Shown: piece by piece, positions 1 through 64,000 of the stretch | Numbering within the stretch: the first letter of the stretch is position 1 | Layout: each line of letters opens with the position of its first letter | Origin: Radicibacter daui | Lineage (GTDB): Bacteria; Pseudomonadota; Alphaproteobacteria; Radicibacterales; Radicibacteraceae | Reading direction: 5' to 3' | Length of the DNA stretch: 64,000 nucleotides | NCBI GenBank assembly: GCA_030657355.1 | Contig: CP131057.1 | Location: forward strand, 703,501-767,500 | Notes under the pieces: model-generated | Seen by the model: only the letters and a program-made list of their open reading frames with translations | What the model was told of the DNA's origin: nothing | Database searches by the model: none | Program-made: the position numbers and the translations under genes

Positions 1-460
1 GCTCCGCCATCACGCTGCCAAGGCCAAGCCGCTCCAGGAGGGCCACCGCCTCGTCGCAGGCTTCCCTCTGGCGGGTAACCGGCTGCCACCAGCGCATGAG
101 ATTGCCGCGCCGCTGCATGATCGCCATCACCAGCGTTTCCAGCGGTGTCAGCTCGGCATAGAGCTGGTTGATCTGGAAGGTGCGGGCAAGGCCGCGCTGC
201 ACCCGCTGCTGGGCACTGGCCGTCGTCACATCCTCGCCAGCCAGCAAAATGCGCCCGGCCGAGGGTTTCAGCACACCCGTCAGCAGGTTGATGAGAGTGG
301 TCTTGCCGGCGCCATTGGGGCCGATCAGCGCATGGCGCGCACCGCGTGGCAGGGTGAGCGACACATTGTCGGTGGCGGTGATGCCGTTGAAGTGCTTCAC
401 CAGCCCTTCCGCAGCAAGTGCGGTCGATCCGGCAACTCCCGGGGAAGCGATGGCGTTCAT
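1..460 (-). CDS. livG: ABC transporter ATP-binding protein, LivG type (truncated by window edge)
   Basis: This is the N-terminal 153 residues of a LivG-type ATPase, which energises import of branched-chain amino acids or related amides at the inner membrane. The Walker A motif GPNGAGKTT lies at about residues 47-55 and the Q-loop context RTFQINQLY at about 93-101, as usual for LivG. The signature motif, Walker B and C-terminus lie beyond position 1. The ATG at 460 overlaps the TGA of the upstream permease gene (ATGA), so the two are translationally coupled. The substrate cannot be read from the sequence. Confidence 0.9.
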   Translation of the reverse strand, partial: MNAIASPGVAGSTALAAEGLVKHFNGITATDNVSLTLPRGARHALIGPNGAGKTTLINLLTGVLKPSAGRILLAGEDVTTASAQQRVQRGLARTFQINQLYAELTPLETLVMAIMQRRGNLMRWWQPVTRQREACDEAVALLERLGLGSVMAE

Positions 461-1491
461 GCTGCGCCTCCCTTGCGGCCGGGGTGACGGGAGCGGGCAA
501 ACCGCGCCGCGACCCTCAGGTAAAGTCCGCGCACGCCCTCGCGGGAGGAGAGCACCAGTACCACCAGCAGGATGCCGAGCCAGAACTGCCAGTATTGCGG
601 CGTAAGGTCGGAGAGCAGGTCATGCATCAGCTTGAACAGCACCGCCCCGATGAGCCCGCCATAGAGATATCCGCTGCCGCCGATCAGCAGCACCAGCAGC
701 ACCTCGGCGGAGCGCTGGAACTCCAGCACGTCGAGCGAGGCAAACTGCGTCGTCTGCGCCAAAAGGCCGCCGGCAACACCGGCATAGGCCGCGCCGATGG
801 TGTAGGCCGTCACCAGATTGAGGTTCACCGGCGCGCCGATGGCGGCCATGCGCAGCGAATTGCCCTTGATGCCGCGCAGCGTCAGCCCGAAGACCGAACT
901 GGCAAGATAACGTGCCAGGCAGAAGAGCACGAACAGCACGCCCACCGCATACCAGTAGGCGGTCACGCCAAAGATATCGAACTCGAAGACACCGAAGACG
1001 GGACCGATCATCACGCCGGTGAGGCCGTCCGCACCGCCGGTGAGCCAGCCCAGACGGTTGGCAGCTTCCGCCAGCATGAGCGACACGCCCAGCGTGACCA
1101 TCAGGCGCGTCAGGTCATTGCCGCGCAGCACGAGAAAGCTGGTGATAAAACCGACGGCGCCGGCAACCAGCGCGGCAATAGCCAGGCCTGAGAGCGGCTC
1201 CGTCCAGCCATATTTGCCCAGAATGCCGGCCGTATAGGCACCAAGGCCGAAGAAGGCGGCATGGCCGAGCGACACGATACCGGCAAAACCCAGCAGGATG
1301 TCGAGTGAGAGGGCAAAGAGACCAAGGATGGCGATCTCGCTGAGCAGCGCCAGCCGGTCCGGGAAGAGGAAATAACCGGCAATCGGCATGAGCCAGAAGG
1401 CGATTTCCGCCGGGCGCAGGCGGCGGGCCGCCACCAGCGAGGCATGGGCGGCCGCGCGCGAGGCGAGGCCGGTTTCGCTCACGGCGCTCAT
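457..1491 (-). CDS. livM: Branched-chain amino acid-type ABC permease, LivM family
   Basis: This 344-residue polytopic membrane protein has the LivM hallmark GHAAFFGLGAY at about residues 76-86 and a later cytoplasmic loop with GIKGNSLRMAAIG, the probable contact with the ATPase. It pairs with the LivH-type permease to form the transmembrane channel. Its ATG overlaps the end of that gene and its stop overlaps the ATPase start, so the three genes form one tightly coupled unit. The extended hydrophilic ends are ordinary for the family. Specificity could be branched-chain amino acids, amides, urea or aromatic acids. Confidence 0.9.
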   Translation of the reverse strand: MSAVSETGLASRAAAHASLVAARRLRPAEIAFWLMPIAGYFLFPDRLALLSEIAILGLFALSLDILLGFAGIVSLGHAAFFGLGAYTAGILGKYGWTEPLSGLAIAALVAGAVGFITSFLVLRGNDLTRLMVTLGVSLMLAEAANRLGWLTGGADGLTGVMIGPVFGVFEFDIFGVTAYWYAVGVLFVLFCLARYLASSVFGLTLRGIKGNSLRMAAIGAPVNLNLVTAYTIGAAYAGVAGGLLAQTTQFASLDVLEFQRSAEVLLVLLIGGSGYLYGGLIGAVLFKLMHDLLSDLTPQYWQFWLGILLVVLVLSSREGVRGLYLRVAARFARSRHPGRKGGAA

Positions 1492-2348
1492 CGGGTCGCT
1501 CTCCGCCCCATAAGGCCTTCGGGCCGGATCATCAGGATAACCACCATGACTGTGTAGATGACGAAGGCGCCGACCTGCGGCACGTAATATTTACCCGCTA
1601 CATCGGCGACGCCGATGATAAGGGCGGCGATGAAGGGGCCGACCATCGAGCGCGTGCCGCCCACCGTCACCACGATCAGGAAATAGATCATGTATTTGAT
1701 CGGGAAGACGGGATCGACACCCAGCAGATCAAGGCCGAGCGCCCCGCCAAGCCCGGCAAGGCCGGAGCCGAAGGCAAAGGTGCCGGCGAAGATGCGCGAG
1801 ACATTGATGCCGAGCCCGCCCGCCACCCGCGCGTCATCCACCGCGGCGCGCAGCTGGCTGCCGATGCGGGTGCGGGAGACGAAGAGCTGCAGCGCGATGG
1901 TGATGAGGCCGCACAGGATGATGAGAAAGAGCCGGTAGACGCCGATGCGGGCGCCGAACACCTCAAACTGGCCGCGCAGGAAATCCGGCAGGGTGATGAG
2001 GCGCTGCTGCGCCCCGAAGAAATAATCCATCGTGGACATCGCCACGAAGGCAAGGCCGATGGAGAACAGCACCTGGTCGAGATGGCTCTTGCGATAGAGC
2101 CGCACATAGAGCGTGCGCTCCAGCACCAGCCCCAGCACGGCGGCAATCAGGAAAGCAACCGGCAGGCAGGCCAGGAACGGAACGCCCGCCTCGTTCATCA
2201 GCTGGGCCGTCGCATACCCGCCGATCATGGCGAAGGCGCCATGGGCAAGGTTTACGAAGTTCATCATCCCCAGCGTGACCGACAGGCCGCAGGAGAGAAT
2301 GAAAAGCAGCATGCCATAGGCGACGCCGTCAAAAAGAACCGTCAGCAT
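1488..2348 (-). CDS. livH: Branched-chain amino acid-type ABC permease, LivH family
   Basis: This 286-residue inner-membrane permease carries the LivH signature NLAHGAFAMIGGY at about residues 33-45 and is hydrophobic along most of its length. It is the first permease gene of the operon and overlaps livM by four bases. It lies downstream of the binding-protein gene, separated by an intrinsic-terminator-like hairpin, so its expression probably depends on read-through. The ribosome-binding site is weak (GAGAG). It acts as the heterodimer partner of the LivM protein. Confidence 0.9.
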   Translation of the reverse strand: MLTVLFDGVAYGMLLFILSCGLSVTLGMMNFVNLAHGAFAMIGGYATAQLMNEAGVPFLACLPVAFLIAAVLGLVLERTLYVRLYRKSHLDQVLFSIGLAFVAMSTMDYFFGAQQRLITLPDFLRGQFEVFGARIGVYRLFLIILCGLITIALQLFVSRTRIGSQLRAAVDDARVAGGLGINVSRIFAGTFAFGSGLAGLGGALGLDLLGVDPVFPIKYMIYFLIVVTVGGTRSMVGPFIAALIIGVADVAGKYYVPQVGAFVIYTVMVVILMIRPEGLMGRRATR

Positions 2349-2361
2349 CGTCTCTCACATC

Positions 2362-2401
2362 TGGATAAAAAAGCGGCGGGAGCCGGGGTGGCCCCCGCCG
2401 C
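2362..2401 (-). terminator. Intrinsic terminator or attenuator between binding-protein and permease genes
   Basis: On the minus strand the stem GCGGCGGG/CCCGCCGC (2394-2401 with 2373-2380) is followed directly by a T-tract. It lies just after the binding-protein stop codon and before livH. In ABC operons such hairpins usually let the binding protein be made in excess over the membrane parts. That role is inferred. Confidence 0.75.
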
Positions 2402-2421
2402 TCATCATGGGGAACTATAGC

Positions 2422-3600
2422 TTATTTCTTGGCGGCCTTGACCGGATCCTTGACCTCGGGGATGCGGTCGAACTCGACATTGTAGAGCTCGCCATCGGCA
2501 AGGCGCTTCACCTCGCGGATATAGACATCCTGGATCACGTCGCGGGTATCCGGGTCGATGGAGATCATGCCGCGCGGGCTCTCCCAGCTCATGCCCTTCA
2601 TGGCTTCCACAAGCTTGGTGCCGTCCTTGTCGCCACCGGTCTTTTCCAGCGCGGCATACAGCGCATGCATGCCGTCATAACCGCCCACACCCATGAAGGT
2701 CGGGCGGATACCGCCGCTCACCTTCTTGAAGGCCGGCACGAAGTCCTTGTTCATCGCGCTGTCATGCGCGGCGGAATAATGGTGGGAGGTGATGAGGCCG
2801 AGCGCCACATCGCCGGTCTGGTTCAGGTTTTCGTCATCCAGCACGTCGCCGGTAGCGATCAGCTTGATGCCGGCCTGGGCAAGGCCGCGATCGACATACT
2901 GCTTCATGAAAGCCGAGCCGAGGCCGGTCGGCACGAAGGCGAACAGGGCATCCGGCTTGTTGGCCAGCACACGCTGCATGAAGGGGGCGAAATCCGGGTT
3001 GGCGAGCGGAACGGCCAGCTCTTCCACCACTTCGCCGCCATTGGCGCTAAAGACTTCCTTGAAGGTCTTGGCGGCGTCATGGCCGGGGCCGTAGTCGCTT
3101 ACCAGCGTCACCGCCTTCTTGACGCCGTTCTTGGCCGCCCACTGGGCGATACCGAGCGTCACCTGCGGCAGGGTAAAGCTGGTGCGCACGATATAGGGCG
3201 ACTGCTCGGTGATGATGGCGGTAGCCGCCGCCATCACGACCATCGGCTTCTTGGCCTGGGTGGCGAGCGGTGCCGAAGCCAGGGCAAGCGGCGTCAGGCC
3301 GAAACCGGCGAGCGCATCCACCTTGTCCTTCACCAGCATTTCCTGCGCGATGCGCTTGGAGACATCGGGCGTTCCAGTGTCGTCCTGGATGATGACCTGC
3401 ACCTTGTGCCCGGCCACCGTATCGCCGTGCTGCTGCATGAACAGCTTGACGCCATTTTCGACCTGGCGGCCGATGGAGGCGAAGGGGCCCGTCAACGGCA
3501 CGATGAGGCCGATCTTGAAGGTATCTTCCGCATGCGCCGTCGTGGACAGCAGCATGGTTGCAGCAAGGGCGCCCAGCGCCCGGACGAGGGATTTGCGCAT
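2422..3600 (-). CDS. ABC transporter substrate-binding protein, LivK/amide-binding type
   Basis: This 392-residue periplasmic binding protein starts with a Sec signal peptide (MRKSLVRALGALAATM, cleavage probably after AHA near residue 25). The mature N-terminus has the typical peripla_BP_6 opening IGLIVPLTGPFASIG. It is the first gene of the operon and has a strong Shine-Dalgarno sequence (GGGAGG) before its ATG. It captures the substrate and delivers it to the LivH/LivM-type permeases. The ligand is not evident; the family covers branched-chain amino acids, amides, urea and aromatic acids. Confidence 0.9.
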   Translation of the reverse strand: MRKSLVRALGALAATMLLSTTAHAEDTFKIGLIVPLTGPFASIGRQVENGVKLFMQQHGDTVAGHKVQVIIQDDTGTPDVSKRIAQEMLVKDKVDALAGFGLTPLALASAPLATQAKKPMVVMAAATAIITEQSPYIVRTSFTLPQVTLGIAQWAAKNGVKKAVTLVSDYGPGHDAAKTFKEVFSANGGEVVEELAVPLANPDFAPFMQRVLANKPDALFAFVPTGLGSAFMKQYVDRGLAQAGIKLIATGDVLDDENLNQTGDVALGLITSHHYSAAHDSAMNKDFVPAFKKVSGGIRPTFMGVGGYDGMHALYAALEKTGGDKDGTKLVEAMKGMSWESPRGMISIDPDTRDVIQDVYIREVKRLADGELYNVEFDRIPEVKDPVKAAKK

Positions 3601-3742
3601 CCGTCAGTTTCCTCCCAGTTAAGCCGGCCGGTGTTCCGGCCTCTTTCTACGGCACCTGTCCGGCCCGTCACGACTGCCACAAGGCAAAGTCTGCGGGCCA
3701 TGATAAAAGCGTCACCGTGCGGGATTTCCCGCCTTGTCTTTC

Positions 3743-3754
3743 TTTGTCGACAAA
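3743..3754. promoter_or_regulatory. 12-bp palindrome in the liv-type promoter region
   Basis: TTTGTCGACAAA is a perfect palindrome lying just downstream of the predicted -10 region of the binding-protein gene, where a bound repressor would block elongation. No regulator is identified. Confidence 0.4.
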
Positions 3755-3783
3755 AGCATGAAAGTGCGGCCCGCACTTGTCAA
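3755..3783 (-). promoter_or_regulatory. Sigma70-type promoter with a palindromic spacer, driving the liv-type operon
   Basis: On the minus strand a perfect -35 hexamer TTGACA (3783-3778) is followed after 17 bases by a weak -10, CATGCT. The spacer is nearly filled by a perfect palindrome, AAGTGCGG-C-CCGCACTT (3762-3778). A weak -10 with an operator inside the spacer suggests tight regulation. Confidence 0.55.
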
Positions 3784-3804
3784 GAAATGTTCGAAATTTG
3801 AAAC

Positions 3805-3825
3805 TTTGTTCGTTATGCGAACAAA
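3805..3825. promoter_or_regulatory. Inverted repeat upstream of the liv-type promoter (IclR-like operator)
   Basis: TTTGTTCG-TTATG-CGAACAAA is a perfect 8-5-8 inverted repeat about 25 bp upstream of the -35 box. Its core GTTCG-N5-CGAAC resembles operators described for IclR-family activators such as PcaR/PobR. A further TGTTCG half-site lies at about 3788-3793. No IclR gene is in the window, so the regulator is unknown. Confidence 0.5.
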
Positions 3826-3863
3826 ACATATGCCGGCACACTATCTCGTGCCTCGGGATTCAG

Positions 3864-3898
3864 GAACAAAAAGGCCGCCCTTTTTGCAGGGCGGCCTC
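3864..3898 (-). terminator. Intrinsic terminator of the chemoreceptor gene
   Basis: The stem GGCCGCCC/GGGCGGCC (3889-3896 with 3873-3880) is followed on the minus strand by TTTTTGTT. It lies about 30 bases after the stop codon at 3928. Confidence 0.85.
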
Positions 3899-3927
3899 CT
3901 CGTTTCACAACTTTGCCAGATACAGGA

Positions 3928-6024
3928 CTAGAGGGCGCGGACGGACCCGATGAACTCGCGCACTTCGCTGTTGAGCGTCGAGGATTGCTTGCTGAGATCG
4001 CCGGCCGCGTGCAGCACCTGATCAGCCGCACTGCCGGTTTCCTCCGCCGCGCTGCTGACGCCGCCGATATTGTCCGACACCGCGCGCGTCCGGTCGGAAG
4101 CGCGCTGTACGGCGCGCACGATCTCCTGCATGGCAGCGCTCTGCTCCTCCACCGCCGCGGCAATGGTCGCGGAGATTTCGCTCACCTGGCCGATGACGGC
4201 CGAGATGCCACCGATGGCCTTGACCGACTGGGTCGTCGCCGTCTGGATTTCGGTGATGCGGGCGCCAATCTCGCCGGTGGCGTTAGCCGTCTGGGTCGCG
4301 AGGTTCTTCACCTCGCTCGCCACCACGGCAAAGCCCTTGCCAGCCTCACCGGCCCGCGCCGCCTCGATGGTGGCGTTGAGTGCCAGCAGATTGGTCTGGC
4401 CGGCGATATCGGCAATCAGCTTCACCACATCGCCAATCGCCTGCGCGGAGACGGAAAGGCCTTCCACGCTTTCGTTGGTTGCCTTGGCCTCCGTCACCGC
4501 CCGGCTGGCGATCTCGGTTGCCTGCGTCACCTGACGGCTGATTTCTGCGATAGCGGAAGACATCTGCTCGGCCGCGCTCGCTGCCGTCTGCACGTTGCTG
4601 GAGGTCTCCTCCGCCGCCTCGGCAACGGTATGAGACTGGTTGTTGGTTCGTTCGGCAATCGCGGACATCGACTGGGCCGAGGCCTGCAGTTCATTGGCCG
4701 CGGCCGAAAGTACCATCGACATGTCGCCGGCCGATTTCTCGAAACGGGCAATCAGCTCGTCAAGCGCCCGGGCACGCTGCAGCTTCACCTCGGCCTCGGC
4801 GGCGCGGGCCGTCTGTTCCTCGCGCTGCTGTTGCAAGGCGCGCTTGAAGCTCTCCAGCGTGCCGGCCATCTCGCCGATCTCGTCCTGGCGGTCGGTAAAG
4901 GGAATGGCAGCCTCTAGGTCGCCGCCTGAAATGCTGCGCATCTTGCCCGAAAGCTCGGTGATCGGGCCTGTCACACGGCGGCGGATCAGCCAGAAAGCCA
5001 GTATGCCGACAAGGATCGCCACCAGCAGGATGGCACCGCGCATCACGGCGCCGGTTACCGCCTGCGTTCCGGCGTCGGTGGTAATGCTCACGGCAAGGTC
5101 GAGCGCGGTAGTGGCGACGCCCACCATGTCGCTCAGCACCTTTTCACGAGCAACCAGCCAGTCATCCCCGCTCACCGGCGACGGCTGCCCGGCACTGACG
5201 GCACTTAATGCCTGCTCACGGATGCTCACCAGCTTGTCGTTATAGCTGGCCTTCACAACTGCGGCGGCCGCAAGCAGCGCGGGATCGATGCCCGGACGCG
5301 CCAGCAACCCGAGCACGCTGTTCCAGCCGGCATCGGCCTGGCCGCGCAGCGTGTACATCTTGTCGCGGTTTTCCGGGGAAAGTTTGCCGGACTTGATGGC
5401 GTTCAGCACGATGGTGCTCTCAAGGCCCACACCGTCGCGCGCCATATAGGCGCTGTCCTTCACCTGGATCATCTCGGCGAGCTGCGGATCGATCAGGCGG
5501 ATGCGGTTGCCGATGGCGCGGGACACCTTCTCCAGCTGGTCGACCAGCGCGGTATTGGTCTTCTGCCATTCATCGGCAAGGCCGGCCCTGCGCGAGGCCA
5601 AAGGCTGCTTGAAGGCTGTATCTACTTCCGCCCGCAGTGCATCCAGCTTGGTGATCGTGTCCGAAAGGGTGGCGGCGGTCACATCCGAGGCACATTCGAT
5701 CTCCTCGCATTCCCTGGCGAGCGCTGCCGCTGCCGGGCGCGAGCGCGTGCGCGCGTCGTTGATGGAGGAGAGCAGCGCGCTGCTGGGCAACTCGTCCGCT
5801 TTCAGCGCTCCCGTCACAGGGCTGCGCTCAAGCCGTGTATTCTGGAGAGCAACAAAGGTATCGCGTAGCGCAAGCGCACCCTTCCGGGCCTCATCGGCAT
5901 CCGACACCATTCCCGCTGCGCGCCAGATACCGTTAAGAGCCAGTCCCAGCGCAAGTAATACCAGTACGCTGAAGAGGCCGGTCAAAAGCGATGAAATACG
6001 CAGCCTGGCAAACACGGTAGCCAT
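3928..6024 (-). CDS. Methyl-accepting chemotaxis protein with periplasmic sensor, HAMP and signalling domains
   Basis: This 698-residue transmembrane chemoreceptor has an N-terminal membrane segment (about 10-32), a large periplasmic sensor (about 33-327), a second membrane segment (about 329-347), a HAMP domain (about 348-400) and a C-terminal signalling domain. The conserved hairpin tip is clear ([19 protein letters not shown]). It signals through CheW/CheA to the flagellar motor. The sensor is mostly helical and matches no family I can name. The ribosome-binding site is strong (GGGGGAGGA). It is monocistronic with its own terminator. Its ligand is unknown. Confidence 0.93.
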
Positions 6025-6279
6025 CGACGAAATCCTCCCCCTTTTGGTGTCGAAGGCATCGTCTTTTCCGGCGCCTTCAATAACGGGTTGTGCCCGAGGG
6101 AGAATGATAACGGTTTATGGCAAATATCCATGTCGCTGATGGTCAGCATACATAAGGATAGGGTTAGGTCTAAGGCGGTAGCCGAGAGAGCTATTTTGAC
6201 CAGTGATGGCCGGATAGTTCAGGTCATGCAGCTGGTGATTGCATCCACTCACCATGAGGTGGAGAGGCGCCTCGCGCAC

Positions 6280-6717
6280 TTACTGCTCTGGCGGCGGGGC
6301 GAGCAGTCGGACGAGCGTATCCGCCAGCCCTTGCCTGAGGGAAGGCGAGGCACCGGCAGCAAGGCCGGCAAGCAGGGCTGCCGACGTGGCGGCAAGCGGT
6401 TGCTGGCGGGCGAGATCGGCCACCATGGCAAGGGTTTCTGCCGGATCGATTGTACTGGTTTTTGCGGGTCCGGGCGCCTTTTCAGCCGGCTGGCGGCGGG
6501 TAGCCGCCAGCACAGCGCAGGCAGCCCCGATCAGGGCCAGGAACCCGGCGACAAGGAGCAGCGCCTGATCCGGCGTCATCACCGCCAACAGCCGGTGGTA
6601 AAGCCAGATGAGCGCCAGCACGAGGGCGGCCAGCAGGGCAGCGCCGGCCGCCAGCCCGAAGGCCAGCGACCAGGCGATCTCCTTGAGCGGCATCCTGACA
6701 AGCAGGGGCAGCTTCAT
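6280..6717 (-). CDS. Small membrane protein, YqjE/phage holin-like superfamily
   Basis: This 145-residue protein has two adjacent membrane segments (about 15-42 and 50-72) followed by a basic, Ala/Pro-rich linker and another hydrophobic stretch (about 100-125). It lies five bases downstream of a YqjD/ElaB-like gene, the arrangement of yqjD-yqjE in enterobacteria, where the proteins are inner-membrane and linked to stationary-phase or osmotic stress. The assignment rests on topology and context more than motif identity. The Shine-Dalgarno is weak, suggesting coupling to the upstream gene. Confidence 0.6.
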   Translation of the reverse strand: MKLPLLVRMPLKEIAWSLAFGLAAGAALLAALVLALIWLYHRLLAVMTPDQALLLVAGFLALIGAACAVLAATRRQPAEKAPGPAKTSTIDPAETLAMVADLARQQPLAATSAALLAGLAAGASPSLRQGLADTLVRLLAPPPEQ

Positions 6718-6722
6718 GGCGC

Positions 6723-7052
6723 TTAATGCCGGTCGAGCAGCTTGCCGATGACGAAGCCGGTGCCCAGCGCGATCAGCACCGAGCTTAACGGGTGCTGGCC
6801 GATCTGGTTCTCGACTTCACCGACCGCGGCCTTGCCGCTACGAGCGACAGCGGCAGCTGCCTGGGCACTGGCAGCACGGGCACGTTCGGCAAGGATCGCG
6901 GCCTGGTCCTTCAGATGATCGGCGCCGTTCTGGGCATTGGCCGAAGCATCATGGCTGATGGCCTTCATCAGCTTCTGCACATCACCCGAGAGGGTAGAGA
7001 GGTCCTTGCGCAGGGCGGCGATGCTGTCTTCGGTCTGGGCGGCCTGGGCCAT
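6723..7052 (-). CDS. DUF883 (YqjD/ElaB) family membrane-anchored protein
   Basis: This 109-residue protein has a long Ala-rich amphipathic helix (about 10-85) and a C-terminal anchor PLSSVLIALGTGFVIGKLL. This is the DUF883 plan; E. coli YqjD and ElaB bind ribosomes and are tethered at the inner membrane in stationary phase. A strong AAGGAG precedes the ATG. It is the first gene of a pair with the holin-like gene. Function here is inferred from the family only. Confidence 0.8.
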   Translation of the reverse strand: MAQAAQTEDSIAALRKDLSTLSGDVQKLMKAISHDASANAQNGADHLKDQAAILAERARAASAQAAAAVARSGKAAVGEVENQIGQHPLSSVLIALGTGFVIGKLLDRH

Positions 7053-7142
7053 TTCTCATGTCTCCTTCTGCTTGAGGCATCTGGATCATGAAACGTGGAT
7101 TTACCCGCCCCGGTTCCCGGCTTGTGCAGCCGGCTTCACGCT

Positions 7143-8069
7143 TCAGCGTCGATCCTGCCTTATATAGGCAAGGCCGAGACTGCGCGGCTCGGCGTCTTTG
7201 CGCCGACCGCCAAGCGCCGCCAGCACCAGTACGAGGATGGTGAGCAGGTAAGGCAATGTAGAGAGCAGATAGGTCGGCACCTGCGCCCCAAGGGCGAGAA
7301 GGCGCGGCAGGGCGGCATCCGCACCGCCGAAGATCACGGCCCCCAGAATGGCCCGGGCCGGGTTCCAGCGCGCAAAGATAACGAGTGCGAGCGCTATCCA
7401 TCCGCGCCCGTTCACCATGCCCTCCACCCACACGTTGCTGGAGACGATGGAAAGATAGGCTCCGGCAAGCCCGCACAGCGCGCCGCACGCAAGGACGGCG
7501 CCGGCCTGATACAGCTGGACATCGACACCGGCCACATCGGCCGTTGCCGGATCCTCGCCAACCGCTCGCAGCTTGAGGCCCGTTCGTGTTGCCCGCAGCC
7601 CCCACCAGAGCAGCAGCACCAGGGCAAGGCCGAGATAGGCCAGCAGGTCCTGCCGGAAAAGGAGCCCCCCCACCAGCGGCAGGTCTGCGAGGGCGCCGGG
7701 GTCAAGCCGCGGTAAACCCGTGAAGGTCTTGTGCAGATAAGGCCGGCCGATCACGGCAGTAATGCCGCCGCCAAGCGCCACAGTGGCAAGGCCGGCCAGA
7801 ATCTGGTCGGCACGGAAGACGACCGTTGCAATGGCAAAAAGGCCCGCCAGCGCCGCCCCCGCAAGGATTGCCGCCCCCACGCCAATCCAGGGGTTGCCGG
7901 CTGTCAGCGTCACCACGGCGCCCGTCATGGCGCCCATCGCCATATAACCTTCCGCGCCCATATTGAGCACACCCGCCCGCTCGGAAAGGATGAGGCCGAC
8001 AGCAGCCAGCAGCAGCGGCATGGCAAAGGCGGGCAGGCTCGTCAGCCAGCCGGTGAGGAACAGCTCCAT
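7143..8069 (-). CDS. Nucleoside-type ABC transporter permease (second permease)
   Basis: This 308-residue polytopic permease is of the BPD_transp_2 family found in BMP-dependent nucleoside importers (NupP/NupQ type), with a recognisable GAEGYMAMGAM segment near the N-terminus. I chose the ATG at 8069 because it overlaps the preceding permease stop by one base (TGATG) and gives a normal family N-terminus; an upstream in-frame extension would run into that gene. It is the last gene of the oxygenase/BMP operon. The substrate is probably a purine or pyrimidine nucleoside or related compound, by family. Confidence 0.88.
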   Translation of the reverse strand: MELFLTGWLTSLPAFAMPLLLAAVGLILSERAGVLNMGAEGYMAMGAMTGAVVTLTAGNPWIGVGAAILAGAALAGLFAIATVVFRADQILAGLATVALGGGITAVIGRPYLHKTFTGLPRLDPGALADLPLVGGLLFRQDLLAYLGLALVLLLWWGLRATRTGLKLRAVGEDPATADVAGVDVQLYQAGAVLACGALCGLAGAYLSIVSSNVWVEGMVNGRGWIALALVIFARWNPARAILGAVIFGGADAALPRLLALGAQVPTYLLSTLPYLLTILVLVLAALGGRRKDAEPRSLGLAYIRQDRR

Positions 8070-9190
8070 CAGGCGGCCTCCCCTTCGGCGTCTTCGACCG
8101 TCGCCGGCCGCCGCGCAAACTCGATGCGGTAGGCGCTGAAGAACTGGCCGATCAGCACGCACATCAGCACCGCCCCCTCCACCAGCACCACCACGCCGTC
8201 GGAGACCGAATAGAACACCTTGAGCGTGCCGCCGGCATTGTAGATGCCGGCTATGGCAAGGGCCGCCACGATGGTGGCGAGTGCGTTGAAGCGGGCGAGG
8301 AAGGCGATGACGATACCGCTGAAGGTCATGTTGATGCCGATGAACTGGGTCAGGCGATGTTCGGTGCCCGCCACGATCACCCCGCCGGCAAGGCCGGAAA
8401 GCGCCCCGGAGAGCAGCACGAAAAGCACAACCGTGGCCGCCACCGGAATGCCCGCCGCCCTGGCCGCCACGGGATTGAGGCCGATGGCATTGGCATGAAA
8501 ACCGGCGCGCGTGCGCTCCATCAGCACCCAGAGGGCAAGGCCGGCGATGAGCGCGATAAGAATGCCGGCATGCACATCCCCCCAGCCCAACCCCGGCAGC
8601 GTTGCCGCATCATCGAAACGCGGGGAGATCGGGAAACTGCCGGAGGGATCCTGCCATGCGCCGAACAGCAGATGCTGCATGATCAGATAGGCGACGTTGG
8701 AGAGCATCAGCGTCAGCACGATCTCGCTGACACCAAGGCGCAGCTTCAGGAGCAGCGGCAGTGCGATCCAGCAGGCGCCGGCAATGCAGGCTGCCAGCAT
8801 CATCAGCGGCAGGCGCAGCGGCTCCGGCCCGATATGAAAGAGCGCCACACCGGCAGCGGCAATCGCCCCCATCCAGAGCTGCCCCTCAATGCCGATGTTC
8901 CAGAAGCGGATGCGGCTTGCAACCGCGCTGGAAAGGCCGGCCAGCAGCAGCGGCGTTGCCAGCACCACGGTCTGCGCCAGCCCGTCGGAGGTCAGGAATA
9001 CCTGCACCACCAGCTCGTCGAGCAGATCATCCGCCGGCACGCCGGCCGCAACCAGTGTCACCGCGCCGATGAAGATGCCAACAGCAAGTCCGCCGAGAAA
9101 GGAGAGCATGGCAAGGCCGGGCCCCGCGGCCTGACGGCGCTGGAGCGTCATGCCGCCGATCAGCGGCAGGGCCGCCAGAAAGCCGGCCAT
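8069..9190 (-). CDS. Nucleoside-type ABC transporter permease (first permease)
   Basis: This 373-residue inner-membrane permease is of the BMP-associated type, with the conserved segment NIGIEGQLWMGAI. It forms the channel with the following permease. The ATG at 9190 is one possible start; an in-frame TTG at 9214, preceded by GGGG and overlapping the ATPase gene end, is the alternative. Gene order (binding protein, ATPase, two permeases) matches known nucleoside import operons. Its stop codon overlaps the next start. Confidence 0.88.
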   Translation of the reverse strand: MAGFLAALPLIGGMTLQRRQAAGPGLAMLSFLGGLAVGIFIGAVTLVAAGVPADDLLDELVVQVFLTSDGLAQTVVLATPLLLAGLSSAVASRIRFWNIGIEGQLWMGAIAAAGVALFHIGPEPLRLPLMMLAACIAGACWIALPLLLKLRLGVSEIVLTLMLSNVAYLIMQHLLFGAWQDPSGSFPISPRFDDAATLPGLGWGDVHAGILIALIAGLALWVLMERTRAGFHANAIGLNPVAARAAGIPVAATVVLFVLLSGALSGLAGGVIVAGTEHRLTQFIGINMTFSGIVIAFLARFNALATIVAALAIAGIYNAGGTLKVFYSVSDGVVVLVEGAVLMCVLIGQFFSAYRIEFARRPATVEDAEGEAA

Positions 9191-9200
9191 CCGGACACGA

Positions 9201-10775
9201 TCAAGCTTGGCCAAGGATCAACGCCCCTATCTGGCTGGCGCTGGCGCCGGCCGGTAACTCGCCGACCATCCGGCCGGCACTCATGACAAGGATGCGGCTG
9301 GCAAGAGCCCGCACCTCTTCCACATCCTCACTGATCAGCAGGCAGGCCGCACCGCCCGCCACCGCCTTGCGGATGGCGGCATGCACGAAGGCGCAGGCCT
9401 TGACGTCCAGCCCGCGTGTGGGCGAATGCGCCACCAGCAATTTCACCCCGCTGCCGCTTTCTTCCAGCTCCCGGGCCAGCAGCAATTTCTGCGCGTTGCC
9501 GCCGGAGAGCAGGCGCGCCCGCCGCGCCGGCGTGGCGCCGGCAATGGCAAATGCCTCAATCGCCTGCTCCGCCTCGCGTTTCATCCGGCGGCGCCCGACC
9601 AGCCAGCTGCCGAGCCGGCTGCGATAGCGCCCGGTGCGCACGCGCGTCAGCGCCAGATTATCCGCAACACTCAGCTCACCGATCAGGGCGCTGGCAAAGC
9701 GGTCGGATGGCACCACACGCAGGCCGAGATCGCGCCGTCTGGCGACGGAAAACTCTCCAAGCTCCCAGCCATCCAGCGTCAGATGTCCGCCGGCAACCGG
9801 CAGCAACCCGACGATGGCCTCGGCAAGGGCCTGCTGCCCGTTGCCACCCACCCCGGCCACGCCCAGAATTTCGCCGGCTTTCAGCGTGAAGCCCACATCG
9901 CTGACGCCGACACTGCCCTGCCCGCCACCGGCATAAAGGGCACTGACGATCAGCCGTTCTTCGCCCGGCTTTGCGATGGTTATCGGGGCAGCCGCTTCTA
10001 TCACCCCGGCTTCCGCGGCCTCGGCCGGGCTCGTCTCTTCCCCCATCATCAACCGGCCGAGATCGCCGGCGCTGAGCGTGCCGACCGGCGCGCCGGAAAT
10101 AACGGTACGGCCAGCCCGCATGATGGTCACGCGGTCGCTGTGGCCAGCCACTTCGCGCAGCTTGTGGGTGATCATCACCACCGCCCGCCCCTGCGCCGCA
10201 ATCTTGCGGATGGCCAGAAGCAGGGCGCCGGCCTCCTGATCCGTCAGCACCGCCGTCGGCTCGTCGAGAATGACGATGCGGGCGCCCAGTGCCAGCACCT
10301 TCAGGATTTCCACCCGCTGGCGTTCGGCAACCGAAAGCTCGCCGACGATGGCCGCCGGATCGACGGCAAGGCCCACTGCCTTGCCGGCTTCCATCGCCGC
10401 CCGGGCCGCCTCCCCGGCATTGGCGAAGAGACCGAGCTGGCCGGAGGCCAGCAGCACATTTTCCGCGACCGTAAACCGGTCCACGAGGCGGAAATGCTGA
10501 TGCACCATGCCGATGCCGGCTTTCAACGCGTCCTTCGGACCCCGGATGCCGGCTGGCGCACCATCGATCAGATAGCGCCCGCCCTCCGGTGCATAAACGC
10601 CGGTCACGATGTTCATCAGGGTGGATTTGCCGGCGCCGTTTTCCCCCAGCAGCGCATGGATTTCGCCGCGCTTCAGGTCGAAGGCGGCGCGGTCGAGCAC
10701 ACGCACGCCATCGAAGCTGCGCGATACACCGGAAAGGGCGAGCAGCGGGGCCGTTTGCGGCCCCGCTGTTCCCAT
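9201..10775 (-). CDS. Nucleoside-type ABC transporter ATP-binding protein with two ABC domains
   Basis: This 524-residue protein fuses two ATPase domains, as in RbsA and NupA-type proteins. The first has Walker A GENGAGKST (about residues 44-52), the signature LSVAERQRVEILK and Walker B IVILDEPTAVL. The second has the degenerate loop GVGGNGQQ and signature LLSGGNAQKLLLARE, a family-typical asymmetry. ATG at 10775 is used; an in-frame GTG at 10793 would add six residues. Neither start has a strong Shine-Dalgarno, consistent with coupling to the binding-protein gene 32 bases upstream. Confidence 0.92.
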   Translation of the reverse strand: MGTAGPQTAPLLALSGVSRSFDGVRVLDRAAFDLKRGEIHALLGENGAGKSTLMNIVTGVYAPEGGRYLIDGAPAGIRGPKDALKAGIGMVHQHFRLVDRFTVAENVLLASGQLGLFANAGEAARAAMEAGKAVGLAVDPAAIVGELSVAERQRVEILKVLALGARIVILDEPTAVLTDQEAGALLLAIRKIAAQGRAVVMITHKLREVAGHSDRVTIMRAGRTVISGAPVGTLSAGDLGRLMMGEETSPAEAAEAGVIEAAAPITIAKPGEERLIVSALYAGGGQGSVGVSDVGFTLKAGEILGVAGVGGNGQQALAEAIVGLLPVAGGHLTLDGWELGEFSVARRRDLGLRVVPSDRFASALIGELSVADNLALTRVRTGRYRSRLGSWLVGRRRMKREAEQAIEAFAIAGATPARRARLLSGGNAQKLLLARELEESGSGVKLLVAHSPTRGLDVKACAFVHAAIRKAVAGGAACLLISEDVEEVRALASRILVMSAGRMVGELPAGASASQIGALILGQA

Positions 10776-10806
10776 GATTTCAGAAGCTGTCACGGGATAT
10801 CTGGCC

Positions 10807-11937
10807 TTACTGGGCAGCCGGCACCGTACCGATGGAGCCTTCCACCAGATAATCCATGTTCCACAGGCCTTCATCGTCGATGGTCTGGCCTTCCGGCACG
10901 GCAATCGAGCCATCCTGCTTCTTCACCGGGCCGGTATAGGGCGAGAAGGTGCCCGCCACCATTTCGGCCTCGGTCTTCTCTATCTTCGCCTTCACTTCGG
11001 CGGGGATCTTGGCGGAGAGCGGGGAGAGGCTCACCACATGCTGGTCCATGCCGACGAGCGCGCCATATTCCTGCGGCTCCCAGGTGCCGGCAATAATGTT
11101 CTTGATGGTCGGGATCAGGTAGTTCTGCCACTGGAACAGAACGGAGGTGAGATGCCCGTTGGGCGCCGCCGCCGACTGGTCAAGCTGGAAACCGACGGAC
11201 CAGGCGCCGCGCTTTTCAGCCGCCGTGTAGGGGGCGGTGGAAGACAGGTTGTTGGCAATCACGTCCGCACCCTGGTCGAGCATGGCCTCCGCCACCTGCC
11301 CTTCCTTGACCGGATCCCACCAGGAGTTGGTGTAGATCACGATGGTTTCGGCGCTGGGGTCGATGGAGCGCGCACCGAGCGTAAAGGCGTTGATGTCCCA
11401 GTTGACGACGCCGGCCGGGAAGCCCGCCAGCATGCCGAGCTTGTGGCTCTTGGTCACGCCGCCGGCGGCCATGCCCGCCAGATACCAGCCCTGATAGGTG
11501 CGGGCGTAGAAGCTCTCCAGGTTCTTGTCGTTGGTGATCTGCGAGGCACCGAGGAAAGCGACATCCGGATATTTCTTGGCGGCTTCCAGCGCACCGTCGG
11601 AATAACCGTAGCTGGTGGTCACGATGATGTTGAAGCCGCGCTTCACATAAAGATCGATGGCGTTCATGACCGCCGTCGTCTCTTCCGGAATGCTCTCGGA
11701 GACGGCGATCTTCACGCCCAGTTCCTTCTCGACATCCTGGCGGGCATTGTCGATGGCCTCGTTCCAGCCACCGTCGCGGGCGGTCGCGGCATAGATGAAG
11801 GCGATCTTCGGCTTGCCCTTGAGCGTAAAGGCCTCGGCCTCGGAAGAAGCACCGGCAAAGGAGAGCGCGGCAGCGCCGGCGAGCATCATGCCCATGACGC
11901 TGCGCCGCATGATCCTGGTCATCGAAAGACGGCTCAT
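10807..11937 (-). CDS. BMP-family ABC transporter substrate-binding protein
   Basis: This 376-residue periplasmic protein has a Sec-type signal (about 1-36, ending EAEAF) and the BMP/PnrA opening KIAFIYAATARDGGWNEAI. PnrA-like proteins bind purine nucleosides, and some relatives bind other heterocyclic compounds. A Shine-Dalgarno (GGGGG) precedes the ATG. An imperfect hairpin lies between it and the upstream oxygenase gene, so its level may be adjusted after transcription. Ligand identity is inferred from family only. Confidence 0.9.
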   Translation of the reverse strand: MSRLSMTRIMRRSVMGMMLAGAAALSFAGASSEAEAFTLKGKPKIAFIYAATARDGGWNEAIDNARQDVEKELGVKIAVSESIPEETTAVMNAIDLYVKRGFNIIVTTSYGYSDGALEAAKKYPDVAFLGASQITNDKNLESFYARTYQGWYLAGMAAGGVTKSHKLGMLAGFPAGVVNWDINAFTLGARSIDPSAETIVIYTNSWWDPVKEGQVAEAMLDQGADVIANNLSSTAPYTAAEKRGAWSVGFQLDQSAAAPNGHLTSVLFQWQNYLIPTIKNIIAGTWEPQEYGALVGMDQHVVSLSPLSAKIPAEVKAKIEKTEAEMVAGTFSPYTGPVKKQDGSIAVPEGQTIDDEGLWNMDYLVEGSIGTVPAAQ

Positions 11938-11982
11938 CTTGAAAACCCCCTGTTTTCTGGCTGAAACGGAATGCCGGGAGGC

Positions 11983-12032
11983 GCCGGAAACGGACAGGGG
12001 CGGCTCTTGTGCGCGCCCTGCCGGTTTCCGGC
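11983..12032 (-). other. Intercistronic stem-loop between oxygenase and BMP-binding-protein genes
   Basis: GCCGGAAAC (11983-11991) pairs with GTTTCCGGC (12024-12032), and the stem continues imperfectly inward with GG/CC and CAGGG/CCCTG. There is no T-tract, so mRNA stabilisation or processing is more likely than termination. Confidence 0.5.
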
Positions 12033-12042
12033 CCTCACGGGA

Positions 12043-13104
12043 TCAATGGGTGGACGCGGCCTCTTCGCCGGACGGCTTCTTGAGATAGGCGAAGGTGTCG
12101 TTGAAGCGCGAATTGATGTAGTCGCCGGCGGTAATCGCCGGATACTGCGCCGGGCGCTCCGGCCCCTGGCAGGTCTCGAACACCTCGATCAGCGTCTGCG
12201 AATTCGGGCCGAAGAAGAACGGGATGGAATAACGCTCCCTGCCGGAGCGGTTGATCGCCCGATGCACGGTGGAGGCGAAGTAGTTGTTGGTCCAGCGGGC
12301 CATCATGTCACCGACATTGACGACAAAGGTGCCGGGGATCGGCGTGGCGTTGATCCACTGGCCGGCACTGTTCAGCACCTGCAGCGCCTGCACATCCTGC
12401 TGCTGGGCAAGGATGGTAAAACACTCATAGTCGGAATGGGCACCGATGCCGATCTGGCGATCATCGACCGGCCCATGCTGGCTTGGATAGTGCAGCACGC
12501 GCAGCTGCGCCGTCGGCTTGGTGATCAGCGGCGCGAAGAAATTCTCGTCGATCTCCAGCGCCAGCGCGAAGGCGCGGAAAATACGCTCGCCGAAAGCGCG
12601 CACCTCACCATAATAGCGGTCCATCGCTTCATGGAAGCCCGGCAGTCCTTCCGGCCACTGGTTCGGGCCATAACCGAACACGCCCGCCTTGTAGTCGGCA
12701 TCGTCGGTGGAGACCTCCAGCGCCATGTCGAAGGCTTCGTGCAGGTCACCGCGGGCGGTGGGGTCGGTGTTTTCTTCCAGCAGGGGCACATAACCACGAT
12801 GGTGGTTGGACTTGCTGATATGGATTGCCTGCTTGGTCTCCATCGGCAGGGCAAAAAAGCGCCGCGCCGCCTCGAAGGTACCGCCCAGTGCCGCGTCGCT
12901 CACGCCATGGTTCCTGGCATAGAAAAAGCCAACCCTGGTGCAGGCGTCCCGCACGGCGGCGCCTACGGCGCGGCGGGCTTCCTCGTCCCCGTTCAGCATC
13001 GGGCCGAAATCGATCACCGGAATTTCAGTGAAGGGAATGTCCGCACCGGTAAGACCGGAAGCGACGAACTGGCGCGGGCCATTGCCCGTATGGATGACTG
13101 ACAT
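12043..13104 (-). CDS. Isopenicillin N synthase-like Fe(II)/2-oxoglutarate-type oxygenase
   Basis: This 353-residue soluble enzyme belongs to the isopenicillin N synthase/2OG-Fe(II) dioxygenase superfamily. It has an N-terminal DIOX_N-type region (FTEIPVIDFGP, about 26-35), the metal triad H223-x-D225 (HSDYE) and H281, and the RxS motif R291-Y-S293 that in 2OG enzymes binds the cosubstrate. It probably hydroxylates or oxidises a small metabolite. It is the first gene upstream of the BMP nucleoside-type transporter on the same strand, so the imported compound may be its substrate or product precursor; that is inference. Confidence 0.85.
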   Translation of the reverse strand: MSVIHTGNGPRQFVASGLTGADIPFTEIPVIDFGPMLNGDEEARRAVGAAVRDACTRVGFFYARNHGVSDAALGGTFEAARRFFALPMETKQAIHISKSNHHRGYVPLLEENTDPTARGDLHEAFDMALEVSTDDADYKAGVFGYGPNQWPEGLPGFHEAMDRYYGEVRAFGERIFRAFALALEIDENFFAPLITKPTAQLRVLHYPSQHGPVDDRQIGIGAHSDYECFTILAQQQDVQALQVLNSAGQWINATPIPGTFVVNVGDMMARWTNNYFASTVHRAINRSGRERYSIPFFFGPNSQTLIEVFETCQGPERPAQYPAITAGDYINSRFNDTFAYLKKPSGEEAASTH

Positions 13105-13378
13105 TGCTGGAGGTACCTGAAGTGGGGGCAGTGACCTCCGGAGTCTGTCTGGAAACCCCTGAGGCTGGCTTCAAACTCGCAAGCCACATGCCATGCCCGG
13201 CTTCAGGCAATGATGCCATCGCCCCTGCGGGCTACGCCCTTCTGTGCAGGGTTCATTTCCCGCCGTCACCCCGCCCAGCCCGAATGCAACTGCTTAATTT
13301 TCATTCACTTTTTTTGCAGCCCGCCGCGCCATGGACGTTGGGGGCACCGGGCTACACATCAAGTTATGAACAAAGCCC
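13105..13378. other. Intergenic region upstream of the oxygenase operon and flagellin promoter
   Basis: No convincing gene is seen. It should hold the oxygenase-operon promoter (minus strand), but no clear sigma70 hexamers or strong inverted repeat were found. The right end becomes AT-rich where the flagellin promoter block begins. Confidence 0.4.
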
Positions 13379-13424
13379 TAAAATCGAGGCGAAAGGCCGA
13401 TATATAAAATTTTAGCCAAATTTA
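13379..13424 (+). promoter_or_regulatory. Probable flagellin promoter block, copy 1
   Basis: TAAA at 13379 followed after 13 bases by GCCGATAT resembles the flagellar sigma28 consensus (TAAA-N15-GCCGATAA), with a spacer two bases short. The AT-rich palindrome TAAAATTTTA just downstream, and the rest of the block, are conserved at the same offset upstream of the second flagellin (15893-15935). Confidence 0.5.
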
Positions 13425-13460
13425 TTTTTTATCTTGCGCAACTGAGGCAACTTGCCACAG

Positions 13461-13537
13461 TTATCGGAAAGCCATGAAGGCTTTGGCGGTCCTCAGGGGT
13501 GGATACGCCAACCATCGCAAGAAGCGAGGAACCGGAA
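13461..13537 (+). promoter_or_regulatory. Conserved flagellin mRNA leader with three hairpins, copy 1
   Basis: This leader differs from the one before the second flagellin at only a few bases. It can fold as AGCC-ATGAA-GGCT (13470-13482), GGCG/CGCC (13485-13488 with 13506-13509) enclosing CC-TCA-GG, and TCGC-AAGAA-GCGA (13515-13527), which abuts the GAGGA ribosome-binding site. In Caulobacter, FlbT acts on a flagellin mRNA leader; a similar role here is inferred. Confidence 0.5.
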
Positions 13538-15751
13538 ATGATTTCCGTTGGCACCAACACCGCTGCGCTGACCGCCAAGCGCAATCTCGACATCAACAGC
13601 AACAATTCCTCATCGTCGATCGCCCGCATGTCCTCGGGCACGCGCATCAACAAGCCGATGGACGACGCGGCCTCGCTCTCCATCAGCAACAAGATGCGCT
13701 CGACGATCTCGTCGCTCGGGCAGGCTGCGCGCAACGCCTCGCAGGGTGCATCCCTGCTGCAGGTGGCCGCTGGCGGTCTCTCCAACATCTCCGACATGCT
13801 GGATCGCATGAAGGTGCTGGCGACCCAGGTCGTCAACGACACCCTGGGCGCTTCCGAAGTTTCCTACGCCCAGCAGGAATTTGGCCTGCTGATGGACCAG
13901 ATCGACAGCACAGCCAGCCAGACCCGCTTCAACGGCACCTCGCTGCTCACCGGCGGCTCGGGCCAGGTTGAATATTCGCACAACAACAAGTCCGCCTCCG
14001 GCCTCAATTCCGCAGCCGGTGCTTTTGCCGGCACGCTGAACTCGGCCGCTTCCTCCGGCTATGTGCAACACGTCTTTGGCGCCTCCAATACCGTCGGTGC
14101 CACCGTCGACAAGGGTGTGGTCAGCCTCGCCATCGATGGGGAGACCTTCACCGGTTCCTCCAACGTCCAGGCCAGCGGCGTGCTGGTACTCACCAGCACC
14201 ACCAATGCCGGCAACAAGATCGCCTTCGACATCGGCTCGTCTGTCGCCAATATCGACACCGACAGCGAGATGCAGACCCAGATCAACAATCTGCTGGGTA
14301 ATTCGACCCTCCAGGTCGGTTACGCGGAAGGCATCTCTTTCTCAGCTCCTCTCGGCACCAACTTCGTCGGCTTCAACACCGGCTCACCGCTCAATCTTGA
14401 TGCCTCCAGCGGCGTGGTCCAGGGCAGGTCGGTTGCCGGCGATATCACCGTTACCGGCGGCCCCAGCGACTATACGGTCGAAATCGTATTGCGGGACACC
14501 AACACGCTGGTACCGACCGATACTTTCCGCGCCTCCAGCATTACCGTCACCGATGGCGGCGTGCTGAAGCTCACCAGCACCACCAACCCCGGCAATGTCC
14601 TGGCACTGAACTATGGCTCGTCGGCCTCCAGCTTCATGAGCGACGCCGCCTCCTTTGCCATCGGTATCGACCTCATTACCAGCGCCGGCACCATTGCCAT
14701 CGGCAATGAAGAAACCGCCTACGGGCTGAGTTCGGCGGCAGGCGGTTTTACCGGCGCCATCAACCACACCAACACCGTGGGTTTCATCGACGGTATCGCA
14801 AGCGGTGTCACGGTCACGAAGAACGGCTCCGCCTTCGACGTCAATCTCGTCGTCGGCAGCCAGACCTTCCAGGCCAAGGGCTTCTCCGCCACCAACAATG
14901 GCCAGCTGAACCTCATCAGCACCACCGATCAGGCGAACGTCATCTCGCTCAATCTAAGCACGGGCGCGGCGACTGCCCTCGACACGCTGCCGGAACTGCA
15001 GGTCAGCCTGCAGCGCCTGCTCGGTCTCGACCCCACCTCCGGTGCAAACCCGGCACGCTTCCAGTCCGCTTCCGCCAATAACGATGACTATAATGGCTTC
15101 GAAATGGGCGTGAACCAGACCATCAAGGCGTCCGCAACCACCCAGCCCGGCACCTACGCCCTGTCCTATGACGCCGACGACAAGACCTTCAAGCTGACGG
15201 ACGGCGTCACCGTCCTGACCGCCAAGCTCGAGAAGGATGGCGATCAGACGGTCCAGTTCTCCAATGGTCTGTCACTGACCCTCGGGTCCAGCGGCAACAC
15301 CTTCGACTGGAGCAAGGACATGACCCAGATGGTGTTCAATGTCGGCGAAGGCAGCGGCCAGAACTTCGTGTTCCAGGTCTCTGAAATCGCGGGCGACGAT
15401 CTCACCGTCAACATGACCGCCGCGACCGTCGATGCCCTCGGCCTTACCGGCATGAACATCAACACCAAGGATGATGCCCGCAAGGCCAGCATCGCCCTGG
15501 ACAGCGCGCTCAACACCGTCAACACCGGGCTTGCCAACATCGGTGCCCAGCAGAGCCGGTTCGAGTTCATCCAGGCCAACATCTCGACCCAGGTGGAGAA
15601 CTCCTCGGCAGCCCGCGGCACCTTCTATGATGTCGACATGGCTTCCGAAATGATCTCCTTCACCAAGTCCCAGACCCTGATGCAGGCCGGCGTCTCAATG
15701 CTGGCACAGGCCAACCAGATGCCGCAGCAGCTCCTGCGTCTCATCGGCTAA
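13538..15751 (+). CDS. Flagellin, long form, copy 1
   Basis: This 737-residue flagellar filament subunit has a classic N-terminal D0/D1 region (MISVGTNTAALTAKRNL, about 1-150) and C-terminal D1/D0 region ending QMPQQLLRLIG. The long centre is built of about three related modules, each ending in a phrase like LTSTTNAGNKIAFDIGS. The protein is longer than typical 270-500-residue flagellins. I chose this ATG because it follows GAGGA and matches the flagellin start; the in-frame upstream ATG lies in the leader. It is exported by the flagellar type III system. The last 240 or so residues match the neighbouring copy almost perfectly. Confidence 0.95.
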   Translation: MISVGTNTAALTAKRNLDINSNNSSSSIARMSSGTRINKPMDDAASLSISNKMRSTISSLGQAARNASQGASLLQVAAGGLSNISDMLDRMKVLATQVVNDTLGASEVSYAQQEFGLLMDQIDSTASQTRFNGTSLLTGGSGQVEYSHNNKSASGLNSAAGAFAGTLNSAASSGYVQHVFGASNTVGATVDKGVVSLAIDGETFTGSSNVQASGVLVLTSTTNAGNKIAFDIGSSVANIDTDSEMQTQINNLLGNSTLQVGYAEGISFSAPLGTNFVGFNTGSPLNLDASSGVVQGRSVAGDITVTGGPSDYTVEIVLRDTNTLVPTDTFRASSITVTDGGVLKLTSTTNPGNVLALNYGSSASSFMSDAASFAIGIDLITSAGTIAIGNEETAYGLSSAAGGFTGAINHTNTVGFIDGIASGVTVTKNGSAFDVNLVVGSQTFQAKGFSATNNGQLNLISTTDQANVISLNLSTGAATALDTLPELQVSLQRLLGLDPTSGANPARFQSASANNDDYNGFEMGVNQTIKASATTQPGTYALSYDADDKTFKLTDGVTVLTAKLEKDGDQTVQFSNGLSLTLGSSGNTFDWSKDMTQMVFNVGEGSGQNFVFQVSEIAGDDLTVNMTAATVDALGLTGMNINTKDDARKASIALDSALNTVNTGLANIGAQQSRFEFIQANISTQVENSSAARGTFYDVDMASEMISFTKSQTLMQAGVSMLAQANQMPQQLLRLIG

Positions 15752-15779
15752 GCCCGAAACAGCAAAGGGCTAAAACAGG

Positions 15780-15812
15780 GGGCCCCGGCGAACGAAACGC
15801 CGGGGCCCTTTC
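15780..15812 (+). terminator. Intrinsic terminator of flagellin copy 1
   Basis: An 11-bp stem, GGGCCCCGGCG/CGCCGGGGCCC (15780-15790 with 15798-15808), is followed by TTT. A smaller hairpin, AGCCC/GGGCT, lies between the stop and the terminator. Both recur after copy 2. Confidence 0.9.
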
Positions 15813-15892
15813 ATTACGGAGGCTAACCAGCTGATATATCGAAAGAGATTGGCGGATGATCGGCGCAAGATCGCCAGAATATGAAAAAAGCC

Positions 15893-15935
15893 TTAAAACC
15901 CCAAGCAAAGCGCCATATTTAAAATTTTAGACAAA
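15893..15935 (+). promoter_or_regulatory. Probable flagellin promoter block, copy 2
   Basis: This aligns without gaps to 13379-13424: TAAAA at 15894, an AAAG-N-CC-ATAT-like segment at about 15907-15918, then AAAATTTTAG. Conservation in otherwise diverged intergenic DNA supports promoter function; the sigma factor class is uncertain. Confidence 0.5.
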
Positions 15936-15973
15936 TACATTTACCCTTGCCCTCTGCGTCAAATCGGCGCAGT

Positions 15974-16051
15974 TTATCGGAAAGCCATGAAGGCTGGGGC
16001 GGTCCCTCAGGGGTGGATGCGCCTTTCATCGCAAGAAGCGAGGAACCGGAA
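15974..16051 (+). promoter_or_regulatory. Conserved flagellin mRNA leader with three hairpins, copy 2
   Basis: This is nearly identical to 13461-13537, and the three possible hairpins are kept. The middle one has CCC-TCA-GGG where copy 1 has CC-TCA-GG, so the one-base insertion lengthens the stem instead of breaking it. It ends in the same GAGGA site before ATG 16052. Confidence 0.5.
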
Positions 16052-18277
16052 ATGATTTCCGTTGGCACCAACACGGCTGCGCTGACTGCCAAGCGCAATC
16101 TGGACACTAACAGCAACAATTCCTCATCGTCGATCGCCCGCATGTCTTCAGGCACGCGCATCACCAAGCCCATGGATGATGCGGCCTCGCTTTCCATCAG
16201 CAACAAGATGCGCTCGACGATCTCCTCGCTCGGTCAGGCTGCGCGCAACGCCTCGCAGGGTGCATCCCTGCTGCAGGTGGCCGCTGGCGGTCTCTCCAAC
16301 ATCTCCGACATGCTCGACCGCATGAAGGTGCTGGCGACCCAGGTCGTCAACGACACCCTCGGTGCTTCCGAAGTCTCCTACGCCCAGCAGGAATTCGGCC
16401 TGCTGATGGATCAGGTCGACAGCACCGCCAAGCAGACCCGTTTCAACGGCACCTCGCTGCTCACCGGCGGCTCGGGCCAGGTTCAATACGCCAACAACAA
16501 CAAATCCGCCGACGGCCTCAATTCCGCAGCCGGTGCTTTTGCCGGCACGCTCAACTCCGCGGCGTCCTCGGGCTATGTGCAGCATGTCTTCGGCGCGGCC
16601 AACACCATCGACGTGAAGGTCAAGGATGGTGTGGTCAGCCTCAATCTCGGTGGGGAAACCTTCACCGGCTCCTCCAACGTGCAGGCCAATGGCGTTCTGG
16701 TGCTCACCAGCAGCACCAATGCCGGCAACAAGGTCGCCTTCGATGTCGGTTCGGCCACAGCCGCCATCGACACCGACAGCGAGATGCAGACCCAGGTCGC
16801 AAGCCTGCTCGCCAACTCGACCCTCCAGATCGGCTACGCCGAGAGCATCGGCAACGTCACCGAGGTCAATTACGAGATCCCGGGCCTTGGCAGCACCTCG
16901 ACCCATTCTTTGCTCAATCTCGACCAGAGCTCTGGCGTCGTGCAGGGCTCCGTTGCCGCCGCGGGCGACATCACCGTGACCGGTACCACCAGCGACTACA
17001 CGGTGCAGATGATCATCGATGGCGAGACTTTCCGCGCCTCGTCGGTCACCGTCACCGACGGCGGTGTGCTGAAGCTCACCAGCACCCGCGACAGCGGCAA
17101 CGTGCTGGCCATCAATTACGGCAGCGACACTTCAGACATGAATGTCGACGCCACCACCTTCCAGGCCCAGCTGCAATTCTCCTTCGGCGCGCCGATCTTT
17201 GGCCAGACGCCGGCCACCTTCAATATCGGCAACGCGGAATCCGCCTTCGGCCTCAACACCGCCACGGCCGGCTTCTCGGGTTCCATCAACACCACCAACA
17301 CCGCCGGCTTCATCGACGGCGTGGCGAGCGGTGTCACGGTCACGAAGAACGGCTCCGCTTTCGACGTCAATCTCGTCGTCGGCAACCAGACCTTCCAGGC
17401 CAAGGGCTTCTCCGCCACCAACAACGGCCAGTTGAACCTCATCAGCACCACCGATGCTGACAACGTCATCTCGTTGAACCTCAGCTCGACGGCCAGCACC
17501 TCCCTCGACACCCTGCCGGAACTGCAGGTCGGCCTGCAGCGCCTGCTCGGTCTCGACCCCACCTCCGGGGCTAACCCGGCACGCTTCCAGTCCGCTTCCG
17601 CCAATAACGATGACTATAATGGCTTCGAAATGGGCGTGAACCAGACCATCAAGGCGTCCGCAACCACCCAGCCCGGCACCTATGCCCTGTCCTATGACGC
17701 CGACGACAAGACCTTCAAGCTGACGGACGGTGTCACCGTCCTCAAGGCTAGGCTCGAGAAGGATGGCGATCAGACGGTCCAGTTCTCCAACGGTCTGTCA
17801 CTGACCCTCGGGTCCAGCGGCAACACCTTCGACTGGAGCAAGGACATGACCCAGATGGTGTTCAATGTCGGCGAAGGCAGCGGCCAGAACTTCGTGTTCC
17901 AGGTCTCTGAAATCGCGGGCGACGATCTCACGGTCAACATGACCGCCGCGACCGTCGATGCCCTCGGCCTCACCGGCATGAACATCAACACCAAGGATGA
18001 TGCCCGCAAGGCCAGCATCGCCCTGGACAGCGCTCTCAACACCGTCAACACCGGGCTTGCCAATATCGGCGCCCAGCAGAGCCGGTTCGAGTTCATCCAG
18101 GCCAACATCTCGACCCAGGTGGAGAATTCCTCGGCAGCACGCGGCACCTTCTATGATGTCGACATGGCTTCCGAAATGATCTCCTTCACCAAGTCCCAGA
18201 CCCTGATGCAGGCCGGCGTTTCCATGCTGGCACAGGCCAACCAGATGCCGCAGCAGCTCCTGCGTCTCATCGGCTAA
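16052..18277 (+). CDS. Flagellin, long form, copy 2
   Basis: This 741-residue filament subunit is paralogous to the preceding gene. The first 170 or so residues differ at a handful of positions (for example NLDTNSNN for NLDINSNN), the middle is clearly diverged, and from LLGLDPTS to the end only two residues differ (VLKARLE for VLTAKLE). It has its own promoter block, leader and terminator, so the copies can be expressed separately. The filament may be a mixture of both. The pattern suggests duplication with later gene conversion of the ends. Confidence 0.95.
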   Translation: MISVGTNTAALTAKRNLDTNSNNSSSSIARMSSGTRITKPMDDAASLSISNKMRSTISSLGQAARNASQGASLLQVAAGGLSNISDMLDRMKVLATQVVNDTLGASEVSYAQQEFGLLMDQVDSTAKQTRFNGTSLLTGGSGQVQYANNNKSADGLNSAAGAFAGTLNSAASSGYVQHVFGAANTIDVKVKDGVVSLNLGGETFTGSSNVQANGVLVLTSSTNAGNKVAFDVGSATAAIDTDSEMQTQVASLLANSTLQIGYAESIGNVTEVNYEIPGLGSTSTHSLLNLDQSSGVVQGSVAAAGDITVTGTTSDYTVQMIIDGETFRASSVTVTDGGVLKLTSTRDSGNVLAINYGSDTSDMNVDATTFQAQLQFSFGAPIFGQTPATFNIGNAESAFGLNTATAGFSGSINTTNTAGFIDGVASGVTVTKNGSAFDVNLVVGNQTFQAKGFSATNNGQLNLISTTDADNVISLNLSSTASTSLDTLPELQVGLQRLLGLDPTSGANPARFQSASANNDDYNGFEMGVNQTIKASATTQPGTYALSYDADDKTFKLTDGVTVLKARLEKDGDQTVQFSNGLSLTLGSSGNTFDWSKDMTQMVFNVGEGSGQNFVFQVSEIAGDDLTVNMTAATVDALGLTGMNINTKDDARKASIALDSALNTVNTGLANIGAQQSRFEFIQANISTQVENSSAARGTFYDVDMASEMISFTKSQTLMQAGVSMLAQANQMPQQLLRLIG

Positions 18278-18304
18278 GCCCGAAACAGCAAAGGGCTAAA
18301 ACAG

Positions 18305-18342
18305 GGGCCCCGGCGAACGAAACGCCGGGGCCCTTTCTTTTC
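18305..18342 (+). terminator. Intrinsic terminator of flagellin copy 2
   Basis: This is the same 11-bp GC-rich stem as at 15780 (18305-18315 with 18323-18333), followed by TTTCTTTT. It lies only 12 bases from the end of the convergent chemoreceptor gene and may serve both strands. Confidence 0.9.
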
Positions 18343-18353
18343 CAATTTCCGCG

Positions 18354-20015
18354 TCAGACAGTCATGATCTGGCGCGCTGCTTCCGACATCCGGCCGGTCA
18401 CAGAACTCTGCTGCTCCACGGCAGCAGCCGTGGCCCCGACATAGCCCTGCACCTTTTCAATCGCGCTGCGGATCGTCATCAGGGCATCGCCCACCTCCCC
18501 GGAGATGCCCCGCATATTTTCGATCTCCCCGGTAATACGCTCCGTGGCGTTGCGGGCCTGTGTCGCGAGGTTTTTCACTTCGCCTGCGACGACGGCAAAC
18601 CCTTTGCCGGCTTCTCCGGCCCGCGCGCTTTCGATGGTGGCATTAAGGGCAAGCAGATTGATCTGTGCCGTAATGTCCTTGATGACATCGACAATGCCGC
18701 CCATCGCTTCGGCAGCCTCCACCAGCCGGTGGGAGGCCGTGTCCGCCGAGGCCGCCAACCCGACAGCCTCGGCCGCCGTCTTGGTGGAATTGCTCATGCT
18801 TCCGGCGATTTCTGTAACGGACTGGCTGAGCTCGTTTGTTCCGACCGCGACCTCCCTCGCCATCTCGCTGACCTTGCGGTCATGCTCGGCGGCGAGCACC
18901 CGCTCGGTTACGTCCGTTGCATATTTCACCACGCGGCTCACATTGCCGAAGGCATCCTGGACGGGGTTATAGCTGGCCTCGATCCAGACTTTTTTTCCGC
19001 CCTTGCCCAGCCTGCAAAATTGGCCGCTCTGCAATTTTCCGGCGCGCAGATCTGCCCAGAACTGCCGGTATTGCGGGGTCTCGCTTTCCCCGCGCGGCAG
19101 GAAAAGGCTGTGGTGTTTGCCCTTGATCTCCTCCAGCCGGTATCCCATCGCCTTGAGGAAGTTTTCGTTGGCGGTTTCTATGGTGCCATCCAGCGCAAAC
19201 TCGACGCTCGCCTGCGCCTTGTCGATCGCGGCCAGCCGGCTCGCATTCTCAGCGGCGAGACGCTTACGTGCCGAAATATCGACGGCGAACTTGATGACGC
19301 CTGTGACCTTGCCATTATCATCAAATAGCGGGTTATAGATGGCGCGCAGCCAGATTTCCCGCCGGCCCTTGGCAAAGCGCAGAAATTCATCATCGATTTT
19401 CCGCCCGTCCCGCAACTCCTGCCAGAAGGCATGATAAGCAGGGCCTGCCGCTTCTGCCGGGTCGACAAATATCCGGTGATGCTGGCCAACAATCTCGTCC
19501 GCTGAATATCCCATCACTGCCGAGAAGTTTTCATTGGCCCTGACGATGGTGCCGTCGGCGGTGAATTCGATCACGGCGAAGGTGCGGTCGAGGGCTCCCA
19601 GCACACTGTCGTCATAAGCGCGTTTTTTGGCCCGCCGGGTGACATCGGTGGCCACCTTGACGACGCGTATCGTCTTGCCGGCCGCATCCAGCACCGGTGT
19701 ATAGGTCGCCTCAAGCCAGACCTGCCGTCCGTCCCGGCCCACACGGTGAAATCGCCCTACCTGACGCTGCCCGGCGCCCAGCGACGGCCAGAAAGCCTTG
19801 TACTCGGGCGTCTCCCGCTCGCGTGGGTCCACAAACAGACTGTGATGCTTGCCTTTGATATCGCCGAGCTCATAGCCGACGACGTCCAGGAACATCTGGT
19901 TTGCCCACAGGATCGTCCCGTCCGGTTCAAATTCGATAAGCGCCACGGAGCGTTCCATGGCCGCTCTGAACGCCTGCAAATCGCGAAGCTCTGAATGCGA
20001 AAGTCCAGAAAACAT
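18354..20015 (-). CDS. Cytoplasmic chemoreceptor with three PAS domains, copy A
   Basis: This 553-residue methyl-accepting protein has no membrane segment. It has three PAS domains (about 20-130, 140-255 and 262-380), each with a phrase like GKHHSLF, and a C-terminal signalling domain with [22 protein letters not shown] sensing without a periplasmic part suggests detection of redox state, a cofactor ligand or metabolic state inside the cell. The ATG at 20015 follows GAAGGAG and matches the start of the paralogue; the longer in-frame extension is AT-rich, non-homologous promoter DNA. It signals to CheA/CheW. It lies convergent to the flagellin pair. Confidence 0.92.
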   Translation of the reverse strand: MFSGLSHSELRDLQAFRAAMERSVALIEFEPDGTILWANQMFLDVVGYELGDIKGKHHSLFVDPRERETPEYKAFWPSLGAGQRQVGRFHRVGRDGRQVWLEATYTPVLDAAGKTIRVVKVATDVTRRAKKRAYDDSVLGALDRTFAVIEFTADGTIVRANENFSAVMGYSADEIVGQHHRIFVDPAEAAGPAYHAFWQELRDGRKIDDEFLRFAKGRREIWLRAIYNPLFDDNGKVTGVIKFAVDISARKRLAAENASRLAAIDKAQASVEFALDGTIETANENFLKAMGYRLEEIKGKHHSLFLPRGESETPQYRQFWADLRAGKLQSGQFCRLGKGGKKVWIEASYNPVQDAFGNVSRVVKYATDVTERVLAAEHDRKVSEMAREVAVGTNELSQSVTEIAGSMSNSTKTAAEAVGLAASADTASHRLVEAAEAMGGIVDVIKDITAQINLLALNATIESARAGEAGKGFAVVAGEVKNLATQARNATERITGEIENMRGISGEVGDALMTIRSAIEKVQGYVGATAAAVEQQSSVTGRMSEAARQIMTV

Positions 20016-20310
20016 TACGGCGGCTCCTTCGCAGCTATCCATAGGCCCTGACCTATCGATTTCTGGCCATTTTATCCGGCAGAGACCACCTGATCCAAAG
20101 TATAAATGTAATAAACATAATGAATAGGATTTACAAAGTCTCCAAAATATCATTCACATCAAAGGCATATGTCATTGATTTACAAGTTTTAAATGATTCA
20201 TTCCCAAATCATTTTCTGACAAATCTTAACATTCTGGACATATACTTCACAGGAGCATGATGGAGGACCAGCCTGACACGCCGGCCTCGCCTGTCAAACA
20301 GACCGTGCAA
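20016..20310. other. AT-rich intergenic promoter region of chemoreceptor copy A
   Basis: No gene is seen. It is markedly AT-rich against the surrounding DNA, especially 20090-20240. On the minus strand, GCCGGATAA at about 20073-20081 resembles a flagellar sigma28 -10 element, but no matching TAAA -35 lies at the right distance. Confidence 0.4.
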
Positions 20311-20346
20311 ACAAAAAGCCCCGGCGCCTGGGGCGCCGGGACTTTT
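20311..20346 (-). terminator. Intrinsic terminator of chemoreceptor copy B
   Basis: The stem CCCGGCGCC/GGCGCCGGG (20320-20328 with 20332-20340) is followed on the minus strand by TTTTTGT; the plus strand also has TTTT after it, so it may work both ways. It lies about 25 bases after the stop at 20367. Confidence 0.85.
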
Positions 20347-20366
20347 GTTCGAGAGCCTGGAGCGCC

Positions 20367-22031
20367 TCAGACTGTCATGATCTCGCGCGCTGCCTGCGAC
20401 ATGCGGCCGGTGACCGAGCTTTGCTGTTCCACGGCAACCGCCGTGGCTCCTACAAAGCCCTGTACCTTTTCGATGGCGCTGCGGATGGTGCTCAGCGCAT
20501 CGCCCACCTCACCGGAAATGCCGCGCATATTTTCGATCTCGCCGGAAATACGTTCCGTCGCATTGCGGGCCTGCTGGGCCAGGTTCTTGACCTCGCCGGC
20601 CACGACCGCAAAGCCTTTGCCGGCCTCGCCGGCGCGTGCACTCTCGATGGTGGCGTTAAGCGCCAGCAGATTGATCTGGGACGTGATGTCCTTGATGACA
20701 TCGACGATACCGCCCATCGCCTCCGCCGCTTCGACAAGGCGGTGGGAAGCAACGTCGGCCGAACTGGCAAGCCCGACGGCCTCGGCCGCCGTCTTGGTCG
20801 AATTTTCCATACCGCTGGCTATTTCGCCGACCGACTGGCTGAGCTGCGTGGTACCCACGGCAACATCGCGCAACATCTCGCTCACGCGCCTGTCGTGTTC
20901 GGCTTCCAGTACCCGCTTCGTCACGTCGGTAGCAAACTTCACCACCTTCGCCGGCTTGTTGCTGCAGACATCCATGACCGGATTATAGCTCGCCTCGATC
21001 CACACATCGCGCCCACCCTTGCCAATGCGATGGAACTGGCCGGATTGCGGCTTGCCAGCCCTCAAATCATCCCAGAAAGCCTTGTAACCCGCAGCATTGC
21101 GCTCTTCGGCTGGCATGAACAGGCTGTGATGCTTGCCGCGGATTTCCTCAAGTGTATAGCCGAGGACTGCCAGAAAATTGGCGTTGGCCGTGATGATGGT
21201 GCCGTCGAGATTGAATTCGATGACGGCCTGGGACTTGTCGAGCGCGGCCAGCTTTGCGGCGTTTTCAGCAGCAGCCAGCTTGCGGGACGTAATGTCGACA
21301 GCAAATTTGACTACGCCGCGCACCACGCCATCTCCGTCGAGGATCGGGTTATAGCTGGCGCGCAGCCAGACATGGCGTCCGCCATTGGCAACCCGCATGA
21401 ACTCACCCTCGCGACTGCGTCCGGCGCGCAGATCTTCCCAGAAACTGCGGTAGGCCTGGCTTTCACTCTCTGCCGGCATCATGAACATGCGGTGATGCTG
21501 GCCAATGATTTCCTTTTCTTCATAGCCCATGGTCGTCAGGAAATTGGCATTGGCCTTGCGGACGATGCCATCCACGGTGAATTCGATCACCGCCTGGGTC
21601 TGGTTGATGGCATTGATCAAGCTGGCATTGTGCGCGACTTCCTGCATGCGGGCCGAGCTTTCGCAGGCGATCTTGACCACCCGCTCCACCTTGCCGCCGG
21701 GGCCGACGACCGGGCTGTAGAAGGCTTCCAGCCAGATGCTCTTGCCACTCTTGGAAACCCGGCGAACCTCGCCGGAGCGTGACTGGCCGTCACGAAGCGC
21801 CTTCCAGAAAGCGGCATAGCCCGGATCGGCCGCTTCATCCCTGCCGACAAAAAGGCTGTGATGCTTGCCCTGGATCTCTTCGAGCCGGTACCCGACGGTA
21901 TCGAGAAATTTCTGGTTCGCCGTCAGCACCGTGCCGTCCGGCGCAAACTCGATAACGGCTACGCAGCGCTCAAGCGCCGAACGAAAGCCCTGCAGGCTGC
22001 GCAGGTCCGATTGAGACCCAAAGTTAAACAT
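20367..22031 (-). CDS. Cytoplasmic chemoreceptor with three PAS domains, copy B
   Basis: This 554-residue paralogue of the 18354-20015 gene has the same order, three PAS domains then a signalling domain, and a near-identical C-terminus ending in IMTV. The PAS domains differ more than the signalling domain, which suggests the pair senses different cues with one output. The ATG at 22031 follows GGGGGA and aligns with the start of copy A. No membrane segment is seen. It has its own terminator and an AT-rich upstream region. Confidence 0.92.
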   Translation of the reverse strand: MFNFGSQSDLRSLQGFRSALERCVAVIEFAPDGTVLTANQKFLDTVGYRLEEIQGKHHSLFVGRDEAADPGYAAFWKALRDGQSRSGEVRRVSKSGKSIWLEAFYSPVVGPGGKVERVVKIACESSARMQEVAHNASLINAINQTQAVIEFTVDGIVRKANANFLTTMGYEEKEIIGQHHRMFMMPAESESQAYRSFWEDLRAGRSREGEFMRVANGGRHVWLRASYNPILDGDGVVRGVVKFAVDITSRKLAAAENAAKLAALDKSQAVIEFNLDGTIITANANFLAVLGYTLEEIRGKHHSLFMPAEERNAAGYKAFWDDLRAGKPQSGQFHRIGKGGRDVWIEASYNPVMDVCSNKPAKVVKFATDVTKRVLEAEHDRRVSEMLRDVAVGTTQLSQSVGEIASGMENSTKTAAEAVGLASSADVASHRLVEAAEAMGGIVDVIKDITSQINLLALNATIESARAGEAGKGFAVVAGEVKNLAQQARNATERISGEIENMRGISGEVGDALSTIRSAIEKVQGFVGATAVAVEQQSSVTGRMSQAAREIMTV

Positions 22032-22328
22032 GCTGATTTCCCCCAGCAGAGAATAACCATCCGTGTTGGTCGGGTGATACACCGGGCTACTGAAGGTTGA
22101 AATCCTGCAATGGGCTGAAATATTCGCCCTATACCAATGAACTTAAGATCATAATTGATCTGGTTTTGTAAAAACTAAAGCTAAAATCTTATGCATTCTT
22201 TTTTAATAGAGATCAAAATATCAACTTATAAGACGCATCGTTTATTTAAAGGTTTAGCGGTCTCATGTCCCCGGCGCAACGGCTCGCCAGACACACCGAG
22301 GATCACCACCGCCTGAACTGACAGTCGT
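22032..22328. other. AT-rich intergenic promoter region of chemoreceptor copy B
   Basis: No gene is seen. The stretch at about 22130-22260 is strongly AT-rich and probably contains the promoter of copy B. No clear sigma28 or sigma54 motif or paired operator was recognised. Confidence 0.35.
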
Positions 22329-22970
22329 TCAGAGCGCCCGGCGGAAAGTGAGGTTGAAGCGCTGGCGGCCGAGCCCTGGATGCGTGCCGTCCTTCAGCGC
22401 AAGCACCCCGTGATAGGCAAGACGCGCCGGCCCACCCCACACCACGACATCGCCGTGGGAGAGCGGAAGCTTCACCACCGCATCGCTGCGCTTCAGCCCG
22501 CCGAACTGGAAGGTTGCCGCCAGACCAAGCGAGACGGAGACGATGGGGTGTCCACAATCCTTCTCGTCCCGGTCCTGATGCAGGCTGAGCCGGGTACCGG
22601 GCGCATATCGGTTGATGAGGCACACATCCGGGACGAAACCGGCAAACCCGCCTTCGGCCGCTGCCGCCCCGGCCAGATCGGCGAAGACGGACGGCATCAC
22701 TGGCCAGGATTTACCACTCAGCGGGTCCTCCGGATCATAACGATAACCCGACCGGTCGCTGACCCAGCCGGCGGCACCGCAATTGGTCATCGCCACCGAC
22801 ATGGTGAAGCCGCCGGGCGTTACCATATGGCGCAGGGGAGCTGCGGCGATCGTCGCCTCAAGCGCCGGCAGCAAGGCCGCTTCAAAGGAAAGGGCAAAGC
22901 CCTTCAGCAGTACGGCGCCGGGGCTGATTTCCCGCCGCCGGGGCTCAAGCGCCCCAAACAGATCGTCCAC
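22329..22970 (-). CDS. alkB: AlkB-type DNA/RNA demethylase
   Basis: This 213-residue Fe(II)/2OG dioxygenase repairs alkylated bases (1-methyladenine, 3-methylcytosine) by oxidative demethylation. Metal ligands H131-x-D133 (HQDRDE) and H187 are present, as are R204 and R210 of the RxNxxxR-type cosubstrate motif and the substrate-pocket segment LINRYAPG. The start codon is GTG at 22970, ten bases after the anti-sigma stop, so it is probably the last gene of the sigma-factor operon. Its length matches E. coli AlkB (216). Confidence 0.93.
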   Translation of the reverse strand: MDDLFGALEPRRREISPGAVLLKGFALSFEAALLPALEATIAAAPLRHMVTPGGFTMSVAMTNCGAAGWVSDRSGYRYDPEDPLSGKSWPVMPSVFADLAGAAAAEGGFAGFVPDVCLINRYAPGTRLSLHQDRDEKDCGHPIVSVSLGLAATFQFGGLKRSDAVVKLPLSHGDVVVWGGPARLAYHGVLALKDGTHPGLGRQRFNLTFRRAL

Positions 22971-22979
22971 TTGTCCGCT

Positions 22980-23798
22980 CTAGCCCTTTTCGAACTGCAC
23001 ATAGACGGCCTCTGCCATCTCCAGCAGTTTCTCACGCTCAAGCGTCGCCGTCAGGGCAAAACCGAGGCCACGATCCACCCAGTAGAAGGCGGAAACATCG
23101 CCGCCGGCCATGAAGCGGAAGGCCGTCTCGCCGCTGCCATCGGCCCGCAGATAGAGCGTCAGCCGCTCGCCAGCTTCGTTTTCATACATGAGCTGCGCAG
23201 CAGCCTCCCCCTCGGCCGGCAGCAGGCGCCCGCCCATGAGGCTGTAGCCGAAGCGGGAAAGGTCGGGCGCCGTCAGCGGCTTGCCCACGCGCTTGGTCAG
23301 CCACTTGACCAGATGCTGCTCCTGATCGGCCTTTACCTCCACCGGGTGCGTTACCTCCACCACGAAGGCACGGTGAGCATCGGCGGCATCCGCAACAAGC
23401 TGGCGTGCCGGAACGAGAGCCGGATCGGCCGGGCGGACCATCGCGATCCCGGCGGCCCCATCGGCCGGCTCCATCAAACCGCGCCCGGCCCATCCGCCCC
23501 CAAGACCAAGGGCAATCCACAGCACAGCCGCCGCAATACGGCGCAAGAATTCATGCTGCCGGCGCTTCTGCTGGTCACGAATGGCGGCTACCCGAAGCCG
23601 CGCCGGGATTGGCTCGGCCGCCTTGCCGGCAAGGCGGGTGCGCAGCGCCTCCTTCTGGCGGCGCCAGTTTTCGATATTGGCCGTGGCAGACGGGTTTTCC
23701 GCAAGCCAGGCTTCCACGGCCAGCAGGCGTTCCCCTTCCAGCCGGCCATCGGCATAGGCCTGCAGATCGTCTTCTCCAAGCGGAGCGCTGCCTGTCAT
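22980..23798 (-). CDS. Membrane anti-sigma factor
   Basis: This 272-residue protein has an N-terminal cytoplasmic helical region (DDLQAYADGRLEGE, about 10-23), one membrane segment (about 88-107) and a periplasmic domain. This is the plan of ECF anti-sigma factors; the cytoplasmic part would hold the sigma factor encoded just upstream. The HxxxCxxC zinc motif of ZAS anti-sigma factors is absent, so sensing is not by zinc-thiol release. The ATG overlaps the sigma gene stop (ATGA), which ensures matched synthesis. The inducing signal is unknown. Confidence 0.85.
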   Translation of the reverse strand: MTGSAPLGEDDLQAYADGRLEGERLLAVEAWLAENPSATANIENWRRQKEALRTRLAGKAAEPIPARLRVAAIRDQQKRRQHEFLRRIAAAVLWIALGLGGGWAGRGLMEPADGAAGIAMVRPADPALVPARQLVADAADAHRAFVVEVTHPVEVKADQEQHLVKWLTKRVGKPLTAPDLSRFGYSLMGGRLLPAEGEAAAQLMYENEAGERLTLYLRADGSGETAFRFMAGGDVSAFYWVDRGLGFALTATLEREKLLEMAEAVYVQFEKG

Positions 23799-24304
23799 TT
23801 CACCCTCCGCAAGGCCGGCCCGGCGCCGCGCTCCAGCAACTGTTTCAGCCGCTCGCGCGCCCGGGCAAGGCGGGACATCACCGTCCCCACCGGCACATCA
23901 AGGACACGGGCCGTGTCCGCATAACTCAACTCTTCCACCGCCACCAGCAGCAGGGCCGAGCGCTGCTCCTCCGGCAACTGCTCGATACCCGCCAGCACAT
24001 CGAGCGCGGCAAGGCGGGCCTCTCCATCCACCCCGCTGGCCGGCACCTGTTCCAGCACGGCCGCATCCACCTGCAGGCCGCGCATGCGCCGGGCGCGGAA
24101 GCCATCGATGTAGCGGTTGCGCAGGATGGTAAAGAGCCAAAGCCGCACCTGCCCGTCACGCGGGCGCAGCCGCCAGCCGCGCACCGCCCGCTCAAGGCAG
24201 TCCTGCACCAGATCGTCCGCCGCCTCGTCCCCGCGCAGCAAGGCATAGGCATAGCGGCGCAGCGAGGGAATGTGCGGCTCGATCAGCGCTGCCATTTCAT
24301 CCAT
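23795..24304 (-). CDS. ECF-type RNA polymerase sigma factor
   Basis: This 169-residue sigma factor has region 2 (ADDLVQDCLERA, with -10 recognition following) and region 4 (LPEEQRSALLLVAVE...YADTARVLDVPVGTVMSRL), the two-domain ECF form. I chose the ATG at 24304, which follows AGGA; an in-frame extension to 24349 is possible. It directs RNA polymerase to stress promoters when its anti-sigma partner lets go. It lies between a secreted COG4315 protein and the anti-sigma and alkB genes, suggesting an oxidative, chlorine or alkylation stress regulon. Confidence 0.92.
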   Translation of the reverse strand: MDEMAALIEPHIPSLRRYAYALLRGDEAADDLVQDCLERAVRGWRLRPRDGQVRLWLFTILRNRYIDGFRARRMRGLQVDAAVLEQVPASGVDGEARLAALDVLAGIEQLPEEQRSALLLVAVEELSYADTARVLDVPVGTVMSRLARARERLKQLLERGAGPALRRVK

Positions 24305-24410
24305 GGGGCGTCCTGCTGTCGCTGGAGGCGCGAGCCGGATTTTTCGCATATCAGCCGGGCAGCGGGGCGCCGGCGGGTTTCGGCCCGCGAGCGCCCGCCC
24401 CCGTCAATAC

Positions 24411-24824
24411 TTACGGCTTGGCAATGTGCCAGACATTCTGCACACCGTCGCCGGTCACATCGCCGGCAGCCTTGTCCTTGACCCAGCCATAAAGCGGCCA
24501 GCCCTTGTAGGCCCACTGGGTCTTGCCATCATCGCGCGTCACCACGCTCCAGTCGCCCATGGCCTTGGCGCCGGCATCGGCCATGAAGGGCGGCCAGTTG
24601 GCGGCGCACTTGTCGTTACACACGGACTTGCCATTGCCCATGGTGTCCTTGTCGAAGGTATAGAGCGTCATGCCCTTGGCATCGGTCAGCACCTTGCCTT
24701 TGGCGCTGTCGCCCACCATCGCCGGACCCATGGCATCGGCAGAGGCCGCAACCGGGGCCAGGGCGCCGACGCTCATCAGGGCGGCAAGCGCCAGCGGCGC
24801 GGCATAACGGGTCAGTTTCAGCAT
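24411..24824 (-). CDS. COG4315-family secreted protein
   Basis: This 137-residue exported protein has a signal peptide (about 1-30, LALAALMSVGALAPVAASA) and two copies of the short secreted repeat of PF03640: one around KVLTDAKGMTLYTFDKD, ending in CNDKCAANWPPF, and a second around WAYKGWPLYGW. The molecular function of this family is not established. Genes of this type often stand next to ECF sigma operons, as here. It has a strong GAGGAGGAA site and a candidate ECF promoter about 100 bases upstream. Confidence 0.85.
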   Translation of the reverse strand: MLKLTRYAAPLALAALMSVGALAPVAASADAMGPAMVGDSAKGKVLTDAKGMTLYTFDKDTMGNGKSVCNDKCAANWPPFMADAGAKAMGDWSVVTRDDGKTQWAYKGWPLYGWVKDKAAGDVTGDGVQNVWHIAKP

Positions 24825-24923
24825 TGGGAAGTTCCTCCTCGCCCCGGGGATCGTTCCATGGGGGATCGTTATCAGGGGCCGGCGTCCCCGCCGGCAAGCC
24901 GCTTTCGCCAGCTCAACCCCGAC

Positions 24924-24949
24924 AACGTTCGAGGCAGGAGGTTTATTCC
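24924..24949 (-). promoter_or_regulatory. Candidate ECF-type promoter of the COG4315/sigma operon
   Basis: On the minus strand GGAATAA (24949-24943) is followed after 15 bases by CGTT (24927-24924), the spacing and style of ECF promoters. It would place the sigma operon under autoregulation. No second copy was found upstream of the oxidase gene. Confidence 0.45.
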
Positions 24950-24980
24950 CCTACCCGCAAAAGTTTTTTTGCAGGGCCTC

Positions 24981-26513
24981 TCAGGCCACCCCCTCATAGA
25001 GCAGTTCGGCCATCATGCCGGCCTGCATATGCATGAGGTTATGGCAGTGCAGCGGCCAGCGCCCCGGATTGTCGGCATCGAAAATCACTTTCGCCGTTGC
25101 CATCGGCGGCACCAGCAGGGTGTCGCGTCTGGCGCCGGCAAGGGCTTCTCCGGCAATCTCCACCACCTGGAAATGATGGCCATGCAGGTGCATGGGGTGC
25201 GCCATCATGGTGTGGTTCATGAAGGTAAGCTCCACCCTCTCCCCTTGCCGAACCATGAAGGGCGTTGCATCCGGCCAGGCAGCGGGGCCCACCGACCATT
25301 GATAGGGCGCCATGCCCCCCATCAGCATCACCGGCACCTTGCGGTCCACCGGGCGGGCAGCAAACCCGCCATCCGCAGCGCGCAGCTGCCGCTCGAAAGC
25401 GAGATCAAGCGCCGGCATCTCCTCCTCACCCGCCAGGGCAAGCTTGCGCACGGTGGCCCCTTTCGGGGCCAGCAGGATGCCGGTGCGCTCCCGCGCGCCC
25501 TCCCGCAGCGCCAGCACGGCAAAGGCTTCTGCCGCATCTGCCGGAATTTCCACCATCACATCCAGCCGCTGCGCCATCGAGAGCGGGAAGCGGCTGCCCG
25601 TCACCGGTTCGGCCGCATTGCCATCCACGGCCAGCACAGTCACGACAAGGCTGCCGAAATCCACCCAGAATGCCGTGCCGCTGGCGGCATTGATGATGCG
25701 CAGCCGCACCCGCCCACCCCTCTCCACCGGCACCACCTGCGGGTCGGAGAGCGTACGGTCATTGGCGAGGTAAGCATCATAGTCGATGTCATTGAGGTCC
25801 ATGACCATGCCCTCCATCGCCATGCCCGCCATACCGGAACCCATCGCGCTGCCCGCCTCCGGCATGGACATTCCTGGCATCGACATCCCCTGCATCGACA
25901 TGCCGCCCATCGGCATTTGCCCGCCGCCCATGCCGGGCATCGCGCCGTGGCTCATGGCGCCGCCGGCAAGGCCGGCCAGCAGTTCCTCCGGCGCGCGGAA
26001 GCTGAAATCATGCAGCATCAGGATCACTTCCTGCACGTCCGCCCGCACATCGGCCTCAGTGCGCACCACCAGCGGCGCCGCCATCAGCTGCGCTTCCTGC
26101 AACCCGTGGTGGGAGTGCATCCAGTGGGTGCCGCTGCGTGGTATGAAATCATATGAAGCGACCCGCCCGGGCGCGAGCGCCGGGTGGAGATGATCGGCAA
26201 CCCCGTCCTGCCCGTAAGGCGGCGTCTGGCCGTGCCAGTGGATGATGGTGTTTTCGCCGCTGTCATTGGCAAGCTGCACGGCAAAGCGCTCGCCCGGCTC
26301 CAGCACGAGGCCGTGCCCGCCGTCGGCCCGGGTAATGCCAAAAACACTGGCGGCCTTGCCGCCCACCTCAAGGCTGCGGCGGCCTGCCGTCAGCAACAGG
26401 GGCGCCGCCTCGGCCCGGGCAGCCTGCGGCAGGGCGAGGGAAGAAAGCACCGGCAAGGCAAGGCCACTGCCGGCCGCCACCAGAAACCGGCGGCGCGAAA
26501 AAAGCGTGTTCAT
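24981..26513 (-). CDS. Multicopper oxidase with Met-rich segment (CueO/CopA-like)
   Basis: This 510-residue exported enzyme has a Tat signal (RRRFLVAAG), and copper motifs HWHG (92-95), HWMHSH (130-135), HPMHLHGHHF and HCHNLMHMQAGMM (about 489-501), which supply the type 1, 2 and 3 copper sites. A Met-rich stretch at about 188-238 carries repeated MSMPGMSM units, typical of periplasmic cuprous oxidases that detoxify Cu(I). It lies downstream of a small Cys/His secreted protein gene. A paired inverted repeat precedes it. Role in copper tolerance is inferred from the family. Confidence 0.92.
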   Translation of the reverse strand: MNTLFSRRRFLVAAGSGLALPVLSSLALPQAARAEAAPLLLTAGRRSLEVGGKAASVFGITRADGGHGLVLEPGERFAVQLANDSGENTIIHWHGQTPPYGQDGVADHLHPALAPGRVASYDFIPRSGTHWMHSHHGLQEAQLMAAPLVVRTEADVRADVQEVILMLHDFSFRAPEELLAGLAGGAMSHGAMPGMGGGQMPMGGMSMQGMSMPGMSMPEAGSAMGSGMAGMAMEGMVMDLNDIDYDAYLANDRTLSDPQVVPVERGGRVRLRIINAASGTAFWVDFGSLVVTVLAVDGNAAEPVTGSRFPLSMAQRLDVMVEIPADAAEAFAVLALREGARERTGILLAPKGATVRKLALAGEEEMPALDLAFERQLRAADGGFAARPVDRKVPVMLMGGMAPYQWSVGPAAWPDATPFMVRQGERVELTFMNHTMMAHPMHLHGHHFQVVEIAGEALAGARRDTLLVPPMATAKVIFDADNPGRWPLHCHNLMHMQAGMMAELLYEGVA

Positions 26514-26568
26514 TCAAGGATATCCTGTTTGCCTGAAGAAAACCGGCCGGGGGCGTCATGGAGCGGGA

Positions 26569-26589
26569 AGATGCACCTATCCTGCATCT
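26569..26589. promoter_or_regulatory. Inverted repeat upstream of the multicopper oxidase gene
   Basis: AGATGCA-CCTATCC-TGCATCT is a perfect 7-7-7 inverted repeat, flanked by GGGA and CCC that extend the pairing with a bulge. It could be an operator for the oxidase or an intercistronic hairpin. Confidence 0.45.
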
Positions 26590-26623
26590 CCCGGCGGCAG
26601 GGCCCCTCGGCACGAAAAAGGGT

Positions 26624-26983
26624 TCAGGCAAAAAGGCGCGGCGGGCCGGTCAGCGTCGGCGGGCTGACGCCGGCAAGCGGCTTGACCGCCATGGCGAAAG
26701 GCAGCAGCGCCGGTTCAGGCAGGGGACTTCCCCCGAGGGCAGGCGGCAGCGCGCCATGCATCAAAAGGCAGGTGGCATCCATCGGGCAGCGCGCCGGGGC
26801 ACTGGCCTTGCCGGCCTTGTGCATTCCGCTGGCCTGCTCCAGCGCCATCTCGCCGCAATGATCGGCAATAACGACAGAAGACTGTCCGTTACCGGCCGGC
26901 ATGGCGGCAAGGGCCCGCTGGGGCAGGGCCGGCAACAGGGCAAGCGCCAGGATCAGCAGCAGGGCAATGCCCTGCGCCCCCAT
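26624..26983 (-). CDS. Small secreted Cys/His-containing protein upstream of copper oxidase
   Basis: This 119-residue protein has an N-terminal signal or anchor (MGAQGIALLLILALALLPAL) and then two Cys/His groups (DHCGEM, CPMDATCLLMH) of the sort seen in DUF2946-type and other copper-associated exported proteins. The ATG at 26983 follows AGGGA; an in-frame ATG at 27022 would add 13 basic residues and is also plausible. It precedes the multicopper oxidase on the same strand, so metal binding is the likely role. I could not place it firmly in a family. Confidence 0.65.
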   Translation of the reverse strand: MGAQGIALLLILALALLPALPQRALAAMPAGNGQSSVVIADHCGEMALEQASGMHKAGKASAPARCPMDATCLLMHGALPPALGGSPLPEPALLPFAMAVKPLAGVSPPTLTGPPRLFA

Positions 26984-27144
26984 CCAGCGTCCCTGACGCC
27001 CTCTCCTGCCCGATCCGGACATGACTGGCCGATGCCCCCGCCTGTTTGCCACCCGCGAGGCGCAGGTAGCCGCGCGAGTATGCTCCTGCCACAGGCCGGC
27101 TGGCAATTGACGCCGCTGCAGGTTGGACATTCCGTCCCGGCACC

Positions 27145-27804
27145 CTAGTCCCGATCTGGTGCGCCCAATGGAAACAACGGGCGATATGGGCGCGCCTCTT
27201 CCACCGCCCGGGCAAAGGACGGGCGGGCAAGCAGCCGGCTGCGATAGGCGCGCAGGACGGGATAACTCTCGGCAATCTGGTGGACCCAGTCGGCATAAAA
27301 GAGCGAGGGTGCTGCGGCGCAGTCCGCCAGGGTAAAGGCCTCACCCGCGGCCCACTGCCTGCCGGCCAGTTCGCCTTCCAGCCAGCCATAGGCACGTTCC
27401 AGCTTTTCTACTGCCAGGCTCAACCCGTCGCGGCGCTTTACCGGATCACCGGTCAGCGCGCCATCGACGGCAAGCTGCATGGCATTCATCACATGCAGAT
27501 CGAAGAAGCGGTCGAGAAACCGGATCTTGAGCGCCGCAAGCGGATCCCTGGGCAGCAGGGTTACCGGTCCGGGATGGGTGAGTTCCAGATATTCGATGAT
27601 GATGCTGGTCTCGACGATGCTCTGCCCGCTCTCGACCAGCAGCGGAAAACGCCGCAAGGGCCAGCGACGCAGCCACTCCGCGGTGTGATCCGGATCGTCC
27701 GGGCCGATGCAGCGGAACTCGAACGGCGTGCCGTTCTCGTAAAGCGCGATCAGCACCTTCTGCGTATAGGACGAAAACGGATGGCCATAGAGCGCCAGTG
27801 ACAT
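27145..27804 (-). CDS. Glutathione S-transferase family protein
   Basis: This 219-residue protein has an N-terminal thioredoxin-fold half (LALYGHPFSSYTQKVLIALYE, with serines in the active-site region) and the ESGQSIVETSIIIEYLE glutathione-binding segment, then an all-helical C-terminal half. It has a strong GGGGAGGG site. It follows a VOC-family gene and a GntR regulator on the same strand and may be co-transcribed. It probably conjugates glutathione to an electrophile; the substrate is unknown. Confidence 0.88.
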   Translation of the reverse strand: MSLALYGHPFSSYTQKVLIALYENGTPFEFRCIGPDDPDHTAEWLRRWPLRRFPLLVESGQSIVETSIIIEYLELTHPGPVTLLPRDPLAALKIRFLDRFFDLHVMNAMQLAVDGALTGDPVKRRDGLSLAVEKLERAYGWLEGELAGRQWAAGEAFTLADCAAAPSLFYADWVHQIAESYPVLRAYRSRLLARPSFARAVEEARPYRPLFPLGAPDRD

Positions 27805-27843
27805 GCTTTTCCCTCCCCATTGCCCCGAGGCTGGCCCGCCGCT

Positions 27844-28281
27844 TCAGCGGCTCTTGATGGCCTCACCGAAGATATGCGGCTGCATCAGGCCCGCACAGTG
27901 CACGAAACAGAGCTTGTTCCCCTCCGGGTCCCGGCAATAGGCGCCGTAATAGTCAGCGCCATATCCCGGCCGCAGCCCCGGTGCCCCTTCGTCACGCCCG
28001 CCCGTCGCCAGCGCCGCGGCATGCGCCGCATCCACCGCAGACGGGCCCGGCGCAGCAAAACTCACCTGGCTGCCATTGCCCCAGCTTGCCGGCAGGCCGT
28101 TGAAGGGCAGCTGCACATAAAATTGCGGCCATTCGCGCCCCGGCTGATGCCAGAGGATGCCGGCCGGCCCGCCATCATCCTCGTCCGGCCCGCGCTGAAG
28201 GCCGAGCGGCGCCAGCACGGCGTCGTAAAAACGGCCCATGACCGCAAGGTCGCGCGCCCCGATGATGATGTGGCTGAACAT
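27844..28281 (-). CDS. VOC (glyoxalase/bleomycin resistance-type) family protein
   Basis: This 145-residue protein of the vicinal oxygen chelate fold opens with MFSHIIIGARDLAVMGRFYDAVL and ends each half with the usual EGNKLCFV-type strand. Members include glyoxalases, ring-cleavage dioxygenases and resistance proteins; which applies here cannot be said. The gene lies 57 bases from the GntR regulator and 39 from the GST gene, suggesting a three-gene unit. Confidence 0.85.
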   Translation of the reverse strand: MFSHIIIGARDLAVMGRFYDAVLAPLGLQRGPDEDDGGPAGILWHQPGREWPQFYVQLPFNGLPASWGNGSQVSFAAPGPSAVDAAHAAALATGGRDEGAPGLRPGYGADYYGAYCRDPEGNKLCFVHCAGLMQPHIFGEAIKSR

Positions 28282-28338
28282 GGAAGGGCCGCTCCTGTCG
28301 CCGGAGGAGAGAACCGGCAGAAAGAAGCGGCCGGGGAC

Positions 28339-29097
28339 CTAACCCTGCCCGGGGCCGATCAGTTCGGCAAGGGAGGCCGGGCGCACGGCGCGCTCGGAAA
28401 GGTCGAGCCCGGAGAAAAGATCGACGAGATGGCTTTCCATCACGCCGCTTGCCCCCTTGGCATCATGCCGCTCGATGGCATCCACCAGCGCTTCATGGGC
28501 ATGGCGCTCGCAGGTCGTATCCTGACGGCGCCAGAAGAGGGCGACGATGAGCGAGGAGCGGGAGACGACCTCCCGCACGAAACCCGCCAGCACCGGCTGG
28601 GCGGCGATGTCGGCGATCAGGCCGTGGAAGGTGCCGGAAAGGAAGATGGCGCGCCGGTTGTCGCGGGCGTGAAGCGCCTCATGTTCTTCCAGCGCGTGGG
28701 CCCGCAGGCGGGCAACGTCCTCGGCGGTTGCCCGCTCGGCCGCCAGCGCCGCCATGCGCGGCTCCAGCAGGAAACGCGCCTCGAACACATGGCGGGCTTC
28801 AGCCGGTGTGGGATGGGCGACGAAAGCGCCGCGATTGGCCTCGATCGTTACCAGCCCCTCATGGGCCAGCGCCTGCAGGGCGTCACGGGCAATGGTGCGG
28901 CTGGCTCCAAAAAGCGCGCCGATCTCGTCTTCCGGCAGGCGCATGCCGGGAGCAAGGCGATGGTCGAGAATGGCCGTCAGCAGCGAGGCGTGAATGGCGC
29001 GGCCGCGCGCACTGCGCAGCACGAAACGGCCGGGAATGACGCTGTCGACCGTATTTTCGGAAAGCCCGTCCGCCGCAAGCTCGATAGACGCCACCAT
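28339..29097 (-). CDS. GntR-family transcriptional regulator, FCD type
   Basis: This 252-residue regulator has a winged helix-turn-helix N-terminus (LAPGMRLPEDEIGALFG, SRTIARDALQALAHEGL) and an all-helical FCD ligand-binding domain with the metal-site histidines. I chose the ATG at 29097 because GAGGAGG stands just before it. It is divergent from the polyamine-type ABC operon and the intergenic region carries palindromes suited to FadR/FCD binding, so it most likely controls that operon and itself. The effector may be the transported substrate or a racemase-linked metabolite. Confidence 0.9.
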   Translation of the reverse strand: MVASIELAADGLSENTVDSVIPGRFVLRSARGRAIHASLLTAILDHRLAPGMRLPEDEIGALFGASRTIARDALQALAHEGLVTIEANRGAFVAHPTPAEARHVFEARFLLEPRMAALAAERATAEDVARLRAHALEEHEALHARDNRRAIFLSGTFHGLIADIAAQPVLAGFVREVVSRSSLIVALFWRRQDTTCERHAHEALVDAIERHDAKGASGVMESHLVDLFSGLDLSERAVRPASLAELIGPGQG

Positions 29098-29194
29098 CTT
29101 CCTCCTCGCCGGCATGCGCGGGCGGTGACTTGCACTGCCGGACCGGGCCGTTTCCCGCTTATTATAGGGGCAAGTTTGGATCCGGCAACGCGCC

Positions 29195-29252
29195 AGATCG
29201 TATACAATCTATGTTTTATTGTGCGCACAATCTTTGAACATCATTGCGCACC
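29195..29252. promoter_or_regulatory. Operator cluster for the GntR regulator
   Basis: ATTGTGCGCACAAT (29218-29231) is a perfect 14-bp palindrome, GATCGTATACAATC (29196-29209) is a second, near-symmetrical site, and an imperfect ATTGCGCACCAT follows at about 29243. They lie between the divergent GntR and ABC genes. Assignment to this GntR protein is by position. Confidence 0.6.
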
Positions 29253-29447
29253 ATAACCGCGCACATGCGCATAAATTAGGCATGAACACTGCCCCGAAAG
29301 GCAGCAGGGCGCTACTGCCTTTCAATAAAAATTTTCGCAGTTTTTCAGAAGGTCGGGGAGCTTTTTTGCGGCGCAGCAGCCTTTGGCACGCTTCCTGCCA
29401 TATCCGGCGAAACCTGAATGGCCCCCTGACCCGCCGGAGACCCCTTC

Positions 29448-30428
29448 TTGCGCCCTGCCGATCTGGAGCTTGCCACTGTCATCAAGAGCTACGGCGACAC
29501 CGTCGCCGTCCGGGGTATCTCGCTGAAGGTGAAGGCCGGCACCTATTGCTGCCTTCTCGGCCCCTCGGGCTGCGGCAAGAGCTCGACCCTGCGCATGATT
29601 GCCGGCCATGAGGATGTGACCAGTGGCGACATCGTGCTGGGCGACGACATCGTCAACGAACTGCCGCCCGCCAAGCGCGGTACGGCCATGATGTTCCAGA
29701 GCTATGCGCTCTTCCCGCATCTCAATGTGCGCGACAATGTGGCCTTCTCCCTACGCATGAAGGGCATCGCCAAAGCCGAGCGGCACAAGCGTGCGGACGC
29801 GGCGCTGGAGCTGGTGGCGATGGGCCAGTATGCCGCCCGCCTGCCTGCCCAGCTTTCAGGCGGCCAGCAGCAGCGCGTGGCGCTGGCCCGTGCGCTGGTC
29901 ACCGATCCGCAGGTGCTGCTGCTGGACGAGCCGCTGTCCGCACTCGACCCGTTCCTGCGCATCCGCATGCGCGCCGAACTCAAGCGCTTCCAGCGCGATC
30001 TCGGCATCTCCTTCATCCATGTGACCCACAGCCAGGAAGAGGCGATGGCGCTTGCCGACCTCATCGTGGTGATGAAGGACGGGGTGATCGAGCAGGCAGG
30101 CTCCCCGCAGGAGATTTTCAACGCCCCCGCCACCGAGTTCGTCGCCCGCTTCATGGGCGGGCACAACGTGCTCACGGTCGGGGCCAAGCGGGTTTCCGTA
30201 CGCACCGACCATGTCAGCCTCGCCCCGGCGGGCGGACCCGGCAAGGCCGCGGCCGTACAGGAAATCGAATATCAGGGCTCATTCGTCGTGGTGAGCCTGA
30301 AGGCCGCGGACGGTCAGGAACTGACCGCGACCATTGCCGAAAAGGCGTTTTACGCCGCGCCCTTCGGCCTCGGAGATGACGTGACCGTGTCCTGGGATCC
30401 GGCCAACGAACATCTCCTTACCAACTGA
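29448..30428 (+). CDS. ABC transporter ATP-binding protein, PotA type
   Basis: This 326-residue ATPase has Walker [10 protein letters not shown], signature [15 protein letters not shown], Walker [14 protein letters not shown] and a C-terminal TOBE-like domain. This is the layout of spermidine/putrescine-type importers. The start codon is TTG at 29448, preceded by GGAGA; no ATG fits the family start. It is the first gene of a five-gene operon. By family the substrate is a polyamine or other small cation or amino acid derivative; the racemase neighbour argues for something less usual. Confidence 0.92.
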
Positions 30429-30483
30429 GGTCAAAGACCCGTTAAAGCCCGCCCGAACAGGGGCTCCACTCACTTTTGGGGAC

Positions 30484-31794
30484 ATGAAGCAGATGAGCGC
30501 TGATAACACCAAGGGCTCCGGCAAGAATTCCGGGGGCTATTCCCGCCGCACCATCCTGCGCGGCTCGGCGATTTTCGCCGGTTTTGCCGCCACCGCCGCC
30601 GTGCGCGGCTTCCCGGCCGTCAAGGCCGCCGACGCGACCACCCTGCGCTATCTCGGCACCGCGGTGAACCAGAGCGCCGACATCGCCAAGAAGGTGAAGG
30701 AAGACCTCGGCATCACCATCGAATATGTGCCCGTCACCACCGATGAGGTGACCAAGCGCATCATCACCCAGCCCAACAGCTTCGACATCGTCGACAGCGA
30801 GTATTTCTCGCTCAAGAACCTCATCCCGTCGGGCAACCTGATGGGCATGGATGCCAAGAAGATCAAATACGCCGACAAGATTACCTCGGTCTTCACCACC
30901 GGCACCGTCAACGGCAAGACCATCGGCGACCAGGGCACCGCGCCGAAGAAGGTGTTCTATCTCGAAGGCCAGTATTCCAAGAAGTTCGCCTCCTCGCCGA
31001 CCGAGTGGATCACCCTGATCCCGACCACCTACAATGCCGACACGCTGGGTATCCGCCCGGACCTCATCAAGCGCCCGATCGAGCATTGGTCCGAACTGCT
31101 GAACCCGGAATTCAAGGGCAAGGCCTCGATCCTCAACATCCCCTCCATCGGCATCATGGATGCCGCCATGGCCATCGAGTCCGCCGGCATCCACAAGTAT
31201 GCCGACAAGGGCAACATGACCAAGGAGGAGATCGACCTCACCATCAAGACGCTCATCGAAGCCAAGAAGGCCGGCCAGTTCCGCGCTTTCTGGTCCGATT
31301 TCAACGAGAGCGTCAACCTGATGGCCTCGGGCGAAACAGTCATCCAGTCCATGTGGTCGCCGGCCGTTACCGCCGTGCGCTCCAAGGGCATCCCCTGCAC
31401 CTTCCAGCCGCTCAAGGAAGGTTACCGCGCCTGGGCTTCGGGCTTCGGCCTGCCCAAGACGCTCGAAGGCAAGAAGCTCGATGCAGCTTATGACTTCGTG
31501 AACTGGTTCCTGTCCGGCTGGGCCGGCGCCTATCTCAACCGTCAGGGCTACTATTCCGCCGTTCTCGAGACGGCCAAGGAATTCATGCAGCCCTACGAGT
31601 GGGCCTACTGGATGGAAGGCAAGCCGGCCGAGCAGGACATCCATGCTCCCGACGGCTCGCTGCTGGAGAAGGCCGGCGCCGTGCGCGACGGCGGCTCCTA
31701 CGACACCCGCATGGGCGCCATCGCCTGCTGGAACGCAGTGATGGACGAGAACGCCTACATGGTGCGCAAGTGGAACGAGTTCATCGCGGCCTAA
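30484..31794 (+). CDS. Polyamine-type ABC transporter substrate-binding protein
   Basis: This 436-residue periplasmic protein has a twin-arginine signal (SRRTILRGSAIFAGFAA, about 20-36) and the SBP_bac_8/PotD-like fold, with the typical hinge segment KIKYADKIT. It is longer than E. coli PotD (348). The ATG at 30484 follows GGGG; an in-frame ATG at 30493 is possible. It captures the ligand for the two permeases encoded downstream. An intercistronic hairpin follows, which may keep its mRNA abundant. Confidence 0.9.
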   Translation: MKQMSADNTKGSGKNSGGYSRRTILRGSAIFAGFAATAAVRGFPAVKAADATTLRYLGTAVNQSADIAKKVKEDLGITIEYVPVTTDEVTKRIITQPNSFDIVDSEYFSLKNLIPSGNLMGMDAKKIKYADKITSVFTTGTVNGKTIGDQGTAPKKVFYLEGQYSKKFASSPTEWITLIPTTYNADTLGIRPDLIKRPIEHWSELLNPEFKGKASILNIPSIGIMDAAMAIESAGIHKYADKGNMTKEEIDLTIKTLIEAKKAGQFRAFWSDFNESVNLMASGETVIQSMWSPAVTAVRSKGIPCTFQPLKEGYRAWASGFGLPKTLEGKKLDAAYDFVNWFLSGWAGAYLNRQGYYSAVLETAKEFMQPYEWAYWMEGKPAEQDIHAPDGSLLEKAGAVRDGGSYDTRMGAIACWNAVMDENAYMVRKWNEFIAA

Positions 31795-31831
31795 GGCCTC
31801 TGAAAGACCCGTTTCTCGACTGAACCGGAAA

Positions 31832-31867
31832 GGCTGGAGCAGAACCCCTCGCGGGCCTGCTCCAGCC
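31832..31867 (+). other. Intercistronic hairpin after the binding-protein gene
   Basis: An 11-bp perfect stem, GGCTGGAGCAG/CTGCTCCAGCC (31832-31842 with 31857-31867), lies between the binding-protein stop and the permease start. There is no T-run, so it more likely protects the upstream mRNA than ends transcription. Confidence 0.6.
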
Positions 31868-31886
31868 TCTTCCCCAGACCGGATGA

Positions 31887-32780
31887 ATGATGCGCGCGAT
31901 CCAGGATTTTTTCTCCCGCACGCTCGCCTACTGGCAGGCCGCGCCCATGGCGCTGGTCTTCGGTTTTTTCTTCCTGTTGCCGCTGGCGGCAACGGCGATG
32001 GTGAGCTTCTGGGAATATACCGAATACTCGATCGAGCCCGCTTTCGTTCTCACCAACTACTCCGATGCGTTTGACGGCTGCATCAGTAGCCTGCCGGACC
32101 TGTGCACCACCTTCCGCACCTATCTCTCGACGCTTTTTTTCTGCGGCGGCACCTGGCTTCTGACGCTCATCATCGGCTTCACCGTTGCCTGGTTCCTCGC
32201 CTTCCATGTCCGGACCATGACGATGCAGATCGTGCTTTTCACGCTCTGCACCATCCCGTTCTGGACCTCCAACGTCATCCGCATGATTTCCTGGATTCCG
32301 CTCCTGGGACGCAACGGGCTGATGAACCAGCTCCTGTTGTCTCTCGGCATCGTCAGCCAGCCGCAGGAATGGCTGCTTTATTCGGATTTTTCGGTGCTGC
32401 TCGCCTTCGTGCACCTCTACACCTTCTTCATGGTGGTGCCGATCTTCAACTCGATGATGCGCATCGACCGCGCGCTGATCGAGGCGGCCTATGATGCCGG
32501 CGCCTCCGGCTGGCAGACATTGTGGAACGTGGTGGTGCCGCTCACCAAGCCGGGCATCACCATCGGCTCCATCTTCGTCATCACCATCGTGATGGGCGAT
32601 TTCGTCACCATCGGCATCATGGGTGGCCAGCAGATCGCCTCGGTCGGCAAGGTTATCCAGACCGAAATCAGTTTCCTGCAGTTCCCGGCGGCAGCTGCCA
32701 ATGCCGTTATCCTGCTGATTTCGGTGCTGCTCATCATCGTGGGGCTCACCCGCCTCGTCGACATCCGCAAGGAGCTTTGA
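31887..32780 (+). CDS. Polyamine-type ABC transporter permease (PotB-like)
   Basis: This 297-residue inner-membrane permease has about six membrane segments and the coupling-loop motif EAAYDAGASGWQTLWNVVVP, which contacts the ATPase. Two ATGs stand in a row at 31887 and 31890; either could start it. A periplasmic loop after the first segment has three cysteines (GCISSLPDLC), a modest peculiarity. It pairs with the permease encoded one base downstream. Confidence 0.9.
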   Translation: MMRAIQDFFSRTLAYWQAAPMALVFGFFFLLPLAATAMVSFWEYTEYSIEPAFVLTNYSDAFDGCISSLPDLCTTFRTYLSTLFFCGGTWLLTLIIGFTVAWFLAFHVRTMTMQIVLFTLCTIPFWTSNVIRMISWIPLLGRNGLMNQLLLSLGIVSQPQEWLLYSDFSVLLAFVHLYTFFMVVPIFNSMMRIDRALIEAAYDAGASGWQTLWNVVVPLTKPGITIGSIFVITIVMGDFVTIGIMGGQQIASVGKVIQTEISFLQFPAAAANAVILLISVLLIIVGLTRLVDIRKEL

Positions 32781-32781
32781 G

Positions 32782-33687
32782 ATGAGCGCCGAACGCCGCC
32801 CCGCCTCCTTCTACTGGCTTGCCGCCTTCTTCGCCCTCTTCGTGCTGTTCCTCTACGGGCCGGTCATCACCATCGTTACCCTCTCCTTCCAGGGGCCGGA
32901 GGGTGGCCTGACCTTCCCGATGCGCGGTTTTTCCACCTACTGGTTCTCCAAGCTGTGGGAAGGCATCGGCGTCGTCGATATCGGCGCCGCCCTGCGCCGC
33001 TCCGCCGCGCTCGGCGTGGTGGTCATGCTGCTGACGGTGGTCTTCTCGGTGCTCGCCGGCCTCGGCCTGCGCCAACGCTTCCGCGGCTCCGGCATTCTTT
33101 TTTACGTCGCCATCGCCTCGCTGATCGTGCCATCGATCGTCGTCTCGCTCGGCATCGCGCTGGAATTCCGCATCGTCGATGACAGCATCAAGGCCTTTGG
33201 CGATGCCTATGAGGTGGGCTGGATCCAGTCGAGCTACACCACCATCATGGGGCTCTTTACCTCGGGGCTTGGCGCGCATCTGACCTGGACGCTGCCTTTC
33301 GGCCTCCTGATCATGATCGCCGTCTTCAACCGGCTGAACCCGGCTTATGAAGAAGCGGCGCGCGATCTGGGTGCCAGCCCGTGGCAGACCTTCCGCTTCG
33401 TCATCCTGCCCATCATCACCCCGCCGCTCATCGGTGTTGCGATGTTCGGCTTTACCCTGTCGTGGGACGAGCTGGCCCGCTCCAGCCAGGCCATCGGCGC
33501 CTACAATACCCTGCCGATGGAGCTGCGCGGCCTTACCACCACCGTTACCACCCCGGCCATCTATGCCCTCGGCACGGTGACGACCGGCATCTCCTTTGCC
33601 GTCATCCTCAGCGCGATGGCGCTGACCTGGCTTATCCGCCGCCGGCGCGCCCGCCATGGCTCCGATGCCGGCAAGGGCATGGTGTGA
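32782..33687 (+). CDS. Polyamine-type ABC transporter permease (PotC-like)
   Basis: This 301-residue polytopic permease has the coupling motif EEAARDLGASPWQTFRFVILP. It starts one base after the PotB-like gene stop, with GAG just before the ATG, and ends eight bases before the racemase start. Together with the PotB-like protein it forms the channel. Substrate class as for the rest of the operon. Confidence 0.9.
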   Translation: MSAERRPASFYWLAAFFALFVLFLYGPVITIVTLSFQGPEGGLTFPMRGFSTYWFSKLWEGIGVVDIGAALRRSAALGVVVMLLTVVFSVLAGLGLRQRFRGSGILFYVAIASLIVPSIVVSLGIALEFRIVDDSIKAFGDAYEVGWIQSSYTTIMGLFTSGLGAHLTWTLPFGLLIMIAVFNRLNPAYEEAARDLGASPWQTFRFVILPIITPPLIGVAMFGFTLSWDELARSSQAIGAYNTLPMELRGLTTTVTTPAIYALGTVTTGISFAVILSAMALTWLIRRRRARHGSDAGKGMV

Positions 33688-33694
33688 TCCGGCC

Positions 33695-34420
33695 ATGCGT
33701 CTGCACATCGTCAATCCCAACAGCACCCGGCGCATGACGCTCGGCATTGCCGAAGCCGCGCGCTCGGTTGCCGCCGTCGCCACCGAGATCGTGGCGACGG
33801 AGCCGGCTGACGGCCCGGTTTCCATCGAGGGCTATTTCGACGAAGCGCTGTGCATTCCCGGCATGCTGCGGGAGATCGCGCGCGAAGCCCGCGCCGGAGC
33901 CGATGCGCATGTGATCGCCTGTTTTGACGATACCGGCCTCGATGCCGCCCGCGCCCTGTCGCCAAGGCCCGTCGTCGGGATTGGCGAGGCCGCCTATCAC
34001 CTCGCCACGCTGGTGTGCGGACGCTTCAGCGTTGTCACCACCCTCTCCCGCTCCATTCCGGCGCTGGAGCACAATATCGCCCGTTATGGCCTTGCTTCCC
34101 GCTGCGCCCGCGTGCGCGCCAGCGACATTCCGGTGCTGGAAGTGGAAAGTCCGGCCGGCGAGGCGCGTATTTCCGCCGAGATCGCGCTGGCGCTGAAGGA
34201 AGACCGCTGCGACGGCATCGTGCTCGGCTGCGCCGGCATGGCAGCCCTTGCCAGCCGCCTTGCCGCCCAACATGGCGTGCCGGTCATCGAGGGTGTCTCC
34301 GCCGCCGTCAAATTTGCCGAAACCCTGACCCAGCTCGGCCACGCCACCTCCAAGCGGGGCGGCTGGGCAGCGCCACCGATGAAGCCGCTCGGCAGCTTTC
34401 AGGACCTGCTGACGGCATAA
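33695..34420 (+). CDS. Asp/Glu/hydantoin racemase family protein
   Basis: This 241-residue cytosolic protein has the family opening HIVNPNST and two catalytic-type cysteines, C76 (VIACFDD) and C179 (LGCAGM), as in hydantoin and aspartate racemases that act by two-base proton transfer. I chose ATG 33695 because it gives this opening; the longer frame overlaps the permease. As the last gene of the ABC operon it probably racemises the imported compound, for instance a hydantoin or amino acid derivative. Its final 39 bases are repeated at 35420. Confidence 0.9.
   Translation: MRLHIVNPNSTRRMTLGIAEAARSVAAVATEIVATEPADGPVSIEGYFDEALCIPGMLREIAREARAGADAHVIACFDDTGLDAARALSPRPVVGIGEAAYHLATLVCGRFSVVTTLSRSIPALEHNIARYGLASRCARVRASDIPVLEVESPAGEARISAEIALALKEDRCDGIVLGCAGMAALASRLAAQHGVPVIEGVSAAVKFAETLTQLGHATSKRGGWAAPPMKPLGSFQDLLTA
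34382..34420 (+). repeat. Left 39-bp direct repeat (3' end of the racemase gene)
   Basis: From AAGCCGC to the stop codon TAA this segment matches 35420-35458 at 37 of 39 positions, with the last 25 bases identical. Together the two copies bracket the methyltransferase gene. Confidence 0.85.
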
Positions 34421-34422
34421 AC

Positions 34423-35328
34423 TCAGGAACTCACCGGCCGCCTTGCCGCCACGAGGACCATATGGGCGCACCAGGAAGTCGGCAGAATGCGGGTAACAAG
34501 CCGCCCGAGACCCGTGAGGCGCAGTGGGCGTGCCCCGTCATAGTGGCTCGCAACGCCACCCAGCAGCTCATGCAGCCGGTCAGCCGGGTAGAGATAGTAG
34601 CGCTCTTCCGCCACCAGTCCCGCCCGTTCCACCGCAGCCGACAGCTGCGCCGCGGAAAAACGATACTCATAAAAAGCGCGGCCTTCCTCCCGGCTATAGC
34701 CGAAATGGATGGCGAAGCCCGGCAGTGCGGTTTCGCGTACCCGTGCCACCCGCCGGCGCTCTTCGTCCCGCGGATAAGGCGCTGCCGGACGGCCCAGCAG
34801 GCGGCGCAGCAAGTTGGAGCCCAGCAACCGGAACCGCAGCGCATTCTTGAACTGCACCAGCCGGAAACAGAGATTGTCGTGCGGCACGGTGATCAGCATC
34901 ACCCCGCCGGGCTTCAGCACGCGCGCTGCTTCCCTGAGCGCGCGATCATGTCCCTCGAACAGATGCTCGATCACGCCCAGAGACAGGATGCTGTCGAAGC
35001 TTCCCCCCTCATAGGGCATGGCTTCAATATTGCCGTGATCGAAACGGATGTCCGGATAGTGGGCGCGGAAACGCTCGACATCGGGCTGGCTGAGTTCGAT
35101 GCCCGTCGCCTCATAGCCCCTGTCAGTCAGCGCCTTCAGCCAGCGGCCGGAACCAGCGCCGGCCTCAAGCACACGCCCGCCGGCCGGCACGTAATTTCTT
35201 ACCAGTTCCAGCAGAGGATCTTCGGCGCAGCCCGCCACCATCTCATCAAGCGGCCGGCTGGTGAAATCGAACACCACGGTCGGTCCGGGCTGCGCAGGGC
35301 TCCCGCTATCGTCGCTTGTCACCGTCAT
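34423..35328 (-). CDS. SAM-dependent methyltransferase (class I)
   Basis: This 301-residue enzyme has motif I VLEAGAGSGRWLKAL, an acidic motif II region (ATGIELSQPDVERF) and a ubiE-like SLGVIEHL segment, defining a Rossmann-fold methyltransferase. The substrate is unknown. The ATG at 35328 follows GGGAG. The gene ends two bases from the racemase stop, convergent, and lies between the two 39-bp repeats, so it may be an insertion into the racemase 3' end. It has no operon partner. Confidence 0.85.
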   Translation of the reverse strand: MTVTSDDSGSPAQPGPTVVFDFTSRPLDEMVAGCAEDPLLELVRNYVPAGGRVLEAGAGSGRWLKALTDRGYEATGIELSQPDVERFRAHYPDIRFDHGNIEAMPYEGGSFDSILSLGVIEHLFEGHDRALREAARVLKPGGVMLITVPHDNLCFRLVQFKNALRFRLLGSNLLRRLLGRPAAPYPRDEERRRVARVRETALPGFAIHFGYSREEGRAFYEYRFSAAQLSAAVERAGLVAEERYYLYPADRLHELLGGVASHYDGARPLRLTGLGRLVTRILPTSWCAHMVLVAARRPVSS

Positions 35329-35419
35329 GGCCGTTCTCCCGGAGGGTTCATTCAGCGGGAGTAGCATGTCTGCGACAAGGCGCAAGCCATTGACGGCTGA
35401 AGGCCCTTCGCCGCCGGTC

Positions 35420-35458
35420 AAGCCGCCCGGCAACTTTCAGGACCTGCTGACGGCATAA
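35420..35458 (+). pseudogene. Right 39-bp direct repeat: remnant of a racemase gene 3' end
   Basis: The reading frame here ends KPPGNFQDLLTA-stop, against KPLGSFQDLLTA-stop in the intact racemase, and the match stops abruptly upstream. This is either a leftover of a duplicated racemase gene or an att-like repeat created by insertion. Confidence 0.7.
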
Positions 35459-35483
35459 CGGAGCCGCGGACCCTGGGTTGGTC

Positions 35484-35515
35484 CATCCGGGCGACATCTT
35501 GAAACCACCCGGATG
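35484..35515. other. Inverted repeat downstream of the racemase remnant
   Basis: CATCCGGG (35484-35491) pairs with CCCGGATG (35508-35515) across a 16-base loop. No T-run follows. It may be the old transcription end of the racemase operon. Confidence 0.4.
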
Positions 35516-35652
35516 TACGGCTCGGTAGTCCTTAAGGTTAGCTTGCCACGCCCATAACATGATAGTCTCTTGGGCGCTCAAAGTTGAGTTCCCTCGCCGG
35601 CCGGCGCCTTGGGCTTATGCGAGCCGGATCGGAGGGCGCGTTGAGAGTTGTG

Positions 35653-36405
35653 ATGTCAGTTCGCCTTATTCGACTTCGCAGCATTCTGGCAGTTTCGACA
35701 CTGGCAATGATGCTGGCCGCCGCGAGTTCTCCCGCAGCAGGGCGCTGCCTGCGTGTGGCACAATGGATCGGCGCTGTCGGGCTGGAGTGGCTGGTGCCGC
35801 CTCTCACCGAAACCTATCGGCGCGCCGGCGAGTGCGTCGAATGGGTGCCGGTCCCTATCGGTCAGGCCTGGCAGATGGTAGAGAGCGGCGAGCTTGATGG
35901 CGACATGATACGGGTTGCGCAGATTATCTCCCGTATGAAGCATGTCGTGAGCGTACCCACCGAAATTCCCGGTTTCGATGCAGTGCTGATCACGCGCACG
36001 ACGCTGGTTCCGCTGCAGTCACTGGAGGATGCGCGAGGCATGCGGCTTGCCGCGCCGTTCGGCTACCTTGCCCTTGATCTCATACCCGGCATCAAAGACT
36101 TCAGCATCCGGCGCGAAACCAACATGTCGGCCACCTTCCAGGATTTGGCCGCCGGAGAGGTTGATGGCGTCTTTACCGACCGCAATACCTATCTGCACTT
36201 CATCGCCAAGGGCAGCCTCGACCCATCCGCCCTGGCACCGTCCCTGTTTGTGATGAAAATGCCGACGCATATTGTGCTTGGCGAGCGCCAGAGGGGCAAG
36301 GTTCCCGCCATAGACAGGGCTTTGGCGAGCGTCATCGCCGATGGCCTCTTTGCTCCCGGGGCTTCAGTCCTCCACCCGCCCGCCCAGCCGTTCATGACCG
36401 AGTAG
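35653..36405 (+). CDS. Periplasmic substrate-binding protein-like, family 3 type
   Basis: This 250-residue protein has a signal peptide (SILAVSTLAMMLAAASSPAAG) and resembles family 3 extracellular solute-binding proteins: an ETYRRAGECVEWVPVPIGQ segment in lobe 1, LEDARGMRLAAPFG and an AAGEVDGVFTDRN phrase in lobe 2. There is no transporter partner nearby, so it may serve a distant system or act as a sensor. ATG 35653 gives a normal signal peptide; an in-frame ATG upstream at 35584 would spoil it. The ligand is unknown. Confidence 0.75.
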   Translation: MSVRLIRLRSILAVSTLAMMLAAASSPAAGRCLRVAQWIGAVGLEWLVPPLTETYRRAGECVEWVPVPIGQAWQMVESGELDGDMIRVAQIISRMKHVVSVPTEIPGFDAVLITRTTLVPLQSLEDARGMRLAAPFGYLALDLIPGIKDFSIRRETNMSATFQDLAAGEVDGVFTDRNTYLHFIAKGSLDPSALAPSLFVMKMPTHIVLGERQRGKVPAIDRALASVIADGLFAPGASVLHPPAQPFMTE

Positions 36406-36432
36406 GCGGCAACTCAAGCCGCATGGAGGGCC

Positions 36433-37314
36433 TCAGGCCACCCGCGCCAGCGTCTGCTCGTGGGCAAGGCTTTCGGTCAGGAAGCTCACCAGCGGCCGCA
36501 CGAGGTCTTCCACCTGTGCGTCCTCGCCGATAAAGACGATTTCCGTCATCGGCAGCACCGGCCAGTGCTCCGGCACCTCAAGAATGCGCGTGCCCGGCAT
36601 CACGAAGGTGCGGCCCAGCATGGTGATCCCGAGCCCGCCGGCCACTGCTGCCTGCACGCCCATCAGGCTGCTGGCGGTGCAGGCTGCCACCCACGGCTGG
36701 CGCACACCATCAAGCGCAGAGACCATCAGCTCACGATAAGTGCAGGGTTTGGGCAGCATCACCAGCTTCACCGGCTCGGCCGGGTCGAAGACGTAATCTT
36801 CCGCCGCCAGCCACACCAGTGGCTCCCGCCAGATCACCCGGCCGCGCTGGGCCGTGCCATCCTTCTTGGCCACCACGGCATCGAGCTTGCCCTCATCATA
36901 GGCGGTCAGCAGGTCGCAGCTGAGCGCCGTCATCAGCTCGATCTCGACGCCCGGATAAAGCCGGCCGAAGCGCGCCAGCAGCCGCGGCAACTGGCCGGGA
37001 ATGAAATCCTCCGTCACACCCAGCCTGAGGCGCCCGACAGCCGGCGGCTCCATCAACTGGCGCACCATACCGTCATTCATCTCCAGAAGGCGCCGCGCCG
37101 CCACCAGCAGCCGCTCGCCCTCCGGCGTCAGCCACAGTGCCCGGCTGGTGCGGGTAAAGACACGCTGCTGCAACAGCTCCTCCAGCCGCAGCACCTTCTG
37201 GCTGACAGCCGATTGGGAGCGTCCGACCACCTCGGCGGCAGCCGTAAAGCTGCCGGTTTCGGCAACGGCTACAAAGGCCCGCAGCAGGTCGATCTCAAGA
37301 TCCGGATACCGCAT
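36433..37314 (-). CDS. LysR-family transcriptional regulator
   Basis: This 293-residue regulator has the LysR helix-turn-helix (LLRAFVAVAETGSFTAAAEVVGRSQSAVSQKV, spanning about 8-39) and a two-lobed effector domain. The ATG at 37314 follows AAAGG and fits the family start; the upstream in-frame ATG adds a basic extension unlike LysR proteins. It converges on the solute-binding-like gene. Its target is not clear: neither neighbour is divergent except the EAL gene, which starts about 265 bases away. Confidence 0.9.
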   Translation of the reverse strand: MRYPDLEIDLLRAFVAVAETGSFTAAAEVVGRSQSAVSQKVLRLEELLQQRVFTRTSRALWLTPEGERLLVAARRLLEMNDGMVRQLMEPPAVGRLRLGVTEDFIPGQLPRLLARFGRLYPGVEIELMTALSCDLLTAYDEGKLDAVVAKKDGTAQRGRVIWREPLVWLAAEDYVFDPAEPVKLVMLPKPCTYRELMVSALDGVRQPWVAACTASSLMGVQAAVAGGLGITMLGRTFVMPGTRILEVPEHWPVLPMTEIVFIGEDAQVEDLVRPLVSFLTESLAHEQTLARVA

Positions 37315-37483
37315 CCCAGCAGCCTTTCTTCTGGATACACCGACACTTAGGCGCAAATCGAATGAACGAACAAGTCTGCGCCTCACAGTTGCCTGTCACG
37401 GGCGCAATCCTCTGCGGTCGTCCACCTTCCGCGTGAAAATTCGGCGTCAAAAAATAATTAAGACAAAAGGCTTAAGGTCTTTT

Positions 37484-37511
37484 GCAACCTGACGGATATT
37501 CGTCAGGTTGC
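37484..37511. other. Strong hairpin in the LysR/EAL intergenic region
   Basis: GCAACCTGACG (37484-37494) pairs perfectly with CGTCAGGTTGC (37501-37511) across GATATT. It lies about 70 bases before the EAL gene start and could be in its leader; no T-tract supports a terminator. Confidence 0.5.
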
Positions 37512-37578
37512 CGTTTAAAAACCACGGCTTCGCCCCCTGGCGCAGCCTTTGAACTTTACCGGATGCGGGACAGGAACG

Positions 37579-38955
37579 TTGAACGCCCTCGATCTCTATA
37601 ATAGCCGCATCAAGAACCTCATTCTTTTCGGCGGCTTCATCACAATCCTCGTCAGTGGGGTCTGGGGCTCGCATTATCTTGTGACCGGCTCGCCTTTCCT
37701 GTTCACCATCAATTCCCTGTCGATCATTGCCGGCATCGCGCTTGTCGTTCTCGCCCTGCGCGGCCGGTTACGCACCGCCGCCATCATCATGGCTCATGCG
37801 CTGACGGTCACGGTGGCCGCCTCCTGCCTGCCGGATGTCCCTACTGCCGACATCCAGCGCTCCGTGCATATGAACCTGCTGCCGGTCGGCGCAGCCAGTT
37901 TCCTCGTCTTCCACCGCGAAGGATTTTATCTGCGCGCCGCCTTGCCCGGCGCCATCGTGCTGATCTTTCTCGCCTTTGCGCTCAACCTCGTACCTCTGCC
38001 CTGGCCCGGCCTGACGGCTCCGCCAACGGGACGCGCAGCCGGCGTCTGGATCAACTATGTGACGGGCACTGTCGGCGCGAGTGTGGTGATCGCCATCATG
38101 CAAACGAGCATGAGCGCCCGGCGCACCCTCGAGAATGATCTCCGTCAGGCCATCGCACGCGGGCAGTTTTATCTGCACTACCAGCCTCAGGTAGACGCAT
38201 CGGGCCGTATCACCGGTGCAGAAGCCCTGCTGCGCTGGCAGCACCCGGCACGCGGTAACATCTCGCCGCTGGAATTTATCCCGCTGGCAGAAGAAACCGG
38301 CCTTATCGTGCCGATCGGTAACTGGGTCCTGCGCGAAGCCTGCGCCCAGCTTGCTGCCTGGGCCAAGGCGCCGGAGACCGAGCCGCTTTCGCTTGCCGTC
38401 AATGTCAGCGCCTCCCAGTTCCGTCAGCCGGATTTTGTCCAGCAGGTCAAAAGCATCCTCTCTCTCAGCGGCGCCCGGCCCTCCCGCCTGAAGCTGGAGC
38501 TGACCGAAAGTGTGCTGGCTGACGATGTCGAGGACATTGCCGCCAGGATGCAGTCCCTGAAGGATCTGGGAATCCGCTGGTCACTCGATGATTTCGGAAC
38601 GGGTTATTCCTCTCTGGCCTCGCTCAAGCAGTTTCCGCTCGACCAGATCAAGATCGACCGTTCCTTCGTGCAGGACTTTCTGACCGACAGGCACAGCAAG
38701 GCGATCATCGACACCATTATCCAGCTGAGCCGGGACCTCGGATTTTCCCTGCTCGCCGAAGGCGTGGAGACGGAAGCGCAGTTCGTTGCACTGAATGCCG
38801 CCGGATGCGTCGCCTATCAGGGATATTTCTTCGGCCGGCCGGGCGAGATCGGTGCGCTGGAAAGCCTGCTTGAGAGTTTCAGGCCAGCCGCTGCAGAAAA
38901 ACCAGTTTCGCGGGCTCGGCCAGTATCCGTGCAAACGGCGCTTCCATCGCCTTGA
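37579..38955 (+). CDS. Membrane EAL-domain c-di-GMP phosphodiesterase
   Basis: This 458-residue protein has about five N-terminal membrane segments (1-165) and a complete C-terminal EAL domain with EALLRW, EFIPLAEETG, ELTES, DDFGTGYSS, KIDRSFV and EGVETE, so active-site residues for c-di-GMP hydrolysis are intact. No GGDEF domain is fused. The TTG at 37579 follows AGGA and is preferred; an in-frame TTG at 37549 is an alternative. It should lower c-di-GMP in response to a membrane cue, and may influence the c-di-GMP-type polysaccharide system at 56-64 kb, which is inference. Confidence 0.92.
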   Translation: MNALDLYNSRIKNLILFGGFITILVSGVWGSHYLVTGSPFLFTINSLSIIAGIALVVLALRGRLRTAAIIMAHALTVTVAASCLPDVPTADIQRSVHMNLLPVGAASFLVFHREGFYLRAALPGAIVLIFLAFALNLVPLPWPGLTAPPTGRAAGVWINYVTGTVGASVVIAIMQTSMSARRTLENDLRQAIARGQFYLHYQPQVDASGRITGAEALLRWQHPARGNISPLEFIPLAEETGLIVPIGNWVLREACAQLAAWAKAPETEPLSLAVNVSASQFRQPDFVQQVKSILSLSGARPSRLKLELTESVLADDVEDIAARMQSLKDLGIRWSLDDFGTGYSSLASLKQFPLDQIKIDRSFVQDFLTDRHSKAIIDTIIQLSRDLGFSLLAEGVETEAQFVALNAAGCVAYQGYFFGRPGEIGALESLLESFRPAAAEKPVSRARPVSVQTALPSP

Positions 38956-39184
38956 GGTTCGCCCCGGCGGCATGCGCATCGAGTGCGGCCTGACTCTCCC
39001 ATACCTCGTAGAACATGAACTCACCCGGCTGACCCGCGACGGCATGCGGCACATACTCGATGCATCCGGGCTCCTCCCGCACGGCAAGAGCAAGCTTGCT
39101 GAGCGCCTGCGCCAGCGCTGCCTCTTCCCCCGGCTTTGCCTTGAGATAGGCAGCAAGTCGCACGGTTTCGGTCTTTGCGGTCAT
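38879..39184 (-). CDS. Antibiotic biosynthesis monooxygenase (ABM) family protein
   Basis: This 101-residue protein is of the ABM ferredoxin-like fold (YgiN/HmoA-type), with REEPGCIEYVPHAV and EFMFYEVWES phrases. YgiN-type enzymes are quinol monooxygenases, though many members lack a tested role. Its 3' end overlaps the EAL gene on the other strand by 77 bases. The ATG follows AGGA. It is 58 bases downstream of an oxidoreductase gene on the same strand, which suggests a two-gene quinone or electrophile detoxification unit. Confidence 0.85.
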   Translation of the reverse strand: MTAKTETVRLAAYLKAKPGEEAALAQALSKLALAVREEPGCIEYVPHAVAGQPGEFMFYEVWESQAALDAHAAGANLKAMEAPFARILAEPAKLVFLQRLA

Positions 39185-39242
39185 GTTCCTGTTCCCCAAG
39201 GACGGGGCGGACTGACGGTTCGCCGCCAGCCCGCCCTCAATT

Positions 39243-40256
39243 TTAAAATCCAGCCAGCACGGTCTTGCCGATCGTTGCCGCACTTTCCTGCGCCGCATGC
39301 GCCTTGCGCAGGTTGGCCGCGGTGATGGTGCCAAAATTCTGCGTCAGTGTCGTGCGCAGCACGCCGGCATCCACCAGCGCGGAAACTTCGCTGAGGATCG
39401 TGTGCTGTTCGGCCATGTCGGCCGTGTTGAACAGAGGGCGCGTGAACATCAGCTCCCAGTGCACGGCAAGGCTCTTGCGCTTGAAGGGCACGATATCGAA
39501 CATCGCCGGATCGTCGATGAGGGCAAGCGCCCCTTGGGGTGCCAGCGCCTCGACGATGGCGCTGTGATGCTGGTCGGAGCCGGTGAGGCTCGCGATATAA
39601 CGAACCTGCGCAATGCCGATCTTCTTCAGCTCTTCATCCAGCGGATTGCGATGGTTGATAACGTGATGTGCCCCCATCTTGCGGCTCCATTCCGCCGTTT
39701 CCGGACGGGAAGCCGTGGTGATGACGGTAAGGCCGGTGAGGCGCCGCGCAATCTGGGTCAGGATAGAGCCGACACCGCCGGCACCGTTGATGATGAGGAT
39801 GGCATCGCCGCCCTTCTTCTGCCCGTAAGGCACGCCAAGCCGGTCGAACAGCAGTTCCCAGGCCGTGATGGCCGTCAGCGGCAGGGCCGCCGCCTCGGCA
39901 AAATCGAGGCTCGCCGGCTTCGGCCCGACAATGCGCTCATCGACGGCGTGATATTCGGCATTGGTGCCGGGGCGCTGGATGGCGCCGGCATAGAAGACCG
40001 CGTCGCCGACCTTGAAGCGGCTGACCGCCGGACCGATGGCGGTAACGATGCCGGCAGCATCGAACCCCAGCACACGGGCCTCACCCTCGGCAGGCTTTGC
40101 GCCGGCGCGCAGCTTCACATCGACCGGATTGACCGAGACCGCCTCCACCTTCACCAGCAGGTCATGCGGGCCGACCTTCGGCATCGGCAAGTCAAGATCG
40201 ACCAGCGCCGTTTCAGCGCTGATGGGCTGGGGCTGGTAGTAACCGATGGCTTTCAT
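39243..40256 (-). CDS. Zinc-binding alcohol dehydrogenase-like / quinone oxidoreductase
   Basis: This 337-residue medium-chain dehydrogenase/reductase has an N-terminal GroES-like fold and a Rossmann domain with INGAGGVGSILTQIARR. It lacks the structural zinc cysteines of true alcohol dehydrogenases, so it is closest to NADPH:quinone reductases (QOR, ZADH2). A GGAG site precedes the ATG. Its upstream region carries two inverted repeats. Together with the ABM gene and nearby Rrf2 regulator it suggests quinone or electrophile stress. Confidence 0.9.
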   Translation of the reverse strand: MKAIGYYQPQPISAETALVDLDLPMPKVGPHDLLVKVEAVSVNPVDVKLRAGAKPAEGEARVLGFDAAGIVTAIGPAVSRFKVGDAVFYAGAIQRPGTNAEYHAVDERIVGPKPASLDFAEAAALPLTAITAWELLFDRLGVPYGQKKGGDAILIINGAGGVGSILTQIARRLTGLTVITTASRPETAEWSRKMGAHHVINHRNPLDEELKKIGIAQVRYIASLTGSDQHHSAIVEALAPQGALALIDDPAMFDIVPFKRKSLAVHWELMFTRPLFNTADMAEQHTILSEVSALVDAGVLRTTLTQNFGTITAANLRKAHAAQESAATIGKTVLAGF

Positions 40257-40346
40257 GGCAGAACTCCGTTTTCGCTCGGGACGGCACGGGCGGCCTGTCG
40301 CCGCCGGTGCTTTTCATGACCCGATGCTGCGCCACGCGCTGCCATT

Positions 40347-40369
40347 CGATAAGCGCATTAATCTTATCG
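40347..40369. promoter_or_regulatory. Inverted repeat upstream of the oxidoreductase gene
   Basis: CGATAAG-N9-CTTATCG is a perfect 7-9-7 inverted repeat about 90 bases upstream of the minus-strand oxidoreductase start. It is a likely operator for an unknown repressor. Confidence 0.5.
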
Positions 40370-40402
40370 TAGCGATCTGGTTTTCTGCTGGATGCTGTTT
40401 CA

Positions 40403-40423
40403 GTCAGCCGGTCACCGGCTGAC
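40403..40423. promoter_or_regulatory. 21-bp perfect palindrome between oxidoreductase and Rrf2 genes
   Basis: GTCAGCCGGT-C-ACCGGCTGAC is a perfect 10-1-10 palindrome, unlike the two other repeats in this region. It may be a third operator, or a cruciform or hairpin that insulates the two divergent promoters. Confidence 0.5.
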
Positions 40424-40542
40424 AATCCGGCGGACACTTGCTCGCGGCGAAAACCGTCGCGAACCTGTAGACCATAAAAACCGGCAGGAGAATGCTGGCA
40501 CCATATGTCGCGCCGGTTCCTTGTCATTTACACAGCACCTAT

Positions 40543-40565
40543 TTAGGGATATCTAATATCCTTAA
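40543..40565. promoter_or_regulatory. Putative Rrf2 operator upstream of the Rrf2 gene
   Basis: GGATAT-CTA-ATATCC (40547-40561), within TTA...TAA flanks, is a 6-3-6 inverted repeat about 40 bases before the Rrf2 start. Related sites precede the AhpD-like gene at 44080-44120. Autoregulation is typical of the family. Confidence 0.6.
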
Positions 40566-40599
40566 TCATCGGTGCATATGCAAAATCCCGGAATGCCAA

Positions 40600-41088
40600 A
40601 TGATTCTGAGAAACCAAGTCGAATGGGCGCTTCATTGCTGCGCCATTCTTTCCGGCCTGCCTGATGGCCGCTATCTGTCGACCAAAGCTCTGGCAGAACT
40701 CCACGGCCTTCCGAAGGAATATCTCTCCAAAGCCCTGCAGAGCCTGTCCCAGGCGGGGCTTGTCCAGACGACGCTGGGCCCGTCGGGCGGATACCGCCTC
40801 GCCCGTCCCCCGGCGGAACTGAGCTTTCTGGACATTGTAGAAGCCGTCGAAGGCCGGACACGGACCTTCGTCTGTACCAATATCCGCGCCAACAACCCCT
40901 GCCGGCCGAAGGACCACTGCGACAGCAGCCCCTGCGCAGTGGCGCGGATTATGTGGGAAGCGGACGAAGCCTGGCGCGAAAAACTACGAAGTGTCACGCT
41001 GAAGGATCTTGGGCAGATCCTGTCGCAGGACATTGCTCCCGCGCTGTGGAAGGACACTTTCGCCTGGGTGCTTGACCGGGCGGGATGA
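40600..41088 (+). CDS. Rrf2-family transcriptional regulator with Cys cluster
   Basis: This 162-residue protein has the Rrf2 winged helix (LAELHGLPKEYLSKALQSL, GPSGGYRLARPP) and cysteines C92, C101, C107 and C112, which could hold an iron-sulphur cluster as in IscR, NsrR and RirA. The ATG at 40600 gives the family start (MILRNQVEWALHC). It probably senses redox, nitric oxide or an electrophile and binds the GGATAT repeats here and at 44080. It is divergent from the oxidoreductase gene. Confidence 0.88.
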   Translation: MILRNQVEWALHCCAILSGLPDGRYLSTKALAELHGLPKEYLSKALQSLSQAGLVQTTLGPSGGYRLARPPAELSFLDIVEAVEGRTRTFVCTNIRANNPCRPKDHCDSSPCAVARIMWEADEAWREKLRSVTLKDLGQILSQDIAPALWKDTFAWVLDRAG

Positions 41089-41129
41089 GCCGAACGCGGT
41101 TGAGCGAACTTCAGCCATAACAAACAGAA

Positions 41130-41162
41130 CCAGGCGAATGACTCTTTCGGGCATCCGCCTGG
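41130..41162. terminator. Terminator-like hairpin between convergent Rrf2 and cupin genes
   Basis: CCAGGCG (41130-41136) pairs with CGCCTGG (41156-41162), extended by ATG/CAT around small bulges. It lies about 40 bases after the Rrf2 stop and 6 before the cupin stop, and could serve both. T-tracts are weak (TTCTGTTTGTT on the minus strand). Confidence 0.5.
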
Positions 41163-41168
41163 CCGGAT

Positions 41169-41594
41169 TTATTTCGTAATCGGGAAGGTCAGTTCCTGCT
41201 GGCTGGTATCAACCACGAATACCGCGAGCAATTTTGCCGGCTCAGTCTTGCTGGCGTTTTCGCTCACTCCGTGCCGGTCGCCCGGCAGCTCCGAGAAGCT
41301 TTCCCCGGCCTTGTAGACCGTGATCGGGCCGCCATTCACCTGGCTGCGGATCGCCCCTTCGAGCACGGTGGCATAGATGAAGGCCGAACTGGGATGGGTG
41401 TGCGCTTCAGAAAAACCGCCCGGCGCATATTCGACCAGAACGCCCCTCATGCTCTTGCCGGGCACATTGGGCAGTTCATGGTCATAGACCAGTGTGACCT
41501 TGGCGCCCTCGCCGCCGCCGGGCGTAGTATCCGCCAGGGCAGGAGCCACCAGAAACGCCGACAGGGTTGCGGCGAACAGGAGCGATCTGAGCAT
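41169..41594 (-). CDS. Secreted cupin-domain protein
   Basis: This 141-residue protein has a signal peptide (LLFAATLSAFLVAPALA) and a single cupin fold with metal-ligand phrases HTHPSSAFIYATVLEG and PGDRHGVSE. The function is unknown; exported cupins of this kind often accompany redox genes. The ATG at 41594 follows AAAGGA. It is the probable last gene of a four-gene run beginning with the AhpD-like gene. Confidence 0.85.
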   Translation of the reverse strand: MLRSLLFAATLSAFLVAPALADTTPGGGEGAKVTLVYDHELPNVPGKSMRGVLVEYAPGGFSEAHTHPSSAFIYATVLEGAIRSQVNGGPITVYKAGESFSELPGDRHGVSENASKTEPAKLLAVFVVDTSQQELTFPITK

Positions 41595-41657
41595 GTTCGG
41601 TGTCCTTTCATAGATCATGGTTCCCATGCCTCTCGTCACCGGCATGGGTGAGGGGAT

Positions 41658-42410
41658 TTATTTTCGCGGCGCTGTCGCGAACCATTGTTCAAAGCCGATA
41701 CGGCCAAGGCGCGGGTTCTGGTCGGAGACGAGGGACCCGTCCTCCAGCCTGGTCCCGAAATACTTCGCCTCGGGGTCGGCAATGACGATGCGGGTATCAC
41801 CGACCGCCTTGAGATACCGGGCAACGAAATCGCAAAGACGCGCCCGTTCCGGGCCGGAAATTTCGACGATCCCGTTAACCGGTGCGGAAAGGGCTGCCTC
41901 CGCCACGAAGTCGGCAACGTCGTCGGAGGCAATCGGCTGAAGGGATCCGGTCGACAGGCGCGCCGTATCGCCAACCGTTCCCGACTGGGCAATACCGCCA
42001 AGAAATTCCATGAACTGCGTCGAGCGCAGGATGGTGTAGGGGACGCCGGAATCCCGGATGATCCGCTCCTGCGCGGCCTTGGCCCGGAGATAGCCGCTTT
42101 CCGGCAACCGGTCCGTGCCCACGATGGAAAGCGCGACATGCAGCTTCACCCCTGCCGCCTTTTCCGCCGCAAACAGGTTGCGGCCCGAAATCTCGAAAAA
42201 TTCGAGCACCGCCTTGTCCTCGAAGGAGGGTGCGTTTGCGAGGTCGATCACGACTTCAGCGCCTTCAAGCGCCTTCGCAAGCCCCTCACCCGTAATCGTA
42301 TCCACGCCGGTGCTCGGAGCGGCTGCGGTGACATCGTGGCCTTGCTGGCGCAGCCGTTCAGCTGTTTTGGAGCCGATCAGGCCAGTACCGCCGATTATCA
42401 CTATTTTCAT
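41658..42410 (-). CDS. NmrA-like NAD(P)-binding protein
   Basis: This 250-residue protein has an N-terminal nucleotide-binding loop GGTGLIGSK and the NmrA-like short-chain dehydrogenase fold, but no YxxxK catalytic pair is evident. Such proteins may be redox sensors or weak reductases. The AAGGAG site is good. It lies 127 bases after the MBL hydrolase gene and 63 before the cupin gene, on the same strand. Confidence 0.85.
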   Translation of the reverse strand: MKIVIIGGTGLIGSKTAERLRQQGHDVTAAAPSTGVDTITGEGLAKALEGAEVVIDLANAPSFEDKAVLEFFEISGRNLFAAEKAAGVKLHVALSIVGTDRLPESGYLRAKAAQERIIRDSGVPYTILRSTQFMEFLGGIAQSGTVGDTARLSTGSLQPIASDDVADFVAEAALSAPVNGIVEISGPERARLCDFVARYLKAVGDTRIVIADPEAKYFGTRLEDGSLVSDQNPRLGRIGFEQWFATAPRK

Positions 42411-42537
42411 GACTCTCTCCTTGCACGGAGCACAAGGTGCGCCGCGTTGCTTGCCGTTCAGAGGCAGTGAGGGCCGAAGCCGAGGATCGCGCCGTCATTG
42501 CCCTGCCTGTGAAGACCACGGCGGCGCAAAATCTCGC

Positions 42538-43455
42538 TCAGTAGTCCCAGAAACAGGGAACCCACCGGAAGGCATCACGGTCGGCCGCAACATGGCCCAC
42601 AGAGGGGAAGGGCATATGGGTTGCCACCAGCAGCCCGCCATTCTCCGCCAGTTCCTGCAAAAGCCCGACCCGGACACGGGCTGCCTCCACGGGATCATGC
42701 TCGAAACCGTTGTGCCAGTCGGGATGTTCAAACCCGACAGCGAACACGGCATCGCCGGCAAACATCAACCGCTCGTTGCCGGACGATACACGGACCACAC
42801 TATGTCCCGGGGTGTGGCCGCCGGTCCGGGAGACGACGACACCCGGAGCGACCTCGCATTCGTCATCGAACAGCCGGAGCTGGTTTTCGTATTCTGCCCT
42901 GAAACGCTGCGCCGTCGCGCGGAGCGCATCCGGGAAGCCCGCGGGCATGTTGACCTGGCTGAAGTCGGGAGCCTCCCAAAATTTGACTTCGGCGCGCGCC
43001 ACGTGAATTCGCAGGTCATCACACAGGCGCTCTTTCACCCCGTCCACCAGAAGCCCGCCGACATGATCCATATGCATGTGGGTCAGCACGATATCGGTCA
43101 CGGAACCGAGATCAATGCCGGCATCGCCCAGTCGCCGCACCAGATGCCCGGCCCGGGGCAGGTTCAGTTCCGGATCCAGCCCCAGGCCGGCATCGACAAG
43201 AATGATGCGATCGCCGCTGCGCACGACAACCGCGTTCAGCGCCCAGTCAAAGGCATCCTGCGGCAGGAACATGTCGTTCAGCCAATCGGCCCTTGCCGAA
43301 GAGTCCACATTGTGTCCCAGCATCCTGGTCGGTAGCGGCAGAACGCCATCGCTGACCACCAGGACGTCAATGTTGCCAACCTTTACAGCGTAACGTGACG
43401 GAACCAATTCTTCGGCGCCCGGCAGGTCCGCTCGTGATGTGATGTCGAGGTTCAT
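42538..43455 (-). CDS. MBL-fold metallohydrolase (lactonase-like)
   Basis: This 305-residue protein has the metallo-beta-lactamase motif THMHMDHVGG with ligands H126, H128, D130 and H131, a further HTPGHS phrase, and a C-terminal metal ligand. The layout suits quorum-quenching lactonases and related dizinc hydrolases. The HxHxDH motif is fully present. Substrate unknown. A clear AGGAG precedes the ATG at 43455. Confidence 0.88.
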   Translation of the reverse strand: MNLDITSRADLPGAEELVPSRYAVKVGNIDVLVVSDGVLPLPTRMLGHNVDSSARADWLNDMFLPQDAFDWALNAVVVRSGDRIILVDAGLGLDPELNLPRAGHLVRRLGDAGIDLGSVTDIVLTHMHMDHVGGLLVDGVKERLCDDLRIHVARAEVKFWEAPDFSQVNMPAGFPDALRATAQRFRAEYENQLRLFDDECEVAPGVVVSRTGGHTPGHSVVRVSSGNERLMFAGDAVFAVGFEHPDWHNGFEHDPVEAARVRVGLLQELAENGGLLVATHMPFPSVGHVAADRDAFRWVPCFWDY

Positions 43456-43583
43456 CTCTGTCTCCTGTGAATCGCCACCCTGGCCCCGGTCGACAGGGCG
43501 CCGTCGGCGATCAGTTGTTCGTGGATAAGCCAGTTTACTGGCCCCAAATCCGGACCGTCGCCGGAAGCGCGGCCCGCAAGGGT

Positions 43584-44063
43584 TCAGTGCAAACCGGCCT
43601 TGTCGAGGCCGAACAGCTTGTCGGCGGAGCCGGGAACAGCCTTGAAGGCGACGCTCGCCCGGTTCCAGGCATTGATGACCATGATGGAGAAGGTCAGGTC
43701 AGAGATTTCCTTCTCGGACAGCTGCCCGCGGACCCGCTCATAGAGTTCATCGGGGATACCGCCCTCCTCCAGCTTCGTGACGGCTTCAGTCCAGGCAAGC
43801 GCGGCACGTTCGCGAGGGATGAACAGGTTCGACTCCCGCCAGATGGCGATGTGATAGAGCCTCAGCTCGCTTTCCCCGTGGATCTTGGCTTCCTTGACAT
43901 GCATGTCGAGGCAGAAGGCACAGCCGTTGATCTGTGACGCGCGTATCTGCACCAGATCGTGGATCTTTTGCTCAACGGTGCTGTCCTTCAGCGCCATGCT
44001 GAGCTCCGAAAGTTTCTTGAACAGTTCCGGGGAGTGCTGGGCGTAGTTCAGACGCTGGGTCAT
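43584..44063 (-). CDS. AhpD-like carboxymuconolactone decarboxylase family protein
   Basis: This 159-residue protein carries the redox motif C48-A-F-C51 with H55 (CAFCLDMHVKEA), the signature of AhpD-type alkylhydroperoxidase-like proteins rather than true decarboxylases. It probably reduces peroxides or acts as an electron carrier. It has a GGAGG site. Two GGATAT-type repeats in its promoter match the box in front of the Rrf2 gene, so it is the best target candidate of that regulator, as first gene of the MBL/NmrA/cupin run. Confidence 0.9.
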   Translation of the reverse strand: MTQRLNYAQHSPELFKKLSELSMALKDSTVEQKIHDLVQIRASQINGCAFCLDMHVKEAKIHGESELRLYHIAIWRESNLFIPRERAALAWTEAVTKLEEGGIPDELYERVRGQLSEKEISDLTFSIMVINAWNRASVAFKAVPGSADKLFGLDKAGLH

Positions 44064-44079
44064 TGCTTTCCTCCATATT

Positions 44080-44120
44080 TAAGGATATAAAACATCCTTA
44101 TGGATATTTTTTATCCTTAA
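44080..44120. promoter_or_regulatory. Two putative Rrf2 operators upstream of the AhpD-like gene
   Basis: TAAGGAT-ATAAAAC-ATCCTTA (44080-44100) and GGATA-TTTTT-TATCC (44102-44116) lie side by side between divergent AhpD-like and LysR genes. They share the GGATAT/ATATCC core and TAA flanks with 40543-40565. Confidence 0.6.
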
Positions 44121-44193
44121 TTGACGGACGCGCAAAGCCATCTCGTCATAAGCACGCCGCATAAGGCTTATGTCGAAGTCGCAGGGGGCAAGA

Positions 44194-45126
44194 ATGGATA
44201 TCGTTTGTGCTCTCCGGGCCTTCCTTCGTGTCGCGGAAACCGGCTCGTTTTCTACCGCCGCCATCGACCTCAAGCTGACCCAGCCAGCCGTTTCAAGGCA
44301 GGTCTCGGCCCTGGAGGCCCATCTCGACGTGCGCCTCCTGCACCGTTCGACCACCTCTCTGTCGCTGACATCCGAAGGAGAACGGATGATCCCGATGGCA
44401 CTCAAGGTGATCGACGCGGTGGAGGCGCTGGGCGAAAGCACCGGGCCAGCCGGAGTTGCATCGGGAAAGGTACGGCTTTCGCTGCCGGCACCGTTGGGGC
44501 TTTTTATCGGCGACCGGATCACCGCCCTCCTTGATCGTCACCCTGAATTATCTGTCGAGCTTTTGTTCCGGGAGCAACCATCCGACCTGGTGGGTGAGGG
44601 CATCGATCTCGAAGTGCGCCTCGGCGCGGTGACCGATCCCGGTCTGATCTGTTCGAGAATTGGATGGACCACCGCATTCCTCGTCGCCGCTCCGGCCTAT
44701 CTGGAAAGACGCGGCACTCCCCGGGCGCTTGAAGATCTGAGCGACCATGACTGCCTCTGCTACAAACGCGGTGCAGACGGGTGTGCCTGGTCCTTTTCCA
44801 ACGGGGCCGACGAAGTGACGGTGCGGACATCACCGCGGTTTGTCGTCAACAACGCCGTCGCCGTCCACCGGGCGGCAATGGGTGGCGCCGGTATCGCCGT
44901 CCTCTCCCATATCCTTGCCGTGCCAGATATCGAAGCCGGCCGGCTGGTCAATCTGCTGCCCGACTTTCCACCAGCCCGCTTGCCGATCAACCTCGCCTAT
45001 CCGTCACGACGCAACCTTCCGTTCCGGGTCAGGACCGTTATCGACTATCTGGTCGCATCGATGCGGGAGGACCCTTTCATGTCATCGTCGCAATCGCCCA
45101 CCGTGCCGAGGTTGCGCGTGGCATGA
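44194..45126 (+). CDS. LysR-family transcriptional regulator
   Basis: This 310-residue regulator has the LysR helix-turn-helix (AETGSFSTAAIDLKLTQPAVSRQV) and effector domain. The ATG at 44194 follows AGGGGGCAAGA; 44170 is a less likely in-frame start. It is divergent from the AhpD-like gene and shares its operator-bearing intergenic region, so it may respond to the same redox cue or control it. Confidence 0.88.
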   Translation: MDIVCALRAFLRVAETGSFSTAAIDLKLTQPAVSRQVSALEAHLDVRLLHRSTTSLSLTSEGERMIPMALKVIDAVEALGESTGPAGVASGKVRLSLPAPLGLFIGDRITALLDRHPELSVELLFREQPSDLVGEGIDLEVRLGAVTDPGLICSRIGWTTAFLVAAPAYLERRGTPRALEDLSDHDCLCYKRGADGCAWSFSNGADEVTVRTSPRFVVNNAVAVHRAAMGGAGIAVLSHILAVPDIEAGRLVNLLPDFPPARLPINLAYPSRRNLPFRVRTVIDYLVASMREDPFMSSSQSPTVPRLRVA

Positions 45127-45163
45127 ACGCAAACGGGCGGCACACAAATCCATTACGCCACGC

Positions 45164-46060
45164 TCACCGCACGCCGAGGGTTTTTGCTTCATCCGCCATA
45201 AAGTCGCAAAAGAGCCTGACACGCATCGGAACGGTGTGTCCAAAGGCATGCAGGGCGTTGAACGGAAGCTCCGGGAGCGCAATTTCCGGCGCGAGATCAA
45301 CGAGGGCGCCGTTCTTCAGGTCCTCATCAACCAGGCATCTCAAAAGATAGGCGGCCCCTATTCCGGTTTTTGCGGCCTCAATCAGGGCCGCTCCGGAATC
45401 ACAATCCACACGCCCGGAAGGGACGAAGGTCGTTGCATCCGCAAGCCGAACCGGCGCCGGAACGCCGTTCGTGACATACCGGGCAAAGGGAACGCCCGCC
45501 AAATCCGCTGTCCGCCTGGGCTGTCCATGAAGTTCTACGAACGTGGGTGAGGCAACCACGACCATGGGCAATTTTGCCAGGGTGCGAACCATATAATCGC
45601 CGCCGGCAGCGTTCCCGATACGCAGGACGACATCATAGTCCTCGCGCACCAGATCGACGAAACGATCCGTCAGGCCGACTTCCAGCGTCAGAAGTGGATG
45701 GGCCGCCGCGAAGTTTTCAAACAGGCGAGGCAATAACAGCGGGGCAAACTCGCCCGGCATGCTGATCCGCAATCGCCCCGAGAGGGTCGATCTGGAACCG
45801 ATCGCCTCATCACTTGAATCAAGGTCGCGCAAAAGCGGCGCGATGCGCTCGAAAAAGACCTGGCCTTCCTGGGTTAGCGTCAGGGCCCGCGTTGACCGCA
45901 GGAACAATCGCGCCCCGAGCTTCTTTTCCAGCCGCGCCACGCTTTTCGAAATCGCCGATGGCGTCGTCCTGAGAACACGAGCTGCGGCAGTGAATGAACC
46001 CGCCTCCACGGTACGGGCAAACGCCATCAACCCGCTCGTTTCGCTCAACATATTTGGCAT
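45164..46060 (-). CDS. LysR-family transcriptional regulator
   Basis: This 298-residue LysR protein has the usual N-terminal helix-turn-helix (ARTVEAGSFTAAARVLRTTPSAISKSV) and a CrgA-type effector domain. ATG 46060 follows GGAGAGG; the extension to 46084 has no Shine-Dalgarno. It is divergent from an SDR gene, with a 95-bp gap, and probably controls it. It converges on the preceding LysR gene. Confidence 0.9.
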   Translation of the reverse strand: MPNMLSETSGLMAFARTVEAGSFTAAARVLRTTPSAISKSVARLEKKLGARLFLRSTRALTLTQEGQVFFERIAPLLRDLDSSDEAIGSRSTLSGRLRISMPGEFAPLLLPRLFENFAAAHPLLTLEVGLTDRFVDLVREDYDVVLRIGNAAGGDYMVRTLAKLPMVVVASPTFVELHGQPRRTADLAGVPFARYVTNGVPAPVRLADATTFVPSGRVDCDSGAALIEAAKTGIGAAYLLRCLVDEDLKNGALVDLAPEIALPELPFNALHAFGHTVPMRVRLFCDFMADEAKTLGVR

Positions 46061-46155
46061 TTGCCTCTCCGGGGCACAAATCATGTGCCGGACGCGGGTC
46101 TAACGGCGTCGGGTGTGTGGATTTATCTCATAAGCAGCAGAAACGGAGATAAACC

Positions 46156-46905
46156 ATGCAACAGCTGAAAGACAAAGTCGCCGTGATCACAGGCGGCAAC
46201 AGCGGTATCGGCAAGGCCACCGCACGCCTGTTCGCCCGCGAGGGCGCACAGGTTGTCATCACAGGCCGCCGGCAGGAAATTCTCGATCAGGCGCTGGAAG
46301 AGATCGGTCGCGGTGCCGTTGGCATTGCCGGAGACGTTGCCGATATCGACCATCATCGGGCGCTCGCGAAAATGCTAAAGGAACAATTCGGCGGGCTGGA
46401 CATCTATATGGCCAATGCCGGCATCATCAAGATCGCCCCGTCAGACCGGATCTCGCCGGAAGACTATGACCGGCATTTCAATACAAATACCCGCGGGGTG
46501 TTTTTCGGCGTGCAGACGATAAAGCCGCTTTTACGCGATGGCGGTTCCATCATCGTTACCAGTTCACTCGCAGCCACCAAGGTGCTGCCGGACCACACCG
46601 TCTATGCTGCATCAAAAGCGGCCGTTGCGGCTTTTGCGAAGAACTGGGCGATCGAATTCAAGGCCCAAAACATCCGGGTCAACATCCTGAGCCCCGGGCC
46701 GGTGGAAACCGCCATTCTCGAAAAGCTCGGAATATCCGAAGCCGACCGCCCAGCCTTCGAGGCACAGATGGCGTCGCAAATCCCCGCAGGTCGTCTGGGA
46801 CAACCTGACGAACTGGCACGCGCCGCGCTCTTCCTCGCCTCCGATGCAGGAAGCTTCGTGAACGGTGTCGAGCTTCAGGTCGACGGAGGAATGAGCCTGG
46901 TTTGA
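46156..46905 (+). CDS. Short-chain dehydrogenase/reductase
   Basis: This 249-residue classical SDR has the cofactor loop GGNSGIGKA, the NAG motif (MANAGI), the catalytic Ser/Tyr/Lys (SSLAATK and YAASKAA) and ends QVDGGMSLV. It acts on an unknown alcohol or ketone. A good GGAGATAAACC site precedes the ATG. It is divergent from a LysR gene, the standard local-regulator arrangement. Confidence 0.92.
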   Translation: MQQLKDKVAVITGGNSGIGKATARLFAREGAQVVITGRRQEILDQALEEIGRGAVGIAGDVADIDHHRALAKMLKEQFGGLDIYMANAGIIKIAPSDRISPEDYDRHFNTNTRGVFFGVQTIKPLLRDGGSIIVTSSLAATKVLPDHTVYAASKAAVAAFAKNWAIEFKAQNIRVNILSPGPVETAILEKLGISEADRPAFEAQMASQIPAGRLGQPDELARAALFLASDAGSFVNGVELQVDGGMSLV

Positions 46906-47018
46906 AGCGACAAAAGAGGCATTGGAAAGTCGGAAAATTCAGGCGCTTCCGGCGCCACAACTGACCCTCTCAGCCTGTCGCCGACATGCCTCTCAAGCCC
47001 CCCATCCGGCAACCGTCT

Positions 47019-47819
47019 TCAGTCGCACCGCGCCGTCATGCCGCCATCGACGATGATCTCGGTACCGGTGATAAACCGGGCTTCGTCACTGGCCAGAAAG
47101 AGCGCCGCATTGGCGGTGTCCCGGCCATCACCCATGAAGCCCAGTGGAATGCGGGCAAGGCGCTCGGCGAGCAGGGTTTCCACATCGCCGCCGGTACGCT
47201 GGCCGGCAAGCCGTGCTTCCACCATCGGCGTGTGCAGCTGGCCGGGCACGACCGTGTTCACGCGGATATTGTGCGGCGCATATTCCACCGCCACCACCTT
47301 CGAAAACTGGATGACCCCGGCCTTCGTCGCCGCATAGGCCGACTGTGCCGCTCCCGTCCAGCGCAGGCCGGAAGTGGAGGAGGTGTTGACGATGGCGCCC
47401 TTGCCGCGCGCCCGCAGGTGCGGCAGCACATGCCGGCAGGTGAGATAGACGCTGGTGAGGTTGAAGCGCACCTGGCGCTCCCAGGTCGCCTCATCCATCA
47501 CCTCCGGCCCGCCTTTGGCCGATCCGCCGACATTGTTGACCAGAATATCGACCCCGCCGAAGGCCTCTGCACAAGTCGCCGCCATGGCCTTTACCGCGTC
47601 GCTGTCGGTCACGTCGCAGATGTGCCCGACGATCTCGCCACCGGCAGCCTGCGTGCGCTCGATGGTTTCCTTCAGCGCCTCGGGGTTGAAGTCGACGGCG
47701 AAAATCTTCGCCCCCTCCTCGGCAAAGCGCACCGCCGTGGCACGCCCGTTCCCCCAGCCGGGCCCCACGCATCCGGCCCCGGTAACGATGGCAACACGAT
47801 CCTGCAAACGCCCGGACAT
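47019..47819 (-). CDS. Short-chain dehydrogenase/reductase, last gene of the TRAP catabolic operon
   Basis: This 266-residue classical SDR has the loop TGAGCVGPGWGNG, NNVGG, catalytic YAATKAG and ends DGGMTARCD. The loop has a PGWGN insert seen in a subset of SDRs. It follows the lactonase-like gene by 14 bases, with GAGGAGG before its ATG. In the context it may oxidise or reduce an intermediate of an aromatic or lactone pathway; that is inference. Confidence 0.9.
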   Translation of the reverse strand: MSGRLQDRVAIVTGAGCVGPGWGNGRATAVRFAEEGAKIFAVDFNPEALKETIERTQAAGGEIVGHICDVTDSDAVKAMAATCAEAFGGVDILVNNVGGSAKGGPEVMDEATWERQVRFNLTSVYLTCRHVLPHLRARGKGAIVNTSSTSGLRWTGAAQSAYAATKAGVIQFSKVVAVEYAPHNIRVNTVVPGQLHTPMVEARLAGQRTGGDVETLLAERLARIPLGFMGDGRDTANAALFLASDEARFITGTEIIVDGGMTARCD

Positions 47820-47833
47820 TCAGGGAGTCCTCC

Positions 47834-48706
47834 TCAAGCCTCGAAACGGTAGAGCCGCTGGGGGTTGTCGACCATCAAGGCCTGCAGCAAGGCCGGCGTG
47901 GGCGCGATCTGCGCCAGAAGGTCGAACAGCACGCCGTCATCCGGCGGGTCGGCGCGGAAATTGGGGTGCGGCCAGTCGGTGCCCCACAACACACGATCGG
48001 AGAAAGTCTCCACCAATGTTCGGGCAAAGGGCACGGCATCGGCATAGGGCGCCTCCTGCCGGGAGGAGCGTTCGCTGCCGCTCACCTTGACCCAGACGTG
48101 CTCCTTCTCCAGCAGCTTCATCAACGCCGTGAACGGCGCCTGATCGAGCCCGAGCGAGGCATCCACCCGCCCCATATGGTCAATCACGACCGGCAGCGGC
48201 AGCTCGCGGATTACCGGCGCCATCTCTTCAATCAGTGCCGCTTCCATATGGAGCTGCAGATGCCAGCCAAAGTCCGGCAGGCGCCGCCCCAGCGCCCTGA
48301 GCTCGTCCATCGTCGCGCCGGGGGCCAGATGCCCCATATAATTGAAGCGGATGGCGCGAAATCCCTGCCGGTCATGCCGGGCGATCTCCTCATCGCTCAC
48401 GCCAGGCGGCAGCAGCGCCACCCCCAGATAACGCCCCTTGCGCGCGGCGATGGCATCGGCCGTGACCGCATTGTCAAAGCCATGGCAGCCGGACTGGACC
48501 ACCACGCAGCGCTCGATGCCGGCCATATCATGCAGGGCAAAGAGCCGCTCCTTGGGCGCCTCGCCCGGGCGGAACTTGCTCTCCGGCGCATAGGGGAATT
48601 TCGCGACCGGCCCGAAGACATGGCAATGGGTATCGCAGGCGCCCGCCGGCAGCCGGATGTGCGGCTTTCGCGGAGTGTCGATGAAGGTCCGAGCACCGAT
48701 GCTCAT
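47834..48706 (-). CDS. Amidohydrolase-family lactonase-like protein (LigI type)
   Basis: This 290-residue member of the amidohydrolase superfamily has the metal motif CDTHCHVFGP (H27, H29), HMGRVDASLG in mid-sequence and the terminal WGTDWPHPN. This combination is that of 2-pyrone-4,6-dicarboxylate lactonases (LigI), which open the ring in lignin-aromatic breakdown, and of related dicarboxylic lactonases. AAAGGA precedes the ATG. The surrounding TRAP importer and decarboxylase-like gene support a role in uptake and breakdown of an aromatic acid or lactone, although the exact substrate is unknown. Confidence 0.85.
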   Translation of the reverse strand: MSIGARTFIDTPRKPHIRLPAGACDTHCHVFGPVAKFPYAPESKFRPGEAPKERLFALHDMAGIERCVVVQSGCHGFDNAVTADAIAARKGRYLGVALLPPGVSDEEIARHDRQGFRAIRFNYMGHLAPGATMDELRALGRRLPDFGWHLQLHMEAALIEEMAPVIRELPLPVVIDHMGRVDASLGLDQAPFTALMKLLEKEHVWVKVSGSERSSRQEAPYADAVPFARTLVETFSDRVLWGTDWPHPNFRADPPDDGVLFDLLAQIAPTPALLQALMVDNPQRLYRFEA

Positions 48707-48723
48707 GGGTCGTTTCCTTTGGC

Positions 48724-49272
48724 TCAGGCCAGGTCGTGCACGGCCGGATCCGGCGGATCGACCTCGAAGACGTTGATGGTCATGGAAATGAGGCTGTAGT
48801 AGCCAAGCAGCCCGGTGAGATCGACGACGCCCCCGGTGCCGAGCACCGCTATCGCGCGGTCATAAAGCGGCTGGTCGACCTTGCGGCCCTGCTGAAGCGC
48901 CAGCGCAAAATCATGGACCACGGCCTCGTCTTCTGACGAAAATTGCGGCGGCCTGCCGGTGCGGATCGCCTCGACGATCTCCGGATCGATCCCGGCTTCA
49001 AGGCCGATTTTCTTGTGTGCCTGCCACTCGAATTCCGAGTTCCAGACCCGGGCCGTTACCAGAATGGCGAGTTCGGAAAGCCGGGGCGGCAGCAGCGTGT
49101 CGTAGCGGCAATACCGCCCGAGCGCCTGCGAGCGGTCCGCCAGCTCCGGCCGGTGCAGCCAGAGGGCAAGCGGCCCGCGCACCCGGCCACGCGGGCCGGA
49201 GGCGATCGCATCGTAAACCTTCCGCTGGTCGTCCGTCAGATTTTCGGGATCAGGGGGAGAGAGACGTGCCAT
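48724..49272 (-). CDS. Carboxymuconolactone decarboxylase family protein
   Basis: This 182-residue protein has the CMD-domain phrase SELAILVTARVWNSEFEWQAH. The E-x-x-W-x-x-H pattern, with no CxxC, is closer to decarboxylases such as PcaC than to AhpD. ATG 49272 follows AAGGAG; a longer in-frame extension overlaps the GST-like gene. It may decarboxylate a lactone acid in the same path as the LigI-like enzyme. It is four bases from the GST-like gene end. Confidence 0.85.
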   Translation of the reverse strand: MARLSPPDPENLTDDQRKVYDAIASGPRGRVRGPLALWLHRPELADRSQALGRYCRYDTLLPPRLSELAILVTARVWNSEFEWQAHKKIGLEAGIDPEIVEAIRTGRPPQFSSEDEAVVHDFALALQQGRKVDQPLYDRAIAVLGTGGVVDLTGLLGYYSLISMTINVFEVDPPDPAVHDLA

Positions 49273-49276
49273 CGGA

Positions 49277-49927
49277 TCAGGCTCCTTCCGGGCGGGCGGT
49301 TGCCAGATAGGCCGGTTCGCTCGCAGCAAAGCGGTCAAGCCAGTCGACGAGCGCCGGGTACCCCGCACGCCACTCCACCGGGCGGCGCCAGTCGAGATAA
49401 CTGAGGGCGCAGGCAAGGCTGATCGAGACGAGGTCGGTCTGCGCCGGGTCAGGCAAGGCGGCCGTGATGGTATCCAGCCCCCGAAAAACCTTGCCGCGCT
49501 GATGGTCGAGCCAGCGCTGCGATATCTTTTCGGCCTCGCGAAAGCGCCCCTCATAAACCATCAGCAGCGCGGCATCGGTGATGCCATTGGCCAGCGTTGC
49601 GCGGGTCATCGCCGCATAGCGGGCGAGCCCGGCCGGCGGCAGCAGGCGCGGCGCCTCGCCGAGACTGTCGAAGAACTCGATGATAACGGTGCTGTCGTAA
49701 AGGATGGTGCCATCCGCCAGCAGCAGGGTCGGCATCTTGCCCAGCGGGTTCTGCTGTCGCAGGCTGTCCTTTTCATCCAGCGTATTGGCGACAAGCAGCT
49801 CCAGACTTGCCTCAAGCTTCAGCACCTTGGCGGCAATCCGGGCCTTTCTTCCAAAGGGGGAGGTCAGCGTCGAGCGCAAAACCATCCCTTGCCCGGCCAG
49901 CGACCGGGCATCGGTCCTCTCAGTCAT
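49277..49927 (-). CDS. Glutathione S-transferase-like protein
   Basis: This 216-residue protein has a thioredoxin-fold N-terminus (STLTSPFGRKARIAAKVL) and glutathione-pocket phrase GTILYDSTVIIEFFD, with a helical C-terminal half. GST-like enzymes in aromatic pathways include maleylpyruvate isomerases and beta-etherases, so it may act within this pathway. GGGAG precedes the ATG. It lies 16 bases after the TRAP permease gene. Confidence 0.87.
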   Translation of the reverse strand: MTERTDARSLAGQGMVLRSTLTSPFGRKARIAAKVLKLEASLELLVANTLDEKDSLRQQNPLGKMPTLLLADGTILYDSTVIIEFFDSLGEAPRLLPPAGLARYAAMTRATLANGITDAALLMVYEGRFREAEKISQRWLDHQRGKVFRGLDTITAALPDPAQTDLVSISLACALSYLDWRRPVEWRAGYPALVDWLDRFAASEPAYLATARPEGA

Positions 49928-49942
49928 GGGGGCCTGCTCCCG

Positions 49943-51253
49943 TCAGTTCATGGATTGCGGAAGGAAGAGGGCGAGCTGCGGGAAAAGGCAGAGCACGACG
50001 AGCATCACAAGGCCGGCGAGCACAAAAGGAACCAGCCCCTTGAACACGTCTTCCAGCTGCACGCGCCCGTCGGAGGAGGCCTGCACCACGAAGCAGTTGA
50101 TGCCCACCGGCGGCGTCACCGCGCCGATCTCCACCAGCAGCACGACGAACACGCCGAACCACACCGGGTCGAAACCAAGCTTCATCATCACCGGATGCGT
50201 AATGGGCAAGGTGATGGCCAGCAGGGCCGGTGCATCCATCATCATTCCCAGCGCCAGATAGATCGCCACGATGATCAGCACGATCACCCAGCGATTGACG
50301 TCGAGACCGATGAGGAACGAGCCGGCAGCATTGGCAACGCCGCTAAGCGCCAGGAACTTGGAGAAGATGAGCGCCGAAATGATGATGCCGAAGATCATCG
50401 CCGAGGTACGGATGGTATCGAGCAGCACTGCCTTCAGCGCCAGCCTGGTAAATCCGCCGCGGCGGATGACGGCCAGCACGAAGGTGAGCATGGCGCCTAC
50501 ACCGCCCGCCTCGGTCGGCGTGAACACCCCGACATAAAGCCCGGCGATGATCGCGGCGATCACCAGCACCAGCGGCCCGGCAAGCCGCAGCGACCAGATT
50601 TTTTCTTTCAGCGTCGCGGTGATCGGCGTCACCGGTGCCAGCGCCGGGTTGCGCAGCACCGAGAGATAGATCGCCACGCACAAGAACAGGGCGAAGACCA
50701 GGCCGGGGATGATGCCGGCGATCAGAAGGCCGCTGATCGACGAATTGGTGAGAATACCGTAGATGACGGCCAGCGAGCTGGGCGGGATCATCACCGCCAG
50801 CGTGCCGGCAATCGCAATCGAGGCCGACGCCAGCGACTTGTCATAGCCGCGGTCCAGCATCTGCGGCAGGGCCAGCTTGGTAAAAACGGTGGCCGTGCCG
50901 ACGCTCGATCCGGAGGCAGCGCCAAAGGCCGCCGCGCCGATGGTGGTCGAGATGGCAAGCCCGCCGCGGATATTGCCCAGCCACTTGGTGGTGGCCTCGA
51001 ACAGATCCTCTCCAAGGCCGGCCTGCATGGCGAAATAGCCCATCAGCAGGAAGAGCGGGATGACGCTGAAATGGAAGCTGTGCGTCGTATCGTAAAACAC
51101 GGTGGAAAGCATGGCGGTGGAGGCCTTCAAACCGACCAGCAAGGTCAGCCCCAGCGCCCCGACAAGGCCGAGCGATACCATGACATTGATGCCGAGCAGG
51201 ATGGCCGCGAACAGCGCGGCAACTCCGATGAGCCCGATTTCGAGGCCGAACAT
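49943..51253 (-). CDS. dctM: TRAP transporter large permease, DctM type
   Basis: This 436-residue protein has about twelve membrane segments and phrases such as PPSSLAVIYGILTN and PTEAGGVGA of DctM-type TRAP channels. It carries the sodium-coupled transport path. ATG 51253 overlaps the DctQ stop by one base (TGATG); a TTG just upstream is possible but unneeded. It is followed by catabolic genes on the same strand, which implies the imported compound is used at once. Confidence 0.92.
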   Translation of the reverse strand: MFGLEIGLIGVAALFAAILLGINVMVSLGLVGALGLTLLVGLKASTAMLSTVFYDTTHSFHFSVIPLFLLMGYFAMQAGLGEDLFEATTKWLGNIRGGLAISTTIGAAAFGAASGSSVGTATVFTKLALPQMLDRGYDKSLASASIAIAGTLAVMIPPSSLAVIYGILTNSSISGLLIAGIIPGLVFALFLCVAIYLSVLRNPALAPVTPITATLKEKIWSLRLAGPLVLVIAAIIAGLYVGVFTPTEAGGVGAMLTFVLAVIRRGGFTRLALKAVLLDTIRTSAMIFGIIISALIFSKFLALSGVANAAGSFLIGLDVNRWVIVLIIVAIYLALGMMMDAPALLAITLPITHPVMMKLGFDPVWFGVFVVLLVEIGAVTPPVGINCFVVQASSDGRVQLEDVFKGLVPFVLAGLVMLVVLCLFPQLALFLPQSMN

Positions 51254-51792
51254 CAAACTGCCTCCCCTTCAGGCGAGATGTGCTGCGCCTGCTCCGGCGG
51301 CTGATGCCCGGATGCGCTCAGGATGGTGTCGAGGACAAACTGGAGGGTGAGCAGCACAAGGCCGGCAAACAGCACAAGCTTCACCGGATAGAGCGGAAAC
51401 TGGATGGAGCCCCATTCATGCTCATCCATCGCCAGCGACTTCATGGCGAAATTCCACGAAGCCCAGGACGACCAGGCAAAGAAGACGGCGCCCAGCGCCA
51501 TAGCGGCGGTTTCCGCCACGCGATGCCAGAAGGGCGTAAAGCGCTTGAGCAACAAGACGACGTGGATATGGCCGCCTTCGTACTGCGTCAGCCCCAGCGC
51601 CAGGAAGATCAGCACCGTCAGCATGGACTCAGTAATTTCAAGCGTGCCGTTGATGGGCGTGTTGAACAGGAAGCGCCCGATCACATTGGCGACCACCAGC
51701 AGCATCATGAAAAAGACGGTAAGGCCGGAGACCAGCCCGCACGCATAAAGCAGCCGGCCATAGGCAGCCCGCAGACGAAGAAACACAGACAT
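51253..51792 (-). CDS. dctQ: TRAP transporter small permease, DctQ type
   Basis: This 179-residue membrane protein has four membrane segments and is the small partner of DctM. The start ATG at 51792 follows GAGGG. The gene lies between DctP and DctM genes and overlaps the latter, the usual order. Confidence 0.9.
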   Translation of the reverse strand: MSVFLRLRAAYGRLLYACGLVSGLTVFFMMLLVVANVIGRFLFNTPINGTLEITESMLTVLIFLALGLTQYEGGHIHVVLLLKRFTPFWHRVAETAAMALGAVFFAWSSWASWNFAMKSLAMDEHEWGSIQFPLYPVKLVLFAGLVLLTLQFVLDTILSASGHQPPEQAQHISPEGEAV

Positions 51793-51855
51793 CGAGCCCT
51801 CGCGAAGAAAGTCGTGAAGCCGGAGCGGCGGCGGCACCCGGCCGCCGCCTGCCTG

Positions 51856-52875
51856 TCAGGGCTGCAATTCCTTCACGATTTCGTCGGTCGGAACACCCAG
51901 CGCCTTGGCGCGGCTGATCCATTGCTCGCGCACCGCCTGCACCTTGTCGGACTTGACCGCATCCGCCAGTGCATTCTGGTCAAAAGGCATGACGGTGACA
52001 CCCATGCCCTTCCATTCGGCGCGGGTCTTCTCGTTATCCTCGTCCAGCATCTTGCTGTAGGTCACGGCGTAGTCGTGATTGAGCCCGTCCACGACCTTGC
52101 GCGTGGCCTCGTCCATGTTGTTGTAGCTGTCGAGATTCATCGCGATCAGATGGCCGAACGAGGCACCGAGCGGGAACTCGATGTAGTATTTGGCGACCTC
52201 GTCATATTTCCAGCCGCGCGCCAGCGCAGGGCCGATAGGCGTGCAATCCACGATATTGCGCGACAGCGCCTCATAGGTCTCGGCGGTGTTGATCGAGACC
52301 GGAGAGGTACCGAGCGCCTCGAACAGAGCCGGATAGGCAAAACCATAGCTGCGGATACGCAGGCCCTTGAGATCGGCGAGCGACTTGATGGGCTTGGTGC
52401 AGAGCATGCCGTAATTCTCAAGCGGCCGATATCCGACGGCCTTGAGATTGGCATCCGCCAGTTCCTTTTCGAACTGCGGGTATTTCTTGTGCCATTCCGT
52501 CATCAGGTCGGCGATCTCGATCGGCGAGCGCGGCTGAGGAATGAAAAAACCAACCGCGTTGTTGAGCGGGAACTTGTCCGGAAAATACGGGGTGACGATA
52601 TCGCCGAAGTCACCAAGGCCGGCGCCGAGCGTTTCGGGAATTTCACCGGTCTTGGCAACGCTGCCGCCCCAGTAAACCTCGATCGTGTCCTTGCCGCCGG
52701 TGCGCTTGGCAAACTCATCGACATACCACTGGGTAGAGCGCGCCTGCGCGTCGCCCGCGCCTTGCGGCTTGAAGGTGATCCACTTGTAGGTGGTGGCGTG
52801 CGCCGCGCCGGCTGCAAACATGACGGCGCTGGCAACAAGCGCCACGCGCACAAATTGCGTGCCTGAATTTCTCAC
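51856..52875 (-). CDS. dctP: TRAP transporter solute-binding protein, DctP type
   Basis: This 339-residue periplasmic protein has a signal peptide (VALVASAVMFAAGAAHA) and a DctP fold with LKGLRIRSYGFA, including the conserved Arg that pairs with a carboxylate ligand. The GTG at 52875 follows GGAGGG at ideal distance; the longer in-frame ATG has no Shine-Dalgarno. Ligand is probably an organic acid, by family and by the lactonase and decarboxylase-like genes downstream. Confidence 0.92.
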   Translation of the reverse strand: MRNSGTQFVRVALVASAVMFAAGAAHATTYKWITFKPQGAGDAQARSTQWYVDEFAKRTGGKDTIEVYWGGSVAKTGEIPETLGAGLGDFGDIVTPYFPDKFPLNNAVGFFIPQPRSPIEIADLMTEWHKKYPQFEKELADANLKAVGYRPLENYGMLCTKPIKSLADLKGLRIRSYGFAYPALFEALGTSPVSINTAETYEALSRNIVDCTPIGPALARGWKYDEVAKYYIEFPLGASFGHLIAMNLDSYNNMDEATRKVVDGLNHDYAVTYSKMLDEDNEKTRAEWKGMGVTVMPFDQNALADAVKSDKVQAVREQWISRAKALGVPTDEIVKELQP

Positions 52876-52973
52876 AGATAAACCCTCCCTATGTTTTCTT
52901 GTTCTGGCCCTCACCGGGGCCTTATCGACATTGGTCGCAGAAACTTCCATGCCGCAAATACCGATTTTCTATG

Positions 52974-52996
52974 AAAACGATGCCTAAACGGCATCG
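52974..52996 (-). terminator. Intrinsic terminator after the LysR gene
   Basis: CGATGCC-GTTTA-GGCATCG (52996-52978 on the minus strand) is followed by TTTTC and starts one base after the stop codon. It separates the regulator from the TRAP operon, whose promoter must then lie in 52876-52973. Confidence 0.75.
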
Positions 52997-53920
52997 CTAC
53001 TTCCATACCTGCTGCTTCACCAGACCGTCGACGATGGTCCGGATGGCATCATTGACAATGCGCGAGGCCGGCTTCCGGGCCTGGTCCTGCCGCATGGCCG
53101 TGTAGAGCGTCCAGTTGACCTGCGGGTTGGTGATGGGCACGGCATCGACCGTTCCCTGCTGCATTTCCGACAGCACGCCGCCATAGGTCAGGATGGTGTA
53201 ACCAAGGCCGTAGCGCACCAGCGCCTTCAGGATCCACACCCCGTCCGAGCGCTGGATGACGTTGAGCTTGAGGTTGTTTGCCTCGGCATGGGTATCGATG
53301 AGTATGCGCAGGAAATTGGGGCGGCTCGGCAGGATGAGCGGCAGGGCGGCGGCCTCCGCCAGGGTATAGCTGGGGCGGTCAATCGATCCGGCCTTGCCGA
53401 TAACCCACAGATGCTCGCGCAGCAATTCGGTGACGAGAAAATCATCCTCGGACGGCGCCTCGTGCATTACCGCAACGCCGATCTCGTTGTTGTTCAGCAT
53501 GCGCAGCAGATTGCCGCTGAACCCCTCCCTGAAGCGCAGCTCGATCATGGGGAAGTTCTGGCGCACATAGTCCAGCAGCACCGGAGCAATCAGCTCGCCG
53601 GGTGTCGGCGGCATGCCAACCGTCACCACGCCGCGCGGCTCGTCGGACTGGCTGGTCACGTCGTGAACGGTCTGTTCGATCTGGTTGAAGATCATATAGG
53701 CGCGCAGCCGCAGGATCTCTCCGGCCTCGGTCAGCTCCGCCCCGCGCGCGTTGCGGACAAAAAGCGGAGTGCCGAGTGTCGCCTCGAGTTTGCGGATCTG
53801 CCGGCTGAGCGCCGGCTGGGCGATGTTGAGGCGGCTTGCCGCTTTGGTGAAATTCCGTTCCTCGGCCACGGAGATGAAATAACGCAGCGCCGTGAGGCTG
53901 ATTTCGTTGATCTGGTTCAT
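52997..53920 (-). CDS. LysR-family transcriptional regulator of the TRAP operon
   Basis: This 307-residue regulator has the LysR helix-turn-helix (AEERNFTKAASRLNIAQPALSRQI) and an effector domain of the CbnR/BenM type. It is encoded immediately upstream of the TRAP operon on the same strand with its own terminator. It likely activates the operon in response to the imported acid or an intermediate. The ribosome-binding site is weak. Confidence 0.9.
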   Translation of the reverse strand: MNQINEISLTALRYFISVAEERNFTKAASRLNIAQPALSRQIRKLEATLGTPLFVRNARGAELTEAGEILRLRAYMIFNQIEQTVHDVTSQSDEPRGVVTVGMPPTPGELIAPVLLDYVRQNFPMIELRFREGFSGNLLRMLNNNEIGVAVMHEAPSEDDFLVTELLREHLWVIGKAGSIDRPSYTLAEAAALPLILPSRPNFLRILIDTHAEANNLKLNVIQRSDGVWILKALVRYGLGYTILTYGGVLSEMQQGTVDAVPITNPQVNWTLYTAMRQDQARKPASRIVNDAIRTIVDGLVKQQVWK

Positions 53921-54200
53921 CTGCGACTACCGGCCCCGGAAAATCGCCCGGCCGGCGCCAACCGGTCTGCCGGTCAACCGCGCCGCCGCGCCTTTTTTCG
54001 CGAAAAGATACGGGCAAAAACCCATGAGCGCCCGGATCGTAGGGGAAAGGCTGCCCAAAACGAAGACCCGCATCCGCGCACTGCCGCAGACAGGTGGCGG
54101 AAGATAGTGCGGCGCCCTATCTTCTGGAGAAGAGAGGGCCGGCCGGTATGGCTGCACCCGGAGCGAACCCTGCAAGCCGGAAGTTCAAGGAAAATCCGGG

Positions 54201-54605
54201 ATGACAAGCAGCAGTGACAATCAGAGCATCCCGGCCGGGCGCCGCAGCCTGCTGCTGGTCGATGACCAGCCGATAAACCTGCTGGTGCTGCACGCAATCC
54301 TGAAGGACGAGTACGAAATCTTCATCGCCACTTCCGGCGAGCAGGCGCTGGAACTTTGCGCCGCCCGCAAGCCCGATCTCGTGCTGCTCGATATGATGAT
54401 GCCGCAGATGGACGGGCAGGAGGTCTGCCGGCGACTGAAGGCCGACCCCGTAACGCAGGGCATCGCCGTCTTGCTGGTAACGGCATGGCAGGATGAGGAA
54501 GCGGCAACGGCGGTCCGGGAGACCGGGGCCGCCGGTTTTGTTCCCAAACCGGTCGATGCCGACCTTGTGCGGGCAAGCGTCAAGGCGCTGCTGGCAGCAG
54601 CCTGA
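54201..54605 (+). CDS. Single-domain response regulator (CheY-like)
   Basis: This 134-residue receiver domain has the acidic pair D21/D22, phosphoacceptor D64 (LVLLDMMMPQMDG), T94 and K116 (FVPKPVD). No output domain follows. A Shine-Dalgarno AAGGA precedes the ATG. It ends 19 bases from the convergent Hpt gene, so the two may exchange phosphate, possibly with the histidine kinase at 62993. Confidence 0.92.
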   Translation: MTSSSDNQSIPAGRRSLLLVDDQPINLLVLHAILKDEYEIFIATSGEQALELCAARKPDLVLLDMMMPQMDGQEVCRRLKADPVTQGIAVLLVTAWQDEEAATAVRETGAAGFVPKPVDADLVRASVKALLAAA

Positions 54606-54624
54606 TAACCCTCACGAGCTTTTG

Positions 54625-55197
54625 TCAGGAAACTTTATTCAGACTACCCAGTGCCGCGCTCGCGGCCTGAAAATCCAGCCGGCTCATCGCGGCGGCAAGG
54701 TTAGCCCACTGGTCAGCCGCCATGCTGGCTTTGAGGGCAGGCTTCAGGCTGCTGAAAAGATCGAGCGCCGCCATATTGCCGGCGGCAAGGTTCGCGCGAA
54801 GCGCGACGAGATTTTTTTCGTCCGGCAAACCGGCCGGCACATCCTCTTCCGGCTCGCCCGCAAGTCCGGCTCCGGTCGAAAAGCCGGCAATCTCCTGCTC
54901 TATCGACTGCAACAACTGCGATGTCCGGTTTTCATCCCGGGTGGCGATTGCCTTTTCGGCATCCCCCGCCAGTTCGGCAAGCGAGGTCCAGCCGACATTG
55001 ACCGAGCTGCCGCGCAGGCCGTGCAGCAGCCGGGCCGCCTGCCGTGCGTCACCGGCGGCCAGAAAACTGCGGCTGCTGGCCAGCAGACCGCCCGCATTTT
55101 CCAGCAGGCTGCCGATCAGCGCCCGCAGCAATGCCTCGTTCCCGCCCAGCCGTTTTCGGGCACCCGCCCAGTCGATTGTCGCCATCGTTTCCAGCAT
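54625..55197 (-). CDS. Histidine phosphotransfer (Hpt) domain protein
   Basis: This 190-residue helical protein carries the Hpt motif LLHGLRGSS with H59 as the phosphorylatable histidine. An acidic linker and a second, less clear helical bundle follow. ATG 55197 follows AAGGGC; in-frame GTG 55233 and ATG 55185 are alternatives. As an Hpt it would shuttle phosphate between a hybrid kinase and a receiver. It is convergent with the single receiver gene. Confidence 0.8.
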   Translation of the reverse strand: MLETMATIDWAGARKRLGGNEALLRALIGSLLENAGGLLASSRSFLAAGDARQAARLLHGLRGSSVNVGWTSLAELAGDAEKAIATRDENRTSQLLQSIEQEIAGFSTGAGLAGEPEEDVPAGLPDEKNLVALRANLAAGNMAALDLFSSLKPALKASMAADQWANLAAAMSRLDFQAASAALGSLNKVS

Positions 55198-55311
55198 TGC
55201 CCTTGCCTCTGCCGTCCTGACCGCCAATTTCACTCATGGCGCCAACCGGCAATTGCAAGAAGGCCCGGGTGGAAACGATCTGCCAACGTCCCGTCACGGG
55301 CAACATATCCT

Positions 55312-55325
55312 AAGGCTATAGCCTT
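55312..55325. promoter_or_regulatory. 14-bp palindrome upstream of a small ORF
   Basis: AAGGCTATAGCCTT is a perfect palindrome about 23 bases before the small ORF start. It could be an operator overlapping its promoter. Confidence 0.4.
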
Positions 55326-55347
55326 CTACACAAAGGGAGATATCCCG

Positions 55348-55479
55348 ATGGAAGACTATATATCTGAATTTATTGACCCCTTTATGGCGTCGGAAAAAGC
55401 GGAGCAATTCCGCGCACTTCGCAGGCGTCTGACGTCCAGCAGCCAATCACCTTTTCCGCTTCCTTGTTCTGAATCGTAA
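55348..55479 (+). CDS. Small ORF, 43 residues, unknown
   Basis: This frame, starting MEDYISEFIDPFMASEK, has a strong ribosome-binding site (AAAGGGAGA) seven bases before ATG. Its 5' half is visibly more AT-rich than its surroundings. Its 3' end overlaps the convergent hydrolase gene, where the sequence is constrained by the other strand. No membrane segment or motif is seen. It may be a short regulatory peptide, or chance. Confidence 0.35.
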   Translation: MEDYISEFIDPFMASEKAEQFRALRRRLTSSSQSPFPLPCSES

Positions 55480-56413
55480 AATCTGTATCGGTGGGGCCCC
55501 CGCTTTGCGGATCCGTAAACCAGCGCCAGATCAGAACGTCGCCAATATGCCGCTCTTCAAAAGCAGCAAGCCAGCGGGCGAGCACCCATGCCTGCAGGGC
55601 AGGATCGGGCACGGCCTGTCTTTCCTCGGCGCCTTCCCACGGGCGTTCATTTGCCCCGCTTGCCGAGCGCAGGCCAACCTCCCCCACACCGACCGGCTTG
55701 CCGGTTTGCCGGCCAAGGGCCACGAGACGATCGGCGAATTCCGTAATGGTTCTATCCGCCGAGGCCGCGCTGTCGCCCAGCGGCGGATAGAGACTGACCA
55801 GCGCCAGATCGAGCAGTCCCCAGAAGGGCACGGCGGAAAATTCACCGTCCCAGTGCGCAACATAGCTGAGCTGCCCGCCAAAACGGCTGCGGACCCGGCG
55901 GATAAGGTCTGGCCATTCAGGGCGACTGCTGGTGCCCTTCAGCTCCGTACCAAGCGCAAGGCTTTCGGCCTTCTGCTGCGCGGCAACGGCGGCAAGACGC
56001 TCAAGCTGGTCCCCGTAGGAGGCAAACCATTGCCCCCATCCCGCCTCGTCCACGGCCGCAATGGCGCCCGCCCAGGTTCCCGGCACCCACACATGCACCT
56101 TGACCATGACCTTGAAGCCGAAGCTGTGCGCCTGGCGGATGCCGTCAGCGAGTTCATCGAGCGTGTAGTCATTGCCGAGCACGACCTTGTTACTGTCCGG
56201 CCGCGCCTGCCAGAGAAAGAACACCAGCGCCACGCTGTCCACGCCCAGCGCTTTCAGCGCGGAAAAGGATTGGGCGCACGCCTCCCCGCCAAAGGGCGAG
56301 CCGGGCGTGCGGATGAGATTGACCCCGTGCCAGCCCGTTGTTGCGGCCCGGGCCCCGGTTATCCGCACACAGGCCGCCATCAGCGGCACCGTCACGAAAC
56401 TGCGCCTTTGCAC
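55382..56413 (-). CDS. Secreted glycoside hydrolase-like TIM-barrel protein (GH113-like)
   Basis: This 343-residue protein has a short signal peptide (MQRRSFVTVPLMAACVRITGARA) and phrases of a TIM-barrel hydrolase: GWHGVNL early, FKVMVKVHVWVPGTW, LGTELKGTSSRPEW (candidate acid/base Glu), and GVGEVGLRS (candidate nucleophile Glu). This resembles family GH113 and related domains. The start is GTG at 56413 after AAGGG. It is divergent from the polysaccharide synthase operon by 53 bases, so it may trim or release the polymer, as BcsZ does for cellulose. The exact substrate is not known. Confidence 0.7.
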   Translation of the reverse strand: MQRRSFVTVPLMAACVRITGARAATTGWHGVNLIRTPGSPFGGEACAQSFSALKALGVDSVALVFFLWQARPDSNKVVLGNDYTLDELADGIRQAHSFGFKVMVKVHVWVPGTWAGAIAAVDEAGWGQWFASYGDQLERLAAVAAQQKAESLALGTELKGTSSRPEWPDLIRRVRSRFGGQLSYVAHWDGEFSAVPFWGLLDLALVSLYPPLGDSAASADRTITEFADRLVALGRQTGKPVGVGEVGLRSASGANERPWEGAEERQAVPDPALQAWVLARWLAAFEERHIGDVLIWRWFTDPQSGGPTDTDFTIQNKEAEKVIGCWTSDACEVRGIAPLFPTP

Positions 56414-56466
56414 TCTCGCCCTTGCCTCTCCGCCAAGATCATCCAGCCCCGAGCAGGAATTCCAGG

Positions 56467-58479
56467 ATGAAGACCATCAGCATGATTGCGACCCGGGCCG
56501 GACTGGCCGCCGCCTTTATGGCTCTCGGCCTTGCGGCCTACAGCCAGCCCGGCAACGCCGACGAAATGCCGTCTTCAGACCCGGCGGCACCGGCCGATGC
56601 CGGCACCAACAGCCCCGCGCCTCTCGTCCAGCGGCAGATCACGCTCGGGGCGCTCGGTTTCCGGGACGGGATCAGCCTCAGCGGCTTTTCCGGTAACAGC
56701 GATATCTATTTCCCGGTTCCCGGCGGCGTTGCGCTCAATGCCCTGCGGCTTGAAGGCCAGCTTAACGCCTCGCTGCCGGCCCCGATACGGGGCTCGGTAA
56801 GGTTTGATGTCGACCAGCAGCCGGTATGGAGCGCGGCGCCGGGCACCGGCCCGATCCCCTTTGCACTCTCCCTGCCGGCCCCGCGTACCGATCAGTCTTT
56901 CCTGAAGCTCGGGGTGGCCTTTGGCGCCACCTGGACGGCCAACCGCTGCGCCGACCAGCGCCTGCCGGGCGGCTTCGTTACCCTTTCCCCGCAAACGACC
57001 CTCAGCTACCGGTTTGACCCTGCGGCCATCAGCGATCTGCGCTCGGCAGTCGCCGTGCTGCCGCTGGCGGTACGGATCGGCCTTCCCGCTACCCTTGCCT
57101 CAACCGACGCCCTGCAGACCGGGCTTGCGATAGCGCTCGAGCTGCAAAAGGCGGGGCACCAGGTCTCCTTCGTGACCGCGCCTGCCAGCCTTGACGGTGC
57201 GGATGGCAAAGCCCCGTCCGCGGATATTGTGCTGCTCCCGGCCGCCGAGCTTGCCAGTCTGGCAAGGAGCAGCCCGACGGCAACGCCGGGCGCAGCGCTG
57301 CTGCATGCCGGCCGCTATCCGGTGATCGCGCTGGCGGACAATGCCGGTGCCGGCACGGCGCGCTTCCTGACCGCCGGCTGGGCCCGCCTTGCCGACGGCA
57401 CCGGCGCGCTGGTGCGGGAAAGCCAGAACGGCCCCGCCAATGCAGCAGGAACCCTCGGCTTCGCCGCCCTTGGTCTTGGCAGTGGCATCCGTGATTTTGC
57501 CGAACGCGGCGAATGGGAGGTCGGCTACGACTATCCGCTGACCCCCGGCGGCAAGAAACCTGCCGCCCTCAATATCCAGCTTATTCCGGGCTCCATCCCC
57601 TCCGGCGAGCCGCAGCTCGTCCATATCTTCGTCAATGACCTGCTGCTGCGCAGCGTCACCGTCGATGCCGGCCAGCCGTCGCTCACCGCGCATGTGCCGC
57701 TGCCGGACGGGCTACTCGGCCTGCGCAATGCCATCCGTGTGGTCCTGCAGCGCCCGGCCGCGAGTGGCTCCTGCCAGGAAGCGCTGATGGCAACGCCGGC
57801 CCAGCTCCTGCCGGGCAGCACGGTTGAGTTTGCGGATGATGCTACAAAACCGGCGGACTTCTTCCAGCTCGCTGCCGCCTTCAAGGCCGGAGTGACGGTT
57901 GAAGTGCCCAAATCCGCTCTCGCCGATCCGGTGCCCGCCCTCACCCTTGCCCTGCGCACGCTGGAAGGTTTGAAGCCCGGGGCGGAAGGCCTTGCCGTCA
58001 CGGTTGGTGATGGCCGCCAGCCTGCCACCCCCTTCGTGCTGCTTCCCGGTGCCGGCGCACCGGCCGACATCAAGCGGCGTATCGAGGCCGATGCCGGCGC
58101 GCTGCGCCTGACGGACCGCAGCGGGCGTGTGCTGCTCGATCTTTCCGGCAGCCGCGCCATCCTGACCGCCCAGCTGGTGGAAGCGGGGGGCCAACCCGGC
58201 CTGCTGCTGGAACAGGCCGGCGACACGGCCGTGCAGCCGGCAACCTTGCTGCTCGACCGGGGCAATGTGGCCTTTGCTGACGCAAGCGGCACCATCGTCG
58301 CCATGAACACGGAAAAGTCGGGCGCGCTGCAGATCGAGGTTCAGGGTGCTGCCGGTTGGCAGGACTGGATAGACCGCTTCCGCATCGCTCTCATCGTCAT
58401 TGCCTGGCTTGCCATCACTGTGCTCGCGGCGGGGCTTTTGTCCCGGCACTACCGCAAGCGCGGCCAGTCCGACAAATAA
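56467..58479 (+). CDS. BcsB-like periplasmic subunit of a polysaccharide synthase
   Basis: This 670-residue protein has a signal or anchor (about 8-25), a long periplasmic part with alternating beta-rich domains and one C-terminal membrane helix (IALIVIAWLAITVLAAGLL). The size and layout match BcsB, which guides nascent cellulose through the periplasm. A phrase near the start, GFRDGISLSGFSGNSDIYFPVP, spans the BcsB-type carbohydrate-binding region. ATG 56467 follows AGGA. It is followed within 16 bases by a cellulose synthase-like gene, in the reverse of the usual bcsA-bcsB order. Confidence 0.75.
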   Translation: MKTISMIATRAGLAAAFMALGLAAYSQPGNADEMPSSDPAAPADAGTNSPAPLVQRQITLGALGFRDGISLSGFSGNSDIYFPVPGGVALNALRLEGQLNASLPAPIRGSVRFDVDQQPVWSAAPGTGPIPFALSLPAPRTDQSFLKLGVAFGATWTANRCADQRLPGGFVTLSPQTTLSYRFDPAAISDLRSAVAVLPLAVRIGLPATLASTDALQTGLAIALELQKAGHQVSFVTAPASLDGADGKAPSADIVLLPAAELASLARSSPTATPGAALLHAGRYPVIALADNAGAGTARFLTAGWARLADGTGALVRESQNGPANAAGTLGFAALGLGSGIRDFAERGEWEVGYDYPLTPGGKKPAALNIQLIPGSIPSGEPQLVHIFVNDLLLRSVTVDAGQPSLTAHVPLPDGLLGLRNAIRVVLQRPAASGSCQEALMATPAQLLPGSTVEFADDATKPADFFQLAAAFKAGVTVEVPKSALADPVPALTLALRTLEGLKPGAEGLAVTVGDGRQPATPFVLLPGAGAPADIKRRIEADAGALRLTDRSGRVLLDLSGSRAILTAQLVEAGGQPGLLLEQAGDTAVQPATLLLDRGNVAFADASGTIVAMNTEKSGALQIEVQGAAGWQDWIDRFRIALIVIAWLAITVLAAGLLSRHYRKRGQSDK

Positions 58480-58494
58480 GGCGGGACCCTCAAG

Positions 58495-60366
58495 GTGAGC
58501 CTTTCTCCTCCTATCGGCGAGCTGCTGGTTGCCAAGGGGCTCCTGCCCCTGCCGCAGCTCGAAGAGGCCCTCAGGCTGCAGCAGACCTGGCATGTCCGCT
58601 TCGGCGACATCATCCTGTCCAAGGGCTGGGTGCGCCCGCGTGATTTCTACCGCACGCTGGCAGAGCGCTTTTCGCTCGACTTCGTTGACCTGATCGAGAC
58701 CCCGCCGGATGCGGACCTCGTCCGCTCCGGCCAGAAGGAAGATTATACCCGGCTTTTGCTGCTACCCTGGCGCAAGGAAGGCGAAACGACCGTCATCGCC
58801 ACCGCCGAGCCCGGCCCGGACGTGCTGCTCTATGTGCGCCGCAATTTCGGCCGCAACACCCGGCTGGTGGTGACCTCCAAGTTCGACATCCTGTGGAACC
58901 TGCAGAGTATCTTCGATACCGACTACAGCCATGATGCGGTGAGCAGCCTTTACGAGACCGACCCCGGCAGCTCGGCAAAACAGGTGGTCACCCCGCAGCA
59001 GGGCTTCATGCTCTACTGCATGCTGACCGTGCTTTTTGCCGGCATTGCGCTGGCGCCAATCGCAACCGTCATTGCGCTCAATCTCTTCATGTCGGTCTTT
59101 TATCTCGGCAATTTCATTCTCAAGGCCCTGCTGGTGTGGGTCGGCGCCGATTATCGCAAGGTCGACAGCAAGATCACCGATGCCGAGGTCGCGGCCCTCA
59201 AGGATGAAGAGCTGCCCGTCTTCACCGTGCTGGTGCCGATGTTCAAGGAACCGGAGGTGCTGCCCATCCTGGCAGCCGCCCTGCGCCGCCTCGACTATCC
59301 ACCAGCCAAGCTCGACATCAAGCTGGTGCTGGAAGCAGGCGACCGCGAGACCATCGATGCCGCCAAGGCGCTCGGTCTCGAGGGCAATTTCGAGATCATC
59401 CGTGTCCCGCCCTCCAAGCCGCAGACCAAACCCAAGGCCTGCAACTATGCGCTCAACTTCGCCCGGGGCGATCTGCTGGTTATCTTCGATGCCGAAGACC
59501 AGCCCGAACCGGACCAGCTGAAAAAGGTAGTCATCGCCTTCAACAAGGCGCCCACGGATGTCGCCTGCGTGCAGTGCCGCCTGAATTATTACAATTCAGA
59601 CGAAAACTGGCTGACCCGCATGTTCACGCTCGATTACTCGCTGTGGTTTGACTACATGCTGCCGGGGCTGGAGCGGCTGGGCATTCCCATCCCGCTCGGC
59701 GGCACCTCCAACCATTTCCGCATGGATGTGCTGCGCAACCTCAAGGCCTGGGACCCCTTCAACGTCACCGAGGATGCCGATCTCGGCGTGCGCCTGACGC
59801 AGAAGGGCTATCGTGTCGCCGTCTGCAATTCGACGACCTTTGAAGAGGCCAATGTCTCCATTCCCAACTGGATCCGGCAGCGCTCGCGCTGGATCAAAGG
59901 GTACATGCAGACCTATCTGGTCCATATGCGCCACCCGCTGGCGCTCTATCGCTCGGTCGGACATGGCGGGTTCTGGGGTTTCCAGTTCTTTGTCGGCGGC
60001 ACGATGCTGTCCGGCATCCTCAACCCGATCTTCTGGGCCTTCTATGCCTTCTGGCTGTTTTTCGGCGGCCATTTCCTCGACCCGTTTTTCCCGACGGTTC
60101 TGCTGCATCTCTCGCTCTTCAACCTGCTCGCCGGAAACGGGCTTTTCACCTACCTCTCCATCATCGCGCCGCTGAAGCGCGGCTGGACGCACCTCGTCCC
60201 GTGGGGCCTCACCGTGGTGGGGTACTGGGCGCTGATGTCCGTTGCCGGCTACAAGGCGCTCTGGCAGCTCATCAAAAACCCCTTCTATTGGGAAAAGACC
60301 CAGCACGGGCTCTCTGCCGTTACCAAGCAGGAAGTTGCCCGTGCCCTGCAGAGTCTCGAACAATGA
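58495..60366 (+). CDS. BcsA-like glycosyltransferase with N-terminal MshEN/GspE-N domain
   Basis: This 623-residue protein begins with a GspE-N/MshEN-type domain (about 1-115): two successive motifs, ELLVAKGLLPLPQLEEAL and FGDIILSKGWVRPRDFYR, that resemble the paired c-di-GMP-binding units of MshEN. A membrane hairpin (about 165-215), a GT2 catalytic domain with DAED (332-335), ED (426-427) and QRSRW (462-466) and further membrane segments follow. No PilZ domain lies at the C-terminus, where BcsA has one. The start is GTG at 58495, after AAGG. It should polymerise and extrude a beta-linked polysaccharide. Control by c-di-GMP is inferred from the family. Confidence 0.85.
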   Translation: MSLSPPIGELLVAKGLLPLPQLEEALRLQQTWHVRFGDIILSKGWVRPRDFYRTLAERFSLDFVDLIETPPDADLVRSGQKEDYTRLLLLPWRKEGETTVIATAEPGPDVLLYVRRNFGRNTRLVVTSKFDILWNLQSIFDTDYSHDAVSSLYETDPGSSAKQVVTPQQGFMLYCMLTVLFAGIALAPIATVIALNLFMSVFYLGNFILKALLVWVGADYRKVDSKITDAEVAALKDEELPVFTVLVPMFKEPEVLPILAAALRRLDYPPAKLDIKLVLEAGDRETIDAAKALGLEGNFEIIRVPPSKPQTKPKACNYALNFARGDLLVIFDAEDQPEPDQLKKVVIAFNKAPTDVACVQCRLNYYNSDENWLTRMFTLDYSLWFDYMLPGLERLGIPIPLGGTSNHFRMDVLRNLKAWDPFNVTEDADLGVRLTQKGYRVAVCNSTTFEEANVSIPNWIRQRSRWIKGYMQTYLVHMRHPLALYRSVGHGGFWGFQFFVGGTMLSGILNPIFWAFYAFWLFFGGHFLDPFFPTVLLHLSLFNLLAGNGLFTYLSIIAPLKRGWTHLVPWGLTVVGYWALMSVAGYKALWQLIKNPFYWEKTQHGLSAVTKQEVARALQSLEQ

Positions 60367-61946
60367 CGGCCGGCGCAGAGACGCCCGGCCTGGCAGTAGC
60401 CCCGGCAGCACCGGCCGGCCGCCGGGCTTTGCCTATCCTCGCTTTCCTCGGCGGGCTGCTTGTCTGCGGTTTGCTGACGCTGCGCGTACTCGACCACGGT
60501 TACATCAGCGAGGCTCTGGCCGCGCGCTGGACCAGCGCGCTGATGGTGACATCAGACGCGGCGGCCTTCCGCGATCTGGTCGCCGTCAACTTCCCGCCGC
60601 TGCCATTATGGTTTGATATGATACTGGCGGGCCTGCCCGCCACGGGCGGCTTGCCGCTCCCGGCGCTTGCCAGCGTGCTCATCGCCGCAATTCTGGCCGG
60701 CCTCTGGTCGCGTCAGCTTGCGGCGGCCGGATACGGCGCTGTCCTGTCGTTCCTCCTCGCCCTTCTGTTTCTGGCCCAGCCAATGCTGCAGCAGCGCCTT
60801 GCCGAGGGTTCCGGCCTGCCCTTCGGCCTTGTGGCGATGAGCCTGATGGCACCTGCCGCCTCGCGCGTGCGGCGCTATGGCAATGTCACCGCGCTTTCGG
60901 TCGTCGGCGGCGGCGTTGCCATCATCTTCTTCAGCGATCCGGCTGGCATTTACCTGCTGCTGGCGCTCCTGCCCTTCCTCGTTGCCCTAGCCCCACCCGC
61001 TTTTCTGGCACGCGCTCCCGGTGCGGTGCTGCTGGTCATCCTGTTTCCGGTCGGTATCGGACTTTTGGGATACCTCTATTCCAACTGGCTCTTCGGCGCC
61101 TCGCCCTTCGCCTTCGCCCACCAGCAAGGCACGGTACTGAAAGGCGCTGCCGATAATGCCGCCATGGTGCCCTGGCTTACCGGCTGGGGGCATACGACAC
61201 CCGGCGCCGCTCTCGCCGCAGCCTTGATGGCGCTCATTGCCCTGCCGGTCATCCCGCCCGCGCTCCTGCGGGCCTATTATCCGAGCGGGCGTTATGTCGG
61301 CATCCTGCTGGTGGTCGCCGTGCTGGTTGCGGTGCTGCTGGCCACGGCAACGCTCTTTCTGGCGCATCCCGCCCAGCTTCTGGCCTATCTCGTGCCGGTG
61401 GCGGTATTTGCCCTGTGCGAAGCCGGACCCCGCCGCCTGCAGGGCGGGCTCGCCCTGCTGCTGGCCCTGATCGGCCTTGCCGGTGGATGGCTGATGCAAG
61501 GTTTCGAGGCCCCGGCAGAAACCAACGCCTGGCGCTCTGCCATTGAGGGCACTGCTGTGGACAGCGACGCCCTCGATCACGATCTGGCCTTCGGCACCGA
61601 GCTGCGGCGCTATGACGATGTGGCGCTTGATGCGGCGTCCGCCGGCATGGTGCTGCCCAGCCGGCTCGATGCGAGCGGAATTGCCCTGCCGAATATGGAG
61701 CGCATCAAGGCCGACCTGCTTTTCGGCGCTCTTTCCACCCGGTACGTCGCCGTGCAGGAGCCCGCCAGCGAGCGCGGACGGCTGGACCGGATCGGCCGCG
61801 CTATTCCCGACCTCTGGCGCCATGGCCCACCCGGCGGCACCCTTGTCGTGGAAGAAGGGCCCTGGCGACTGTGGCGAACCGCCGTGCCGCCGGGTAAAGA
61901 ACAGGAAAACAAATCGGCCGGACCGGCCAGGGAGACCGCACCGTGA
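60363..61946 (+). CDS. Polytopic membrane protein of the polysaccharide operon
   Basis: This 527-residue protein has about ten to twelve membrane segments and a soluble C-terminal tail (about 430-527). I do not recognise a catalytic motif; it recalls GT39/GT83-type transferases or polymerase accessory proteins only in topology. Its ATG overlaps the glycosyltransferase stop (ATGA), so the two are co-translated, which argues for a joint complex. It might modify or help export the polymer, which is inference. Confidence 0.75.
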   Translation: MTAGAETPGLAVAPAAPAGRRALPILAFLGGLLVCGLLTLRVLDHGYISEALAARWTSALMVTSDAAAFRDLVAVNFPPLPLWFDMILAGLPATGGLPLPALASVLIAAILAGLWSRQLAAAGYGAVLSFLLALLFLAQPMLQQRLAEGSGLPFGLVAMSLMAPAASRVRRYGNVTALSVVGGGVAIIFFSDPAGIYLLLALLPFLVALAPPAFLARAPGAVLLVILFPVGIGLLGYLYSNWLFGASPFAFAHQQGTVLKGAADNAAMVPWLTGWGHTTPGAALAAALMALIALPVIPPALLRAYYPSGRYVGILLVVAVLVAVLLATATLFLAHPAQLLAYLVPVAVFALCEAGPRRLQGGLALLLALIGLAGGWLMQGFEAPAETNAWRSAIEGTAVDSDALDHDLAFGTELRRYDDVALDAASAGMVLPSRLDASGIALPNMERIKADLLFGALSTRYVAVQEPASERGRLDRIGRAIPDLWRHGPPGGTLVVEEGPWRLWRTAVPPGKEQENKSAGPARETAP

Positions 61947-62872
61947 TCCTGATCGTTGAAGACATGCCCGATCAGCGTTTCCTGATGCGGTCCTTGCTGA
62001 ATTCGGCAAACCTGCCCTCGCAGGAAACCGTCTCGGCCGAGCAGGGCCTGGAAGTGCTGGAGATCGGCCGCACCGATGGTCCGCCATCGGACTTCAAGGC
62101 CATCCTCATGGATGTCGAGCTGCCGGGCATCGACGGGATCGAGGCGATCTGCCTCATCAAGCAGAACCCGCGCCTTGCCGACATTCCGGTGATCGTCGTC
62201 TCCGCCCGGGAGGATGACAGCGCCCTTATCGATGCCTTCATCGCCGGCGCCATCGACTATGTCACCAAGCCCTATAGCGAGGTGCAGCTCGTCACCCGCA
62301 TCCGCGGTGCGCTGCGCCTTGGCCTGGAGGCCGACCGCCGGCGCCAGCGCGAGCGTGAGCTGCAGGCCGCCAATGCCGCCCTTACCAGCGAGCGGCGCCT
62401 CTCCGGCGCCATCGACCACGCATCCGGCCGGCCGGAGAGCGACGCCCTGCCGCTGATCGTCGGGGCCCGTGATCCCGGCCTGCTCTGGGTCCTGCGCGGT
62501 GAGGTCGACGGCTGGGCCAATCTGAAGGCGGCCGAAGGGGAACAGGCGGCCATCGCGATCAAGAAGCGCGTGCTGGATGCCCTCGCCGCCACCCAGGGCC
62601 AGCTGGGCGACCAGCTGGTGACCCTGCCCGAAGGCGGGTTTGCCGTCGTGATCGAGCGGCCGGCCAGTTTCACGCCGGTGCCTTTTGCCGAAGCACTTGC
62701 TGCCGCGGTCGTCGGGCTTGGCATCCGGCATCCGCGTACCTCCGGCTGGCCGGTCATTTCCGTCAGCATCGGCTGCGGCAGCGGCACCAATGCGGTTGCG
62801 GCGGCCGAAGCCGCGCTCAACCTTGCCAAGACCGATGTCGGCAACCGGGTCGAGATGGCGCGCCCGCTCTGA
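61943..62872 (+). CDS. Response regulator with degenerate GGDEF-like output domain
   Basis: This 309-residue protein has a receiver domain (D7, phosphoacceptor D57 in ILMDVELPG, S88, K109), a short coiled-coil linker (about 125-150) and an output domain that resembles GGDEF in layout: a strand phrase VISVSIGCG and a late ALNLAKTDVGNRVEM. The GGDEF motif itself is replaced by LPEGGFAVV, so it is unlikely to make c-di-GMP but could bind it or GTP. The GTG start overlaps the previous stop (GTGA). It is followed by a histidine kinase gene. Confidence 0.8.
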   Translation: MILIVEDMPDQRFLMRSLLNSANLPSQETVSAEQGLEVLEIGRTDGPPSDFKAILMDVELPGIDGIEAICLIKQNPRLADIPVIVVSAREDDSALIDAFIAGAIDYVTKPYSEVQLVTRIRGALRLGLEADRRRQRERELQAANAALTSERRLSGAIDHASGRPESDALPLIVGARDPGLLWVLRGEVDGWANLKAAEGEQAAIAIKKRVLDALAATQGQLGDQLVTLPEGGFAVVIERPASFTPVPFAEALAAAVVGLGIRHPRTSGWPVISVSIGCGSGTNAVAAAEAALNLAKTDVGNRVEMARPL

Positions 62873-62904
62873 CGGTTATCGACAAATCAGCCTGCCCCGC
62901 CTCT

Positions 62905-62935
62905 TGATATGAGGGTTCTTTTCAGGCGCATATCA
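62905..62935. promoter_or_regulatory. Inverted repeat before the histidine kinase gene
   Basis: TGATATG (62905-62911) and CATATCA (62929-62935) form a 7-17-7 inverted repeat between the receiver and kinase genes. It may be an operator or a weak hairpin. Confidence 0.35.
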
Positions 62936-62992
62936 TGCAAGCCATGCCTTGCGGCACGCGGCGACGTTGCCCCTTTCTTCTCTGGCCGCCCG

Positions 62993-64000
62993 ATGTCCGA
63001 CCGCTTGCCTGATATTCACCCCCTCTCTCCGGCGCTGCAGCTGCAACCGCCGCCGCTTATCCGCTTTCTGGCCCTGCCACTGGCGCTGGCGATCTTTGCC
63101 TTCGACACCTTCACCAACATTCAGGGTGCGGTGGCGGTGCTCTATGTGCTGGTGCCGCTTCTGCTGCTGGGCGGGCTTTCGCGCCGGGGCATTCTGCTGG
63201 CTGCGGGCGCTTGCGCCGGGCTGACGCTGCTTTCCTTTGCCCTGCGCCATGGCATCGGGGCAGCGCCCGCAGCCATCCTGCGCTGCGCCATCGCGCTGGC
63301 GGCCATGCTCATCACAACGCTCTTGTTGCTGCGCGACCATGCCTCCCGCCTTGCCCTGCTGCAGGCCAACCGTGAGCTTTCCCGCAGCGAACACCGTTAC
63401 CGCTCCATCTTCGAGCAGACGCGGTTTTCGCTCTTCGAGCAGGATTTTTCCGCCGTTCGCAAAGCGCTCGACGCCCTGCGCCGGGAAGGCGTTACCGATT
63501 TTGCCGCCCATGCCGCGGCCCATCCGGATCTGGTCGGCGCGCTTGCCGGCAAGATCACCACCCTTGCCGTCAATGATGCCACGCTCGAACTGCTGGGCGC
63601 GCGCAGCGAAGCTGAGGTGGTGGGGCCTGCCGGCCGCTTCATCCCGGCGCAGAGCCCGGCGATCTTCCAGGTTCTGGAAGCCCTCTTCGAGGGTCGCAAT
63701 CGCTTTGAGGGCAAGGGGCAGCTGCGCACCCTTGCCGGGCAGGAACTGACGGTTCTTGTCGGCATCTCCTTTCCCGAGGATGCGGAGGAGCTGAAACGTG
63801 TCGTGGTCGGCATCGTCGATATCACCGGGCAGGAGCGCACTCAGCAGGCATTAATGGCCGCACAGGCCGAGCTGGCGCGCGCCTCGCGTATCGCCACCGT
63901 CGGCGCGCTTTCCGCCTCCATCGCGCATGAGGTCAACCAGCCGCTGGGGGCCGTGGTCATGAATGCGCAGACCTGCCTGCGCTGGCTGGCACAGGACCCG
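62993..64000 (+). CDS. PAS-domain sensor histidine kinase (truncated by window edge)
   Basis: The 336 codons present encode an N-terminal membrane region (about four segments, 22-110), a PAS-like domain (about 120-280) beginning near SEHRYRSIFEQTRF, and the first part of a HisKA domain with the H-box ASIAHEVNQPLG (H312). The ATPase domain lies outside the window. The H-box is of the FixL/DctB-like class. It follows the receiver protein by 120 bases and is the likely partner of that regulator. The ribosome-binding site is weak. Confidence 0.88.
   Translation, partial: MSDRLPDIHPLSPALQLQPPPLIRFLALPLALAIFAFDTFTNIQGAVAVLYVLVPLLLLGGLSRRGILLAAGACAGLTLLSFALRHGIGAAPAAILRCAIALAAMLITTLLLLRDHASRLALLQANRELSRSEHRYRSIFEQTRFSLFEQDFSAVRKALDALRREGVTDFAAHAAAHPDLVGALAGKITTLAVNDATLELLGARSEAEVVGPAGRFIPAQSPAIFQVLEALFEGRNRFEGKGQLRTLAGQELTVLVGISFPEDAEELKRVVVGIVDITGQERTQQALMAAQAELARASRIATVGALSASIAHEVNQPLGAVVMNAQTCLRWLAQDP

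Follow-up and report, generated by a model that had tools for sequence, protein, structure and literature searches.

An XagB/Sfz2-type polysaccharide synthase of Radicibacter daui with an N-terminal MshEN domain, a probable c-di-GMP switch

Domain architecture of the synthase

The window, that is, the whole stretch of 64,000 nucleotides of Radicibacter daui DNA that was analysed, encodes on its forward strand a GT2 polysaccharide synthase of the XagB/Sfz2 type with an N-terminal MshEN domain (58495..60366; 623 aa). The coordinates, strand and GTG start of this open reading frame were checked and are right. The first domain, MshEN_N (residues 6–58; 58510..58668), contains the predicted c-di-GMP site and is composed of two half-motifs of 24 residues each (residues 6–29 and 35–58). 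It is matched over residues 6–57 by NF053729, the c-di-GMP motif model of NCBIfam, with 47 bits against a cut-off of 38. The adjoining MshEN_C (residues 59–143; 58669..58923) is matched by Pfam PF05157 (MshEN) with 38.3 bits (E 1.3e-9, cut-off 23.1). Since NF053729 spans residues 6–57 and a normal MshEN_C half comes next, the N-terminal motif pair represents the MshEN_N half. The GT2 catalytic domain is placed at residues 242–469 (59218..59901; PF13641), with GT2 Pfam models matching between residues 242 and 522. Its catalytic motifs are DAED (332–335), TED (T425, E426 and D427), a DxD formed by D427 and D429, and QxxRW (462–466, with Q462, R465 and W466).

A scan of GTDB genomes yielded at least 578 confirmed relatives, of which the best 80 were kept; 75 of these, together with the window's protein, form an alignment of 76 sequences in which the GT2 catalytic columns are invariant or almost so. 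The AlphaFold model built from this alignment has a pLDDT of 89.1 and a pTM of 0.88. Residues 4–140 of the model match MshE with bound c-di-GMP (5htl_B) with a Z score of 18.0 and an rmsd of 2.2 over 137 aligned residues at 25% identity, and residues from about 183 to 620 match BcsA, hyaluronan synthase and other GT2 enzymes. Long helices flank the GT2 domain on both sides (167–217 before it, 481–594 after it), and in the model they read as membrane helices. A phmmer search of PDB sequences gave a concordant assignment, with PilF and MshE at residues 4–107, PilB at 6–146 and BcsA at 234–524.

The first-pass annotation had proposed an MshEN domain at the N-terminus of a cellulose synthase-like GT2 enzyme, and had suggested a PF05157 search and a structure prediction of the N-terminus as checks. 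Both agree with the proposal, as do NF053729 and the PDB matches. It had also described PilZ as missing, and this is what we found: Pfam gives no PilZ match in the synthase (E ≤ 0.01), and PilZ is matched in 0 of the 76 aligned sequences (E ≤ 0.001), MshEN at the same threshold in 74. An N-terminal MshEN fold and a BcsA-like GT2 core in one protein, without PilZ, is a real combination. In a search of the whole genome (5.06 Mb, two contigs), the synthase is the only protein with an MshEN match at E ≤ 0.001.

Genes around the synthase

Upstream of the synthase and on the same strand lies the gene for a divergent BcsB-like periplasmic partner, similar to sfz1 (56467..58479). Its frame is open from 56338, and the start is likely the in-frame ATG at 56467, ahead of a signal-peptide-like stretch. 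The window's own copy is too divergent to be matched by PF03170, and a genome-wide search for a canonical BcsB gave no PF03170 match at E ≤ 0.001. The family is matched, however, by 27 of the 30 members of the alignment of BcsB-like proteins (E ≤ 0.01), which together with locus linkage supports its reading as a BcsB-like partner.

The ATG of the next gene (60363..61946, forward strand) overlaps the stop codon of the synthase. It encodes an XagC/Sfz3-like membrane protein for which AlphaFold predicts a GT-C fold of the ArnT/PMT type (pLDDT 88.7), with PMT4 (Z 18.1, rmsd 4.5, 342 aligned residues) and ArnT (Z 17.0, rmsd 5.1, 409 aligned residues) among its structural matches. This fold search gave 50 rows, and its final three, with the O-antigen ligase WaaL at their head, have Z scores of 4.8 or below. 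None of the 19 aligned XagC-like proteins matches a Pfam family at E ≤ 0.01, and the function of Sfz3 is given as unknown by Koeksoy et al. (2021; PMC8250860). Profile searches of PDB sequences with the BcsB-like and XagC-like alignments returned nothing usable.

The following gene on the forward strand (61943..62872) encodes a response regulator with a REC domain (PF00072) and a C-terminal half alignable with degenerate GGDEF domains. REC is present in all 24 aligned regulators; 15 of them, but not the window's own, match PF00990 (GGDEF) at E ≤ 0.1, and none has the signature [GAS]G[DE]EF. This regulator gene is kept beside the synthase in many alphaproteobacteria. A histidine kinase of 559 aa overall starts at 62909 on the forward strand and runs beyond the window's end (62909..64000); it is a possible input of the response regulator. 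Directly downstream of the window, after the kinase (L136, 1672–2439), lies what its translation makes look like a FixJ-type response regulator. On the reverse strand, divergent from the operon, is a GH113 glycoside hydrolase gene of the XagD/Sfz4 type (55382..56413; PF22612, 113.4 bits). Beyond it, at 54201–55233, are genes for a single-domain response regulator (forward strand) and an Hpt-domain protein (reverse strand), possibly phosphorelay parts acting with the kinase at 62909.

The window thus contains an xag-type gene set, with a bcsB-like gene upstream of the synthase, an xagC-like gene downstream and an xagD-like hydrolase gene linked. In phmmer searches with the window's proteins over the best 80 of the at least 578 loci, some of them cut by contig ends, a BcsB-like gene adjoins the synthase in 52, an XagC-like gene lies near it in 62 and the response regulator in 49, and a GH113 gene is linked in 28.

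Relationship to the XagB/Sfz2 family and to other synthases

The synthase belongs to the already described XagB/Sfz2 family. We base this assignment on domain order, motifs, the operon and the locus of Ferriphaselus sp. R-1; Xanthomonas XagB enters it by description, not by sequence. In iron oxidisers that form stalks, Kato et al. (2015; PMC4643136) reported an xag-like cassette of bcsB-xagB-xagC-xagD-like genes. Koeksoy et al. (PMC8250860) described sfz1–6, with sfb and sfz as iron-stalk clusters, and Sfz2 as a relative of those xagB-like genes that has an N-terminal EpsE-like T2SS domain (IPR007831), a C-terminal GT2 domain and a bcsB-like partner. Because a described family already has it, the MshEN–GT2 combination is mostly ordinary. 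The entry IPR007831 given for Sfz2 is, we take it, PF05157. The MshEN motif was defined by Wang et al. (2016; PMC5013675), who mentioned glycosyltransferase fusions. In Xanthomonas oryzae pv. oryzicola, biofilm formation is elevated in an rpfG mutant and drops when xagA or xagB is deleted (PMC3609779). Judged by titles and the start of abstracts, we found no literature that names XagB or Sfz2 an MshEN protein, which is not proof of absence.

With XagB-like proteins, Sfz2 and Sfb2, the window's synthase shares the N-terminal T2SS-E/MshEN-type domain and the C-terminal GT2 domain with TED, DxD and QxxRW. E426 and D427 are invariant across all 76 aligned members, the Ferriphaselus protein included; Sfb2 is reported without a TED site (PMC8250860). 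As in the published xag-like, sfz and sfb clusters, a bcsB-like gene precedes the synthase gene, and XagC/Sfz3-like and hydrolase genes are linked. The window departs from the xag and sfz clusters in its divergent GH113 gene and in the degenerate-GGDEF regulator that follows xagC.

The Ferriphaselus locus (L055) comes from a strain included in both iron-stalk studies (PMC4643136, PMC8250860) and has the gene order BcsB-GT-XagC-GH113; its positions 7592–14636 correspond to the published candidate iron-stalk cluster. A frame of 457 residues with CxxCH lies directly upstream of this operon, where Kato et al. place cyc2. In the MshEN domain of this locus's synthase, 7 of the 12 contact residues (see below) are exact and 10 agree in relaxed form.

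Relatives are common: at E ≤ 1e-40, a sample of 289 genomes from the class has them in 36 and a sample of 398 from the phylum in 89. The two samples overlap, both count the window's genome, and some of the matches span the GT core only. Those phylum-sample genomes that have xag/sfz-type operons are perhaps, at a guess, iron oxidisers such as Mariprofundus. The best 80 of the at least 578 relatives are mostly from alphaproteobacteria, and include gamma- and betaproteobacteria, two Bryobacteraceae MAGs and one Desulfobulbaceae MAG. The nearest among the matches listed, at 79%, are Niveispirillum irakense, Niveispirillum sp. SYP-B3756 and Azospirillum sp. RU38E. A plasmid collection contained 10 records with relatives, all below 60% identity and with 'glycosyltransferase' as the best annotation. 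One of these, CP128455.1 (35211–37058; 44% identity, 98% query coverage), is labelled as a Geobacillus stearothermophilus plasmid; this would be odd for a Gram-positive host, and the record may be mislabelled or a contaminant.

Outside the family, NfrB of E. coli also combines a GT2 synthase with MshEN, and its MshEN domain binds c-di-GMP (PMC8669469, PMC8669472). In NfrB, however, MshEN is C-terminal rather than at residues 6–143, the partners are NfrA and YbcH, and the two GT domains are distant (blastp E 1.5e-5, 23% over 341 columns); the NfrB equivalog model scores 49.3 bits on the synthase, under its cut-off of 1170. With BcsA the synthase shares the fold of a processive GT2 membrane synthase and a BcsB-type partner, but it has no PilZ switch and carries MshEN at the opposite end instead. 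Fold and half-motifs are common to the N-terminal domains of MshE, PilB and PilF, which are fused to an ATPase, whereas the window's domain is fused to a glycosyltransferase. The mixed-linkage glucan synthase BgsA (PMC5567048) is likewise BcsA-like and without PilZ, and is controlled by c-di-GMP; it uses a C-terminal tail, and the sections of that report cited here describe no MshEN for it.

The first-pass annotation had inferred a different allosteric switch. The MshEN fusion stands, and a c-di-GMP switch is its probable role; such fusions, NfrB and Sfz2 were, however, already published, so the claim of a new kind falls. The synthase is one more member of the XagB/Sfz2 family, with NfrB as its functional parallel. 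What we add is that the T2SS-like domain of the family is, by its sequence, an MshEN domain with c-di-GMP-type contacts in the xag/sfz group, that XagC has a predicted GT-C fold, and that the contact residues show a pattern of erosion among relatives. A real MshEN module is therefore present in xagB-like synthases, including the candidate iron-stalk synthase of Ferriphaselus sp. R-1. It offers a concrete, testable candidate entry point for c-di-GMP in proteins for which the earlier discussion had turned on a domain of the export type and on RxxD motifs scattered along the sequence (PMC8250860). The eroded contacts in many alphaproteobacteria raise a testable question, namely how the input of a receptor domain for a second messenger can change.

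The predicted c-di-GMP site and alternative roles of MshEN

In MshE, c-di-GMP is contacted by R9, L10, G11, L25, L29 and Q32 of the first half-motif and by R38, L39, G40, L54, L58 and Q61 of the second (PMC5013675). The synthase has P6, I7, G8, L22, L26 and Q29, and R35, F36, G37, F51, L55 and R58, at these places, so that 7 of the 12 residues are identical and all 12 are allowed in relaxed form; both halves fit the relaxed motif of the same study. Three contact places hold other hydrophobic residues (I7, F36 and F51), and two polar contacts are replaced, the Arg at R9 by P6 and the Gln at Q61 by R58. NfrB, which binds c-di-GMP with a Kd of 1.0 uM (Junkermeier and Hengge 2021; PMC8669469), has a Pro (P489) at the R9 place and an Arg (R512) at the first Gln, where the synthase has its Arg at the second. 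Since NfrB binds despite these departures, such changes do not exclude binding in the synthase. Changes of G491 and G519 in NfrB impair infection by phage N4, and most other substitutions reported in PMC8669472 do not. The genome has 24 GGDEF matches, 23 of them above the cut-off, so c-di-GMP is presumably made.

The window's MshEN domain is probably a c-di-GMP switch, as suggested by the MshEN fold, the contact residues, the NfrB parallel, the conservation of the contact columns and the GGDEF matches in the genome. On balance we favour, with fair confidence, an XagB/Sfz2-type exopolysaccharide synthase in which c-di-GMP at MshEN relieves inhibition of GT2 and the polymer is exported with the BcsB-like partner. 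In the cytoplasm, c-di-GMP would bind across both MshEN half-motifs, and the bound domain would release the GT2 domain from inhibition, so that polymer could be synthesized and extruded by way of the BcsA/BcsB-like pair. Possible further steps are the addition of lipid-carried sugars by the XagC-like GT-C protein and trimming or release of the polymer by the GH113 hydrolase.

The contact residues differ markedly among relatives. In 16 xag/sfz-type loci, in which GH113 is on the same strand, 7–10 of 12 contacts are exact, and conservation is higher in the contact columns than in the other MshEN_N columns (mean majority share 0.80 vs 0.63). The window's clade (9 close relatives) has 5–7 exact contacts and all 12 in relaxed form, with corresponding shares of 0.93 and 0.86. 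This difference is weak evidence, because several contact columns coincide with hydrophobic core positions or glycines. Another 40 loci with the regulator have 2–7 exact contacts (average 4.3 of 12) and 5–9 relaxed ones, with shares of 0.61 and 0.59; MshEN can therefore persist without an obvious c-di-GMP site. Fourteen Acetobacteraceae-type loci retain 1–3 exact and 3–7 relaxed contacts. Across 81 aligned sequences, four of which have an incomplete N-terminus or none, the relaxed motif occurs twice in 10, once in 6 and never in 65; one 79% relative of the window (L007) has it once. NF053729 reaches E ≤ 1e-9 in only 20 of the 76 members, the window's among them. In most sampled alphaproteobacterial relatives, then, the contact residues are eroded and the fold is kept, often in operons with a dead-GGDEF regulator.

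This pattern gives some room to a possible though unlikely alternative, in which the alphaproteobacterial MshEN is a relic c-di-GMP receptor that now serves as a protein–protein switch driven by the dead-GGDEF regulator. Among 80 well-flanked loci, and counting as eroded those with fewer than 10 of 12 contacts in relaxed form, the regulator is near the synthase in 41, of which 35 are eroded and 6 are not; 21 of the 39 loci without it keep the contact residues and 18 do not. The lack of a GGDEF signature in all 24 aligned regulators also fits. Against it, the 6 intact regulator-bearing loci belong to the window's clade, which has the regulator yet fits the relaxed motif, and the Acetobacteraceae-type branch lost the motif without a regulator. 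On a GT-core tree of 101 rows, obtained by a quick search with SH-aLRT as the only support and with long branches that make deep joins unsure, the motif state requires at least 5 changes and the regulator at least 4. There are 3 independent pairs on starred branches and 5 on all, too few for a sign test to decide; in the 3 starred-branch pairs, the two traits occur together no more than apart. An extended version, in which MshEN was rewired in a large alphaproteobacterial branch from c-di-GMP to a docked dead-GGDEF phospho-regulator and the window's lineage is an intermediate with both inputs, we regard as unlikely.

It is quite improbable that MshEN is only a structural module with no regulatory ligand. 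The fold is kept where contacts are gone, as the 74 of 76 MshEN matches illustrate, and the linker Trp between the half-motifs, W32 (58588–58590), is retained in 76 of 81 aligned sequences even where contacts are lost. However, both the xag/sfz-type group and the window's clade conserve the contact columns more than the others, and a wider set, with 101 rows, has 9 in which a different residue stands in place of W32.

An export role of the N-terminal domain like that of the T2SS ATPase EpsE/GspE, proposed for Sfz2 in PMC8250860 and called questionable there by its own authors, is very improbable: of such an ATPase the synthase has only the MshEN part, and no Pfam ATPase domain is matched in the synthase or among the families of the 76 members. 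Finally, a classical cellulose synthase BcsA with an overlooked PilZ shares the BcsA-like fold of the GT2 core, but is contradicted by the 0 of 76 PilZ matches, by a C-terminal tail of only about 29 residues beyond the last long helix of the model, and by a CelA equivalog score of 51.3 bits against a cut-off of 699.1.
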